DNA of 64,000 bases from Terebella lapidaria (Eukaryota > Annelida > Polychaeta > Terebellida > Terebellidae). The stretch is from NCBI GenBank assembly GCA_949152475.1, contig OX424563.1, positions 4,561,001 through 4,625,000 of the forward strand, in the 5' to 3' direction. Made by a program: the position numbers and the translations under genes. The notes beneath the pieces were generated by a model. The model made no database searches. It was not told the origin of the DNA and worked only from the letters and a program-made list of their open reading frames with translations. This document shows positions 1 to 64,000 of the stretch, in pieces; position 1 is the stretch's first letter, and each line of letters begins with the position of its first letter.

Positions 1-1470
1 TTGACGGTCGTTTTCGCGAAATCTGTTCAGTAACTTTTTTTCTCATTGATGCACAACACTCATCGTATGTACCCCTGTGACGTGTATAAGTTTCGTTGCC
101 CTTGAATCTCTCCAAGTGGGCCATTTTGGGCCTAAACTCGGCCTAAATGGGACTTTCCCGTGTTAAATTCTCCTATGCTTCATTATTGCTAATATCTCAC
201 TTAATGTTGAGATTAGAGATTATGAATCAAATGTGGGCATATAGGGAATGATATATGAGGAATATTATTGTGATTTCGAATTTGATCTTTGACCTCATTT
301 CCAAGGTCACAGGACAAAATGGCTAAGGCCACACCAATTTATAAAGTTGGTCTATGGATTTTTGTCCGAGAAAAATCGTACGTGGGAGCGACATTTTTTT
401 ACATTTAATACTAAATTTTTTGTCTTTGGAATATTTCACTTGAAAAATGGTGCGAGCGATATATTTTTTTTTTACAAACAATATCTGTCTTTGGAATTTA
501 GATTGCCAAAATTTGTTCGAGGGGTTTTATTTTAAATGATAACTTATGTATTTGCCGCTTATTTTGATAGTGTGTTCGACCGTCATGACCTTAAAAATAT
601 AAACTGGCCAGTTTGGCGGGAAATTAGGATCATTTAAACCAATTATAACCTGCTCTTTTCTCTGTTAACCCTTCTATATAGAGGTTGTATGGGTAAATTT
701 TAGTAAATGAACAATTCATTATGTATTTTTTTGCCTTTTTGCACAGTAAATAGGTTAGAAATTTGGGAACGGTTTTCAATGTGTCATGTTGAATTACATG
801 TCATGTTTATGTCATGTAATTGATGATGCAATTAAATTTTGTCTAAAATAACGCAAAGTATTGCTGAGTATTACTGAGTAAAACTCCAAACTGTCCTGCT
901 GTATTCAAATAACTATAGGAAGATATATAGATGTATACGTTTTAGAAGAATTATCTATCCCAAGATACTATTATTTAAGCTCCGGAAGATTTTTGCAATC
1001 CAATTAGAATAAATACGTTCAAACTAAACTTTAAACTATATTCTGTTAAAATCATGTATATCAACATTTTTTTTACCGAAATTTTGAGAATGAATTTTCA
1101 GGGGCGGCGATTCCATCGACCAACTCTATATATTGGTGTGGCCTAATATCTCGTTTTTTATCAACGTTACAGTCAAGGAATCAATTTTGGACATATTGGA
1201 AATGATGTATGCTAGATATTTTCATGACCTTGAACCGGACCTTTGACTTAATTTTCAAGGTCAGAGCACAAAATGGCTAATATCTCGCATAATATCGAAT
1301 TTACAGCTAAGGAATCAATTGTGGACATACTAGAAATGCTATATGCTGAATATTCTTGTGACTTTGAAAAACCAATATCCTTATTTTCAAGGTCACTGGA
1401 CAAAAGGCTAATACGCATACAAAATATATATAGTCCAGTAACCTTTCTTAACCCTTGGGCTAATTTTTTC
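1..1470 (+). repeat. AAGGTCA-rich foldback element, copy 1 (left end outside window)
   Basis: This is the 3' part of a repeat family seen five times in the window. It shares the AT-rich head, the GGGCC-type stretch near 120-145 and the motif-rich monomers (near 190-325 and 1145-1400) with the copies at 49.6-55.2 kb. It ends in the family terminus, here GTCCAGTAACC followed by CTTAACCCTTGGGCTAA near 1431-1464. The copy is interrupted by a Harbinger-like MITE at 327-1143. Nothing in it looks coding. Confidence 0.8.
327..1143. mobile_element. Harbinger-like MITE with TAA target duplication
   Basis: The element starts GGCCACACCAAT and ends ATTGGTGTGGCC. The inverted similarity runs about 30 bp inward (GTTGGTC on the left, GACCAAC on the right). 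It interrupts a repeat monomer that elsewhere reads ATGGCTAATATCTC. TAA lies on both sides (324-326 and 1144-1146), so removing the element and one TAA restores the monomer. A 3-bp TWA duplication with GG-initiated inverted repeats is typical of PIF/Harbinger elements. There is no transposase, so it is non-autonomous. The superfamily is inference; the boundaries are seen directly. Confidence 0.8.
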
Positions 1471-1474
1471 AGAG

Positions 1475-2497
1475 GGGGCCAAACTTTCGAAATTTCCGAA
1501 TATGGATATTGTGATAGGTAATGTTGTGATACATCATGGTGTGATGTATATTATTTTTGCACAGTAATGCAGATGGTACAATATAGCGAACATAATATTC
1601 TACCACTCATCAATTCACCGAAAAGCAAAGGAGCAGCCTATACATGCTATACGGCATGGCGTCTGGGGCCCGGTGAACGGCCCCAGAAGCCAGAGCTTTC
1701 TTCATGTGTTGTTCTGTGGTTGATTCTGAACTCTTCTCTGGCTCTGAATGGGTACTTTTAATTCTCCACAAGCATGCAATTATCTTATCATGTTGGTATA
1801 TAAGTATGTATCTCTAAACTATACATCATGTCACTTTACATAGTTCATTTCACATAACATAATTGATGAATAATGACACCCAATTTCCGCCACACATGTG
1901 CTTTGAACGTGTACGGGCACAATGATAACAACAACTGGATAATGTTGCACAGCATCTCGATACTGAAAGCATCAAAGTCGAAACTGAAAGTCATGTTATG
2001 TAACGCTGTACTGCGGCTTAACAGATTTTTGAATCAGGAATTTTTTCAGAAAAATATTGAGGGAGCAACCCTCCCCCTCCCTAACCAAATCCCCCCGCCC
2101 TAGAACTTCGGCAAAAAGTTTGCTGACTCTGGATATAATCCCCGCACATCGTCGATGCACCAATCCAGGAACTGTTGTCAATACATTTTAGTTTCAACGC
2201 ATTATGAAGCATGCAACAAAGAGTCTAGTGCCGTTTGTTGCCAGTAAAAGAATCTTGTCGAAACTTCCATTCATGAATATAGACGATTTTGATGTACAAA
2301 GATATTTGTAATTTAACTACCAGTAAATAGACTAGAAACCATTAGACTTAATTGTTGGGAAATGTGTTCCATTATGACATTTCATCATTCAGTCAACTGT
2401 TCGAAAGAAAAATATTCTAATTTGGTGTTACCAAGTCACTGTGCATGCTAAGAGCGTATGACGCGGCCTCGGTCTGTTATTCAGTTTATTGTAGAAA
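1475..2497. other. intergenic, no gene recognised
   Basis: AT-rich sequence between the repeat copy and the LTR element. It holds a pyrimidine-rich patch near 2070-2100 and only short open frames without family resemblance. Confidence 0.5.
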
Positions 2498-2501
2498 CGT
2501 C
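2498..2501. repeat. target-site duplication, left copy (CGTC)
   Basis: CGTC precedes the left LTR and recurs at 15889-15892 right after the right LTR. The preceding base extends the match to ACGTC on the left, which cannot be separated from the terminal A of the right LTR. Confidence 0.75.
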
Positions 2502-3233
2502 TGTGAAGAATATCGTTCACGGCCGATATTAAGCCGGTTTAACTGGGTCGTCGTGTGATACAATAAGCCGGCAGTTTCAATTTAACTGTTTATTGTGGTG
2601 ATAAAGACTGATGATCAATCACGCACAATCAGGGTCGCACTCTCACCTACGTCGGGTGATATCCCAGTCTATATTCTATATTCCTAATATAGTCCTTTAT
2701 ACAACTTGCACGTATATCCGATAGATTATATATATTAATATCGACAGTCTCACAGGAACTTTTGTATATACGTCCTGCCACTGGGATTTACACTACACTT
2801 CTGCGCAGTATACTGGGGCCGAGGGACCATGTGGCTGTGTAATTTCCCGCCAAGTGTAAGCGGTGTTGTGATAGGTTGAATGTGTGGTGCAATGCGCTGA
2901 TGTCACCGGGAAAGTGGGTTTCCCCGGCTCGTGTCAATACTTGGAATGCCTGTATGTGTGCACGTGATGTATGGAGTATGTGTGTCAAGTTCTATGTTTA
3001 GAAGTCAGTGCATGTGAAGGTCAAGGTCGAGTAAACGGGGCCGAGTGTACTGAGCTAGCGGGGCCGCAGGTGCGTGGTTTGACCTGTGTATGTAACCATG
3101 ACTACATGGAGTTTATGCTTGTGATCGTATAGTGTGTACTTGTCCTGTATGTAAGTCATGTAGAATGAATGTTTGTTGTGGAAATGTATAGTGCGCGGGA
3201 GGGACGGGAGTAACAGTCGCTAAAATTACTACA
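2502..3233 (-). repeat. 3' LTR of the Gypsy-type element
   Basis: 732-bp terminal repeat matching 15157-15888. In element orientation it begins TGTAGTAATTTT and ends ATATTCTTCACA. A possible TATA stretch lies at 2728-2735 and an AATAAA signal (TTTATT on the plus strand) at 2589-2594, giving a plausible U3-R order. It contains about five GGGYCG hexamers. Confidence 0.95.
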
Positions 3234-3736
3234 TAACACCCCTTCATTAATCCTACGCCCTCGGGATTACCCTCCCCGGACCCTACCGTCGCCAAAAACT
3301 AAACAATAAAAAGCTAAAAAGTCCTAAAGGTCAAACCCAAAAGCACTCACACACACACGCCGCGCGAAATGCGAAAACACTGCATACAATAAAAATTCCT
3401 AACTGTCAAAATAAACGTCAGCAGTCAGTCCGTCAGCAGTCTCTACGATGATACATATACAAATACATGCACAACAATGAATGGAATGTATGATATGGAA
3501 TGATAAACAAAACTCCTCGACGTTTCAAAGCGAAACGGAACTATAACTTTAAGAGTCTAACGAACTGAAATAAAATGTAGATTAAATTTAACTAAAATTA
3601 CATGTATAAAAACAAAAAGCCATGACTAGGATATTAAATGTATATGTACACTATTTACAATATATTTGTGCCGTGACCAGAATTGTTTGGTCACTCGGGG
3701 CCGCATCAAAGGGGCCGAACAGTTCAGGGACGAGTT
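3234..3736 (-). other. untranslated region before the 3' LTR
   Basis: Non-coding sequence between the third ORF and the 3' LTR. In element orientation the last bases are AATGAAGGGGTGTTAT, a weak candidate polypurine tract for plus-strand priming. No ORF of note. Confidence 0.5.
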
Positions 3737-6535
3737 TCACTTGTCCTCCCGTTCACGCCTGCTGGCGGGAGGAGGCGGGGCCGCTGGCGATGCCTGCCGC
3801 ATCAGCTGTAGCTGTTCATCCGGGGGTAACCTTGGCAGAATGGACACAATTGTGGCCAAAAGCTCCCCCGGAATGGTCGGTGTGGACGGGGTCGTCGGGG
3901 CTGTTGCCTCCGGAGTAGTTGGGGTCGACGCTGCTTGGAGCCGAGCGTTTTCCTGTTGGAGGTTATCAACTCGATCCTCCAACTGAGTCACGCGAACTCG
4001 GAGCCGAAGATTTTCCTCGGACAGGGCGTCCGGGAACGTGGGCTGGTGGCGCTCATGTAGGGCGCCCATCCCAAAGCCGACAGACAGGCCGTTGTACTCT
4101 GCCTGTCTGATGTGATGATCCAGGGCCGACAGATACTCCCGACGAATTAGTCGCAAGTACTGGTGCGCTAAATCGTCAGCGCGGGCGAGTGACAGGGTCG
4201 GAAGGTGCTCCTCCGGTTCTGACGGCAGGAGCAAGGGGTCGGCGTTGTGGGCGGCCTGTTCGAGACGAGCCGTCCAGAAGTCCTCGTGGAATCCGAGGTA
4301 GTTCGGGAGCCGCTGGGCGTCCTCATCCCGTAGAAAATCTGTGAGGTCGGGATTCTGGCCGGGTAGTGCCTGCAGGCCGGGAAGCGAGCGGGTCGCCAAA
4401 CGTCTGCCGTGTTGCCGCAGGAACTGGAAATCAGCCGCGAACTCGCCGGATCCATGAAGCGGCAGACGCTCGTCGAGGTCTCTGTGGAGTGACTCGAGCT
4501 GCTCTGGGTCGTCCACTTGGAGTCGGGGCCGGTCTCTATCGGTGCCGCGTGTCGGAACGGAGCGCAGAGGCTCCACTTCCTCCGTGAGGTACGGTGGGAG
4601 CGGGACGGGTTCCACCATCCGTCGTGAAGGCTCCGGTGAAGAGTCCGGGGTCGAAAACGGTGTCGGGGTCGCACGTACAGGAGATCCGGGTGCAATCTCC
4701 CTAAGTGGAGGTGGCCGATCCTCAACTGGACTCTTCGGCTCGGGAGTCTCCTTGCCGGTTGATGACGATACCGGTGTGGTATTCAGGGGTCGACTTGGGA
4801 GTGGCGGATACTCCTCAGGTGGAGGGACCAATCCCTCACGGACTCGGTAGTCCGTGACGTTAGAGGCCGTGGGTCGTTCCACAACCATCCGCCGGGGTAT
4901 GATATCCGACGGCCGAGCTCTAGACGGGGTCGAAGATGTCACTGTGGTGACCGGTCGAGTTGTCGCTGGCGACACCACTGTCGCGAACGAAGCCGTCGTG
5001 ACGACCGCCGAGGCCGAAACACCGGTGGTCGTTGTCGGGACCTCCTCCGCCGTGCTCACTGATGTCGTCTGGTAGTTTATGGGCCGAACGAAGAAGATCG
5101 TACTGGGTCGTCGAATTCGAACCCGCGTGTTCATGGTCTCGATGTCACTGACCATGCGGGTAAGCCGAATCTCGTCTGCCGGGGTCGAAGCACGATTGTA
5201 CTCCAGTCGACGGAGTACCTGTTGCACTTCCGGGGCCGAGTTGGGCGGATACTGCTCAAAGAGCTCTGGCGCCATGTGCCAGATGCCGAACGTCAGGACG
5301 GTGTTGACATCCCTCCTGAAGATCGGGATGTTGGCCGGAACTCTTGGGGGTCGATAATTCGGGTTCGGCTGCATGTCGACTCTGCAGCGTAGCGCGAACC
5401 TGACGAGCATGGGGCCGGATGCCGATAGTCGTCCTTCCTGGTAGAAGGGGAACGACGTCACGTGCTGCGGGGTCGCTTGAGACAGATGCCGGAACATCTC
5501 CTCCTGGGCCAATGTCCGGAAGCCGTCGCGGGCCGGACACACGAAGTAGCGCAGGAACGGAAAATGATACGCTAGCACGTGCGCATCAAGACTCTGGGCC
5601 GTCCGAAAAGGTCCGCGTCGTGGCACGGAGGACCACTGTCGTTCTCCTGCTCCCTCCTCTTCGCCGATGCAGAAGGGGCACTCGAATCGACCGTCTCCAC
5701 GCTGTAGCGGGGCCAATGTGAGGAGGTTTCCCTCCGACAGGGTCGACTGCTCATCGAAGTTATGGATGTGGCCGTATCCAGCGCTCCGATTTCGCTTACT
5801 GAGTGGAACCTTGTTCCAGTCTATGGGCCGAGTTCCGTAGGGTGTCACGGGAGATGGCACCAATTCCATCAATTCCGCCACTTGCCGACGGAAAGTCGAG
5901 GTCGGGGCCGTAATAGCAGATCCGCCGCTGGAGCGTGACGAACTGCTGGAGGTCGATCGGGCTCCCGCTCCATGCTTCTTCTTGAAAGAAGTATAAGTTC
6001 TCTTGTTTGGAGAACGGGAGGCCGCAGGTCGTGCTACCGCTGAACCGGAAGCGGGTGAAGTCGGGGCCGGAGCGATCGGGGCGATCACTTGATTTGCTGG
6101 GTCGGGTTGGCGGCTCGCGGTGGCGACTCGTTGAGCTTCTTGGGCCGCTTGTCGTGCTTCAATTGCACGCTGGACAATACTTCCGCCCTCCTCGAGTCGG
6201 CGGAAGCGTTCGGGGTCGATATTGAAGATGTCGTCCGGAGTCGGGCTCGGTGTATGGCGCTCTCCTCGTTGCGCCAGCTTGCTCCGGGCCGTTTTGGGTC
6301 GCGCTCCCTTTTCTGATCCGCTTGCCGTGTCACTGAGCGTGACTGGATCGCGCTGTTCAGGCTGCGAGTCGGGGCCGGACGAAACTTCGTTGTCGGGGAC
6401 GATTATGGGATGATCTGATTCATCCCCGGTGTCGATTACTTGGACAGTGATGTTATCGCCGTCCAACTTAACTGTGCGGGGCCGATTGTCACCTGGGTCG
6501 CTATTTTCCCGGTCGTCTCCGGGTTTGTCAGCCAT
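3737..6535 (-). CDS. third ORF of the LTR element, 932 aa, unknown function
   Basis: A long intact ORF in the env position, from ATG at 6535 to TGA at 3737-3739. It does not look like an envelope protein: I see no signal peptide and no membrane span. The first 280 residues are mostly disordered, with acidic and Ser/Pro/Thr-rich parts and a basic patch at about 177-193 (NKRTYTSFKKKHG) that could serve nuclear import. A C2H2-like finger with a long spacer follows: C286, C289, H319, H324. C333 with H350 and H358 may form a second, incomplete site. Residues 838-870 form a strong coiled coil (LRLRVRVTQLEDRVDNLQQE), and a Pro-rich tail ends the protein. Possible roles are an RNA or DNA binder, an accessory particle protein or an anti-silencing factor; none is shown by sequence. 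A spliced or internally initiated transcript is probably needed, because 1448 bp separate it from pol. Confidence 0.85.
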   Translation of the reverse strand: MADKPGDDRENSDPGDNRPRTVKLDGDNITVQVIDTGDESDHPIIVPDNEVSSGPDSQPEQRDPVTLSDTASGSEKGARPKTARSKLAQRGERHTPSPTPDDIFNIDPERFRRLEEGGSIVQRAIEARQAAQEAQRVATASRQPDPANQVIAPIAPAPTSPASGSAVARPAASRSPNKRTYTSFKKKHGAGARSTSSSSSRSSGGSAITAPTSTFRRQVAELMELVPSPVTPYGTRPIDWNKVPLSKRNRSAGYGHIHNFDEQSTLSEGNLLTLAPLQRGDGRFECPFCIGEEEGAGERQWSSVPRRGPFRTAQSLDAHVLAYHFPFLRYFVCPARDGFRTLAQEEMFRHLSQATPQHVTSFPFYQEGRLSASGPMLVRFALRCRVDMQPNPNYRPPRVPANIPIFRRDVNTVLTFGIWHMAPELFEQYPPNSAPEVQQVLRRLEYNRASTPADEIRLTRMVSDIETMNTRVRIRRPSTIFFVRPINYQTTSVSTAEEVPTTTTGVSASAVVTTASFATVVSPATTRPVTTVTSSTPSRARPSDIIPRRMVVERPTASNVTDYRVREGLVPPPEEYPPLPSRPLNTTPVSSSTGKETPEPKSPVEDRPPPLREIAPGSPVRATPTPFSTPDSSPEPSRRMVEPVPLPPYLTEEVEPLRSVPTRGTDRDRPRLQVDDPEQLESLHRDLDERLPLHGSGEFAADFQFLRQHGRRLATRSLPGLQALPGQNPDLTDFLRDEDAQRLPNYLGFHEDFWTARLEQAAHNADPLLLPSEPEEHLPTLSLARADDLAHQYLRLIRREYLSALDHHIRQAEYNGLSVGFGMGALHERHQPTFPDALSEENLRLRVRVTQLEDRVDNLQQENARLQAASTPTTPEATAPTTPSTPTIPGELLATIVSILPRLPPDEQLQLMRQASPAAPPPPASRREREDK

Positions 6536-7983
6536 GCTGACGGGCCGAAATCAAGCCGAAGTACTTCCCAAGTACTGACTAGGCTGGCTGTAACAAAGTC
6601 TGGATTTCTTCAAAACCAGCCTAGTTCAAATGCCGATGATACAAGCCGAATTAACTCCAAAGTCTTGTGACCAGGATTTCAATGATATCACAGTCTATAG
6701 GCCGATAAATATTGTTCGATTAGCACAGTTTCTATAACAATAGTCTGTATCTCAATAGCCGAAACTTCTGACAATAGTCCTTCTCCTCCAAAGTCTCAGG
6801 CACAAGTGACCTGATTGCCGCTAATCTTCAATGCCGTACACAAAGATGCTGACAGCATCTCGATTCTTAGAACTGGGCCGGGGGGCGCTCTCTATATGTA
6901 TAGAAAACGTCTTTACGCTATGTATCATTGTTCCAAGCGTACACACAGCAAGGCGGGGCCGTCGTCAAGGAAACGCGGGGCGATCCTTCTCTGACCTCTT
7001 GGGTCAGTCCATTACGACAGTAGGGGTGTCCTCACACTGTCCAGATTTCCGTATGTCCAGCTGCCGTCCCCTGGATAACTCGTGCCGAATCATTGTCTTT
7101 TTATACTAGTCGACTGTTCAGATTACTGGGCTCTTTTTGCCCGACGACTCACTATTGTAATTATTAGGGGCGACTTCATGTAGGTGCTGTAAACAGCTAA
7201 AATGTTTATTAGCGCTCGTGCGTGCCTTGTGAACTCATCAGTCCATCATTCCTTCTCCCACAAGTTAGCGCACAATAAACTACGGGGTCGAGTTGCTGTT
7301 TCACAGACGACACACAGTTATTAAAGGCTGAGATATGAATATCAATCACTCACAGGGGCGGACATCGTTCCATTCATTTTCAGCCAGTTCACAGGACGAC
7401 GGGGCCGCAAATATTGTAGGGGTCGAAATTGCAATGATCTGGGTCGGTCACACCGCGGCGCTTTGAATATTTTGGGTGATGAATTTGGTGACAGGCCGCA
7501 TCTTGGCATGATAGCTATGTAGTGACTGGTTCACGTACCACTGGGCCGTTCCTCCGAATATTACATGGAGTGAGTAGAGGCTCTGTCGACGCATACTCCA
7601 GAACGAATCACACTATCACCTCTTCGACAACTAAGTGGCCTTACTCACGGTGTGACTGGTTATTATCCTCTTCGGCTGGCACATGGATTGAAGCTTTACA
7701 TGATAATCTTAGTCATTGCGTAACATACGCCTTGATCAATGGTACATGTTATACGGGGTCGAAACACATATCATAATGCAACCAATTTTTCACCAGCATC
7801 ATAATTATAATATCATATCTAGTGTGTATATAACCAGTTTGCCTCACTGACATCTTGTACATATTAAATGCATATATTGTTATTGTAATATAATATATTA
7901 TTATTGGGAAAGACATGATATCATAGTCCATTAGACATGCATAATTCATCATCAATGGTATCAATCAGATAACAAGGCCGGGG
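6536..7983 (-). other. non-coding gap between pol and the third ORF
   Basis: This 1448-bp stretch is inside the LTR element and has no long ORF. It still carries about nine GGGYCG hexamers (for example 7402, 7420, 7441 and 7756), close to the density of the coding parts, plus several GCCGAA variants. It may hold a splice acceptor or promoter for the third ORF, but I could not define one. Confidence 0.6.
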
Positions 7984-10900
7984 TTATCTGTAGCGGGCCG
8001 GTTTGCGTGCATTGCGTCTGGGTCGATTTGGTCGTGCAGGCGGGGGCGTAGCCTCGCTTGTCTCAGGGTCGGAAGATACCACAGGCTTTTGCCTGCGTGT
8101 CTTGCGTGCCGGTCTTGGAGTGTCGGAACTTGATCTGTGTGATCTTTTCCGTTGTCGATGTCGACTTGAGCCGGATGAGGTCGGAGATCGCGATTGACGA
8201 TCCGGGGTCGTTTGCGAATCAGACTCTGCTGTTTGGTCTGAATCAGTATGCCGATCTTGGACTGTTACCTCCCAAGGGTAATAGAACTCCTTGAGAAGTC
8301 CCATGGGGTCGGGTGACTGTTCTGGGTCGGACTTGCTTGACGACGACGTGGGTCGTACAGGGTCGGAGTAGATGTGGGCCGCTTGGTTGTCACCTTCGTA
8401 TGGCTTGAGCACATCCAGATGAACAACACGAGTGTTCCGAGGGTTGGAAACCAGGGCGATTCGGTAATCAACCTCGGTTACACGGTCGATGATCCTCCAG
8501 GGACCAGTCCAGGGCCGAGCGAACTTATTATTCTGCGTGAGTGGCAGATAATAATACCGGACCAGTTCGCCTGGTTGAAACTGGGGTCGTGGTTTCGCGT
8601 GGGCGTCATAACCCAACTTTTGCCGAATTGCCGCTTTCTCGAGATGGTCTTGGGCGAAACCGTGGGCCGTTCTGATGGCTTGCCGCAAATACTCCACATA
8701 CTCCGGACCACACGGAGGTAGAGGCTCAGGGTCGTAGGTCGGAAACATGAGGTCGACTGGCAAGTTACACTCGTGTCCATACACCATCAGATGCGGGGTG
8801 CATCCCGTGGACGAGTGTACTGAGGTTCGATAGGCCATTAACACATATGGCAAGTGCAAGTCCCAATCGTTTGCACGATCGCTGACGAACGCACTCAGCA
8901 TGTTGAGCAATGTCCTGTTGAATCGCTCAACCTGGCCGTCGCTCTGGGGTCGGTATGGGGTCGTACGAATCTTCTTAGCGCCCAGTAGACGCACAACATG
9001 CCGGAACAGGGACGACTCAAACTCAGTACCTTGATCGCTATGGACCGCTTTGGGGACACCGTGGTAGACTATCCACCGATTCACCAGGGTGTCGGCAACA
9101 TTTTTGGCCGTATGTCGCCGTAGCGGAAAAGCGTCAGTGTACTTCGTGAAGTAGTCCGACACGACTAGCACATACCGATAGCCTCTTCCCGTGACCTTGT
9201 GGGTGTCGAGGATGTCCATCGCTATTCTGTCGAACGGCGCTCCTGTCGGTAGCTGTGTCAGGGGCGATCTTTTTGGGGCCGGTTTACCCTTGCGGGTCAC
9301 ACATTGCGGGCAGCGGGCACACCAGCGGGCGACGTCCAGCGCCAAGCCGGGCCAGTAGAATCGGCGCCTGACTCTCTCGATGGTACGCTGTATGCCGAGA
9401 TGTCCGACAATCTTGAGGTCGTGTAGTTGGTGCAGAACTTGTGTCCTGAGTGCTACGGGGAGCACGGTTTGCACCACGGGCCGTCCAGCAGGGTCGGGTT
9501 TTATATGTCGAACTAGCACACCGTCTTGTAGCGCCAGGAGGTTCCAGCGGGAAACAAGTGTCTTTACCTCCTCTCCTTGGCGGGCGACTTCTCGTGAGTC
9601 GGGCTTGGTGCCGGCTAGTATCCATTGCCGCACTTTTCCGACGCTGGGGTCGGCTTGCTGTGCCGCGACAATGTCCTGGGTCGAATAGTCCGAAAGCCAC
9701 TTTTGTCCATCAAGTGTGGCGTCCAAAGCACGGACTCGAACAACTTGGCGTGCCGAAACTAGCTGGGGCAAGACCGGTGATGTTATCGAATCACTGTCCA
9801 GGAGGTCTGCCCTTGTCTGGGTCGGAACAACAGTTATCCGACGAACTGGAAGTTCTCCGGAACTTGTTTCTGGGTCGGTCGGAGGTGTGACGAGTCGTCC
9901 GGGACAGTCTTGGTGTTTGCAACTGTGGCACCGTGACAAGCCGTCGGCGTTACCGTGTAATTTTCCGGGTCGATGCTCTATCCGAAAGTCATACTGCTGT
10001 AGCTTGGCGAGCCACCTAGCGAGCATGCCGTCGGCGTCGCTGTAGTTTTTCAGCCACCTTAGCGAGCTATGGTCGGTTCGGAGGAGGAATTTCCTACCCC
10101 AGAGGTAGTGCCGATAGTGTTGCACCATCTCAACTACTGCCAGTAGTTCCCGATAGGTGGTGCAATAGTTCCGCTGGGTCCGGGACAGGGTCTTGCTGGC
10201 GAACCCGATGGGGATCTCCTTCCCGTCAACCCTTTGTGAGAGGGCTCCTCCCACAGCAAAGCCGCTTGCATCCGTATCGAGGATGAAGTAGTCCTCCGGA
10301 TTCTGGGTCGGATGAGCGAGCTTGGGCGCCTTGATGAGGGCGTCGCGGAGTCGCTGGAAAGCTCGTCGCTGGGCCGGTCCCCAAGTGAAGTGGCATTCAC
10401 CTCGGGTAAGCGCTACGAGAGGTTCAGCGATCTCAGCGTAGTCCTTGATGAATCGCCTGTGGTAGTTGGCGAAACCAAGGAAAGCCCTGACGTCGGTGAT
10501 CTCGCACGGGGTCGGCCATTCTCTGATGGCTTTGACTTTGTTGGGGTCGACTCGGATTCCTTGGCCGCTCACTATGAACCCTAAGTACAAGATTTCCCGT
10601 TGAAATAACTCACACTTCTTGGGCTGAAGTTTCAGGCCTGCCGATCTGATTCGATCCAGGACCGCTTCCAGGTTTGCGAGTGCCTGGTCGAATGTTCTGC
10701 CGTAAGCTATCACGTCGTCGAGATAGCACATACACCGGGTCCACAAGTAACCACGGAGTATGGTCTCCATAAGCCGTTCGAAGGTTGCCGGGGCGTTGCT
10801 AAGGCCGAATGGCATGACCTTAAACTGATAGAGTCCCTTCCTTGTGGCGAAGGCAGTCTTCGGTCTGTCGCTGGGGTCGACTTCAACCTGCCAGTAGCCA

Positions 10901-12558
10901 GAGGCCAGGTCTAGGGCCGAGAAGTAGTTGGCGCCTGCCAGGGCGTCATGAGTATCCTGAATGTTGGGCAAGGGATACGAATCCTTGCGGGTGACGTCAT
11001 TCAGGAGCCGATAGTCGACACAGAAGCGTACCTGTCCGTTCTTCTTCCGCACGAGCACTACCTGTGCGCTCCAGGGCGAATCGGACGGCTCAATACACCC
11101 CAAGCGGAGCATCTTGTCGATCTCCTCGTCGATGATGCTTTGCTGTGCCTGAGGGACGCGTCGCTGTCGTTGTCGAATTGGGGCCGAGTTGCCGGTGTCG
11201 ATTCTATGCTGGACGACTTGGGTCCGTCCCAGTTGGCCGTCTGGGTGCATAAATGTGTCCTGGTATTGGTGAACCAGGTTGGCGCAACGCCGATGCTGTT
11301 CCGGCGCTAGTCCGGCGCGATCCACCATTTCTTGTAGATGTGGCGGTAGGTCGCGGTAGTGACTGGCGTCTACCGTGGCCGGGTCGGGCTCCTCTCCGGG
11401 TCGTGGCAGAGCTCCGACGACACTTTCGACAGGGCTTGCTATGGCGACAGGGTCGGAACGGGTGAGCGTAATGCCGGTATCTGCTGGATTGACTACCGAC
11501 ACCTTTACGCACTGCCGATTCAGGGTCGTAAGTGTTCTCCCCATGATGAGGTCGGTTTCCTCGGGAAAGGTCGTAAGTGGCTGGACTATCCTCGGGTGTT
11601 GTCGAACTCGAACTCGGGAAGTCGGGACCAGCTCCACTATTGCTTCGCTGCGTGCGGGGACGGTGACAGCTCGTCGCACGGCCATTCTGACAACATTGGC
11701 CTCAATGTCTTTATGTGCGAACAGGATTTCTTTGTGTACCTGTATCGTTCCTTCACCGTAATTCACTACAGCGTGAGCTTGCCGAAAAAAGTTCATGCCG
11801 AGAATCATGTCGTCATGTATGTCAGCCACACAAAAGGTTACGACCATATGGTTAGTTCCGACCTGTATTGAGAGGTCGATCAGTCCATCGATCGGGCTTG
11901 ACTGTCCGGTGACGTCACGAATAATAGCCGAAGTAGACCGCAAATGTCGCTGGTCAGCGGGGACGTGACGTAGCTGATCGCGTCGGAGCAGGGAGATCTG
12001 CGCTCCGGAGTCGAGTACAGCCTTTATCGTCTTGTTTCCGACGTGTACCGGCAACTTCCAGCATTTGTGATTGGTGGCGCTGGAGTTGTTGATGACAGCC
12101 GGAATTTCGGGGTCGTCTAGCGGTGGCCGGAAGAGTGTGTGCAGAGGCGGCAGTTTGGATTCCGGTCCACTCGGAAAAGCGTAGAATCCTCCGTCGTCGG
12201 AGATCCACTCGATCTCGGACATGCTGTCCGTTCCGGTGCCGTTGGCGGTCGGGGGTGACACCCCTTCAGGACGACGGTCTCCACGTGGTGGTCGCTGTGG
12301 CCGCGGTGCGGACACCCCTTCATGAAAAGAGGCCGATTTCGGGGTCGGAGCTTGACATTTTGTACACACCCCTTCAAGGAGCTGAGGTGTGGGCTGGGCC
12401 GGCTGCGGGGTCGTTATTGGTGTCGTTACCGGTACAGTAGTCGTGACAACCGCAGATGTGGAGCGGGGAACGTTGTCCTGTTGTCTGGAAGGTCCTTGCT
12501 CCTCAGCACCTTCCCCTACTGGTTTGACGACGGGGTCGGAGGTGTTGGTGGGGCCGGT
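7984..12558 (-). CDS. pol: Pol polyprotein: protease, RT, RNase H, integrase
   Basis: The frame is open from 12558, where it overlaps the end of gag in the -1 frame, to the stop at 7984. No ATG lies at the head, so it is probably made by -1 frameshifting as Gag-Pol. Residue numbers here count from the GTG codon at 12369. An aspartic protease has DSGA at 120-123. The RT carries the YLDD catalytic box near 545. RNase H has DTDASG and a TDHSS motif. Integrase follows with an HHCC finger (HLGIQR ... CARCPQC) and a DDE core: MDILD near 1050, SDQG near 1110, and E exactly 35 residues further in GQVE. After it, a GPW-containing module resembles the GPY/F domain. I saw no clear chromodomain. The basic tail runs to the stop. 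All catalytic residues are present and no break is visible. Confidence 0.95.
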   Translation of the reverse strand, partial: TGPTNTSDPVVKPVGEGAEEQGPSRQQDNVPRSTSAVVTTTVPVTTPITTPQPAQPTPQLLEGVCTKCQAPTPKSASFHEGVSAPRPQRPPRGDRRPEGVSPPTANGTGTDSMSEIEWISDDGGFYAFPSGPESKLPPLHTLFRPPLDDPEIPAVINNSSATNHKCWKLPVHVGNKTIKAVLDSGAQISLLRRDQLRHVPADQRHLRSTSAIIRDVTGQSSPIDGLIDLSIQVGTNHMVVTFCVADIHDDMILGMNFFRQAHAVVNYGEGTIQVHKEILFAHKDIEANVVRMAVRRAVTVPARSEAIVELVPTSRVRVRQHPRIVQPLTTFPEETDLIMGRTLTTLNRQCVKVSVVNPADTGITLTRSDPVAIASPVESVVGALPRPGEEPDPATVDASHYRDLPPHLQEMVDRAGLAPEQHRRCANLVHQYQDTFMHPDGQLGRTQVVQHRIDTGNSAPIRQRQRRVPQAQQSIIDEEIDKMLRLGCIEPSDSPWSAQVVLVRKKNGQVRFCVDYRLLNDVTRKDSYPLPNIQDTHDALAGANYFSALDLASGYWQVEVDPSDRPKTAFATRKGLYQFKVMPFGLSNAPATFERLMETILRGYLWTRCMCYLDDVIAYGRTFDQALANLEAVLDRIRSAGLKLQPKKCELFQREILYLGFIVSGQGIRVDPNKVKAIREWPTPCEITDVRAFLGFANYHRRFIKDYAEIAEPLVALTRGECHFTWGPAQRRAFQRLRDALIKAPKLAHPTQNPEDYFILDTDASGFAVGGALSQRVDGKEIPIGFASKTLSRTQRNYCTTYRELLAVVEMVQHYRHYLWGRKFLLRTDHSSLRWLKNYSDADGMLARWLAKLQQYDFRIEHRPGKLHGNADGLSRCHSCKHQDCPGRLVTPPTDPETSSGELPVRRITVVPTQTRADLLDSDSITSPVLPQLVSARQVVRVRALDATLDGQKWLSDYSTQDIVAAQQADPSVGKVRQWILAGTKPDSREVARQGEEVKTLVSRWNLLALQDGVLVRHIKPDPAGRPVVQTVLPVALRTQVLHQLHDLKIVGHLGIQRTIERVRRRFYWPGLALDVARWCARCPQCVTRKGKPAPKRSPLTQLPTGAPFDRIAMDILDTHKVTGRGYRYVLVVSDYFTKYTDAFPLRRHTAKNVADTLVNRWIVYHGVPKAVHSDQGTEFESSLFRHVVRLLGAKKIRTTPYRPQSDGQVERFNRTLLNMLSAFVSDRANDWDLHLPYVLMAYRTSVHSSTGCTPHLMVYGHECNLPVDLMFPTYDPEPLPPCGPEYVEYLRQAIRTAHGFAQDHLEKAAIRQKLGYDAHAKPRPQFQPGELVRYYYLPLTQNNKFARPWTGPWRIIDRVTEVDYRIALVSNPRNTRVVHLDVLKPYEGDNQAAHIYSDPVRPTSSSSKSDPEQSPDPMGLLKEFYYPWEVTVQDRHTDSDQTAESDSQTTPDRQSRSPTSSGSSRHRQRKRSHRSSSDTPRPARKTRRQKPVVSSDPETSEATPPPARPNRPRRNARKPARYR

Positions 12559-15092
12559 TTAGTTTGGTTACCGGTTTGGTTAGGTACTGACAACACTTGA
12601 GCTGTCCTTCTGTCAGTACCGGGACCATTGGGCCGAAATGCTAGCGGTTTCATGCCGTTACGTACTAGCACATCCTTAAGCCGAAAGCATCGCATCCAGC
12701 GATGGCCGGGCTTCTTGCAAAAGAAGCAAACCATGGGTCGTCCGGGTTGCGGGGGTCGATCACCTTTCATCGGGGCCGTTGTTCGTAGGACAGAGAAGAT
12801 AGCCGTTTCCTCGCACAGTCCATTCTCGTCACTAAGGACGCACTGGAAGGCTTCAGCCACCCACTCGCGTGAGCTGGTTGGCACTGAGTGTTCGTCGCAA
12901 CCTTGTAGGCCGGTAGTGTCACTGTCCGCGGGGTCGTAGTAGGCCGCAATTTGCTCTGGGGTTAGTGTTTCCCCCTGAGTGACTTGTCCCATGGCACAGG
13001 ACAGTTCCTCATTGACAGGGTCGTCTTCCGCGTATCCACTGGCGGAAATGTCAGCACGTCGTGTGCCTCGATGTCGATCTCTGGCTGTCCTCTGTTGACG
13101 ACTCTCTACCTTGAGAACGGCCGTGAGTGCCTCACTGTAACTGTTAAAAGTGAGGGCACACAGTTTATCGGCAATGGGGTCGGGTTGGCCGTTCACGAAT
13201 TGCGCAATTACAGTTCGTTGCCGCGACGTTGGCGTAACGTCGTCGAACACTTGCTCCGCCAGGGCTTGGAGTCGCTCCATGTAGTGTTCCGCGTCCTCTT
13301 TTCGTTCCCGCTTGAGGAACGGGAAATCGTCCCGTTTGGACTGTCGACGGGGCTCGGGTTCCCAGCCCTCTAGGAGTTGGCGACGGAACTCTCCCCAGGG
13401 AGTTGCGACCGGGATATTGAGAGCTAGCGCTTCAGCGCGGCCGCGTAGCGTGCTCCGGAAGGTCGTCGTCTTGTTGAGGTCGGAGTAAGTAAAGGCCGCA
13501 GCGAATTGTTCGAAACTCCGAACGTATTGAGTGAGATTGCCCTCCTTAAAGGTCGCACGCCATTGAGCCATTTTAGCCGTAGCCAACGTTTGGGGCTCAG
13601 ACGTGAGTCTCTGTGGCGTGGGCGTGTCAACACTCACCGCAACTGGTGTAGTCGCTGTAGTGGCCGTCGGGGTCGGAACAGCCGAAGTCGCCGGAGCCGT
13701 CGTATCTGGGCCGATCGGGGTCGCGTTAGCGGGGGCGGTCGGTGCTGTCGTCGCGGAGACGGCGAGCGATGCGGCGGGTGGTGCCGTCGTGTGGCTGGGG
13801 TCGTGTGGTGCTTGTGCAGCGGGGGCCGGTTGACTGTATGGAGGCGTCACCCATGGTATCCCGACTGAGGGTGGGAATACAGCCGGTGGTGGATATCGGT
13901 ATACCGATCCATCCGGGCATACACCATGGTACACTAATCCGGGTTGTGTACCATGATAGCCGGTGTCAGCGATCACGCTGGGAACGCCACCATATCCAGG
14001 CGGTGGGTTCGCGTAGCCGACATGCGGTGAATAGTATCCGACAGCTACTCCATTTGGAACACCGCTTGTTGCGCCAGGGTATCCGACTGGCGGTACACCA
14101 TATCCGTTGGTGTTTCCGACTGATTGTGAGATCGGAGGTCCGATCATTTGCACAACACTTTCTGCCGGAGCAGACACAACTTGATCTTGCGACGGATCGA
14201 AGCGCGGTTGTTCTCCGGTAGTCGGCGATGGTCGGTGCGTGGTCGGCGCGGGAGCGCGTGTGTCGGAAGTCGGCGTGTCGGGGTCGCAGGGTCGGCGACT
14301 TGATGTCGAGGGTGCTTGTCGGGGTCGCGCTTGTCGCATGGTGGCGCGAGGTTCCGCCATTGTGTCGCTGGGTCGTTGTTGTCGTAGCGGCGTCGCGATC
14401 CGGGTAGCGGTCGTCATCAGGATGTCTTCGGATGTCGCTCCCGTCTGGCTGGGTCGTGTGTACTCTACCACCGTAGGCTCGGTCGGTATGCGTGAGTACA
14501 TTTCTGGCGCGGGGCCGTGTTGTCTCGGCGTCATGGACGGCGCCAGGGGTCGATTGGCCGAATAAGCGTTCGGCGGGGTCGATTCCGGAACATTGTCAGA
14601 CTGACAAACCCACTGTCGTATCCGAGAGTTACTTGGTGGGTGCGTAACCATTGACGTGTCTATGGTTACCGGCCGAACGTCCACTGCTAATTGTTCTGGG
14701 TCGATATCACAATCTACGCTCGCTCTTTGACGTGAGCGCGTATAGTTTCTGTCGGCAAAGTCACTTTTCTGGGTCGCTCTAGCCGGCGTGGCCGAGTACG
14801 CTCTAGCGTGCGCACGCAGAATGTCACTTACTGTATGTGACGGGTCGAGCGGGTCTTCGTCTAGGAACTCCTGCACCAGGTCGGTAGGCGGCGAAAACGA
14901 TCTCAGGGACGAATGGTCGCCAATGGAGTCGAAAAGGCCGGACGGTTGTTGCTCCTGCGACAGTGGAACTGTATCGCTCATGGCAACTGAGCGAGGGCCG
15001 GAAGGTCGGAAGGCCGGATTCGGATTGATCGTCACTTCATCATCCGTAGGGTCGAGTGGCTCACTGCGGGAGGCTCCCGGGGCTAATGCCAT
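12516..15092 (-). CDS. gag: Gag polyprotein of the Gypsy-type element
   Basis: An 858-aa structural protein starting at the ATG at 15092; an in-frame TTG lies one codon upstream. The N-terminal half is low-complexity and rich in Pro, Thr and Ser. A Gly/Tyr/Pro-rich stretch sits near the middle. A capsid-type domain of the retrotransposon gag family follows (WRATFKEGNLTQYV onward). A CCHC zinc knuckle, CFFCKKPGHRWMRC (C-x2-C-x4-H-x4-C), lies near the C terminus and should bind the element RNA. Gag would assemble the cytoplasmic particles in which reverse transcription occurs. The ORF ends TAG at 12516-12518. The pol frame is open from 12558, giving a 43-nt overlap in the -1 frame. Confidence 0.93.
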   Translation of the reverse strand: MALAPGASRSEPLDPTDDEVTINPNPAFRPSGPRSVAMSDTVPLSQEQQPSGLFDSIGDHSSLRSFSPPTDLVQEFLDEDPLDPSHTVSDILRAHARAYSATPARATQKSDFADRNYTRSRQRASVDCDIDPEQLAVDVRPVTIDTSMVTHPPSNSRIRQWVCQSDNVPESTPPNAYSANRPLAPSMTPRQHGPAPEMYSRIPTEPTVVEYTRPSQTGATSEDILMTTATRIATPLRQQRPSDTMAEPRATMRQARPRQAPSTSSRRPCDPDTPTSDTRAPAPTTHRPSPTTGEQPRFDPSQDQVVSAPAESVVQMIGPPISQSVGNTNGYGVPPVGYPGATSGVPNGVAVGYYSPHVGYANPPPGYGGVPSVIADTGYHGTQPGLVYHGVCPDGSVYRYPPPAVFPPSVGIPWVTPPYSQPAPAAQAPHDPSHTTAPPAASLAVSATTAPTAPANATPIGPDTTAPATSAVPTPTATTATTPVAVSVDTPTPQRLTSEPQTLATAKMAQWRATFKEGNLTQYVRSFEQFAAAFTYSDLNKTTTFRSTLRGRAEALALNIPVATPWGEFRRQLLEGWEPEPRRQSKRDDFPFLKRERKEDAEHYMERLQALAEQVFDDVTPTSRQRTVIAQFVNGQPDPIADKLCALTFNSYSEALTAVLKVESRQQRTARDRHRGTRRADISASGYAEDDPVNEELSCAMGQVTQGETLTPEQIAAYYDPADSDTTGLQGCDEHSVPTSSREWVAEAFQCVLSDENGLCEETAIFSVLRTTAPMKGDRPPQPGRPMVCFFCKKPGHRWMRCFRLKDVLVRNGMKPLAFRPNGPGTDRRTAQVLSVPNQTGNQTKPAPPTPPTPSSNQ

Positions 15093-15137
15093 CAATGCCG
15101 GTCAGGTCTGGGTCGATAATCCGAGACTAGCTCAGAT

Positions 15138-15155
15138 CCTGGTCGAACGGCGCCA
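15138..15155 (-). other. primer-binding site
   Basis: One base inside the 5' LTR the element strand reads TGGCGCCGTTCGACCAG. TGG complements a tRNA CCA end, as expected for minus-strand DNA priming. I could not assign the tRNA with confidence. Confidence 0.7.
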
Positions 15156-15156
15156 A

Positions 15157-15888
15157 TGTGAAGAATATCGTTCACGGCCGATATTAAGCCGGTTTAACTG
15201 GGTCGTCGTGTGATACAATAAGCCGGCAGTTTCAATTTAACTGTTTATTGTGGTGATAAAGACTGATGATCAATCACGCACAATCAGGGTCGCACTCTCA
15301 CCTACGTCGGGTGATATCCCAGTCTATATTCTATATTCCTAATATAGTCCTTTATACAACTTGCACGTATATCCGATAGATTATATATATTAATATCGAC
15401 AGTCTCACAGGAACTTTTGTATATACGTCCTGCCACTGGGATTTACACTACACTTCTGCGCAGTATACTGGGGCCGAGGGACCATGTGGCTGTGTAATTT
15501 CCCGCCAAGTGTAAGCGGTGTTGTGATAGGTTGAATGTGTGGTGCAATGCGCTGATGTCACCGGGAAAGTGGGTTTCCCCGGCTCGTGTCAATACTTGGA
15601 ATGCCTGTATGTGTGCACGTGATGTATGGAGTATGTGTGTCAAGTTCTATGTTTAGAAGTCAGTGCATGTGAAGGTCAAGGTCGAGTAAACGGGGCCGAG
15701 TGTACTGAGCTAGCGGGGCCGCAGGTGCGTGGTTTGACCTGTGTATGTAACCATGACTACATGGAGTTTATGCTTGTGATCGTATAGTGTGTACTTGTCC
15801 TGTATGTAAGTCATGTAGAATGAATGTTTGTTGTGGAAATGTATAGTGCGCGGGAGGGACGGGAGTAACAGTCGCTAAAATTACTACA
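15157..15888 (-). repeat. 5' LTR of the Gypsy-type element
   Basis: 732-bp terminal repeat, the same length as the copy at 2502-3233 and identical wherever I compared the two. As the upstream LTR it should hold the element's promoter. Transcription runs leftward into the primer-binding site and gag. Confidence 0.95.
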
Positions 15889-15892
15889 CGTC
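15889..15892. repeat. target-site duplication, right copy (CGTC)
   Basis: Matches 2498-2501 and marks the right edge of the LTR element. Confidence 0.75.
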
Positions 15893-18390
15893 ATTGCGAA
15901 CTCATATCGGACCAGCGGAGCACACATCGAACCGGGTGGGCTGATACTGTTTGGTGACATACGGCAATATCGGATTTGTTGAACCGTGCACGTTACGGTT
16001 CAGTATCAGTTAGATGTGTAATAATCTGTGATTTTACACTTACTAATGTCACATTTGCACTGATGTCTTCGCCGATGAGGGATACGATGCCTGAAAAGGC
16101 TGGAATTTGGCCATTTCGGCCGGTCACCCACCGAGCGCCTGAGACATCGGACATCGTAGACACGTCGGTAGAGGCATCGGAAGAAAATTACGCAGAGTTA
16201 TTTTCATGCGGCGACCGGTGGAAAAAAATGACATCGGTGGTGAATCGCTTGCACGTCTCCCGGTGAGCGGCCAGAGCCGCTTCAGATGCCCATCAGGTGC
16301 CGAGGGAATCGACCAATCGACCGAGGGAATTGACCAAATCACCGCAGGGTATCCTGCCGGGCGCCGATGAATGTCCGGAAGGTACCCTTCAGATAATCGG
16401 GCGGATTTGTACATATCAGACGGTCACTGACCAGGTACCAGAAGGGTATCATGTGGTCTCCGGTAGGGCATCGTTGCTTGGTCAGTCTTTCTTGAAATTC
16501 GTGAAAATTAATTCGGACGGACACGGTGAAGACACGCGATCGTAAAATGTAGGTGACTATAGCGGTCACCGGTGAACAATGCCTGGTGGTTTCATGACCA
16601 CTCGAAAGATATTGGAAAAATTCCTGACAAACTATCACCGGCGGCCGGAACATCGGTAGATAGGCCTATCACCAATGTCCCCACATCGACCGGCGACCTG
16701 TGCAAAATGTGACCTAGGCATTAGTCGAGTGTTGACATGCCATATATGTATGGAAATAAACTATCATAGTCTCCAACAATCAATATTCAAGTTTTATCAG
16801 TAATTACCATGGTAACCCTTATCATTATGACAATATACACAACAGGTAAGTAGGTGCAAAGATGATATGGATGATTTGATGGTTTTATCAAAGATTGAAT
16901 ATTTGGTTTTATCATGATGCGGACCAAAAATGGCGTATTTCTTAGATAAACGCACATTACATTTCACTAGGGGTTGGGTTAGGTTTATGTGAATATTTTA
17001 AATGTTGACACACATATATGCACAATATTTATCATCATTATTTGTTGGAATAATAAGGACATATTTTAAAACATCAAAGTCATTAATATGTTGTATATTG
17101 ATAGAATTATTGATATTTCCGTGCAGTGTCTTTGGTGAAACCGATGTATTTTTTTCAGCACTTTTTTGTAGTTTTTGCAATTTAAAAAAAAATATCCGCA
17201 TATATTGATCATAAATTGTTATTATAATAATATTTCATTTGATTCCAAACATTTCTTCACCAGATTTATGCTTGTAGCTAGAGTATTGGTCATTTTATTG
17301 ACATTTTTGTAGTTTGGAGAAACCCATTCATTACGTGATCGACATGTTTCACAAAATAGCTCACCGTGACGTAAAGCTACTCTGCCCACATGGCCATCAT
17401 ACTTTTTTGATTCCCAGATACATCGGACTATCAGAAAATCACAACAATCTTTGGTCCCTAGAGATGGTACCAATTTCTCTCATATGGCCATCTATCTCAT
17501 GGACTATTATAGCTGCCTTTAAGAAATTCTATGGACGTCATCATGATCTGGTTGATAAATACATCAAATCCATGACTGCCATGCAACTAGATGTATTTTC
17601 AAGTTAATTTGGAGGGATTAATGACGGGTGCCACTAGAGGGGCCGGAAATGCTCATTCTTTCCGGAACACCTGATTTCACCTCCTAGTGGCCATTTTTGA
17701 GGGTTCATAAGTTTCCCTCTCATTTTTGTTTTCTGTCACTTCGTATGCCTGATATGACTTTCTGTCCCCGGACTATGAGATTGGATAACGGAACTTGTTT
17801 TGTTCGCTCGGAATACTTGATACTGGGTATTGATTCTATGTCTATTGATAAACCGTCATCAATATATATCAAAGAAAATCAAGATGGGTCCTATAATATG
17901 CATGTGAATAGGCTAGGCCAGCACGTGGTGGCATACTACAAATCTATATCGTATCATTCCGCGAGTTAGCCTCGCGGAATTTATGAATTCTAATAATAGA
18001 GATTGTTGTTGTTCTATCACATCATCGTTTTTTCTGTTATCCAGCTAAAGTCAGGGACCGCTTTTGCTATGTCGAGAATGATGGGAATCAAACCAGACGT
18101 TCTCGAAAAGGACAGGCCCGAAGTATTCTACATGTATGACCAAGTTTGCCACCTCCTCACAAATCTAAAGTTTGTTCAGGTATTGATAGAATATTTGTGC
18201 ACTGTATCATACACCATTGCCCTTTCAGCCAGATTATATGTCATGAATAAAAAATATCACAATGTCTTCACTCACACAGAACCATTCTTTGGAATACTTC
18301 GAATATGTTATTTATGAGCAGATTTCAGCTTGACGAAAAAACAACGACAAACAAACACGGAAGTTTTATAGATACATCTAGCATCACTCT
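15893..18390. other. intergenic, no gene recognised
   Basis: Unique-looking sequence between the LTR element and the first EndoU gene. Short open frames exist (for example 17314-17607 and 17697-17969) but have no recognisable domain or convincing splice context. Positions 16100-16700 are rich in CGGT/ACCG words without clear periodicity. Confidence 0.5.
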
Positions 18391-18394
18391 ACTC

Positions 18395-18400
18395 TTTATT
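18395..18400 (-). terminator. poly(A) signal of the minus-strand EndoU gene
   Basis: AATAAA on the minus strand, about 56 bp after the stop codon. Confidence 0.75.
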
Positions 18401-18455
18401 GAATTCAAATATCTGTTGCAACATCATAACTTCCATTTCTCCCGCGAATATGTCC

Positions 18456-20709
18456 TCAGCACGCGACGTAGGCGCTGCCGATGAAGAAGTTGGTTGGGTT
18501 CCCGGTGCCAGGCTCGTCCCAGGTTTGTATTCCCACCGGGTAGTTGTCAAGGTCGCATGTGTAGACGTAGTTAGGCTCGAACGTGAAAATTGTCGTGTAG
18601 ATGGCGATTTCACTCTCAGGACTCGTCCTCATCCACACCGAGTCGATGCTCTTGGGGAATCCATACCACTCCAGGGAGAACTTGGGCACGTCAGGCTGCG
18701 AGGGGCGAGCAAATCAAATAAAAGAAATTAAGTTTTAGATGTTGTGTACCAGTATTATGCTTGCTCATTTACCACGTGGGTGATATGGTGAAAAATTGGT
18801 GATGATAAGAAATATATGCGTGGTTCAATATCAGACTGCCCAAGAGGTTAATGTTTTCGAGTTCACCAATTGTTTCCAATAAGTGCTTTTAATAGTATGT
18901 AGCCTCTCATAGTTAGACTTATTGTATACGACAACACATGAGATATCTCACGTCACAGATGTCTTGGTGGCCTGTGATGACGAGATTTCCCCTCTGCTCC
19001 TCCTGATACAATCTGTACCAGTTGTGGAAGCCTCCTACGTCATTGCCTTCTATCTTTAGCTCCCCTGAGAACACGTGCTGGACGGGTGGGAATTTCATTT
19101 TTTCAAGTTTTTTTTATATAACAGCGATCTCTGCGGAATTCAAATGATATGTTTTTCATTATTTATCACTCGGCCCCAACCTGGAAACCAGAGCTGTCGT
19201 TCACAGCGTGTCTCTCGTACGGATGAAACCAAATGTCTCGCAGATACCTCCAGAAGTCTGCCGGGTCGGCGTACTCGGGCACTGCAACATAACGTTTGCA
19301 CCTGCACATGCACCTCGATATAGCAGTGTATCATGTATAGGGAGGATCTCAACACAGGGGCTCCTCGATATGAAGAGACAACTCAATATGCGAATTATGA
19401 TAAATGGGCACCTCGATATAAGGCGGGTCGTGATGCAGAGGCACCTACGAAACCATCAATACACACAGTTACAACTGAACAGTCATCTGTAGCACAAGAC
19501 CACAGTCATGAGCCCCGAGTGGTCTAGGTAAATGTACATGTATTGGATACGTCTTAGGCGGAGATTCAGAACTCCAATTTACTTAAGTATCTACCTCTAC
19601 TCCCGTTCTAGATCCAAACATTTCGAAAATCTGCTGGATTGGTTAAGATGATGGCAATTATAAAAACATGGCCTATGCAGTGTCGGGTGATAGCTCACGG
19701 TATGAGGCGATGAAGGCGTGGGCCTCCTGTATGGGCGGGGTGTCCATGAGGGCGTCCACGAATGCGTCCTCCAGGGCCAGGCAGGCGGGGTCAGAGTAGC
19801 AAGGGTCGGACACACCCTCATTGATGTCGTAGCTGTCCAGGAGCTGCTTGAAGATAGTCCACGTCGGTGACGTCAGCTTTTCCTCGTTGACGTATACAAA
19901 CAATCTGTCGACATTGCACTTAATTGTGATACCAGTTTCACATTTTAGAAAAAAATTGTAGATAAACGACTCAGGGTTTTCCTTTTGGCTGAATAGGCCA
20001 CATACATGTAAGTACTGACACATAAAAGAATGTCTGGAAGGCTTTGCTAGTTCGTACCCAGAACCCTCTATGGTTTTACTTTTTTTGTTATACTGAAGTG
20101 AACAGTATGGATGTGATGATAAGTTTGACTGACGGTTGTCCGGCTGAAGTGGTGTTGAAGAGCAAGTCGCTGTCACACATCCTGTCGACATCAGACTCCC
20201 AGATCCGCTTGGTCGCGGCGTTCAGGGTGTCTGAGTCCGGCTGGGCTACAGGGGCAAAACCAGTGGGAATCGAAATCCACGCGGTGATAGGTTTCAAGAA
20301 GAATATTTATACTTTACCAGGCCACTATGGCGACACGTGTACGGTTGCTGTCAATTGAGCCCAGTGAGTCTCCGATGTTCGCCTCCTCTGCGAAACTCAG
20401 GACTTAAATACTCTGATTTGTTACACTGGTTTTTGACGATATCTTTGCGATGCTGAATGTTATCGCTTTATAACTTGGCATACTTCCTGGTGGTCAAACG
20501 GCAAGTTTCTGGCAAAAATTCAGACTTCTATCGCAAAATTAGAGTATATACATGTATTGTCATTCCGTTTGGGAATGCTTTAGTTTTAGGCGTATTACAA
20601 TACACGAAATCTTGAAGTCTGTATGGACATTTTCCGGTAATACACATTTCCTAATTCACTTACCACAAACCCAACCAAGGCACAGAAGGAACACAAGTAT
20701 TGGGGGCAT
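18456..20709 (-). CDS. secreted EndoU-family endoribonuclease, copy A
   Basis: Six coding exons (20709-20664, 20245-20134, 19904-19699, 19281-19181, 19077-18952, 18695-18456) join in frame to 276 aa plus stop. All donors are GT and all acceptors AG. The first exon encodes a signal peptide (MPPILVFLLCLGWVC), so the product is probably secreted or vesicular. EndoU/XendoU enzymes cleave single-stranded RNA at uridines using two His and one Lys. Here these are H156 in GFQHVF, H173 in GFHNW and K212 in PKSIDS, in the family order and near-family spacing. The fold start (IWESDVDRM) and the SPESEIAIY segment also match. It is a divergent paralogue of copy B, with one extra intron splitting the active-site exon exactly between GFQ and HVF. 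No break is visible. Exon borders are inferred from sequence. Confidence 0.9.
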
Positions 20710-21012
20710 ATTGCACGTCGTGCAGTGTTCAGTGCCAAAATAAAACGTCAATCTAAATGGACACTGCAACCTTGTCAAGAATCTACAATCGCATTTACGA
20801 TCAGTTGCAAGAAAACTACACGTGCTATATATCACACGCACTGGAGTTTGAAATATCGTTTATAAGTGCAGTATTTGTTCACCAAGCTGTGCCTCACTAT
20901 CCCGGAATACGTCGACTGATAACAAGTACAAGGACATCTTTTATATTGCTATTAAATATTGCACAGATTGCTTGGTCTGTGGCTCCCCAGCTAGAGGACA
21001 CAGTCATTCAGC
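20710..21012. promoter_or_regulatory. shared upstream region of two divergent EndoU genes
   Basis: The two EndoU start codons are 303 bp apart and point away from each other, so both promoters must lie here or in upstream UTR exons. TATA-like stretches exist on each side: TTTTATTTT on the minus strand near 20740 and ATTAAATAT on the plus strand near 20950. Transcription starts cannot be fixed from sequence. Confidence 0.55.
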
Positions 21013-22847
21013 ATGGAGGCGTTACGGTGTTTGTCCGTCCTGTTGGCTGCCACGCTAGTCTTTGGTCAGTGCTTATGTTATATGATTAGGGTAGTGTGTA
21101 AACTGGTAATTGGGGCTAATCGTGTATGCGTAAATAGTTTGAACGCGCAAAATCACAAACTCACATACATATTATTCCAAACACCTGCAAGTATTATTTT
21201 TCAATGAAAATTTCAACTGAACATATATTTCACAGTGGTACAATATGTATCTATATTCGATCAATTGAAGGACAGATAACCTTCAACGCTGAATTTCTTA
21301 TGCATGTAGTATTTTTTAACAGACAAATACCTCTAACTTATCCCCTGACCACCCCAAACCCCTCCCCTCCCCTCCTCCATCGTCTCCATCAGGCCAGGAT
21401 GAGGTGTTCCAGCGAGTCACACAGAAGGTCTGGTCCGTGGATGACAACAGACTCTGTGACAAGGACCTCAGATACAACGCCGACCCCGGCTCCGGCGGAT
21501 CGTAAGTGGGGTTTCGTGATCGTGGCGGATCCTTGGTGGTGGTGTATTATCGGGGCGGATCCTTGGTGGGGCTCTCCTAATTATGGTAGATCGTTATTGG
21601 GGATGTTGTGATGTGGGGAGGCGGGTGGTAGATTTGAGTGGGTCTCGATGAAGCAGATGGGGTGAATTTCATAAGGCTCAATGTGTTACAGTACCTGTAT
21701 GCTTTTTGTGTGATCCGGGCAGGATATTTGAGTATGTGAATGAGACAGCGATGGCTGAGCGGGAGACATTTGTTATGCTGGAGGATATGTTCACCAAGTA
21801 CAGTATATACGAGGGAGAGGCGGATAACTGTGGGTGTGAGGCCGAGGAACGAGCCTTTCTCCGCGCTATCATGGCAACCAGGCCCATGCAGGAGGCACAG
21901 CTGTACATGGGTGCCTTCGATGGTAGGTAACGTTGGTCAAGAAGCGTCTATTGATAAGGGATCGGACCCGATTTAGTTCACACCAAATATAGAATAAGAA
22001 AAAGTAATATATCTCCAACATTTACGGACCAGTTGACATTTTGCTACCTACATGATCTGTAAAGCCCATAGATAGGCCCGTTTAAATTTGTTGTCATTCT
22101 CATTTGATAACACCCCCACATTCCAAAAGTCATAATCACTGCATGCGCATTTCTAACCGCAGCTGGCCTGTTTCTGAACGACACGTTCTTCGAGCAGTAC
22201 CTGTACGAGGTATGGTTCCAGCCGTACACCCGGTCGGGCGGACCCCTGGACAGTTCCGGGTTCCAGCACGTGTTCCTGGGAGAGATCGCTACTGACAACG
22301 ACATCGGAGGCTTCCACAACTGGGTGCGCATCTTCAGAGAGGAACAGACCAACAATTTCCAGTTCAGCAGCCAGATAAGGACACCCTGCCACGTCAGTAC
22401 CGCTAAAAAGCTGGGGATCTGTATGATTTTATTATTATGAAGTTATTCTTGTACTAACGTAAGTATGTACTTTTGGGTGCATCATGATGGAGTCATATTG
22501 AATATTATTCATGCATTCTAGTAGGTATAAGTGCTTTGAGATATAAGTGATATAACTTCCTAACTTTGCCTATAATCATGTTTTAATAACTCGACATATC
22601 ACGACCTTTTCCCCTTCAGACCGACATCGCGAGTTTCAGCCACATCTGGAGCGGGCAGGTGAAGAGCGTTAACTCGATGTGGGTGCGGACGAGTCCGGAG
22701 GTTGAGCTGGCTCTGTGTACGCTCTGTCACCGCTTCCACCCGAACTCCGCCTGCCCCGCCCGCCTGGACAACTATGACGTCCCTATCCAGACATACGACT
22801 GGCAGGGAGGCAACAGTCTCGGGGCATGCTACACGCTCTGCTCGTGA
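21013..22847 (+). CDS. secreted EndoU-family endoribonuclease, copy B
   Basis: Five coding exons (21013-21064, 21393-21501, 21723-21922, 22163-22392, 22620-22847) join in frame to 272 aa plus stop. The signal peptide is MEALRCLSVLLAATLVFG. The EndoU fold starts at KVWSVDDNRLCD. The catalytic triad is H156 (GFQHVF), H172 (GFHNW) and K212 (QVKSVNS), followed by SPEVELALCTLC. Intron phases match copy A at shared junctions, and codon 197 ends the His exon in both genes, so the pair arose by inverted duplication. The expected activity is uridylate-specific RNA cleavage outside the cell or in vesicles. Cys residues are more numerous than in copy A near the C terminus, suggesting extra disulphides. 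Exon borders are inferred. Confidence 0.92.
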
Positions 22848-22868
22848 GGAGAGCACAGGGATATGATG

Positions 22869-22874
22869 AATAAA
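22869..22874 (+). terminator. poly(A) signal of EndoU copy B
   Basis: AATAAA 22 bp after the stop codon at 22845-22847. Confidence 0.8.
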
Positions 22875-23044
22875 TATTGTGTGGCGTAACTTGTATTTTA
22901 TTGAGATAATGTCGGGCTATGTCTTTTATGAAGACAGAGCCTGATGTTGTTTCAAAATTATTGTAAAGTTCGGCGCCCGCTACAGGGCGCCGCTCTCTAC
23001 GGTAACAACTACAACCAGGTAACAGCACCTCCGGATCGGATCCA

Positions 23045-23185
23045 GAACATGCGGAGCGGGTTCCGCACATCCGGAGCGGGTCCCGCACATCCGGAACGGG
23101 TTCCGGAACGAGTCCCGCACATCCGGAACGGGACTCCGCACATCCGGAACGGGCCCCGCATATCCGGAACGGGTCCGGCCGTCAT
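23045..23185. repeat. GC-rich minisatellite, about 18-20 bp unit
   Basis: About seven imperfect tandem units around the core CACATCCGGAACGGGTCC, with small length changes between units. It lies in otherwise unique sequence downstream of EndoU copy B. Confidence 0.75.
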
Positions 23186-23223
23186 ACATCACAACATAAC
23201 ACATATCATCATCATCATCTTAT

Positions 23224-23620
23224 CTACAACATGCACATTATACATTCGTTATGGTAATGTAGCCGTGTGTAGAGTCCGAGGAGCCATGGAGCGGCTCCAC
23301 GGAGCACGTACACGTGGGCATGTTGCTGGCCGGTCTCGCCGAAGGCACTGTCACAGAGATAGAACTCTGCACCAGCCCGACGGTCTGCCAGAGCCTCCGT
23401 CACCTCGTCCCGGGAAAGGGGAGAACTGGCGATCCACAGGGCTTGCGCCCCCGAGTCAGCAGCTCGTCTCCCCCAGCCCGGGCCCCCCAATGGAATCTGT
23501 CCCTAGGGCCCCCACGGGCCTCTACTCGAAAGACAGGGACGCAAAGCACATGGCGCGCTCTGCGTGCTGCCTCTCCGCTCTCTCTCGGACAGACTCCTCG
23601 ATCGAGCGTTTCCCAGTGTA
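23224..23620 (-). other. GC-rich open stretch, possible unrecognised exon
   Basis: On the minus strand about 260 bp are open without an ATG and read ALWIASSPLSRDEV ... YLCDSAFGETG. The base composition is much more GC-rich than the flanks, which can mark a coding exon. I recognise no family, see no convincing splice pair, and would not call a gene. Confidence 0.25.
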
Positions 23621-23699
23621 TATATAATACCCCAGAAAGCCGAGTCAGCACGCGCAGCGTATACAAACCATTGTTATAGTTTACTGGAGTGTACACAAT

Positions 23700-26600
23700 C
23701 ACGAGCGTCGCCAAGCAACGCACACTCGAACCGAGTAGGCCAAGACAGAAAAGGACGTATAAATGAGTTATGTGTTTACACAGTCACCTGCCGTGAACTT
23801 AGGGCAAAATCGCCACATTATGTTTCAAAAATCGTATTGACCACTCTTGATCAGAAATATGACATACAATATACAGCACCGAATTCATTCTTATTTGTCT
23901 GAATGCAAACCAGAGGAGATGAGCAATCTGTTCCTTCCAAAACACAATTTTTTGTTTGTTTGAGCGAAGATGAGTTTCTCAGGGTGCATGCACGCGTGAG
24001 TTCTATGGAAAAATTTTCCATACGAGACTGCTTCCAATTCCTAACCCATGTTTCAAATATGCTAATCATCAACACAGACTTTCCCATCACGTGTCTGCTT
24101 AAATAGTGTTTGTTGACATGCGGTGGACATATTTTTGACGGATAATTTATCATTGCAGTAAATTGTTTACTTTCTCAATTTGTGGAGCAGAAGTCCGATA
24201 GTTGGCGAAAAATTGCGTTTTGATCCAGAGGTGAGGATCACTGAGCTCAAAAGTTGATAAAAGTAAAACCTACGTAAAAATTGTTATATATTTCTGTGAA
24301 AGGCAACACACACGAAAAAGTGATAATATACAGGGATGGTTTCATACTTGTCCTGTGTTCATACCAATGCGACTTCACAACGAAAAACAAGTCCAAATGA
24401 GAAAACACCACCTGAAATGATTCTTCTAACTCAACTAACCATTTCCTGACGTTTCTCACCTTTTAAATACACATTAAGTTTCATCAAAACCTAAATATTG
24501 TAATTTTATTTTAAGTGCACTTCAAATAGTTCTGGCCCATTTGCAATTTGCTAAACTCCGCGGTGAATATATTGTCGTTGTCGATTCGTTATCCTGATGG
24601 GGGCTTTTTCTGTTTAGTTATTTCTCACGTAACGTTCAGAAAACATCGATGAGCAATTAGGTTCATGATGGGAAACGGATACACTTCATATAATGGTGCT
24701 TAATGAGAGAACTTCGTCCATTGAAACGTGATATAAAACGCAATGCCATTATTGCATATCAAATTGATTGAGTAAAAAATCAAATGCTGATATCACTGTA
24801 ATGCTCCAGTGGCCAAGCAAATATAATTAACTATTAAATGGGATATTCGGTTGTTTCACAAACACACCCATAGCAATATCATCGATCAGGGAACCCCTTT
24901 GATTGTAGCTATATTTATCTGCAATCCAATGAGTGTGATTGAAAATTTCCACAAAAGCATTCATGAAGAACACTCGCGAAAATATGCAGCGCGTTACCAT
25001 CTCTAAATGTCAAATGAGAGCAATGAACGGAACCATTTGTAACTTTAGTCGGTGCTACTCGACTGAACGACAACCGTAATGGTTTTAGCTGAAGTTAAGA
25101 ACATGTCCGTACTTGGTTACTAAATATGGCCTGTAGAACGAATACATGGAAAGTGGATATGCAGAATATGAACCCACAAACAAACATTTCTTTTATCCCT
25201 GTATTGATTATGCAATTTTGTATTTGTCTTTCTGCGTTTTCAAGCCAACAAGGAAGACAAATGTGTCGCTAACTGTGACCACTTCATCAATATCAGAACT
25301 AGGACACCAGGTAGCGGCAGGTCTGTGTCTCCGAGAGCCAGCGTGGCCCGGTCACGTCACCACCCATGGACCGGGCGGAATATTCCTAGGTGGATTATTG
25401 GTCTTCGCAATAAATGAAAACGTCACAAAGCGAGGAGTGATCAATTGTAAAGTATGACGGCCGTGACATCTATATCACACCCTGCTGGGTCCATTCACGT
25501 TTGACCGGGCAGTCTCACGCGTTACTGGTCAGTTAATAACGATACTCGGTATTGATTGCCAAACTCTGACTCGAGCTATCGAAAGTTCCTGCCTGAAGAG
25601 GGCCATTACAGGTATCAATGACAATATAGGCGAGAAAATCACACCTTCTGTTTGCAAATTACTGAAAGATCACAGAGATTTCAAGCGGATTAGCGGGGTC
25701 AGGTGAGCGATGATCCGGATACGCCCAGCTATGGCCAAATACGGACCCAGGACTGGCTCTGTACCGCGACTTGGCACGGAACACCGCTCGTTTTTGTGAC
25801 CGAGTGGAAGAGAGTCAGTAAAAAAAATATTCGAACGTTTTGGTATAAATGAACGAAGCAAAATACAAGCCATTGTACGGACCTTAAGAAACATCGGTAT
25901 ACGTTACAGATATACTTGAGAAAGAACCAAACAAAGCCCCCAGCAAAAGACTTCGCGGATCTGACGTATTGGATTGACATTTCTTGTATGGAGACAATGG
26001 TAAGTTGAGTCGATATACTAGTACCAGTGCACTATAAGTAGTTGGGTGTTATGTTAGCGAGTAACAAGGGGAGTTGTCGAATATGGTAATTTCCATGCAT
26101 CGTGCAGGTTGCATCCACATATAACAATTCGCTAATTTAGGTGCACCATATGCTTGTTCCAGTAACTACCAATGTATGTGGTGTTCGTGCATCGAATTTG
26201 TTTTTAAAAAATGAAGAACTATCTGATGTTGCATAAATGAGTGCATTTTAGTATCCAAAAAGGCGAAAACACAGACAATCTTAGTGTGCCACAACGAGTG
26301 ATTGTACGTTTGCAGGAAAGCGACGGAATCGAAATGTCAGGTCTCGTGTGCTCCAGAACGAAAAGTGGGCTCTTCCATATCCAAAGACGGAATACATGTA
26401 CATCAGTTACATCAGAACTATTGTAAATTCTTTCGCACCAAATATACAATATCGAACCATGCAACCTTGAGACATTTATAATATCTAAATGAATTAGAAG
26501 TTTCTGCGTAGATATCAAATCATATATATTCTGGAACAGGTATTCAATTATGATCCCCCCCGCCGGATGTGGCTAATTATACCCCGGCCTGTGTCCCCGT

Positions 26601-28950
26601 GAACGGGCCCTTTGTACGCCGTACTGGCCATGTATTTGCACAAACACGATTGATTTGTGATGTCAAAAGACATTAACTGAACGAGCGAGTCTCAATATGT
26701 GTCACGCTGATGTTCTCATTATGGAGAGCAAATGTACTGCGTGATCCTAAGGTATTTCTCAGAGATTGTGTCTCAGAGATTGGACATATCCTCACAGCAG
26801 ACTGATACTGCTCCCATCGTTCCACAGACATGATGCACTTATTTTACCAGATTTATTCATTAAGTCCGTGCACTTGCGAATCTACACCATTGTACTTCAA
26901 TTCGTCCGAAGACAGTCCTTCAGATATCAAGATACGCGTATCAATATTGATAATTGTTGTACGATGAGAGTACTAGCGTCCACTTTGATGACAGAGCTCC
27001 ACCACAGGAGAAAACATGATCAAACAAGTCCAAAGTCAGAAACATATTATTTCAGTTTACATCAAATGTACTCCTGTATGTATTTTTCGTGTTGCATTTT
27101 CAACATCATGCATTTTTGACATTAGAGCGTTGGACTTTTTTATGGAGGTTTCATGCCAACCTATCGACGCACGTTTTGGCATGTAAACATTTAGATACTT
27201 ACTTCAAATGAGGATTTCCTTTGTCCTTGACATGAAATCTCTCGACTTGACGGGAAACTTTGACTATTCCACAGATATATCAGGCATGAATCGATGTGCT
27301 AGGTTTGAGAAAATTACGTAAAATGTTCAAATTATCTGAAAACGTCCCAAAATGGCGGAGCCGATGGAAATTGACGTTCCCAGAATGCAAAGCAAATTTT
27401 ACCATAATCACGCGTATTTTGGAACACAATTTCTGTTCAGCAATTCGTGCATGCATACATGCATGTGGGCATCTGCGTGTGGACATTTTTGGCGTTATGA
27501 AGTACTAGTAAACACAGCGATTCGTCTGCGATGCCACGGCTACATTTACCGTAATTTGACGTATTTTATAACATGACATTTAAGCTGGTGTTCTCTGCTG
27601 GATTCGAAGTCTTTTTATTCTTAACTGGTATTTTAATTTGCCCAGTAAAGGCATGTGTTAGGCTGTATCTGATGATATCAGATATTCCTCATAGTTTCCA
27701 ATGTTTTGAGGATATTTTAATGAGGTTCCATATCATTTTAGCAGGCATATATGTTCCATTGATCGATTTTAAAATAAATGTTTACTTATTAGTAATATGA
27801 ATGAAGTAGGCCATGTTTTTCATCCTAGTATATACGGAAATGAATTGGAATCACGTAGGGGATGAAATTATGGCTTCTTCTCTTTTTTTTTTGGGGGGGG
27901 GGGGGGGGGAGGCGTAGTTGTGTAAGATACATTCAGCTATCGTGGGGCTGATGATGTGCTCAAGCTCTAATGTCGTCTTCCGCAGTTTGCTGCATTTTCT
28001 TGTAGAAATTGCAATAGTATTTGACTGACAACTGTCGTTTAGCTGCCATTATACTCGGGAGCGTCTGGACAGCAAATATACATGTATACATACAACATGC
28101 ACGTGTTAGGGGCCATACTAAGTTCTACCACCATTAATCATGTTCATTAAAGTACAGCATACACATACATAATGGAAACATTCTGTGACCATAGACCACC
28201 TTTGATTTGAAGCCACATTACTTTTTTTGTAATTAACAAGGGTTAGACCATTGAAGTAGTTTACTGGTCCAAACACGACTCAAGCTGGATTCGGATAGGG
28301 ACCTGTAAATATTGACATCAGTCTACAAATCTATATATGGATCAAAGATCGGTATTCGGGGAGTGTACGTGTTTGTAGATCGTGGCCTGTCACTCTCTAT
28401 AATCGCACCACTGTAATGTCCGTCTAATCACGTATTACAAATAGCAGTACCATCGATTCCTAATGATCTTGTCGCTCTCAGACCAGTCTCCAGCCCGGTC
28501 GGTTTCATGGCTCCAGACCCTGGAACAGCCCAGGGATGACTGATATACTTCTGTCGATTGTTCTCCGGATATGACGCTGGTGATTGATATCGGGATTGCC
28601 AGCTAGATCAGAATTTCGGACCCGAGATAACGAGTGTTCCCATTGATTCGTGACGTGTTTGACGTCCAAACTGTCAGTGACAATTCATCATGACCTGTTA
28701 TCGAACAATGCATGACGATCCGTTCTTGACTATTGTGATTTAACTCATGTTGGATCGCAGTAACACTCAATATGTCTCCGAAACCATACGATTCAATTAC
28801 ATTTGTTGTGGATATTTCACGATATTTGCATGTATAATGGTGAAATTAAAATGAAATACACTAAGATATTGTTGATTGTGACTGAATAGTCAGCAGTTGA
28901 GCTTCAGCTGATAGTAATTCAAAAAGATTACTTTATGTCTCCGATGTCTC
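23700..28950. other. gene-poor intergenic region
   Basis: AT-rich sequence without recognisable domains or consistent splicing. It contains a poly-T then poly-G run near 27880-27911. The 5' exon and promoter of the downstream EF-hand gene probably lie in its right part, but I could not identify the starting ATG. Confidence 0.5.
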
Positions 28951-28954
28951 GCAG

Positions 28955-31900
28955 GCCACACAGAAGACCAAGCCCAAACAGTCGAGTGCAGAGCGACCGA
29001 AATGGAAGGAGACCCTCAAAGACATACACAGTGATCAGATGCAAGGTACGTTGTACGGGTGTAGCCCAGTAGACCTACATTCAATTCTCTCACTTTCACT
29101 CTTCTATGCATTATTCTTTCTTTTCTATTCTTTTGGTTCTCTGATATGATTCGGTGAATGAAGAGCACAATTTATATATCAATGCAAATCAGGTTTTACT
29201 TTTAAAAATGAACATGGAGGTATTATCACATACGTTTTTCATCAGTGAGGCTTGCCTGTAACCAATATTATCTATTTATTAGGGTGCTCTAGTGAATAAA
29301 TCCGATGGCTTAATGTATACACAGGTATACAGGAGGCGTTTCGGATGTTTGACCGTAATAAGGATGGCACGATCAGCATCAGCGAGCTGCGGACCATCAT
29401 GCAGATCCTTGGGAACAACCCTACAGAGAAAGATATAAAGAAAGTCATGAAGGAGGCAGACAGGGACGGTCAGTGTCCGGGGTGTGAATGTTACTATGGA
29501 AACAAACACACAGAGAAAGACATCAAGAAAGTCATGAGGGAGGCAGACAGGGACGGTCAGTGTCCGGGTGTAAATGTTACTATGGCAACAAACACACAGA
29601 GAAAGACATCAAGAAAGTCATGAGGGAGGCAGACAGGGACGGTCAGTGTCGGGTGTAAATGTTACTATGGCAACAAACACACAGAGAAAGACATCAAGAA
29701 AGTCATGAGGGAGGCAGACAGGGACGGTCAGTGTCCGGGTGTAAATGTTACTATGGCAACAAACACACAGAGAAAGACATCAAGAAAGTCATGAGAGAGG
29801 CAGACAGGGACGGTCAGTGTCCGGGGTGTGAATGTTACCATGGCAACAACCCCACAGAGAAAGACATAAAGAAAGTCATGAAGGGGGCAGACAGGGACGG
29901 TCAGTGTCCGGGGTGTGAATGTTACCATGGCAACAACCTTACAGAGAAAGACATAAAGAAAGTCATGAAGGAGGCAGACAGGGACGGTCAGTGTCCGGGG
30001 TGTGAATGTTACCATGGCAACAACCTTACAGAGAAAGACATAAAAAAAAGTCATGAGAGAGGCAGACGTACAGGGACGGTCAGTGTCCGGGGTGTGAATG
30101 TTACTATGGCAACAAACACACAGAGAAAAATATCAAGAAAGTCATGAGGGAGGCAGACGGGGACGGTCAGTGTCCGGAGTGCGAATGTTACTATGACAAC
30201 AAACACACAGAGAAAGACATCAAGAAAGTCATGAGGGAGGCAGACAGGGACGGTCAGTGTCCGGGGTGTGAATGTTACTATGGCAACAACCCAACAGAGA
30301 AAGATATAAAGAAAGTCATGAAGGATGCAGACAGGGACGATCAGTGTCCGGGTGTGAATGTTACTATGGCAACAACCCAACAGAGAAAGATATAAAGAAA
30401 GTCATGAAGGAGGCAGACAGGGACGGTCAGTGTCTGGGAGTGAATGTTACTATGGCAACAACCCAACAGAGAAAGATATAAAGAAAGTCATGAAGGAAGC
30501 AGACAGGGACGGTCAGTGTCCGGGTGTGAATGTTACTATGGCAACAACCCAACAGAGAAAGATATAAAGAAAGTCATGAAGGAGGCAGACAGGGACGGTC
30601 AGTGTCTGGGTGTGAATGTTACTATGGCAACAACCCAACAGAGAAAGATATAAAGAAAGTCATGAGAGGCAGACAGGGACGGTCAGTGTCCGGGTGTTTA
30701 TGTTCCCATGGGAACAACGGTCCCCACAGAAAAAGACGTAAAGAAAGTCATGAGGGAGGCAGACAGGGACGGTCAGTGTCCGGGTGTAAATGTTACTATG
30801 GCAACAAACACACAGAAAAAGACATCAAGAAAGTCCTGAGGGAGGCAGACAGGGACGGTCAGTGTCCGGGTATGAATGATATCATGGCAACAAACACACA
30901 GAAAGAAATCAAGAAAGTCATGAGGCAGGCAGACAGGGACGGTCAGTGTCCGGGTATGAATGTTATCATGGCAACAAACACACAGAAAGACATCAAGAAA
31001 GTCATGAGGCAGGCAATCAGGGACGGTCAGTGTCCGCGGTGTAAATGTTCCCATGGGAACAACCCCACAGAAAAAGACATAAAGGAAGTCATGAGGGTGG
31101 CAGACAGGGACGGTCAGTGTCCGGGGTGTAAATGTTCCCATGGGAACAACCCCACAGAAAAAGACATAAAGAAAGTCATGAAGGAGGCAGACAGGGACGG
31201 TCAGTGTCCAGGTGTGAATGTTACCATGGCAACAACCCCACAGAGAAAGACATAAAGAAAGTCATGAGGGAGGCAGACAGGGACGGTCAGTGTCCGGGGT
31301 GTGAATGTTACCATGGCAACAGCCCTATAGAGAAAGACATAAAGAAAGTCATGAGGGAGGCAGACAGGGACGGTCAGTGTCCAGGGTGTAAATGTTACCA
31401 TGGTAACAACCCCACAGAGAAAGACACAAAGAAATTCATGAGGGGGGCAGACAGGGACGGTCAGTGTCCGGGGTGTAAACGTTACCATGACAACGACTAC
31501 AGGAAGAGAGAGAGAAGGCGTGCCAATATTACTATAACGTAGAATGTGGAATATGGAAGGCTCCGATAGCACTATTTGTTACTGATAGGACTAAATTTAC
31601 ACGAGATACCCTAACCCAAACTAATTGATATCTGTGCCTAATCAGTTGGCCTCTAATTTTAAGACATAATGACCTTTTCAGAGTGAAGAAAGGTAATAAT
31701 TGTTGTGCTCTCTGCTCGTGACCGGTGACCCTTAGGTAATGATGATAACGTTTGTATTGGTTGATTTAGGCCTCGTATAAGTACATACAGAGAATTATTG
31801 TAATAATATGACCGTGCATACAAGTGAACATGACCTTATCGAGATAATATTGTTGGATTGGTATAATGATTAATTGATTGTCTGAATAAGCGCCACACAA

Positions 31901-33787
31901 TGGCATCCAAAATAAGAAGATCAATTTTTACCAAGTGAGCCCAGATATAGTTTTATCCCCAGAAAGCAATAACTCAAGCATAAATATTGGTTCGATAAAT
32001 ATAATAGCTTGGAGAGATCATATATTGATTTACGGCTAATGCCTGATTGCCGATATGAAAACAATTTGTTTTAGGTCATCAACGATTATTCACGCTCTCA
32101 GATAATATTGTTGTTTTGAGGTCGTGCGTTAAGAGGTTTTACCATGGCCCGTTCTGGTGTAAAGATTAGTCGGTTATCTAAACGGGTAACTCGGTCAGTC
32201 CAACAAGGTGGTTATTATATGGACAAGACACGAACGTAGTCCGATTTTCAATTTCGATAGTGTTGTTACACTCTTTCTAATTGTGAAGTGGCATTATTTC
32301 GCATGTACCTTATACTTCAAAGATACTTACATAACACTTGAAGACTAACGTTACTGAAAAACAAATCAAAACAACCAACATACTTGCCGAAATTTACTGC
32401 AGTAAGTAAATTGGTTGGTTGACAGAAAATACAGAAAATATGTGATATTCATTAAACCGTTTAATGGAAGAAGTCCACAAACAGGTGGCCACTAAGTGGA
32501 CTTATAAACCTGATATGGCTGGGTGATGCACATTTTCATTAATGAATTTTCTCATATGGTATCACATATGAGTTTGAGTATAATAGAAGATTGATTAATT
32601 TTGTATCAATAAAGTAAACAATTTGAGCAGTACGACATTTTGAGTGCTTCCAAAATTAACTGCTTGCATATATGACTGACACCTGCTTGTATAAATAGTA
32701 ACTTTATGTGACAGGTTACATTTACCATAAACACGGTAGCCTTTTGGCTTTTGATTGGGTAGTTGTAGCCGTAGTACTGTTGTCATACACCGATTGCATA
32801 GGCCACGGTTTGTTCCGGATTTCTATATGGTTTAGTAGGCTGTTGGGCAGTTGTATACTAGTTCCATCAAGTGTGCGGTAGAAACAACTACTTTTCACAC
32901 ACTGTCTGCCCCTGATGACGCCGGTGTGGCTTTGGCTGTGACTATTTGGTTGGGCTTTGTTTTTATTCCAAAAATACTTGTCCAAAAATACATTTGATAC
33001 CAAAAATACCAAAAATACATTTGATTACAATTCCATACCATATTTTATAGCTCTCGTGAAAATTGCCTCATTTTCATATATCCAGGCCTAAGTTCAATAA
33101 TTTTATGATATACTTTATTTGACGGTGACAGGTAACGGGACCCTGGACTTTGACGAGTTCGCCGTCCTGATGTCTAAATACCTCAAGAAGCCAGAACAAG
33201 AGGAGATAGAACTACTCGAGTCGTTCAGAGTCTTCGACAGGGACAACAGTGGATACATAGAGATGTCCGAGATCAAAGAGGTATTGGTCGGCAGGTGTTT
33301 TATGCGAATACATGTAGGAATAACAATTAGATTTAATATCAATTGACCCCCTAGTCAGCAGTTTTAGATTACACAATTGTTTGTTACATTAAACAGCGAA
33401 CAAGAGTTTAATGGCAGCTTGCAATACTCAATATTCCCATGTTTGTTACCCCTCCCCCCCCCCCCCACACACACACACACACACACATTTACCCCAGCTG
33501 TTGAAGTCTATCGGAGAGAAGCTGACAGACGAGCAGGTCGAGGAGATATTTAATAGGGGTGACTTGAACGGGGACGGTCGGCTCGATTACCATGGTAACG
33601 TATTCCGCCAAAGTAATATGCCCATATCTAACCATGTTGGTCGAAATAAAACGAAGCTTCGATTCAGATGATCATGTTCCTCAATTTACAGTAGGCCTCA
33701 CAGCGATCTAATGTTCGAGATAAATTTATATCTTTCTTTGCCTTTTTTCCAGAATTCTCCAAGTTGATGTCTCAGAAAGCAGTTTGA
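28955..33787 (+). CDS. calmodulin-like protein with four EF-hands (5' exon missing)
   Basis: Five exons (28955-29045, 29325-29468, 33132-33280, 33498-33594, 33753-33787) join in frame to 171 aa plus stop. The first exon opens after an acceptor and has no ATG in frame, so an upstream coding exon is missing. After a Lys-rich head (KPKQSSAERPKWKE) come four canonical 12-residue loops: DRNKDGTISISE, DRDGNGTLDFDE, DRDNSGYIEMSE and DLNGDGRLDYHE. Each has acidic or Asn ligands at 1, 3 and 5, Gly at 6 and Glu at 12, so all four should bind calcium. The layout is that of calmodulin or troponin C with an N-terminal extension; no specific orthologue can be named. The intron between exons 29325-29468 and 33132-33280 splits the second loop and contains a large tandem array of the exon's own end. 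Confidence 0.88.
29423..31500 (+). repeat. tandem array of exon end plus splice donor, about 24 copies of 86-87 bp
   Basis: The last 45 bp of the EF-hand exon ending at 29468 plus the first 40 or so intron bases are repeated about 24 times, counted by the recurring GACGGTCAGTGTC. Each unit encodes TEKDIKKVMKEADRDG (helix and first loop residues of EF-hand 2) followed by the donor GGTCAGT and an intronic part (TGTGAATGTTAC). Most units also carry CACAG or CCAACAG just before AGAAAG, which could act as a weak acceptor. The segment from AGAAAG to the donor is 42 nt, a multiple of three. Units of 87 bp stay open across the array while 86-bp units shift frame. Copies differ by a few substitutions and indels. 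Confidence 0.95.
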
Positions 33788-33928
33788 GGGTCATGTTAGT
33801 GACGTCACGCGGGTACTGTATCGGGTGTGTTGATACTCTCGACATCTCCACGCCGATCTGGAGCAGAACTACACATATATTTAATTAATGTAAATATTTT
33901 AGCGCCTTGTTATTGTTCCATTGTTATT

Positions 33929-33934
33929 AATAAA
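33929..33934 (+). terminator. poly(A) signal of the EF-hand gene
   Basis: AATAAA about 140 bp after the stop codon. Confidence 0.7.
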
Positions 33935-34054
33935 ACACAATTTATACTCGGACATGTCTCAAGATCTTATTGTAAATTAGCGTTTTCCAAACTGATTCTT
34001 CTCATTGGTTAAGAACAGTCACGTGATAAAAACGGATTCGATAGGGCAAAGGAA

Positions 34055-34128
34055 TCAGCCAATCAGGAGCTGTTCGATCCTGAGCCAATCAGGTAGCCTA
34101 TTTCCATGGCTAGCTTCGTACTATAAAG
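34055..34128 (+). promoter_or_regulatory. candidate promoter with two CCAAT boxes and a TATA box
   Basis: AGCCAATCAGG occurs twice, near 34056 and 34085, followed by TATAAAG near 34122 with normal TATA-type spacing. A CACGTG E-box lies just upstream at about 34020. No convincing gene follows. The 60-codon frame at 34147-34329 is unrecognised, so the target is unknown. Confidence 0.4.
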
Positions 34129-34329
34129 CAGCCTACATACTGACATGTGAATCATTGTATGTTTTTGTGTAAATTGTTTGGTGATTTGTCAATATATTCA
34201 AGGTGCATAAAATACACACACATTTGGGTCAGACAAAAATTCAAAACAAGAATGCTCCTCCCAATTAAGGAATCCTTTGTTGCAGCGAAAAATCCAATTC
34301 CTGTCAACTCATATTCCTATGATATTTAA

Positions 34330-37300
34330 CATGCTTAAATGCATGACCAGTACTTTTTGGCATGGTGTTTTAAATATTTCTGTTTGTATTCTTCATCATA
34401 ATGATAATATTGCCATATATTGATTATAGCCAACATATATCCGAATCTACGTCGCAGAGAATTTGATAATTTTATCGTTAATACTCTTCCACGACAAACA
34501 AATAGGCCTGCAAGTCTGCTTTTAGAAAGTATCATCGTAATTACTAAACCGTGCACACAACGTACACACGGGGCGATATTACTTTGATAGTTTTTTTTTC
34601 AATCAGTCTTCCATTCGGAGCACACAACAACAAAATTTTAGGGGCCTACAATATATTTTTATCATTTACATCGCATCGTGCCCTCAGTATACTGAGTGAA
34701 ATTTGGCCACCGTTTGTTACATCGCAACCCTTGGACAAAGCCCAGAATATTCCAGACTGTCAGTTACCAGTTTCGTTGGAACTGATAGTAGGCTAAAAAC
34801 CTGACTTACATTCCAATTTCACATGTTAAAATAAAATTGCTCATTTGAAGAAGCTAAGATATAACGGACATCCAACAGCTGTTTTTATTATTTAGGACAC
34901 AACTATTTTCCGAATAATTATTTACTCACTTGGGAAATGGGGATTAAACATAAGAAGCTCGGGATTGAATGTTCGAAACCCGTGATTGAATGTAAGATGT
35001 AATATTCAATATATTCGCAGATCTACTAGTTGGCATAGGGAATACCAGTCTATTTTTCGTGAGCAAGTCTCTTGATTCGACTAGAAATTGTCTACTGATT
35101 TTGTTTCCAACAACTTAGATTAATTAGGCCTAAATGATTGGCATAAAACTGTATCAAGAAAAAATACTAAGGAGAAAACTACGGATTTTTATTGAGATTT
35201 ATGTTCAGCAGTTAACAAAATTAAAATATTAAATCAGGCATAAAATGGGTTGAAATGCTGCTGAACACATTCAATATTTGTTCATTCTGATCTGTTTTCA
35301 ATATCCCACTATCATAACGTGACGTTATTCTGCATAGCGGAGTTTGCGGCCCGGACCAACGTCAATTAGCAACACTCGCCGCGGCTACAGGTAAGTGTAA
35401 GTGCGTGTTTGTTTTCGTTAATTACACGGTCGATATATCTTCCACGTAGTTTTGAAATGCATCACACAGTATCAGACTGTTGCTCGAGTATAAGTTCATT
35501 TAATGGTGTATCCCGATACGACAGGATACAGGTCCAACGCGATCGCTGATTCAAAAACTCACTTACCATGGTACTACTACTATTCATAACGTTCACAATT
35601 CACCCATGTGAGGACTATCAGGGCAAAACATATCAATCAAATAGGAAGATCCTGCTCAAAAGATCATTATCAAACAACGTGTTATTTTAGCGTCCCGAAG
35701 CATACAAAAAATCCAGCTCATTCATTGTAATATTTTAGGCATCGCGTGATAATATGCAGCCCAAGTGTCGCGGACGCTTTGACTGACAAATCATGCTGCT
35801 TGGTTGAGTGCAATACCACTTTTAGTGGCACTTCTGAAATGTATATGGCGAAGCGGGACGAGCTATTAAATGTGATATACTGTACGGAACCTAGCCCCCG
35901 TATGTTTTATTATAGGTGTAGTGTCTTGTTCATCACTGTCCTATCCTATCCCCGTCGCCAATGTTGTGACCTGTATTCATTTGATGTAGTAAAATAAGTT
36001 TGTGACTGATAGTATTCTACACCAAATGAATACAGGTGACAAAAATAGACCTATAATTTCAGAAGTTTTAAAAATAAGCTGTTACTCTCGCAGCAGACCA
36101 GTGGAACGTTATCATGTTCATGTTGGGCTGCTCGAGGGATCATAAGATTCCGCGGGTCACCTGCAGGTAAACGTCAATTTATGAGAGCTCACGTGACAAC
36201 GTTCCAACCAACCAGCGTGCGCTAAAAACTATAAATACTCAACCGAACATTTCAACCGGACATTTAATATAATGTGATGTGTATTGGCTAATCTTTGTTG
36301 AAGTGTGACCAATAGGTTTAGTCGTAAGAAAATTTTAGAACGCTCATCCTTCCTCTACTTTTAATCATTCACTGCTCACTTGCCTCTGTTTTGTTATATC
36401 GAAAAAAATGTGTAATTGTTTTTCGTGTGCGTTTAATTGAGTAAAATTGAATTAGAATTCATATTGTATTCCTACTAAATACATGCACAGGACTTTTTTG
36501 TTGGAATCCCAACTACTGTACGATTTTGAGCATTTAGTTATATTACAGGTTATATCTATCTTACATTGTGTGAAGTGTAAAAAAATGAAGTGTGAAAACA
36601 ACATTTTACAGAACAAAGTCCTGAAATCAGTTGAAAATATATAAGGATCCAAATATATAATTCCTGCTTGATATCAAAGTATACGATTCTAGCGTCTTGG
36701 GTTTTTGTAGACTGTATGAAACTTATCGTACATAAATGTACATTGTGTAAAAAAAATGAGTAAACTTTGATAAACAAGTTAAATTAATCAATGTAGCAGT
36801 AATGGAATTCATCTCACTCACAAGAACAAGGCGTAACTCCACACAAACTCACTCCAACCACTCGCAAACACATTTCAACATTTATTTTCGCTGCACGCTC
36901 CTTCACCCCCCCCCCCCACCTTGGATACGGCTATGCAGGAAGTATTTGGACAATATAAAATATTCATAGGCTGTATGTACTTGTGTACAGGCCTTTACAG
37001 TCCCACACAACTTACATGTACATGTACTGACAGCCGTTGCATCATGAACGTAGATTAAAAAAAAAACTTAGAATTGTTATTCACCGTCACTCATGTAAAA
37101 CGTCGATCGATAACTACACGTAGGCCTGCCTATACCGAAGTCGGCCATTCGATATCAAACTTGTCAGCATGACTTGCCGAGTAAGGTGCGGTATTTGACT
37201 TTCACCATGGTGATCTAACCCCCCTCATTGGCTAGAGAGGCCGCTAGCACCAACTCAAATATACTATAGCTCACTAATGTGCTCGTACCGCACCTTAAAC
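34330..37300. other. intergenic, possible non-coding exon ends only
   Basis: No protein-coding gene is recognised. A palindromic CRE-like word (ATAACGTGACGTTAT) lies near 35316-35330. A GC-rich stretch after it ends in CTACAG followed by GTAAGT near 35392, which could be an untranslated first exon. Another TATAAATA stretch lies near 36230. A C-run is at 36907-36917. Confidence 0.35.
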
Positions 37301-37314
37301 TGCCGAACAATACC

Positions 37315-37334
37315 AGAAAGTTCTCGAACCTTCC
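37315..37334 (+). promoter_or_regulatory. perfect four-unit heat-shock element
   Basis: Four consecutive alternating pentamers, AGAAA GTTCT CGAAC CTTCC, match nGAAn/nTTCn without mismatch. They lie 53 bp upstream of the TATA box of the arsenite methyltransferase gene. HSF1 trimers bind three or more such units. Arsenite is a classic HSF1 activator, so the site fits the gene's role. Confidence 0.8.
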
Positions 37335-37344
37335 ATCACGCCAC

Positions 37345-37360
37345 TGACGTAATGACGTAG
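37345..37360 (+). promoter_or_regulatory. tandem CRE/ATF-like half sites
   Basis: TGACGTAA and TGACGTAG lie back to back between the heat-shock element and the TATA box. They resemble CREB/ATF sites, but neither is the full TGACGTCA palindrome. Confidence 0.45.
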
Positions 37361-37386
37361 GTAGACGTACGGTGCATATCAGGCGG

Positions 37387-37394
37387 TATATAAA
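37387..37394 (+). promoter_or_regulatory. TATA box of the arsenite methyltransferase gene
   Basis: TATATAAA is followed by a likely untranslated first exon ending TTCAG before the donor GTAAAC at 37463. The matching acceptor GCGCAG lies at 37718-37723, 17 bp before the start codon. Confidence 0.7.
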
Positions 37395-37740
37395 CGTAAG
37401 AAACGTGAACCACGTCTACAGATGTCCACATGCATGCAACTCTAATGTGCACTTTTGTTCAGGTAAACAGACTGATTTATCGCGTCCAAGTGCTCATGCT
37501 ATGTTGTATGCTATGATATTTATGTACGTACGTTACAGGTACTAAACGCGACTACTTTGTTAGCTATATCATGTATCGGCCGTGAACCATGTCAGCCTGA
37601 GCGACGCAGAGCTGAAACCATGCAGTTGTACATCATTCTATGGTGTATATATGTGGCGCACATGTCATGTTTTCCTTATCATGTAGACCTATATTTAAAT
37701 GTAATTACACGTCGATTGCGCAGCTATTGAAGACACAAGG

Positions 37741-40700
37741 ATGAGCTGTTGTGGCGGGGACAAGTCTAAGTGTGCCAGCAATGGCTCGGTGACGGACGAC
37801 GTCAAGGAGTACTACGGGAAGACCCTGCAGAAGACGGGGGACCTGCAGACCACGGCGTGTACCACGGGCGGCTCCATGCCTCCACACGTCCGGGCCGCCA
37901 TCAAAGATGTGCACGAGGAGGTCAAGAACAGGTGCGTGTTCTCACCGTGAGATGTGTGTGTGTGTGGGGGGGGGGGGGGGCAGATAACGAACGGTAGTTT
38001 TACTAAGGAGTCTTTATCTGAATACATAAAACGTACAGACTGTCCCCCATGACACGACATGACACATGTCCATATATGAAAGGCTTCATTTTGTTCAGTG
38101 CGATAATGTATAGGAGTTCAACATTTAACTTATGCACCCAACGCCGTCTCAAAACAGGATGGATTTTAACTGAAATTGTAATCCGCATACATGTACATGT
38201 GTATTTAATTGCGAATAAAACGCCGTGATATGAAAGCAATCATGATAGTGGACGTGTATCATGGTGAACATGATTTGTGATATGGCAAAGAAAACTCATA
38301 TTAAACTTTTAGACTTGTATCAATGGTCCTGTTGTTTGTAGACTGTTTATGGCAGTTAATTTGACAATTTTGACTTGTCCCCCTCCCCCCTGCCGGTGAC
38401 AGGTACTATGGGTGCGGTCTGGTGATCCCGTCTGGTCTGGACGGTGCCAAGGTGCTGGACCTCGGGAGCGGAGCCGGTCTGGACTGCTACGTCCTCAGCC
38501 GGCTTGTCGGGGAGTCCGGACACGTCACCGGCCTGGACATGACGGACGAACAGGTCTGATACTCACGTCGGCCGAAAAAAAAAATGAGATGGAATGTATT
38601 TGGCTTTGATACATGTAAATCCATGCAGTAATCATTCATCAAGTATTGTTTTCGATACCTTGTGCTGCACAGAACTAGGTATATAACTTTTATTCAAGAA
38701 TATTTGATTTCAAGAATACGTAATGAATATTTATGTGCACGTTTTGTTTTCCATATTCCATTCACGTGTATACAGCTGGAGGTTGCTCGAAGACACGTCC
38801 AGTATCATACAGACAAATACGGTTACAAGAAGCCTAATGTCGAGTTTGTTCAGGGATACATGGAAAAACTGACCGAGGCCGGCGTCAAATCAAACTACTA
38901 TGACATCATTGTGTAGGAACTGTTCCTTTACCCTGTTCCTTTGGTGTAACTTCAGTACACCACCTCGTTAAACGTTTATATTGTACGGGTAGTTGAAAAT
39001 TTGGCTGCTTTGAAATGGCTAGGAATTTGAGGTGTTCCGTCAATGGGATTAAATTTATTTTCGTTCATCGAGATTTCGGTTAATCGAGTTGCGGACTATC
39101 GAGTTGCACCTGTAGATAGATATTCTGTTGTGTCCCTTACAGATCTAACTGTGTCGTGAACTTGTCTCCAGACAAGAAGGCGGTCCTCAGCGGGGCTTAC
39201 GATGCACTGAAGGTAGGCTACAGTTTGCTGTGAAGTGTGTGAACTGAAAGTTCAAACATCCATTCCCAAATCATCACATACGCTCTAACACGCTCTATTT
39301 TACCCCCTGTTTTTAGGTTACCGGACCTTTGGTCCGATAACCTATTGGCATGGCGTTGCGTCCGTCGTCCGTCCGTCCGTCCGTCCGTCCGTCCGTCCGT
39401 CCGTCCGGCGTTAACATTTTTATCTTTAAAGTTAACGATCGAATCTTTCTGAAATTTTGCACAAAAATGCCTAAAAATATTTTGAGAAGGAGGTATTTTA
39501 TTGTTTTTTGATTTTCGCATTTTTTTCAAAATGGCGGCCGTTTTTGTCGAAAAACGCTGAATTTTGGACTTTGACGGCCATTTTCTCAAAAACTGTCTGA
39601 TCAGTTTTGAGTTTTTGGTTTCAAAAGATTCCCCTCATATACCTCTGTGATATGTATAAGTTTGGTTGCCCTAAATCTGCCGGTTTTCGTGTGGCGGCCA
39701 TTTTGAATTTTTGGCGGGTCGGCGAAAAAAATTTTTTTCGCCCCAAATCGCATTACTATCCATTTTGGGCCATTTCTAGAGCAAAAAAAAATTTTCACCC
39801 TTTGAAAAAAATTTTGGACTTAGAAAATTTTCGGCACCTTTTTCCTTCATAATGGGAGCTGCCCGGACTGTACTCATAGAACGCTTAAAGATAGAGCTTA
39901 GATATTGGCACTTTCAAATGGGAAGTCATATATGGCGACTTGTGTGGTGACCTTGAATTTGACCTTGGATGACCTTCAAAGGTCAAAACAGCCATTTTTG
40001 GGTCGAAAAACGCTCAAATTTGCACCTGGTCTGTATTTTCTCAAAAACTCTCTGATCAGTTTTGAGATTTTTGCTTAAAAAGATTCCTCTTATATACCTC
40101 TGCGACGTGTATAAGTTTTGTTGCCCTTGAATCGCCGATCTCAGTGTGGCTGCCATTTTGAATTTTTGACGAGTCGGCGAAAAAAAAATTTTTCGCCCCA
40201 AATAACATTACTATCCATTTTGGGCCATTTCTAGGCAAAAAAAAATTTTCACCCTTTGAAAAAAATTTTGGACTTAGAAAATTTTCGGCACTTTTTTCCT
40301 TCATAATGGGAGCTGTCAGGACTGTACTCATAGAACGCTTGAAGATAGAGCTTAGAAATTGGCACTTTCAAATCGGAAGTCATATATGGCGACTTGTGTG
40401 GTGACCTTGAATTTGACCTTGGATGACCTTGAAAGGTCAAAACAGCCATTTTGGGGTCAAAAAATGCCCAGATTTGCCTTTGTAGATGAAATGCTTGCAG
40501 ATAGAGCTCCTGTTTGCATTATGAACATATAGGAAGACATATATGGCACAACTAATGATGACCTTGAACTTGACGTCAGATGACCTTGAGTGCCAAATGT
40601 CTGACTTGGAATGTGTAAATTGACCTGAGCGGCCTAAACGATTCCACCCAACATATAGAATATCAAATGCCGCACACATACATGTAATGGTTACATCGAA

Positions 40701-42454
40701 GTTCATACGGATGACCTTGATTGGTAAATCCCAAGGTCATATGTTTACACTGCGAACCTTGATTGGTAAATCTCAAGGTCTGTTACCTGCCAATGCTGCC
40801 ATGGCCAAACCAAAATTGTCCGGTAACCTATCTTAGCCTTTGGGCTAATTTTGTTCAGGAAGGAGGAGAGTTGTACTTCAGTGACGTGTACGCGGACAAA
40901 GTCGTACCGGAGGACGTCAGAAAACACAAAGTACTCTGGGGTGAGTATAACATGGACAATGAAAATTGTTTTTATTTCCCCACTGCATAGATGGTTATAA
41001 ATGGAAGGGAATGCATGTAGTTATGACTTAGTACTTGGTTTGTTGCAGGATGTATATGTATGTGCATCCTTGGTGTATGTGCAAATAGGCTTGTAGTTTG
41101 GTTGTATGATGTGATATAAGTAATTACGAATTGGCTAGGCCTATCATCACGACTGTATTTTGCGTGTGTAGGTGAGTGTATCGCGGGTGCGCTCTGCTGG
41201 GAGGAGCTACACTCCATAGCGTCGGAGGTCGGCTTCAGTGTTCCCCGCCTTGTCACTTCCAGCATCATCGAGGTCACCAAACCAGAACTCAAGGAGGTCA
41301 TAGGTACGTCAACAGTAGAGAGATACAGTATGTAGGTAGATGTTGTGATTTTTTTTGCAGGAGGAAAAGTGGATGTCCACGTATACAGTATACAGTATAG
41401 AGGTCCATGTAGGCCTACATTTTATTGTTATCCACATACAGATCATAGAATGTTGTTTTTTAACTTCTACTGTGGAATAACTCTGAAGTAATTCTCCAAA
41501 GGTTTATATTTTTTCACAGAATCCTTGTGCATCATCCTGTGACTTTCCAGCCCTACTGTGCCACGTCCTTGTTTCTGAATTCATCACATCGTTATGTTAC
41601 CAGATATTCCTCACTGATAATCGGCAATACATCAATTGTACACAGTTATTGTTTAACTCTTTAACCCACACAGGTGACCTGAAGTTCGTATCTGCCACAT
41701 ACCGTCTGTTCAAGCTGCCCAAGGACTCTCAGACCCCGTGTGGTGCCGAGTACGAGGGCTCAATCAAGCACTGTGAAGACGAGTTTGTGCTCGACCACAG
41801 AAACAAATTCAAGGTACGGTCTGATAGCTTGGTCATGTGGTATTGTATACGAGTGAAGATTGAGTTCCACTGGAGGTTGTTCATCACCATTGAGAAGAGA
41901 CATATGTTAGCCTACAGAATCATGACATACATGTAGGCGACTTTGAATTATTTGAACGTCTCACTAAATGCCTCTAGCACCGTTAGACTAATGGCTTTGA
42001 GTTACTTAACTGACTGACTCAATGTTGACCTATTTAACTAGTCACTGATTGGACAATGAAACTGAGGTTATTCAATGACAGACTGGAGATCCAGTGATAG
42101 TTGGTGGTGACGTGGCCACGATCCTGAAGAGTTCCAGATTCGCTGACGACTTCACATTCCAGTCCGTACCCAAACTCCAACAAATTGAAGAGAACGTAAG
42201 AACTATGACCTTACTACAATTGCACAGTTGAAACACCCAGTTACTCCGAATACACCGTGTGCTCTTGTTTCCATTTGTGTAACCACTCGACACGACAATA
42301 ATAACAACCAAATATATCATGTCATGTGCATACATACGTGTGTTTTGTAATGTAACAGTTGCGGCAGGATGACCCGTTCCGACTGGCTGAGATGCTGACG
42401 ACAGGATCTGCTGGTAGCTGTTGTGGACCTGCCTCATCCAGCGGCTGTTGTTAA
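37741..42454 (+). CDS. AS3MT: arsenite methyltransferase, complete, nine coding exons
   Basis: Exons 37741-37931, 38403-38553, 38776-38912, 39143-39212, 40859-40940, 41172-41303, 41674-41813, 42082-42195 and 42359-42454 join in frame to 370 aa, close to the 375 of the human enzyme. The protein methylates trivalent arsenic with S-adenosylmethionine in the cytosol. The SAM-binding motif LDLGSGAGLDCY is at 82-93. The four Cys known to matter in AS3MT are all present: C40, C68 (YYGCG), C163 (SNC) and C213 (GEC). The C terminus is Cys-rich (GSCCGPASSSGCC), as in other AS3MT proteins. An N-terminal CC pair at 3-4 is a lineage-specific addition. The fourth coding intron holds a 1.5-kb AAGGTCA-rich element whose end lies 5-6 bp from the next acceptor. 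The promoter suggests heat-shock-type induction. Confidence 0.96.
39315..40852 (+). repeat. AAGGTCA-rich foldback element in an AS3MT intron
   Basis: The copy starts with the family hairpin GGTTACCGGACC-TTT-GGTCCGATAACC and ends with GTCCGGTAACC plus GCCTTTGGGCTAATTTT. Its core differs from the other copies: a head of about 400 bp is present twice (39520-39850 and 40000-40330), followed by fewer TGACCTTGAA-type motifs. It belongs to a distinct subfamily. Confidence 0.85.
39367..39408 (+). repeat. GTCC microsatellite
   Basis: About ten GTCC units in the head of the AS3MT intron element. Other family copies have CGTC or GTC runs at the same place (49640-49680 and 51357-51412). Confidence 0.9.
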
Positions 42455-42826
42455 AAACTAGCACGGAACTGATTATTGACTTAGACAGTCAGTTTCGTAA
42501 TAGTGACGATTGTCTATGCATACAGAAAGACGAAGTATAATGTTATCAGCTATTAATACGATATTATGGTGTACATGTACCTTGACTATTCAGATAATAT
42601 AATGTAACATGGGGAGACTATGACATTCATAAAGTTGCATGTACACAACCGTTTCACACACAGTAAAACAACCTTACAAAGCATAAAGTATCATAAAATA
42701 CATCAAGATCAACTATTCACAATACATGTTTAACATTTTCTGGGATTTGTAATACAGATGACTATGCTTCCGGCTTGAGACATTCATGTTATTACCTCGT
42801 TCACTGCTTGTGTGTTTTGCTTTTTG

Positions 42827-42832
42827 TAATAA
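42827..42832 (+). terminator. poly(A) signal of AS3MT
   Basis: AATAAA about 375 bp after the stop codon. Confidence 0.65.
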
Positions 42833-42839
42833 AAGTTTA

Positions 42840-44690
42840 TGAAGATCTTGACAAGTACATGTACTTTTGTCTGAACTTGGAAAATGGTGTAACACTGAAA
42901 ACTTGCGAGTAATGTAGCATGTTTATTTGTTTATGTTTTATGTGGGATCAGAACCTCTCTACGAGGGAAGCACTGTAGCATTATGACGTGTGGGGGTTAC
43001 TTGAGTAGTAACACCGCGGTTATGGTGCACAGATGCTGGTGGACTGGTGAGACATTCGTTCACACTCCTTTAATTTGGTAATAGGATATACCTCTTATGG
43101 TGGGATCGCCGAACTGTACAGTAATGTTCTTCACGGTAGGCCTACTAGTCACCATCCTGAACACTGTTTCATTTAGTTCTCTCGTCAATGAAAAAAATAG
43201 ACGTCACACGTTTGCCATTATTAAGAGGTTTAGACCAACTCGAACGCGTTTCGTTTTATATCATTATCAAAGACGATAGCACAAATATAACCGTCTTGAA
43301 CAATACAAACATGATCTATATACTGTAACCTCGTAATCACATTAATAAAGACCTCTTCAATAGATAAAGCCCTCCTGAGTTAATAAAGACCGCTTCGGAG
43401 GTCATTATAACGAATCTCAGAGAACATTAGAAAGGTGTATTAAATGAGAAAAATGAATGTATCATGACATGTTTAGTCCCCAGTAAGATAACTTTGCCCC
43501 GATGTATCTCTGCCCAACTTTCACCACTGGACAGAACGTTTATGACGTTGAAGAACCCTATCGATTTTGAGCCGGCTCCGGGACTTGTGAGGTCCATGAC
43601 GATGAAATCAATGTTAATTTTGGATTTGGTTCCCGAACCATGCGAACGATAACTGACAAATTATTTTTGGCGATTTCTGTGGAATTTGTCTATATACCAC
43701 CAAGGAAGAAAACGCTATTCAATCTGGGATAAATTCCTTTAAACGACGTTTGACGGAAACGGTGCATCGTAGATAGAAACCGAACGTTCTCTTCCGACTT
43801 GTCGTCCTAGGCAAGTTTTCTCCTTTTTTTCTTTTTTCTTTTGCTGAGTCGTCAGTTTTTCATTCTCGTCGACATCTCACGAGCTCGGTATCCGTGAACC
43901 AACCGCGGACAGCATGAAACCACGTAATCCTATAGGGTAGTATTTGGTTAATAATGCTACCTGGCAGAATATTTGAGAAAGGTATAAGATTGGAGTAGCC
44001 TATGTGTCGCACAATAAACTTCGAGATCAAGGTGATAAGTTCCCGAGATGCCGTCGGAAGGCGTCAGTGGCTTTATCACCTGTCCCGAAAAGTCAAATCT
44101 TCTAAAGTAGGCCTATGTGAACCATGAGGATAATTTTTAAATTACTCCGAATTTGTTGAGGCATCAAGACTGTGAAATAAATACATCAGGGTTCCGTCAT
44201 TTTTGCTACAAAATAAAATATATTGTTAATTTATTGCATAAATGTTCGTAGGATGTGAGGAGGCTCGTTTTAGTCATTAAAAGGAACTGCCTTCGGAACC
44301 AGTCAATATTTTTTAAAACTATATTTCATATTAAACATGCTGAACTAACTGAATGAAACATACTCACATCAAGTATAATGAAAATAACCATTCCTCAGGG
44401 AAATTTTGCTCATTTGAACAAGCGGTTCTCGCGTAGATAAAAGACCTATATCCATCACACGCAGATGTAAACAAAGCATAGAAGTGCGAGATAGACTGAT
44501 AATTCTACGTACATCATGGTATATCACAGATTATTTTCTCATAACTACACTATATATGCACATACGAACTGGAAAATGTTCTCGATGTGGACTTTTAAGC
44601 GCAACTTGATCATTTGTTTACATTTGGGTTTGATGAATAGGCCTAAACTTCGTATGTTTATTTACAAAACCGGTACAAAATGGGTATTAA
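42840..44690. other. intergenic, no gene recognised
   Basis: AT-rich. The word TTAATAAAGACC with close variants recurs three times at 43342-43400. No long ORF or family resemblance. Confidence 0.45.
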
Positions 44691-44696
44691 ACTCGA

Positions 44697-45245
44697 GTTC
44701 ATCCATCAGTGAAACACGCTTTTTGGCGGTAGTTTTGTTTTAAATAGTCATATCAATTTGAGATTTCGTATGTATTAATTGGGCATCATGCCGTAATTTT
44801 TCACAAAATTTCAGAGTTCTATCTCAAAAATTGAGAAGGTCGGCAATGTAACCAAATGTAAAATTTCAGCCCCAACATGGAATTTCAGAGTTTGCATAAA
44901 AAACAACAACTTTTTTTTTCGATGTACGAGTTATATATTGCTTCAGAATAAACACGTTTACTTAATATACACCGACTATGCCTTCCGACTCCAAATCAAT
45001 GCAATAGGTTCATTCTGTAAGGGCATGCATAGACACGATAAAAGCCCTGAATTTGTTGAAATTTACTCGATCCCGTTTCCGACTGAAATTTAACATTGGA
45101 ATAGATTGTCAACTTTTTCAAATTTTGAAATGCATTCTGAAAATTGGTGAAAAATTACGGCATGATACCCAATTGAGAATCTTAACATTTCAGTTGATCC
45201 GATAATCCAAAACAAAACTACGGCGTAGTTCACTGATGAATGAAC
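44697..45245. mobile_element. large imperfect palindrome, probable old foldback MITE
   Basis: The two halves are inverted copies. ATCATGCCGTAATTTTTCAC on the left (near 44786) pairs with GTGAAAAATTACGGCATGAT on the right (near 45148). The pairing extends outward through TAGTTTTGTTTT / AAAACAAAACTA and GTTCATCCATCAGTGAA / TTCACTGATGAATGAAC, and inward to near 44950. Arms are about 250 bp and have diverged. No clear target duplication was found. Confidence 0.65.
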
Positions 45246-45909
45246 TTGACTTTAGAACGGATGAAAAGACAATTCGGACGGACTGTAATCGTCAAAGTTA
45301 TTGAACACACCTTTTGTTATATTGTATTAGATGTGTTTCACAAAAATTTGGTTTTGAAAAAAATATTGCATACATTCGAAGGCAGCAGCTTTAAATAGTC
45401 CTTGTCTGGCAACATCCCCACTAACCTGTGATGGTGTTATTGTTCGCGTAGTCATATTCACACGTACTGATCGATGCATGTGATCAATGATCCTCCACAT
45501 TGTTGATGTGATCTTCCAAACCACGATCATGTTCCATCCGAGCGTTTGATGCTGAAGTGATAAAAATGGATTAAAAAAAGACGGGAGAGAATGATCGAGG
45601 GCCAACCAAAGTAAATGGTTTTAAACCTATTTGTCCACTTAGTAATCGACATTCAATACGCCTGTCACTGGATCACCCTAGTAATATTTCAAACATTTCG
45701 TCATATAAATTTTATGAAGAATAATTATATATAATTAATCGGTTTACCAGATGGACATGGTTCTATTCGGTGAACGGTAATTTTTGCTCGCATCAGTGCG
45801 CCACCTAGCGAATGAATAATAAGTTTGACATTTCGGTGAAATTTCCATGCTTGCTTTCGTTCGCTTATTTTGTGAAATATCACATACATTCAAGCATTAG
45901 GAATCCAGA

Positions 45910-47728
45910 ATGCCTGAGATACAAGAAGTACAGGACTTGGACCCAGCCGGGGCTGCAATGTTGAAGCCCGATTCACTCCCAGAACCCTTCATGATGATGG
46001 GCCAGCCACAAGGTCATCTTGATTTCACTGATTATCGCTCAACCAAACCGCGTATCGCCCGAAAAAAAAGTGATTCGCCCCAAAATATAATAATTCGAGC
46101 AGTAGACGTTTTTTGGTCATTGTGTTTGTGATAATTAACGATAACGAGGAGTTCGGATACTAGATAAATCTAATAGCTTTCCAGGTCTGACACGATTATG
46201 ATAAACAGTTGGGAAGAATCCCATTTGGTGGCATATATCCCATTTGGGCATATATGCCACCAAATGGGTATACTTCCTGTATACCCAAATGGGATATACC
46301 TGAGGGCTTCTTCCCATGTAGCTGGATCCAGATGCTTGGGAACGGAGGGGGTCTGGGGTTTCATCAAAATAATTAATAAGAAAGGCCTGATATACTTTTT
46401 GTAGAGTTTGGTGTCTTTTCCTTCTTCTCAGCTCATTTTATTTCAGTGGTGTGAAATGACAGTATTTTCTATGATAAGCATGAATGTATGGTTTGAGAAA
46501 ACTTTTTATACATAAGATATACTTTGTATTTGCTTGACTGACTACATCTAAACAGGTTTACACAGCAAAATATTTTTTTTTCAGGAGAAATCACATGTCC
46601 CAAGAATAAATTGGACAGACAGTGTGAAATTAAAACCAATCACAAAGGGAAATGAATGAATTGCTTTATATCAATTAAATGAATGAATACCCAGACCCCC
46701 TGAGTCCCCCAATGAGTATGACCACAAAACTGCAACCAAGCTCTCAGGTATATCCCATTTGGGTATACAGGAAGTATACCCATTTGGTGGCATATTTGCC
46801 CAAATGGGATATATGCCACCAAATGGGATTCTTCCCAACTGATAAACAAAACAAGAAAATGCAGCTAGCTACGGAAAAGTCGGAAGACAACATTAGAGCT
46901 CGAGCACATCATCAGCACCATGACAGCTGAATGTATAGCAAAAACAAATGAAAACTACAACCAGCAAATATTGTTACCGGTCAAATATAATGGGCAGTTG
47001 ATTTTCCATAGTGAGAGGACAAATTCACATTTGAGTTCGATTGGAATTGTGTTTATTGGCTTACATGTAGAATAAAGTGGTGGATATGTGTGAACTTGTT
47101 AACATGGTGTGCCTTATCTGTTCATGTTACATTATATTTTGATTATGCTATAACATTGGGCTCAAGTATGTGGGCTCCACTGTATCCTACATGTGATAAT
47201 GTATGCTCCTGTTTAGTAATTATTTTTATTGGAAAGTGTTTATTGTGACACCTGTCATGATTTTGTTTCTATCTGCTTGTATCATTACCCAATGTATTTT
47301 ACATGTGTTCTCTTATCTCTCCAGGCGACAAGCTTCCATCACAGCCGCCAGCGATCGAGGATCTGGAGGAGGACGATGACGACCTGGACGAGACACTGGC
47401 GGAGCGGCTCTGGGGGCTGACCGAGATGTTCCCGGAATCCTTGCGCAATGTCACCAGCACTGTGGCATGCACCTCCTGGTCGACGACTAGAACGCTCTAC
47501 TCCCTCGGCAAGTCCGCCATGTGGGTGCTGGCATCGTCGGCCGCAATCCTCGCGCTGCCGGTGATGTTCGAGACCGAGCGGGCACAGATGGAAGAGCAAC
47601 AAATACAGCAGCAGCGACAGATCCTGCTCGGGCCGAACGCTGCGGTGTCTGGGTCCGGGGGCGCCATGGGCCTCTCCCCCGGGGCAATGCCGCAAGTGGT
47701 GCCTCCGACCTCCGCGCAGCCTAGATAG
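45910..47728 (+). CDS. TOMM22: mitochondrial import receptor subunit TOM22
   Basis: Two exons (45910-46012, 47325-47728) join in frame to 168 aa, against 142 in human. TOM22 is the central receptor and organiser of the outer-membrane TOM translocase. The acidic cytosolic segment (EDLEEDDDDLDE, about 47-57) is followed by the family signature ERLWGLTEMFPE at 61-72. A single membrane span lies at about 97-116 (SAMWVLASSAAILALPVMF). A Gln-rich intermembrane-space segment follows (QMEEQQIQQQRQILLGPN), and the tail is longer than in vertebrates. The first exon encodes a poorly conserved head (MPEIQEVQDLDPAG). The only intron, 1.3 kb, contains a foldback element. Confidence 0.95.
46208..46839. mobile_element. 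foldback element with 97-bp TIRs and 9-bp target duplication
   Basis: The element begins GTTGGGAAGAATCCCATTTG and ends with the reverse complement. The 97-bp arms (46208-46304 and 46743-46839) differ at about one position. TGATAAACA flanks both ends (46199-46207 and 46840-46848). Each arm is itself palindromic, built from CCCATTTGG and CCAAATGGG with GGCATATA between. Inverted similarity continues weakly inward (GGGGGTCTGGG against CCCAGACCCCC). A 9-bp duplication with long TIRs fits Mutator-like elements, but no transposase is present and the class is inference. Confidence 0.9.
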
Positions 47729-49590
47729 AGTTATCTGATGGACTTGACCTAGGGACTTATAGTTTATGCGTGTTGCTGGTCTTTGATGAATGCCATCAGT
47801 TTTAGAGTTCATCTGGAAGGAGAAGAGATATGCTTTGTAACTGACATTTCATACATGAATTATATAGTACATTATGTCCATTCATATTGTTTGTATGCCT
47901 GTTTTGATGCTTATCTGTGTGCACTGAATGTATATCAATAAGATTTCATGAATGCTATCAGGAAATTGTTGTTCCCAATATATCTAATACAATTTTATGA
48001 CACACATAAAGTTGTTTACGGTGGTGTTACCATGGTTACTGTAATCGCAACATATAATAGGATAAGGAATCGAAAAATTTAACACATCAATATATGCAAC
48101 TTGAAAAGAAAAGCATGTGACTCCTTGTTATCATGTGTGGTTCAAAACAATGACCTGGTAGTTCTTAAGTTGTGCTAGTGTATTAAATGTACAGTAAAAA
48201 AACAATTATCTGCGGTTGATTTATTTTGCGTATTCAGTTTTTTGTTTGACTGCAAAATTGAACCGACCGCAAATAATTTGTTTTCTATGTACATTATTCA
48301 CATGCTAGCTAGAATTCGCTCAAATCTTAAATTCAACTTAATCTCCGCAAATTTTTCTGGACAGTAAAACCGCACATATTTCAGTCTTTTTACAGTAAGC
48401 TACATGTATTGTAATTGTGATAAGTATGAGTAAGCTGGAGAGTAATTGAAATCAAAAGTCAATAATGCCTGAGAAGAATTAATAAATTGGCAGATCCACA
48501 ATTGAGATTTTGGAGCAGTCGTACAAAATAGACTGCACCACAATCAACACATGCTAATATACAATACTAGTACCTGAAACTTGATTCCGAGGTTACTTGA
48601 AACCATTTGTCTAATAACTGACCCTTGAGCCTGGTTGTGCTGGGCTAGTACATGTCCTTACTTTATCTTGTGGAACCAGTGATTTTGGATAATGTTTTTA
48701 CATAATGAACAGTGTATATGGTACAGGTTTTGAGTGATTGAAAACATGAAGCATAATGAATTGCACTGTTGGAAGTTTGCCCTCGGGTTCAATTTATATC
48801 ATGATCATGATTCTAGCCAGAAATTCCTGTAAAACCACTCATGTCAAGTATTTAGTCAAGATGGGGTCAGAAATTGTAAAACCAGTACTACATATGGTAG
48901 TTGATATGATGCCAGACAATATGGCAAAGTGTAAAGGTATAGAAATATGAGAGTTCAGCCAAAATCAGAAGGTTCGTTACAATTTTGATACAAGAAAAAA
49001 AAATAGTTTAAGGGCTTGGAAGGTTACCCGAGTGTTGTATCGAAAGTCTGAAATACATGTTCAGGTACACACCGAGGCCTTATAGCCCACCAGCAGGTTC
49101 AATCATTGTCAAAAGTATCATATATATATATATATATCCTTATATCTATAATTTGAGTACTCAAGGTCAGCACTGGTCAGGTTCAAGGTCACCAATATAT
49201 GGTCCATATATGACACTGCATTTGCTCATAATTGTATCCATGAACAAAGGTCGGCGGATACTATGGATTCGACTCCGGCGTGCCACGTTCGCCATAGAGA
49301 TTTCCTTATGAACGCTCTACAGGTCGCAAATCTGACCCGATTCTGATAATATTTTATATAGAAATGTTTCATGGTAAGATCACGGCACCTATCAATTTTT
49401 TGGTTGCCATAGAAAGCAAAATGGCTGATTGGTCACACATTTAGGCCTAAAAAAAATATATTCTGTTTCTAGTCCTCATATTTTTTCAAAACTGGGTAAG
49501 GAGGGACTTTATTTTTTATTTTTCATTTTTTATTTTGCAAAAAATACCGTCCTCAGCTCAAGAGAAAATTGGGTAGGGAGGCACTTTCTA
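47729..49590. other. TOMM22 3' flank and intergenic DNA
   Basis: Candidate poly(A) signals are AATAAG near 47938 and AATAAA at 48481. No other gene is recognised. A TA repeat lies at 49119-49137. Confidence 0.5.
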
Positions 49591-49595
49591 TTTTT

Positions 49596-51309
49596 AGGTT
49601 ACCGGACCTTTGGTCCGATAACCTATTGCCGTGGCGTTGCGTCCGTCGTCCGTCGTCGTCGTCGTCCGTCGTCATCCGTCTACATTTTTATCTTTAAAGT
49701 TTACGATCGAATCTTTCTGAAATTTTGCACAAAAATGCCTAAAAATATTTTGAGAGGGAGGTATTTTTTAGTTTTTTCATTTTCGCAATTATTTCAAAAT
49801 GGCGGCCGTTTTCGTCGAAAAATGGCCAATTTTGGACTTTGGCTGTCGTTTTCTCAAAATCTGTTCAGTAACTTTTTTTCTTATTCATGCATAACACTCC
49901 TCATATGTACCTCTGTGACATGTATAAATTTCGTTGCCCTTGAATCGCTCGAAGTGGGCCATTTTGGGCCCAAACTCGGCCCAAATGGGACTTTCCCATG
50001 TTAAATTCTCCTGTGCTTTATAATGGGACACATTAAGCCTAATATCTCACTTAATATTGAGATTAGAGACTAGGAATCAATTGTGGACATATAGGAAATG
50101 ATATATGCTGAATATTGTCGTGACCTTGAATTTGACCTTTGACCTCATTTTCAAGGTCACATGACAAATTGGCTAATATCTCGCTTATTATCGACTTTAC
50201 AGCTTAGGATTCAATTGTGAACATATAGGAAATGATATATGCTGAATATTCTCATGACCTTGAATTTGACCTTTGACCTCATTTTCAAGGTCACATGACA
50301 AAATGGCTAATATCTCGCTTATTATCGACTTTACAGCTTAGGAATACATTGTGAACATATAGGAAATGATATATGCTGAATTTTCTCGTGACCTCGAATT
50401 TGACCTTGACCTCATTTCCAAGGTCACAGGACAAAGTTGCTAATATCTCGCTTAATATCGACTTTACAGCTTAGGAATCAATTGTGAACATATAGGAAAT
50501 GATATATGCTGAATATTTTTGTGACCTTGAATTTGACCTTGGACCTCATTTTCAAGGTCACAGGACAAAATGGCCAATATCTTGCTTATTAGTGACTTTA
50601 CGCCTTATGAATCAATTGTAAACATATAGGAAATGATATATGCTGAATATTCTAGTGACCTTGAATTTGACTTTTGACCTCATTTTCAAGGTCAACAGGA
50701 CAAAATGGCTAATATCTTGCTTATTATCAACTTTACAGCTTAGGAATCAATTGTGAACATATAGGAAATGATATATTCTGAATATTCTCATGACCTTGAA
50801 TTTGACCTTTGACCTAAATTTCAAGGCCAGTCATTTTATTTTCAAGGTCAGAGTACAAACTGGTTTATATCTCTCTTATTATCAAATTCACAGCTTAGGG
50901 GTCCATAGTGAACATATAGGAAATGATGTATGCTGAATATTTTGGTGATCTAGAATTTGACCTTTGATCCAATTTTCAAGGTCAGAGAACAAAATGGCTA
51001 ATATGTCGTTTATTATCATCTTTACAGCTTAGGAATCAATTGCGAATATAGAGGAATGATATATACTGAATCTTTTCATGAACTTGAACTTTGACCTCAT
51101 TTTCTAGGTCACATCACCGATCACAGAATGGCTTATTCTGGCTTATTATCGACTTTGGCTTATTATCGACTTTACAGTTTAGGAATTTATTGTGGACATA
51201 CTAGAAGTGATATATTTGTTGAAAAATTATTTTCAAGGTCACTGGACAAAAGGCTAATATCTAAAATGTATATTGTCCGGTAACCTTTCTTAGCCCTTGG
51301 GCTAATTTT
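49596..51309 (+). repeat. AAGGTCA-rich foldback element, copy 3
   Basis: The 5' terminal hairpin GGTTACCGGACC-TTT-GGTCCGATAACC is followed by a CGTC-rich patch, an AT-rich head and about eight tandem monomers of roughly 133 bp. The 3' end is GTCCGGTAACC plus TTAGCCCTTGGGCTAA, a second hairpin. Each monomer reads ATGATATATGCTGAAT, then TGACCTTGAA, often TGACCTTTGACCT, then TCAAGGTCA. Perfect DR1 sites occur at 50133, 50267 and 50803. Confidence 0.9.
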
Positions 51310-51310
51310 T

Positions 51311-51378
51311 AGGTTACCGGACCTATGGTCCGATAACCTATTGGCATGGCGTTGCGTCCGTCGTCCGTCGTCCGTCGT

Positions 51379-51410
<32 letters not shown>

Positions 51411-52616
51411 CACATTTTTATCTTTTTTGTTTACGGACGAATTTTTCTGAAATTTTGCACAAAAATACTTAAAAATAATTCAAGAAGGAGGTATTTTTTA
51501 GTTTTTTGATTTTCGCATTTTTTTCAAAATGGCGGCCGTTTTCGACGAAAAATGCCTGATTTTGGACTTTGGCGGCCATTTTCTCAAAATCTGTTCAGTA
51601 ACTTTTTTTCTTTTTGATACATAAGACTCCTCATATGTACTCCTATGATGTCTATAAATTTCGTTGCGCTTGAATCGCTCGAAGTGGGCCATTTTGGCCC
51701 AAACTCGGCCCAAATGGGACTTTCCCATGTTAAATTCTCCTATGCTTTATAATGGGACACATTATGCCTAATATCTCACTTGATATTAAGATTAGAGACT
51801 AGGAATCAATTGTGGACATATAGGAAATGATATATGCTGAATATTCTCGTGACCTTGAATTTGACCTCTGACCTCAGTTTCAGGGTCAGAGCACAAAATG
51901 GCTTATATCTCGCTTATCATCGACTCTACAGCTTAGGAATCAATTGTGAACACATAGGAAATGATATATGCTGAATATTCTGATGACCTTGAATTTGACC
52001 TTCGTCCTCATTTTCAAGGTCACAGGACAAAATAGCTAATATCTCGCTTGTTATCGACTTTACAGCTTAGCAATCGATTATGAACATATAGGAAATGATA
52101 TATGCAGATTATTGTCATGACCTTGAATTTGACCTTTGACCTCGTTTTCAAGGTCACAGGACAAAATGGCTAATATCTCACTTATTATCGATTTTACAGC
52201 TTAGGAATCAATTGTGGACATATAGGATATGATATATGCTGAATATTCTCGGGGCCTTGAATTTGACCTCTGACCTCATTTTCAAGGTCACAGGACAAAC
52301 TGGCTCATATCTTGCTCCTCTATTGACTGTATGGCTTGGGAATCAATTGTGGACATGATATAGAAAATGATATACATTGAATATTTTGATGACCTTGAAT
52401 TCGACCTTTGCCCCTTCATTTTCAAGGCCACAGCACAAAATTGCTAATATCTCTCTGATTATTGAATTAACAGCTTAGCAATCAACTGTGGACATGATAT
52501 ATGCTTAATGTTATATATGCTGAATATTCTCTTGACCTTGAATTCAACCAGTGACCTGGCTAACATCTAAAATATTAAACATTGTCCGGTAACCTATCTT
52601 CGGCCCTTGTTATTTT
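51311..52616 (+). repeat. AAGGTCA-rich foldback element, copy 4
   Basis: It follows copy 3 directly, sharing a T run, with the same hairpin head, a long GTC run at 51357-51412 and about six monomers. A perfect DR1 is at 52130. The 3' end has drifted (CGGCCCTTGTTATTTTT). Confidence 0.88.
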
Positions 52617-52702
52617 TGATGGGATGACATTTCATACGTATGAAATGAAAATAAATTTGATTTATTGATTGATTGAAAAAAAAACACTTCCCACAGACGC
52701 AT

Positions 52703-52802
52703 TCAAGCCCATATAAATCAAGCATTGAGAATTGAAATCATGTGTAACACATGCCTTCAATGATTTCATTTCTAGAGGCTTGATTTATTTGGGCTTGAAA
52801 CC
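52703..52802. repeat. imperfect 100-bp hairpin
   Basis: TTCAAGCCCATATAAATCAAGC on the left pairs with GCTTGATTTATTTGGGCTTGAA on the right around a short loop. It lies between two repeat copies of opposite orientation and may be a small MITE. Confidence 0.6.
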
Positions 52803-53229
52803 TCTTGGCCGGGCACCTTGACACTACTGCCTGGTGTGCCATCTTCCTAGCAGTCAGCACAGACAGGATGATTCTTTGTAATAGTAGTATTATCAAAAAC
52901 TGTCAGTTGATAATATATTCCAATGATGAGTAATTGTTGAGAACCGTTCTAGTAGTTAATATGTCCATTGAAGTATACACAAGGAATATAGTAAATCAAT
53001 TCATGATCACAATTTCATATGTATTGTTACATACACGTAACCACATAGAATAGTTACTGTTTTTGAAAACTGGTATTGTTTGTCTCATTTGGAGGAGAGT
53101 GAAAACAAGGAGGTAAGTTAAATATATGCCTAAGTTGCATGCTGTGATTCGGTGTCTCGATCATTCACTATCCTCAAAATAGGGGCGGGAACACTTTTTA
53201 TTTTTTATTTGAGAATCGCAAATAAAAAA

Positions 53230-55246
53230 TTAGCCCAAGGGTTAAGATAGGTTACCGGACAATATATAATAGCTATTTTGTTCTGTGGCCTTGAAAATAA
53301 GGTCACTGGTCAAATTCAAAGTCACGAGAGTATTCCGCATACCAGTATATGATTTCCTATGAGCTCACAATTGAAAACTAAGCTGTAAATTCAATAATAA
53401 GGGAGATATTAGCCATTTTGTGCTTCAAATTTGTGCGTCAAATTCAAGGTCATGACAATATTCGTAATATAACATTTCCTATAGGTTCATAGTTGATTCC
53501 TAAGCTGTAAAGTCGATACTAAGCGAGATGTCAGCCATTTTGTGCTCTTGACCTTGAAAATGTAGTCAGAGATCAAATTCAAGGTCATGACAATATGCAG
53601 CATATATCATTTCCTATATGTCCACAATTGATCCTTAAGCTGTAAAGTCGATAATAAGCGATATATTAGCCATTTTGTCATGTGACCTAGAAACTGAGGT
53701 CAAAGGTCAAATTCAAGGTCATGACAATATTCGGTATATATTATTTCCTACATGTCAACAATTGATTCTCAAGTTGTAAAGTCGACAATAAACAAAATAT
53801 TAGCCATTTTGTGCTCTGACCTTGAAAATAAGGTCGAAGGTCAAACTCAAGTTCACGAGAATATTCAGCATATATCACTTCCTATATGTCCACAATTGAT
53901 TCCTAAGCTGTAAAGTCGATATTAAGTGAGATATTAGCCATTTTTGTGCTTTGACCTTGAAAATTAGGTCAAAGGTCAAATTCAAGGTCATCAAAATATT
54001 CGGACTATATCATTTCCTATATGTGCACAATTGATTCCTAAGCTGTAAAGTCGATAATGAGCGACATATTAGCCATTCTGTGCTTAGTCCTTGAAAATAA
54101 GGCCAAAGTTCAAATTCAAGGTCATCAAAATATTCGAAATATATCATTCCCTATATGTGCACAATTGATTCCTATGCTGTAAAGTCGATAATAAGCGAGA
54201 TATCAGCCATTTTGTGTTTTGACCTTGAAAGTCAGATCAAAAATCAAATTCAAGGTCATGACAATATTCAGAATATGAAATTTCCTATAGGTTCACAATT
54301 GATTCCTAAGCTGTAAAGTCGGTAATAAGTGAGATATTAGCCATTTTGTGCTCTTGAACTTGAAAATGAGGTCAGAGGTGAAATTCAAGGTCACGATAAT
54401 ATTCAGCATATATCATTTCCTAGATGTCCACAATTGATTCCTAAGCTGTAAAATCGATAATAAGTGAGATATTAGCCATTTTGTCCTGTGACCTTGAAAA
54501 TGAGGTCAAAAGTCAAATTCAAGGTCATGACAATAATCTGCATATATCATTTCCTATATGTTCATAATTGATTCCTAAGCTGTAAAGTCGATAACAAGCG
54601 AGATATTAGCCATTTTGTCTTGTGACCTTGAAAATGAGGTCAAAGGTCAATTCAAGGTCATCAGAATATTCAGCAGATATCATTTCCTATATGTCCACAA
54701 TTGATTCATATACTGCAAAGTTGATAATAAGCGAGATATAAGTCATTTTGTGCTCTGACAGGCATAATGTGTCCCATCATAAAGCATAGGAGAATTTAAC
54801 ATGGGAAAGTCCCATTTGGGACCTGTCGAGGAAATGAAAATGGCCGCCACATGCAGACCTGCGATTAAGGGGCAACGAAACTTATACACATCACAGAGGT
54901 ATATGAGGGGAATCTTAAAAATAAAAAAAAAAATGAAATAAAAATCTCAAAACTGTCTGAACAGTTTTTGAGAAAATGGCCGCTAAAGTCAGAAATTGGT
55001 CGCTTTTCATCGAAAATTGCCGCCATTTTGAAGAAAACGCGAAAATCAAAAAACTAAAAAATATCCCCTTTTGGAATTATTTTTAGGCATTTTTGTGCAA
55101 AATTTCAGAAAGATTCACTTGTAAACTTTAAAGATAAAAATGTGGACGGACGACGCAGACGACGACGCCGACGACACCGACGCCGATGACGGACGACAGA
55201 CGCAACGACATGCCAATAGGTTATCGGGCCATAGGTCCAGTAACCT
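53230..55246 (-). repeat. AAGGTCA-rich foldback element, copy 5 (inverted)
   Basis: The same family in reverse orientation, with TTAGCCCAAGGGTTAAGATAGG at its left end and the GGTTATCGGGCC hairpin at its right end. It has about eleven monomers. Perfect AGGTCAAAGGTCA sites lie at 53697, 53966 and 54637, and TCAAGGTCA occurs in almost every monomer. Together with copy 4 it forms a large inverted pair. Confidence 0.9.
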
Positions 55247-55320
55247 AAAAAGTCGGGAGGCTGCTTTTGAACACAGGCGGGCTGGGACGAGAAACAGAAA
55301 ATTAATTTTTTTAGGCCTTA

Positions 55321-56115
55321 GTGACAATATCAGCCTTTTCAATACAGGTGGTTTGTGAACGCTCTAGGGGTGGTAATTACTTGCACTGGCTCAGACAAGT
55401 TCAACAGGAACGGATAGCTGAGCCTCTCCCTGCTCCCCCTACCCCTTCTGCTAGCTCTAGTTCGAAGTCTCGATACAGGCAGGCAGTAGAGAAGCGTGAG
55501 GACCAAGATCTTCGTTTGCTTCGTTTAATTACTGTTGTAAGTAATGATTGGCTTTGTCTTACAGTATCCCTGGGTCCGGTTTGCCGGTTCCCGGGAAACC
55601 ATACTACTCCAGTAGTATCTCGAGTTTTTTATGGGCCTACAGGCACGGTGTTTAACTCTCACCCAGTTCCTACGAGCTCCGCTCAGTGGTTTGCCCCGGG
55701 GTCCAATAACCGGAAGTTTAGCCCTGACGTCTCGGCTGGTGAACGGCTACCTAGCGGTGGACCAGTTGTTGTGGCTTCCGGCGTCCGTTCAGCAGCCATG
55801 GGTTGTGGCAGGGGGAGATTGTTCCCGTTCTTGGTTGCTGCGGCTTCAAGGGCTCCGGGGGCGGCTCCCATGCTCAGGGGCTTGGCCCTCAGGAACCCTA
55901 AGGCGAATCTTTTGGCCTGCGTGGTTCCCGGTTTCTATATGTTGGTTCCTGGGAACCTGTCTACTGCTCCTGGGAACCACGTTACAGTTCCCAGGAGCCC
56001 ATGTACGGTTCCCGGGACCCAGGCTATGGAGTCTGTGGTAACCCCCTTACGCCTTTGGTTTGGTTTCAAGCGGATGACAGTGGTGTCCATCAGTATCCCC
56101 TGTCCCCTTCGGTGA
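55321..56115 (+). other. open stretch at the head of the DIRS-like element
   Basis: 264 codons are open without family resemblance. The sequence is rich in Pro, Gly and Ser with repeated VPG words (FPGNH, VPGN, VPRS), reflecting a DNA-level repeat of GGTTCCCGGGAA-like words. It may be element leader sequence rather than a gene. Confidence 0.3.
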
Positions 56116-56212
56116 TTGTTAACCGGCAGGCATCCCGGCCTGGGTTGAAAGCTCGGGATTCTGCTCCTTTGAATTTCCATAAAAAGTCAGTATCTTAACG
56201 TCTCCTGTTTCT

Positions 56213-56827
56213 TTGCAGGTGGTTTCGAAACCACCTCCCTCTGGGTCTTCCATGACTACTACGATTTACCATGCTGCTCTGGACAGAACTCCTACTCCGG
56301 AGTACTTGTCGGAGGACGAGTTACGTGTGCAGATGGAAACCATGCGTAAGGATTTTTTCGGGTGCCTGGAGGCCATGTTTATGCAACCGGCTCCGCCTAT
56401 CCCTGACGTTCAGTGTCTTCTGCTGCGGGCTTACTCGTCGCCTTCTCCCTCTGGTTCAGAGGATGTTCCGTTTGAGGTGCAGCAGGAAGGTATGGTTCCC
56501 CAGGATGGTCCTACCCCAGGTCCGTCGGGTTTAGTCTTGCCTAAGAGGCCCAGGGAAGATAATACCGGGTCCCAGGAGGATGAGGTGGATTCCGTGAACC
56601 CATTTCATCGGGCCTGGCCCGAGAAGCTGGATTTTGTCAGACGCTTAGCTGGAGAGGAGTGGCCGCAGGAGCAGGCTTCCACATCGCCTCTGCCTGCCAA
56701 GAGGGTGCATTCTTTCACTGAGCGGGACTTGCAGCAACTGCATGCGTGTCCCAAAGGATGGGTTGTGTGGCGCTTCCTTGGGCGCAAGTCTCCGATCTCC
56801 AGTCAGCTGTCCGGTTGGGTGTTGTAG
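56213..56827 (+). pseudogene. gag-like ORF of the DIRS-like element
   Basis: 204 aa with a coiled-coil-prone start (LSEDELRVQMETMRKDFFG) and Pro/Ser-rich linker, ending SVNPFHRAWPEKLDFVRRLA. Similar-looking coding continues in other frames to about 57230 (for example DPLTLATVAASHFGSG), so frameshifts have broken it. Assignment as gag rests on its position before the RT. Confidence 0.5.
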
Positions 56828-57332
56828 TGGATTCTGCTATGGACCCGCTTACCCTGGCCACAGTTGCTGCATCGCACTTTGGGTCTGGTCCAGTCTGTGG
56901 GAAAGGCCGTGGCAGACAAGGTGGCTTTGAACACTCACGTCAGGTGGAATACTGAGTAATGGAGGCGGGATGCGATTCTCAAGATATTGCCTTTTGAGGT
57001 CTCGAACCAGATGGCGGCTCGCTTTAGGCTGCACCCAGTCTTGCAGGAGAGCAGTCCAGCGTCACCTTACCTCTTCCCGGATGGTACCCATGAAGAGCTG
57101 GATTCTGTTAGGGCCCGGCAAGAAGGCCTTTACAGATGTGTCCATCCTCCAGTCTCAAGAAACAGAAGTGTTCGCAGCCCCAGCAGCAGTCACAGCTGAG
57201 CGATGCCTCCTCGTCTGATCCTGGCAGGGCCGAGCTGTTAACCAGCCCTTCCGAGGGGCCTCTGTAGGTAGCCAGCGAGTTGGGCAACGGGGATGCAGAG
57301 GTCACGGTCATGGCAAGTCCTCGAGTCCAGCT

Positions 57333-57719
57333 ATGCCAGCAGGGGCGAAAGAGTCAGGTTGGTACCTCGTTCGACTAAGTGGTTTCTGGCCTCGTTGGAG
57401 AGACCTAGGGGTCAGTCCCTTGATTTTCTCAACTCTGCGTCGGGGGTTCGGCCTCAGGTTTCAAAAGTTTCCACCTTTGCAGCTCACTCCAAGGGTTTTT
57501 TCTCTTCCGCTCGATGCCGATAGGCGTCAGGCTGTAATAGACGAAATTTCGGCTATGATCAAGAAACGAGCGGTAGAACTGGTTTCGGAACATACCCCGG
57601 GTTTCTACAGTATCCCCTTCGTCGTCCCCAAAGCGTCGGGCAGTTGGAGGCCGGTGATAGATTTGTCGGCTCTCAATCGTTTCCTTCACATCCCAACCTT
57701 CACCATGGAGACCCCCTAG
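57333..57719 (+). pseudogene. DIRS-type reverse transcriptase, 5' part
   Basis: This frame carries the N-terminal RT region: IDEISAMIKKRAVELV, then GFYSIPFVVPKASG, RPVIDLSALNRFL and FTMETP. It stops at the edge of the hAT-like insertion, and the missing part resumes at 62786 in the frame expected once one target copy is removed. Confidence 0.8.
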
Positions 57720-58451
57720 CAAGCTTGGGGTTGATTACAGGTAAATGTAATCAATTACAATTACATTTACAATTGATTTTCATGATTACAACTACAATTG
57801 CATTTATTTTGAATGTATTTGATTACAATTACAATTACTTTGCAAAGTAATTAAATACAACTACAATTACTTTATGAAAGGACACTTCCCAAAGCTATAT
57901 ATTACGTTGTAACATGATATTCTGCTCAAAATGTAGCTCAAATGGTTCATATTACAGTAGACATATTACCAACTCATACAATCACAAATCACAAATCATA
58001 AATCATCACCAACAAATACTGCATATATTTCTTATTCCTTGTGAAAACATTGTATGGCTGTGTGCACGAAACTCTGATTAGCTACATTTGTTTAACCTCA
58101 TGGATGTATCTGGAACCTCCATTTGGTTGTGACCTTGTGATAACATTAATCAGGCCAGGCCCAGCAGGAGTGATTGCGCAATCACATATTGGAGTGGTCA
58201 AAGACAATAGGATTTTGTGTTTTAACCACTAGTAGCCAGTAGTACTGTCAGTCTGATTATATTGCTGGCAGTCATTGATTTTCAACATCCAGTCTATTTG
58301 GCCGGTTTTATGGCTTTTAGCATGCAAGGAAAATTAAATGAATCATTAATGGCTATTGTATTGATTTTGATAACGTTTAACATGTGGCAGTGAAAGTTTA
58401 GGGCTCCGCATACATGTGTACATGTAAATATTCTCATGTGAGTTATGGTTT

Positions 58452-58482
58452 GGATAGGATAGGATAGGATAGGATAGGATAG
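58452..58482 (-). repeat. TATCC microsatellite tail of the LINE
   Basis: Six tandem 5-bp units at the 3' end of the LINE, as seen in CR1-like families that end in a short microsatellite. Confidence 0.8.
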
Positions 58483-58901
58483 CAATTTATTCAATTTTCA
58501 CACGTTATATACAAATGATGGAATGGCGAAAACTAATATTTGTGATGAAAATTGAGGGACCAAATTAGCTAAAAGCTGTCTTCCATTTGGCCCAAAATGA
58601 AATAAAATTAAACTCACTATTGATATTATTTACACGAATGACAATATTATACATACATCTATATATGTATGGAAATACAATTTTCTACTTTTAATAGTTA
58701 GGGACATATATTTGCACACAAGCCTCCCGAAGACGACGGAGATGGAGGGGTAGGGGGCAGGGTCGGTGTGATTGGATTCCAGTTTAGACCAAGAATGAAC
58801 AGGATCATGTTAGAGATAAATCATGAACCGGTCATAAAATATAAAGAATATGGGAAATTTCATACAATTCATATAGTTTATTCACTTAACTATTTCTGTC
58901 G

Positions 58902-61900
58902 CTATATGTGATTAGAGCAGCTTTTGCAAAGCTTATGCGAACATCTAACTAATTCGAAATAAGAAGAAATAAAATGTTTTTTTACAACTTTTTTCACAAT
59001 TTTTCTAGACTGGATAGATGACAGTGATGGTGACCAAGTGTTCCATATTGATGGGTAATTGAAAAGCGGTAATTTCCTCGCGGCTGATGAGTCACAACGT
59101 TCAATGTGTAAGAAATTAGATTGTCTGGTTTCATAATTAATTTGGAAATATCTATTCGTTGTGAACATGTTGTCAGAAGAGATAGGGAGATTACCTGTAT
59201 AATAGTCATGCATGAATAGTAAGACTTCACACTGATATTGATCTTGTATTTTAAGTACATTGGTTTGTTTGAATAGTGGTTCGGTATGGCTGTTGAAATG
59301 AGCTTTATTTATTATTCTAATAGCACGTTTTTGTATATTTATTATATTTTTTAAATGGATTTGAGATGCATTTCCCCAGGCTAGAATACCATATAGGATG
59401 TGAGGATGTATCATTGCATAATATAAGGTTTTGAGAGAATTTATTGGTAAAATATTTTTCACCTGTTTTATTTGAAATAAAGCTTTGGAAATTTTGTTTT
59501 TTATGTAAGACATGTGATGTTTCCAGGTTAGGTTTTCATCAAGTTTAAGACCTAGGAATTTTGTAGTTTTTTCATTGTGGTTATTTCCTATTTGCTCAAG
59601 AGCTATTCCGTTGATTAGTATTTTGGAATTTATGCATTTTTGTTTTGTTGCTTGGTTGTTAAACACTATGAATTTAGTTTTTCAAGCATTTAGTTGTAGT
59701 TTATTCGAACAGAACCATTGAAATAAGTTATTGATCTCAATATTTGTTTTATGGTATAAGTCTATCATATTTGAGTTGGAAATTATCAGAGTTGTATCAT
59801 CTGCAAATGATAGTATGCTTGCAGACGTGCAATTTGGCAAATCATTAACGTATATCAAATACAAAAGTGGGCCCAGAATTGACCCTTGGGGAACCCCACA
59901 TGAGATTTTCCGAATGTTAGAAGTAAATAAATTTTCAATTTCCACATATTGTTCTCTATTCATCAAATAATCCGATACCCAGTCTTTTGCTATTCCCCTG
60001 ATACCATAATAGTCCAGTTTGTTTAATAACACATTGTGATTAATAACATCAAATGCTTTCGATAGATCACAGAGGACTGATATTGTTGATCGTTTTGGAG
60101 TACTATTAAGTGATTCGGCACATTCATTCAATAGATGAATTATAGGATGAACGGTATTATGTTTTTTCCGAAAACCATATTGATGTTTATAAAATAGATT
60201 TTGACTGTCAAAGAATTTTGTTATTTTGATATACATTACTCTCTCAAATATTTTGGAAAATGCTGGCAATAGACTGACTGGACGGTAATTAGTTATTTTA
60301 TCGTGTTCGGCTGCCTTGTAGATTGGTATGACCTTGGCTATTTTAAGCTGTTGGGGGAAAATCCCAGTATTTAAAGATGTATTTATGATGTGTGTGATTG
60401 GGATGATTATACTGTTTATTGTAGATTTTATAACCTTTGTTGAAATCTCATCATGCCCAGAGCTGGTTTTGGGCTTCAAATTTTTCACTATGTTGATAAT
60501 ATCTGATGGTTCAATGGGTTCAATGAAAATACTATTTTGATTTGGTGATCTAAGGTAATTTGTAAAATGTATATCTGTTGGTGTGACATTTTCACTTGTT
60601 TTTTTGCCTATCTCTGAAAAATAGTTATTAAAAGTATCCGCAATTTGTGATTTATCTGTAATCGGTTTGTTGTCTACTTGGAAGGACTGTGGAAAACCTG
60701 ACTTTTGTTTCTGCTTACCTATGACTTTGGTCAAAATATCCCATGTTTTCTTTACATTACTCTTGTTCAATTCAATTATTTCAGCATAGTATTTCACTTT
60801 CATGGCCCTTTTCAGTCTGTTGTATAAATTGGTATATATTTTGTAGTGTTTTATATTACCGTTTGAAGGTTTTTTAGTTTTCTTTATAAATAATTTGCTT
60901 TTATGTCTCATTGATGTCATCAAGCCTTCAGTCATCCAGGGTTCTTTCTTGAAATATCTGTTGTTTTGTTTGATAATTTTTATAGGAAAGTTATTATTGA
61001 ATTCATCTTTATAAATGTTAATAAACTTTTCATATGCTTCGTTCGCATTGAAGCATTGTGTTATTTCATCAAACGTTTTTTGTCTTAATTGTTCATTGAA
61101 CTTCATTACATTAGCCTCAGAAATAATTCTTTGCGTTTTGTGTGTGTTATTTGTTTTTTTTGTATTATGTTCTTCCAATAAAAAGACACCAAAGTGGTCA
61201 GAAACATCTGTGGTTATGATTCCAGATATAATATTTTGCTGTATATTGTTTGTATATATATGGTCAATCAGGGTTGCACAATAATGGGTTATTCGTGTAG
61301 GTTTTGTGATGGTGGGTATAAATCCTCTGGAGAAAATTTCATCAATATAGTCATTAGTTTTCGCATGATACTTATACTTTAGTAGATCAATGTTCATATC
61401 CCCCATTATGATGCTGTGTTTATTTTCTGAGTTTATGTGGTCGATTGTTTCTTGTAATGTGGTAGAGAATATGTCAATGTTTGCATGAGGTTGAGTATTT
61501 GGTCTGTATATTACCCCTACGATTTTGTTAGCATGTTTCGTTTTGGACAAGACTTCAATAAAAATGGATTCATATACGTGTGGTATAAATACACTTAAAT
61601 CTTCTCGCTTCTTGAAATTTATATCAGACTTCACAAATATGCCCACCCCACCTCGGTTGCTGTTGGATCTGTTATTCGAGATTAGATTATGATAACCCGG
61701 TAAATGAAGACGGCTATCTTTATCACAATTAAAAATCTCACTCATGCCTATAATATCGAATGCAGAATTGTCATCATGATACATTAGTCTCAATAGGTCA
61801 GTAAAGTTTTCCCACTTAGATGACAGGCCACAACAGTTTAGATGGAAATAGGACATTTTAGTGACCAGATTTCCATATCTTGTAGAAAATTCTGTTGGAT

Positions 61901-62039
61901 CTACATATTCACAACTTGAGTTGACATGACTGTAGGATTGGTTGCATGGGTCCTCCAAATCTTCATCGAGTGAGTCGAAAAGACTTGCAAAATCATAACT
62001 TTGATTACTCCTGACTTGGTCCAGGGTAATGGTTTCCAT
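58902..62039 (-). pseudogene. LINE ORF2: endonuclease and reverse transcriptase with one stop
   Basis: The N terminus is an APE-type endonuclease (YFHLNCCGLSSKW, RGGVGIFVKSD, IMGDMNIDL, SDHFGVF). The RT follows with YRPVSLLP, a QYGFRKKHNT block, DLSKAFDVINH, GVPQGSILGPLLYLIYVND and the catalytic SFADDTTL. A single in-frame TGA at 59682-59684 interrupts it after NKLQLNA. The same frame then continues to 58902 through the thumb and C-terminal region (KFLGLKLDENLTWK) and a Cys/His cluster (CSHKLCKSC). No other break was seen, so inactivation appears recent. Confidence 0.88.
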
Positions 62040-62777
62040 TATGTGACTGCTCCTACCCGATACCCCTCCAACCCCGCCCGAACCCAGAAGCCCGTGTGCA
62101 AATATTCCCCACCATAGATACAGAGTGAATTAATTTGATCACTAAAGATATACATATGCATAATGCCATTGACATAACAACAACCTCACCCGCAGTTATT
62201 GAAAGCATTTTTGAAACTAAACTTTATGGTGTAGAGGACCTGAAGTCCAGTAGCATACCAGCATATTATTTTCGATAGTCCAACCTTTTATAATATGCAA
62301 TATTCAATATAATATGTTTCCATGGAGTTGGTAGTCAATATAATTAACATGATATGATTTCCTTGGATTTGTGGGCATCACAAGATGCATGAATACATAA
62401 CATTTACCATACAAATGTGCCTCATGAAAAGAGGTATATACAGTACATGTACTTCAAGTACAAGTGTGTATTCAAACTTATAAGGAACATATATGTATGT
62501 ACCTTATATTTAAAAGTAAATATAGAACTAAAAATTAGGAACTCCAAATACATCATGAATCTATATGTGTGCCAATATACAAGTTTGTGTCCATGTGCTA
62601 GTAATTAAAATGTAATTGGAATGTAATCAAATATTTGATTACTTTGTGGAAGTGATTGATTACAATTACAATTACTTTCTATTTTGATTACATGATTACT
62701 AACTACATACGATTACTTTCAAATGTGTAATCGATTACAATGATTACTATTACTCAATGTAATCGACCCCAAGCCTG

Positions 62778-63990
62778 CCCCCGAGGTGGTGAAGGCCGCG
62801 ATGCCTCTCGATGCTGGGGTGGTTAAAATAGATATCAAGTATGCCTACTTCCATGTTCCCATGAGAAGATTCGTTAGCAGGTATCTCAGGTTCTTCTACC
62901 GGGGCCAGGTCTGGCAGTTCCGAGCCTTGCCGTTCGGTCTGTCGACTGCCTCATGGATCTTCACCATGTTCGTGAGGGAGCTACAGGTATTAGCTCATCG
63001 CAATGGGATCGTCCTGTTTCAGTACCTGGACGATTGGTTGATTCGCCATCACTGTCCCCGAACTCTCATTCGGCAGCTCAATGGGTGGTGGATCTTTGTC
63101 AGTCCATGGGATTCAATATCAACCAAAAAAAGTCAGACTTATCTCCTGGGCAAGACTTCGTCTTTCTGGGCTATCGATTTTGGACTACCTCCAGATCTGT
63201 TATTCTGACCAAGGAGTGTGACTGTCTCTCAAAGTTATCCGAGCAATCACGAGGCTTTCTGGGCCGCGCCCCACAACCAGCCTCTCACTGGCAGTCTCTC
63301 ATCGGTACTCTGGCTTCAACGGAGAATATGGTACCGCTGGAGCGGCTTCACATGTGGTCTCTTCGGCAGCAGCTGCATGCAAACTGGTCTCAGGCGACCG
63401 GTGACTGGCTCAGCTGGTGCCGGTGTCGGATCAGGTGGTCCAGGACCTGCGTTGGTGGTTAGACCCGAATAATTTCTTTTTAGGGGTCGCCGTTCCGCCA
63501 GCTGCCTCCCTCCAGGCATCTATTTACGGACGCCAGTTTGGAGGGATGGGGATCCCATTGGAATTCAAACGAGGTCTCTGGTCTCTGGTCTCAGACCAGC
63601 AGGACGAGCATATCAATGTCCTGGAGATGAGAGCCGTCTTTCTGGCATTACAGCACTGAGAACGCCACTTCTTCGGCCACGTTGTGTTGTTGGCCTCAGA
63701 CAATTCCACATTAGTGGCTTATGTCAACAAGCAAGGGGGTACGAAGTCGTTCACTCTTTGCCAGTTCACCATCGAATCTCTTGCTCTGGTATCACGAGCG
63801 TCAGATTCTCCTCCGTGCGCGGCACGTTCCGGGACATATGAATGTCTTGGTGGATCACTTGTCGCACCGGTGGCAGATTCAGCCTATGGAGTGGTCTCTG
63901 TCCCCAGTGGTTTTTCATGCCATCAGCGATCTTTGGGGCAGGCCCATGATCGATCTGTTCACCACGAGGTGGAATGCCAAGCTTCCCACG
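62778..63990 (+). pseudogene. DIRS-type RT (3' part) and RNase H
   Basis: The RT resumes with VVKIDIKYAYFHVPM, LPFGLSTASWIFT and QYLDDWLI, with the active-site YLDD intact. The frame shifts near 63060-63200 and again later. RNase H motifs are INVLEMRAVFLAL and ASDNSTLVAYVNKQGGTKS, the latter after a TGA at 63658. A segment typical of DIRS RNase H tails follows (HVPGHMNVLVDHLS, then DLFTTRWNAKLPTF). The element runs off the window. Confidence 0.8.
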
Positions 63991-64000
63991 TTCATCTCTC

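Follow-up and report, generated by a model that had tools for sequence, protein, structure and literature searches.

Structure of the element and its hexamer

The window, that is, the whole 64,000-nucleotide stretch of DNA that was analysed, carries a Ty3-type LTR retrotransposon (family A) on its minus strand, the parts of which are listed in Table 1. Identical LTRs with TG...CA ends, a short target duplication, a primer binding site and a pol ordered as PR-RT-RNase H-INT (Pfam matches at residues 107-197, 440-600, 691-793, and 971-1141) agree with a Ty3/mdg4 (Gypsy) element. No Pfam match was obtained for gag. In the searched genome assembly of 761.6 Mb, at least 53 gag and at least 49 ORF3 matches were 98-100% identical to the query, and the element is young and repeated. 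An errantiviral or retroviral env identity was looked for by profile only. Pfam gives no env match for the A ORF3, and an env reading of the third ORF is further opposed by zinc-finger matches in sister families. A word-limited protein search with ORF3 of A returned no homologs among 7991 scored candidates, and scans of viral contigs, run once with the single pol sequence and once with a pol alignment, gave no match.

Table 1. Features of the family A element, with CGRCCC motif counts in the sense orientation (shuffles are codon-preserving)
Feature	Position	Strand	Remarks
Family A Ty3-type LTR retrotransposon	2502..15888	-	122 sense CGRCCC, 0 antisense
Target site duplication CGTC	2498..2501 (partner 15889-15892)		
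5' LTR (sense)	15157..15888	-	732 bp, identical to 3' LTR; 5 motifs
Putative primer binding site TTGGCGCC...	15137..15156	-	adjoins 5' LTR
gag ORF	12516..15095	-	859 aa; CCHC knuckle by eye; 27 motifs vs 8.3 ± 2.5 in shuffles, maximum 17
pol ORF	7984..12369	-	PR-RT-RNase H-INT; 36 motifs vs 9.5 ± 2.6 in shuffles, maximum 19
Non-coding pol-ORF3 gap	6536..7983	-	1.45 kb; 9 motifs
ORF3, candidate recogniser	3737..6535	-	932 aa; 35 motifs vs 6.9 ± 2.3 in shuffles, maximum 16
ORF3 possible double zinc-finger domain	5462..5686	-	non-canonical; CPFC...LDAHVLAYH, FVCPARDGF...H...H
ORF3 possible coiled coil	3911..4024	-	near C-terminus; weak below-cut-off Pfam matches in A, B, B2
3' LTR (sense)	2502..3233	-	732 bp; 5 motifs

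Elsewhere in the window, a single-exon ORF at 47303-47725 (+) matches Tom22 (Pfam E 2e-13) and may represent a gene exon or a retrocopy, and an exon-like ORF at 19676-20191 (-) matches the endoribonuclease XendoU (E 6e-10). Such gene matches, along with the repeats, suggest an animal genome. Pieces of a reverse transcriptase gene, DIRS-like by eye, lie at 57333-57719 and 62786-63208 (+), with a Pfam RT match only in the downstream piece, and a LINE with endonuclease and reverse transcriptase at 58902-62039 (-) appears to have inserted in this gene and split it. Arrays of 134-bp repeats at 50014-52290 and 53404-54783 are inverted, with arms up to 95% complementary, and an 86/87-bp tandem array at 29307-31510 has long open frames on both strands.

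An earlier sequence-only reading had reported about 120 GGGYCG hexamers in the element, almost none in the reverse form, and no such density in the flanks. This is borne out by 122 GGGYCG and no CGRCCC on the plus strand within 2502-15888, compared with 12 GGGYCG and 8 CGRCCC outside the element, where the window has 50.6 kb. Since the element lies on the minus strand, the motif in sense orientation is CGRCCC, present as CGACCC (n = 77) and CGGCCC (n = 45). As had also been claimed, it occurs in gag, pol, the third ORF, the gaps and both LTRs, and the positions named in a gap (7402, 7420, 7441, and 7756) agree with the site list. Besides the sites in Table 1, two lie in the ORF3-LTR gap and three in two short gaps; 98 of the 122 are inside gag, pol or ORF3.

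The chance count of 6.5 given at the time assumed equal bases and becomes 15.7 ± 4.3 with the element's own dinucleotides (300 first-order Markov shuffles, maximum 31), while the excess itself stands. The same shuffles contain 6.7 ± 2.3 antisense sites (minimum 1), and with none observed, antisense sites in A seem to be avoided. All three reading frames are used, and codon-preserving shuffles (2000 per gene) fall far short in gag, pol and ORF3, each of which lies above its shuffle maximum; the motif is explained neither by codon usage nor by dinucleotides. Non-coding sequence, with one LTR counted, holds 19 motifs versus 1.1 in shuffles, and the one-mismatch neighbours of the motif occur only 0-19 times each versus 77 and 45 for the two variants. 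The flanks of the sites favor non-G at +6 and G at +7 (79/122), giving the logo CGRCCC(H)G. Site spacing is as random (KS p = 0.41), with no period over the 95% level of random placements. Among the in-window controls (the LINE, the DIRS-like region and other DNA), a comparable hexamer excess was seen only in tandem-repeat or satellite stretches.

Constraint on the motif in family A

Across 30 copies of ORF3 of A, none of the 125 variants common to two or more copies falls in a motif (expected 9.4), nor does any of the 109 shared synonymous variants (expected 10.5, p 1.6e-5). Singletons avoid the motif less (6/113 vs 8.5; synonymous 1/75 vs 7.2), and control hexamers of the same composition were hit by variants about as often as expected (12 vs 14.2). 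The motif in ORF3 of A is under purifying selection. In the pol-ORF3 gap of 10 alignable copies, 0 of 50 variable sites are in motifs (expected 2.0), and gag of eight copies has only four variable sites, one of which is in a motif. The corresponding test on 21 pieces of family B (2/44 shared variants vs 4.1) points in the same direction and is not significant.

Sister families carry motifs of their own

Sister families were found via the pol homologs P0017, P0042, and P0080 and a piece of the B ORF3. They comprise B (L039, with an intact ORF3 from a second copy, L043, and 20 short pieces, L045-L064), B2 (L044), C (L040), D (L041), E (L042), F (L065), G (L066), and H (L067), each read from one or two copies, none of them whole, with only 4 kb each for F, G, and H. 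A third ORF follows pol in nine of nine families, all of which were recovered through pol or ORF3 queries; it is damaged in L039 and runs off the stretch in F and H. Further families occur among the pol-homolog matches, for example at C17:19768845 with a 1638-aa frame.

A check proposed with the sequence-only reading, that sister elements should keep the same motif at other positions, turned out otherwise, as the families have different motifs. B and B2 carry CGRACT and D carries GCGGAG, for which the CCTCCGCA position weight matrix finds 61 sense and 92 antisense sites. The motif of E is GCGGAAG; CGTTCGCGGAAG occurs 32 times in sense and never in antisense, in two frames read as VRG and (F/L)AE peptides. 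C contains a 21-nt tandem array with ACGGTGCC, and exact CGGTGCC occurs nine times within this array and not at all in gag, pol or ORF3, for which reason C lends weak support. F, G, and H show weaker local clusters of GGGCGA, TCGGTA, and GACGGG, respectively.

Specificity was compared among A, B, B2, C, D, and E with both strands summed and observed counts set against shuffles. CGRCCC reaches 122 versus 22.8 in A and at most 16 in the other five, CGRACT 59 versus 11.6 in B and 53 versus 9.9 in B2, TGCGGAG 65 versus 2.1 in D (0-2 in the others), and TCGCGGAA 28 versus 0.4 in E (0-1 in the others). The strong motifs are near-exclusive among these families, apart from CGRCCC in C, which is at twice its expectation (14 vs 6.5 in shuffles).

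Motif clusters lie near the ORF3 start in D (L041, sense 7477-7586), E (L042, sense 7200-7304), F (L065, 2623-2693), and H (L067, 3092-3162), as if they belonged to an ORF3 promoter or leader, and the exact C copies and most G copies are in 3' regions. In family E, 126 scored matches to the C-terminal part of ORF3 (L042) are 100% identical, with frames of 352-473 aa, and this length variation possibly reflects gain and loss of motif units at the ORF3 start.

The pol proteins of A and B are 81.5% identical. Aligned A sites coincide with a B motif at 1 of 36 sites in pol, 1 of 26 in gag and 0 of 35 in ORF3, and the alignments show differing bases at all six motif positions. As motif positions of the two families almost never coincide, point substitution has created and removed sites since the families split. 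Identity to B is lower for pol codons at A motifs than for the others (0.68 of 100 vs 0.825 of 1357, Fisher p 7e-4). The idea that motif gain overrides conserved protein residues was rejected, since A motif codons retain the residue like other codons do (35/42 and 656/776) in columns with the same residue in half or more of 14 homologous pols. A and B motif sites fall where the protein is free to vary.

Zinc fingers in ORF3 and their recognition code

The product of the third ORF had been named as a possible recogniser, and it is the best candidate, as ORF3 of the sister families C, D, E, F, G, and H contains two C2H2-type fingers. C and H alone exceed the Pfam zf-C2H2 cut-off of 25.2 bits (36.3 and 27.2 bits, two stretches each); by eye, the last residue of the second H finger is Cys (C2HC). 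F and G remain slightly below it (24.0 and 23.6 of 25.2 bits), and D and E have sub-cut-off matches to zf-H2C2_5 (1.4e-4) and zf-H2C2_2 (4e-3), respectively. The finger pairs of D, E, F, and G can be aligned to those of C and H, and all six share the Cys pairs, the first His and two Arg without exception. An AlphaFold2 model of the E fingers has a pLDDT of 77, and its top fold matches are CTCF and the Tramtrack-DNA complex, the latter with two fingers, although none of the matches is at E <= 0.001. With ORF3 of D, a word-limited protein search found no homologs among 7996 scored candidates.

ORF3 of A is homologous to ORF3 of B and B2, and a finger-like domain is conserved in all three. No zinc-finger Pfam match was found with the whole A protein, and the fragment 5423-5722 matches zf-Di19 below the Pfam cut-off (E 0.0075). 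The A/B domain aligns with the C-H fingers at an hhalign probability of 4%. An AlphaFold2 model of the A domain, built from three sequences, was discarded at a pLDDT of 35. Weak coiled-coil matches occur in ORF3 of A, B, B2, C, and D. Binding of CGRCCC by ORF3 of A is putative, its finger-like domain being non-canonical.

In the recognition code of zinc fingers, a small residue reads T. Arg, Lys, and His read G, Asn and Gln read A, and Asp reads C, according to the available text of the published code (PMC12264921). For D and for E alike, the code gives GCGGAN, which is found 117 times versus 27.5 in D (top 0.1% of patterns, and the top pattern together with its own complement) and 63 times versus 26.9 in E (top 0.2%, and the top pattern after A/T runs). 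Among the 24 base permutations of the code, the true one scores best. The C fingers decode to NCGGNG and ACGGTG is observed, the strict pattern being marginal (z 2.4), and the strict patterns decoded for F and H (GNGGGN) and G (GCGGNA) are not enriched in the 4 kb available for each (z F -1.8, G -0.4, H -0.8). The E sequence scores slightly higher for the G prediction than for its own (z 7.7 vs 6.9) because GCGGAA fits both. Permutation of the finger patterns among the six families gave 36/720 (p = 0.05).

The local clusters are better fitted by RNGGGC in F, TCGGTA in G and ACGGGR in H, in an alignment made after seeing the data, in which the 5' base does not match in G, in H and for some of F. 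In this post hoc fit, the middle base of the second triplet agrees with the matching finger residue (Asn-A, His-G, small-T) in six of six families (8/720 permutations), and the aligned C-H motifs have [nnG][Gnn] in common, with the two Arg that would read GG invariant in the six pairs. The A and B motifs are on the same scaffold, [nCG][R..], and the Arg position of C-H is Ala; this residue would fit the relaxed purine, given a putative homology to the C-H fingers. A reading of the A/B fingers by the standard code was rejected, as their residues fail to decode to the motif.

Strand orientation

Sense and antisense counts are 122/0 in A, 57/2 in B, 48/5 in B2, 34/0 in E, 11/1 in C, 41/45 in D, 8/3 in F, 8/2 in G, and 10/2 in H. 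The tandem-duplication arrays of C and E can give one orientation without selection, in which the dispersed A and B sites differ. In predicted RNA, A motifs are less paired than controls of the same composition (0.505 vs 0.434, p 1e-4), partly because the complementary GGGYCG is absent, whereas the difference in B falls short of significance (p 0.10) and in D and E pairing is higher in the motifs than in the controls, so that predicted RNA accessibility gives mixed evidence overall.

Discussion

We put the probability at roughly 0.6 that each family encodes a protein which recognises the family's own repeated motif, a VANC-like self-address most likely read on DNA. The site that the two zinc fingers of this protein, encoded downstream of pol, would read spans some 6 bp and follows [nnG][Gnn] in C-H, with the looser forms [nCG][RCC]C in A and [nCG][RAC]T in B. 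Being carried many times, the site would gather the protein on copies of its own family, where it would most likely act on element DNA as VANC does and keep the family's chromatin open and transcribed. If binding is a matter of site density, any further site would help and selection for more sites would follow, with coding DNA filled by point substitution in A and B and arrays built instead in C and E. What the sequences show is the motif with its strand bias, its constraint in A, its specificity to families, the fingers of C-H and a partial agreement with the code; what we infer is binding itself, the DNA substrate, an anti-silencing or transcriptional effect, and the binding of CGRCCC by ORF3 of A.

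A tentative alternative is that ORF3 binds the sense transcript or an RNA:DNA hybrid at dispersed sites, for export, protection or packaging of gRNA in the manner of CERV or Rev. The sequence-only reading likewise proposed recognition in sense RNA, arguing that a duplex DNA site favors neither strand, an argument that lacks support as stated given the symmetric D motif and the fit of the D and E fingers to the DNA code. The proposal itself draws on the sense excess in A, B, B2, and E, and also in C and, with small counts, in F, G, and H, on the depletion of antisense sites and the lower pairing in A, on the need of another LTR element, Cer1, for its protein CERV in gRNA export (PMC10309623, available text), and on the existence of engineered zinc fingers that bind DNA-RNA hybrids (PMC3526281, PMC6894256, available text). 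Since A avoids antisense sites, sense RNA may yet be the substrate, although D uses both strands; the D and E motifs, the mixed pairing results and the one-way growth of the C and E arrays without selection weigh against it, and DNA is the likelier substrate. DNA binding alone leaves the 122:0 ratio of A unaccounted for, and the antisense avoidance asks for an orientation-specific step, through RNA, a hybrid or a polar DNA-bound complex. That the two-finger code co-evolves with an oriented whole-element tag read on the sense strand (in RNA or hybrid, also in DNA), by which each family marks and handles its own molecules and no others, as a layer of self-recognition over coding sequence, is doubtful.

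A host transcription, chromatin or RNA factor that recognises the motif and is exploited by the element, with another role for ORF3, is unlikely. In its favor, nucleic-acid binding by ORF3 of A is putative and decoding of the A/B fingers does not give the motif. Against it, sisters in one host differ in motif and would each need a host factor of their own, the motifs of D and E agree with the fingers of these families, and outside the element no more than 20 sites, counting both strands, occur in 50.6 kb of the window. Least of all do we expect that a mutation or editing process, codon-pair bias or composition made the hexamer without selection. The element is C-rich in sense, but the excess over Markov and synonymous shuffles extends to non-coding sequence and drops sharply at one mismatch, the A/B differences affect each of the six motif positions, the motif is spared by shared variants, and a sister with so similar a pol has another motif.

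For the preferred reading, a self-address read by an element-encoded protein, the VANDAL elements and their VANC protein, named as a precedent in the sequence-only reading, proved a good lead in motif density, orientation and family specificity. VANDALs are Mutator-like DNA transposons. They belong to plants, whereas the elements here are animal LTR retrotransposons whose sister proteins have C2H2-type fingers. In the available text on VANC, dense same-orientation sites define its targets (PMC5735166). The likeness to the Arabidopsis system, as far as the available texts describe it, lies in an element-encoded protein (here a candidate), dense short family-specific motifs, same-orientation arrays, and motifs that differ between related families (PMC5735166, PMC10398659); dense, same-orientation, family-specific short motifs were found here as well, with D symmetric. 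According to the same texts, VANC21 sites are mainly in non-coding tandem repeats, whereas most A and B sites are in coding DNA (PMC5735166, PMC10398659). VANC counteracts silencing by demethylation and derepression, effects that are putative for the self-address proposed here.

Repeated sites for a C2H2 zinc-finger protein inside a Ty3/gypsy element are known from Su(Hw) in Drosophila gypsy, but there a host protein binds one short cluster, compared with an element-encoded protein and sites over the whole body. KRAB zinc-finger proteins, in the available sources, recognise particular retroelement families as well but are host repressors, whereas the fingers here are element-encoded. CERV of Cer1 in C. 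elegans is likewise an extra LTR-element protein, has a possible zinc site as well as a potential leucine zipper, and surrounds fibrils that are probably gRNA; it differs in its spliced mRNA and in the possible zinc site being of C4 and not C2H2 type, and a dispersed hexamer is not mentioned in the available text (PMC10309623). A comparable animal LTR system was not found in the open-licence full-text literature, which is no proof of its absence in print.

If this reading is true, sequence-specific self-recognition of transposable elements, to our knowledge described for plant VANDALs, would extend to animal LTR retrotransposons, and the protein class involved would be one with a partly readable DNA code. 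In family A, coding sequence would be saturated with a non-coding signal, a site occurring about every 110 bases. With up to eight motif/finger pairs, one genome would then serve as a natural experiment on how a DNA-binding protein and its targets co-evolve.
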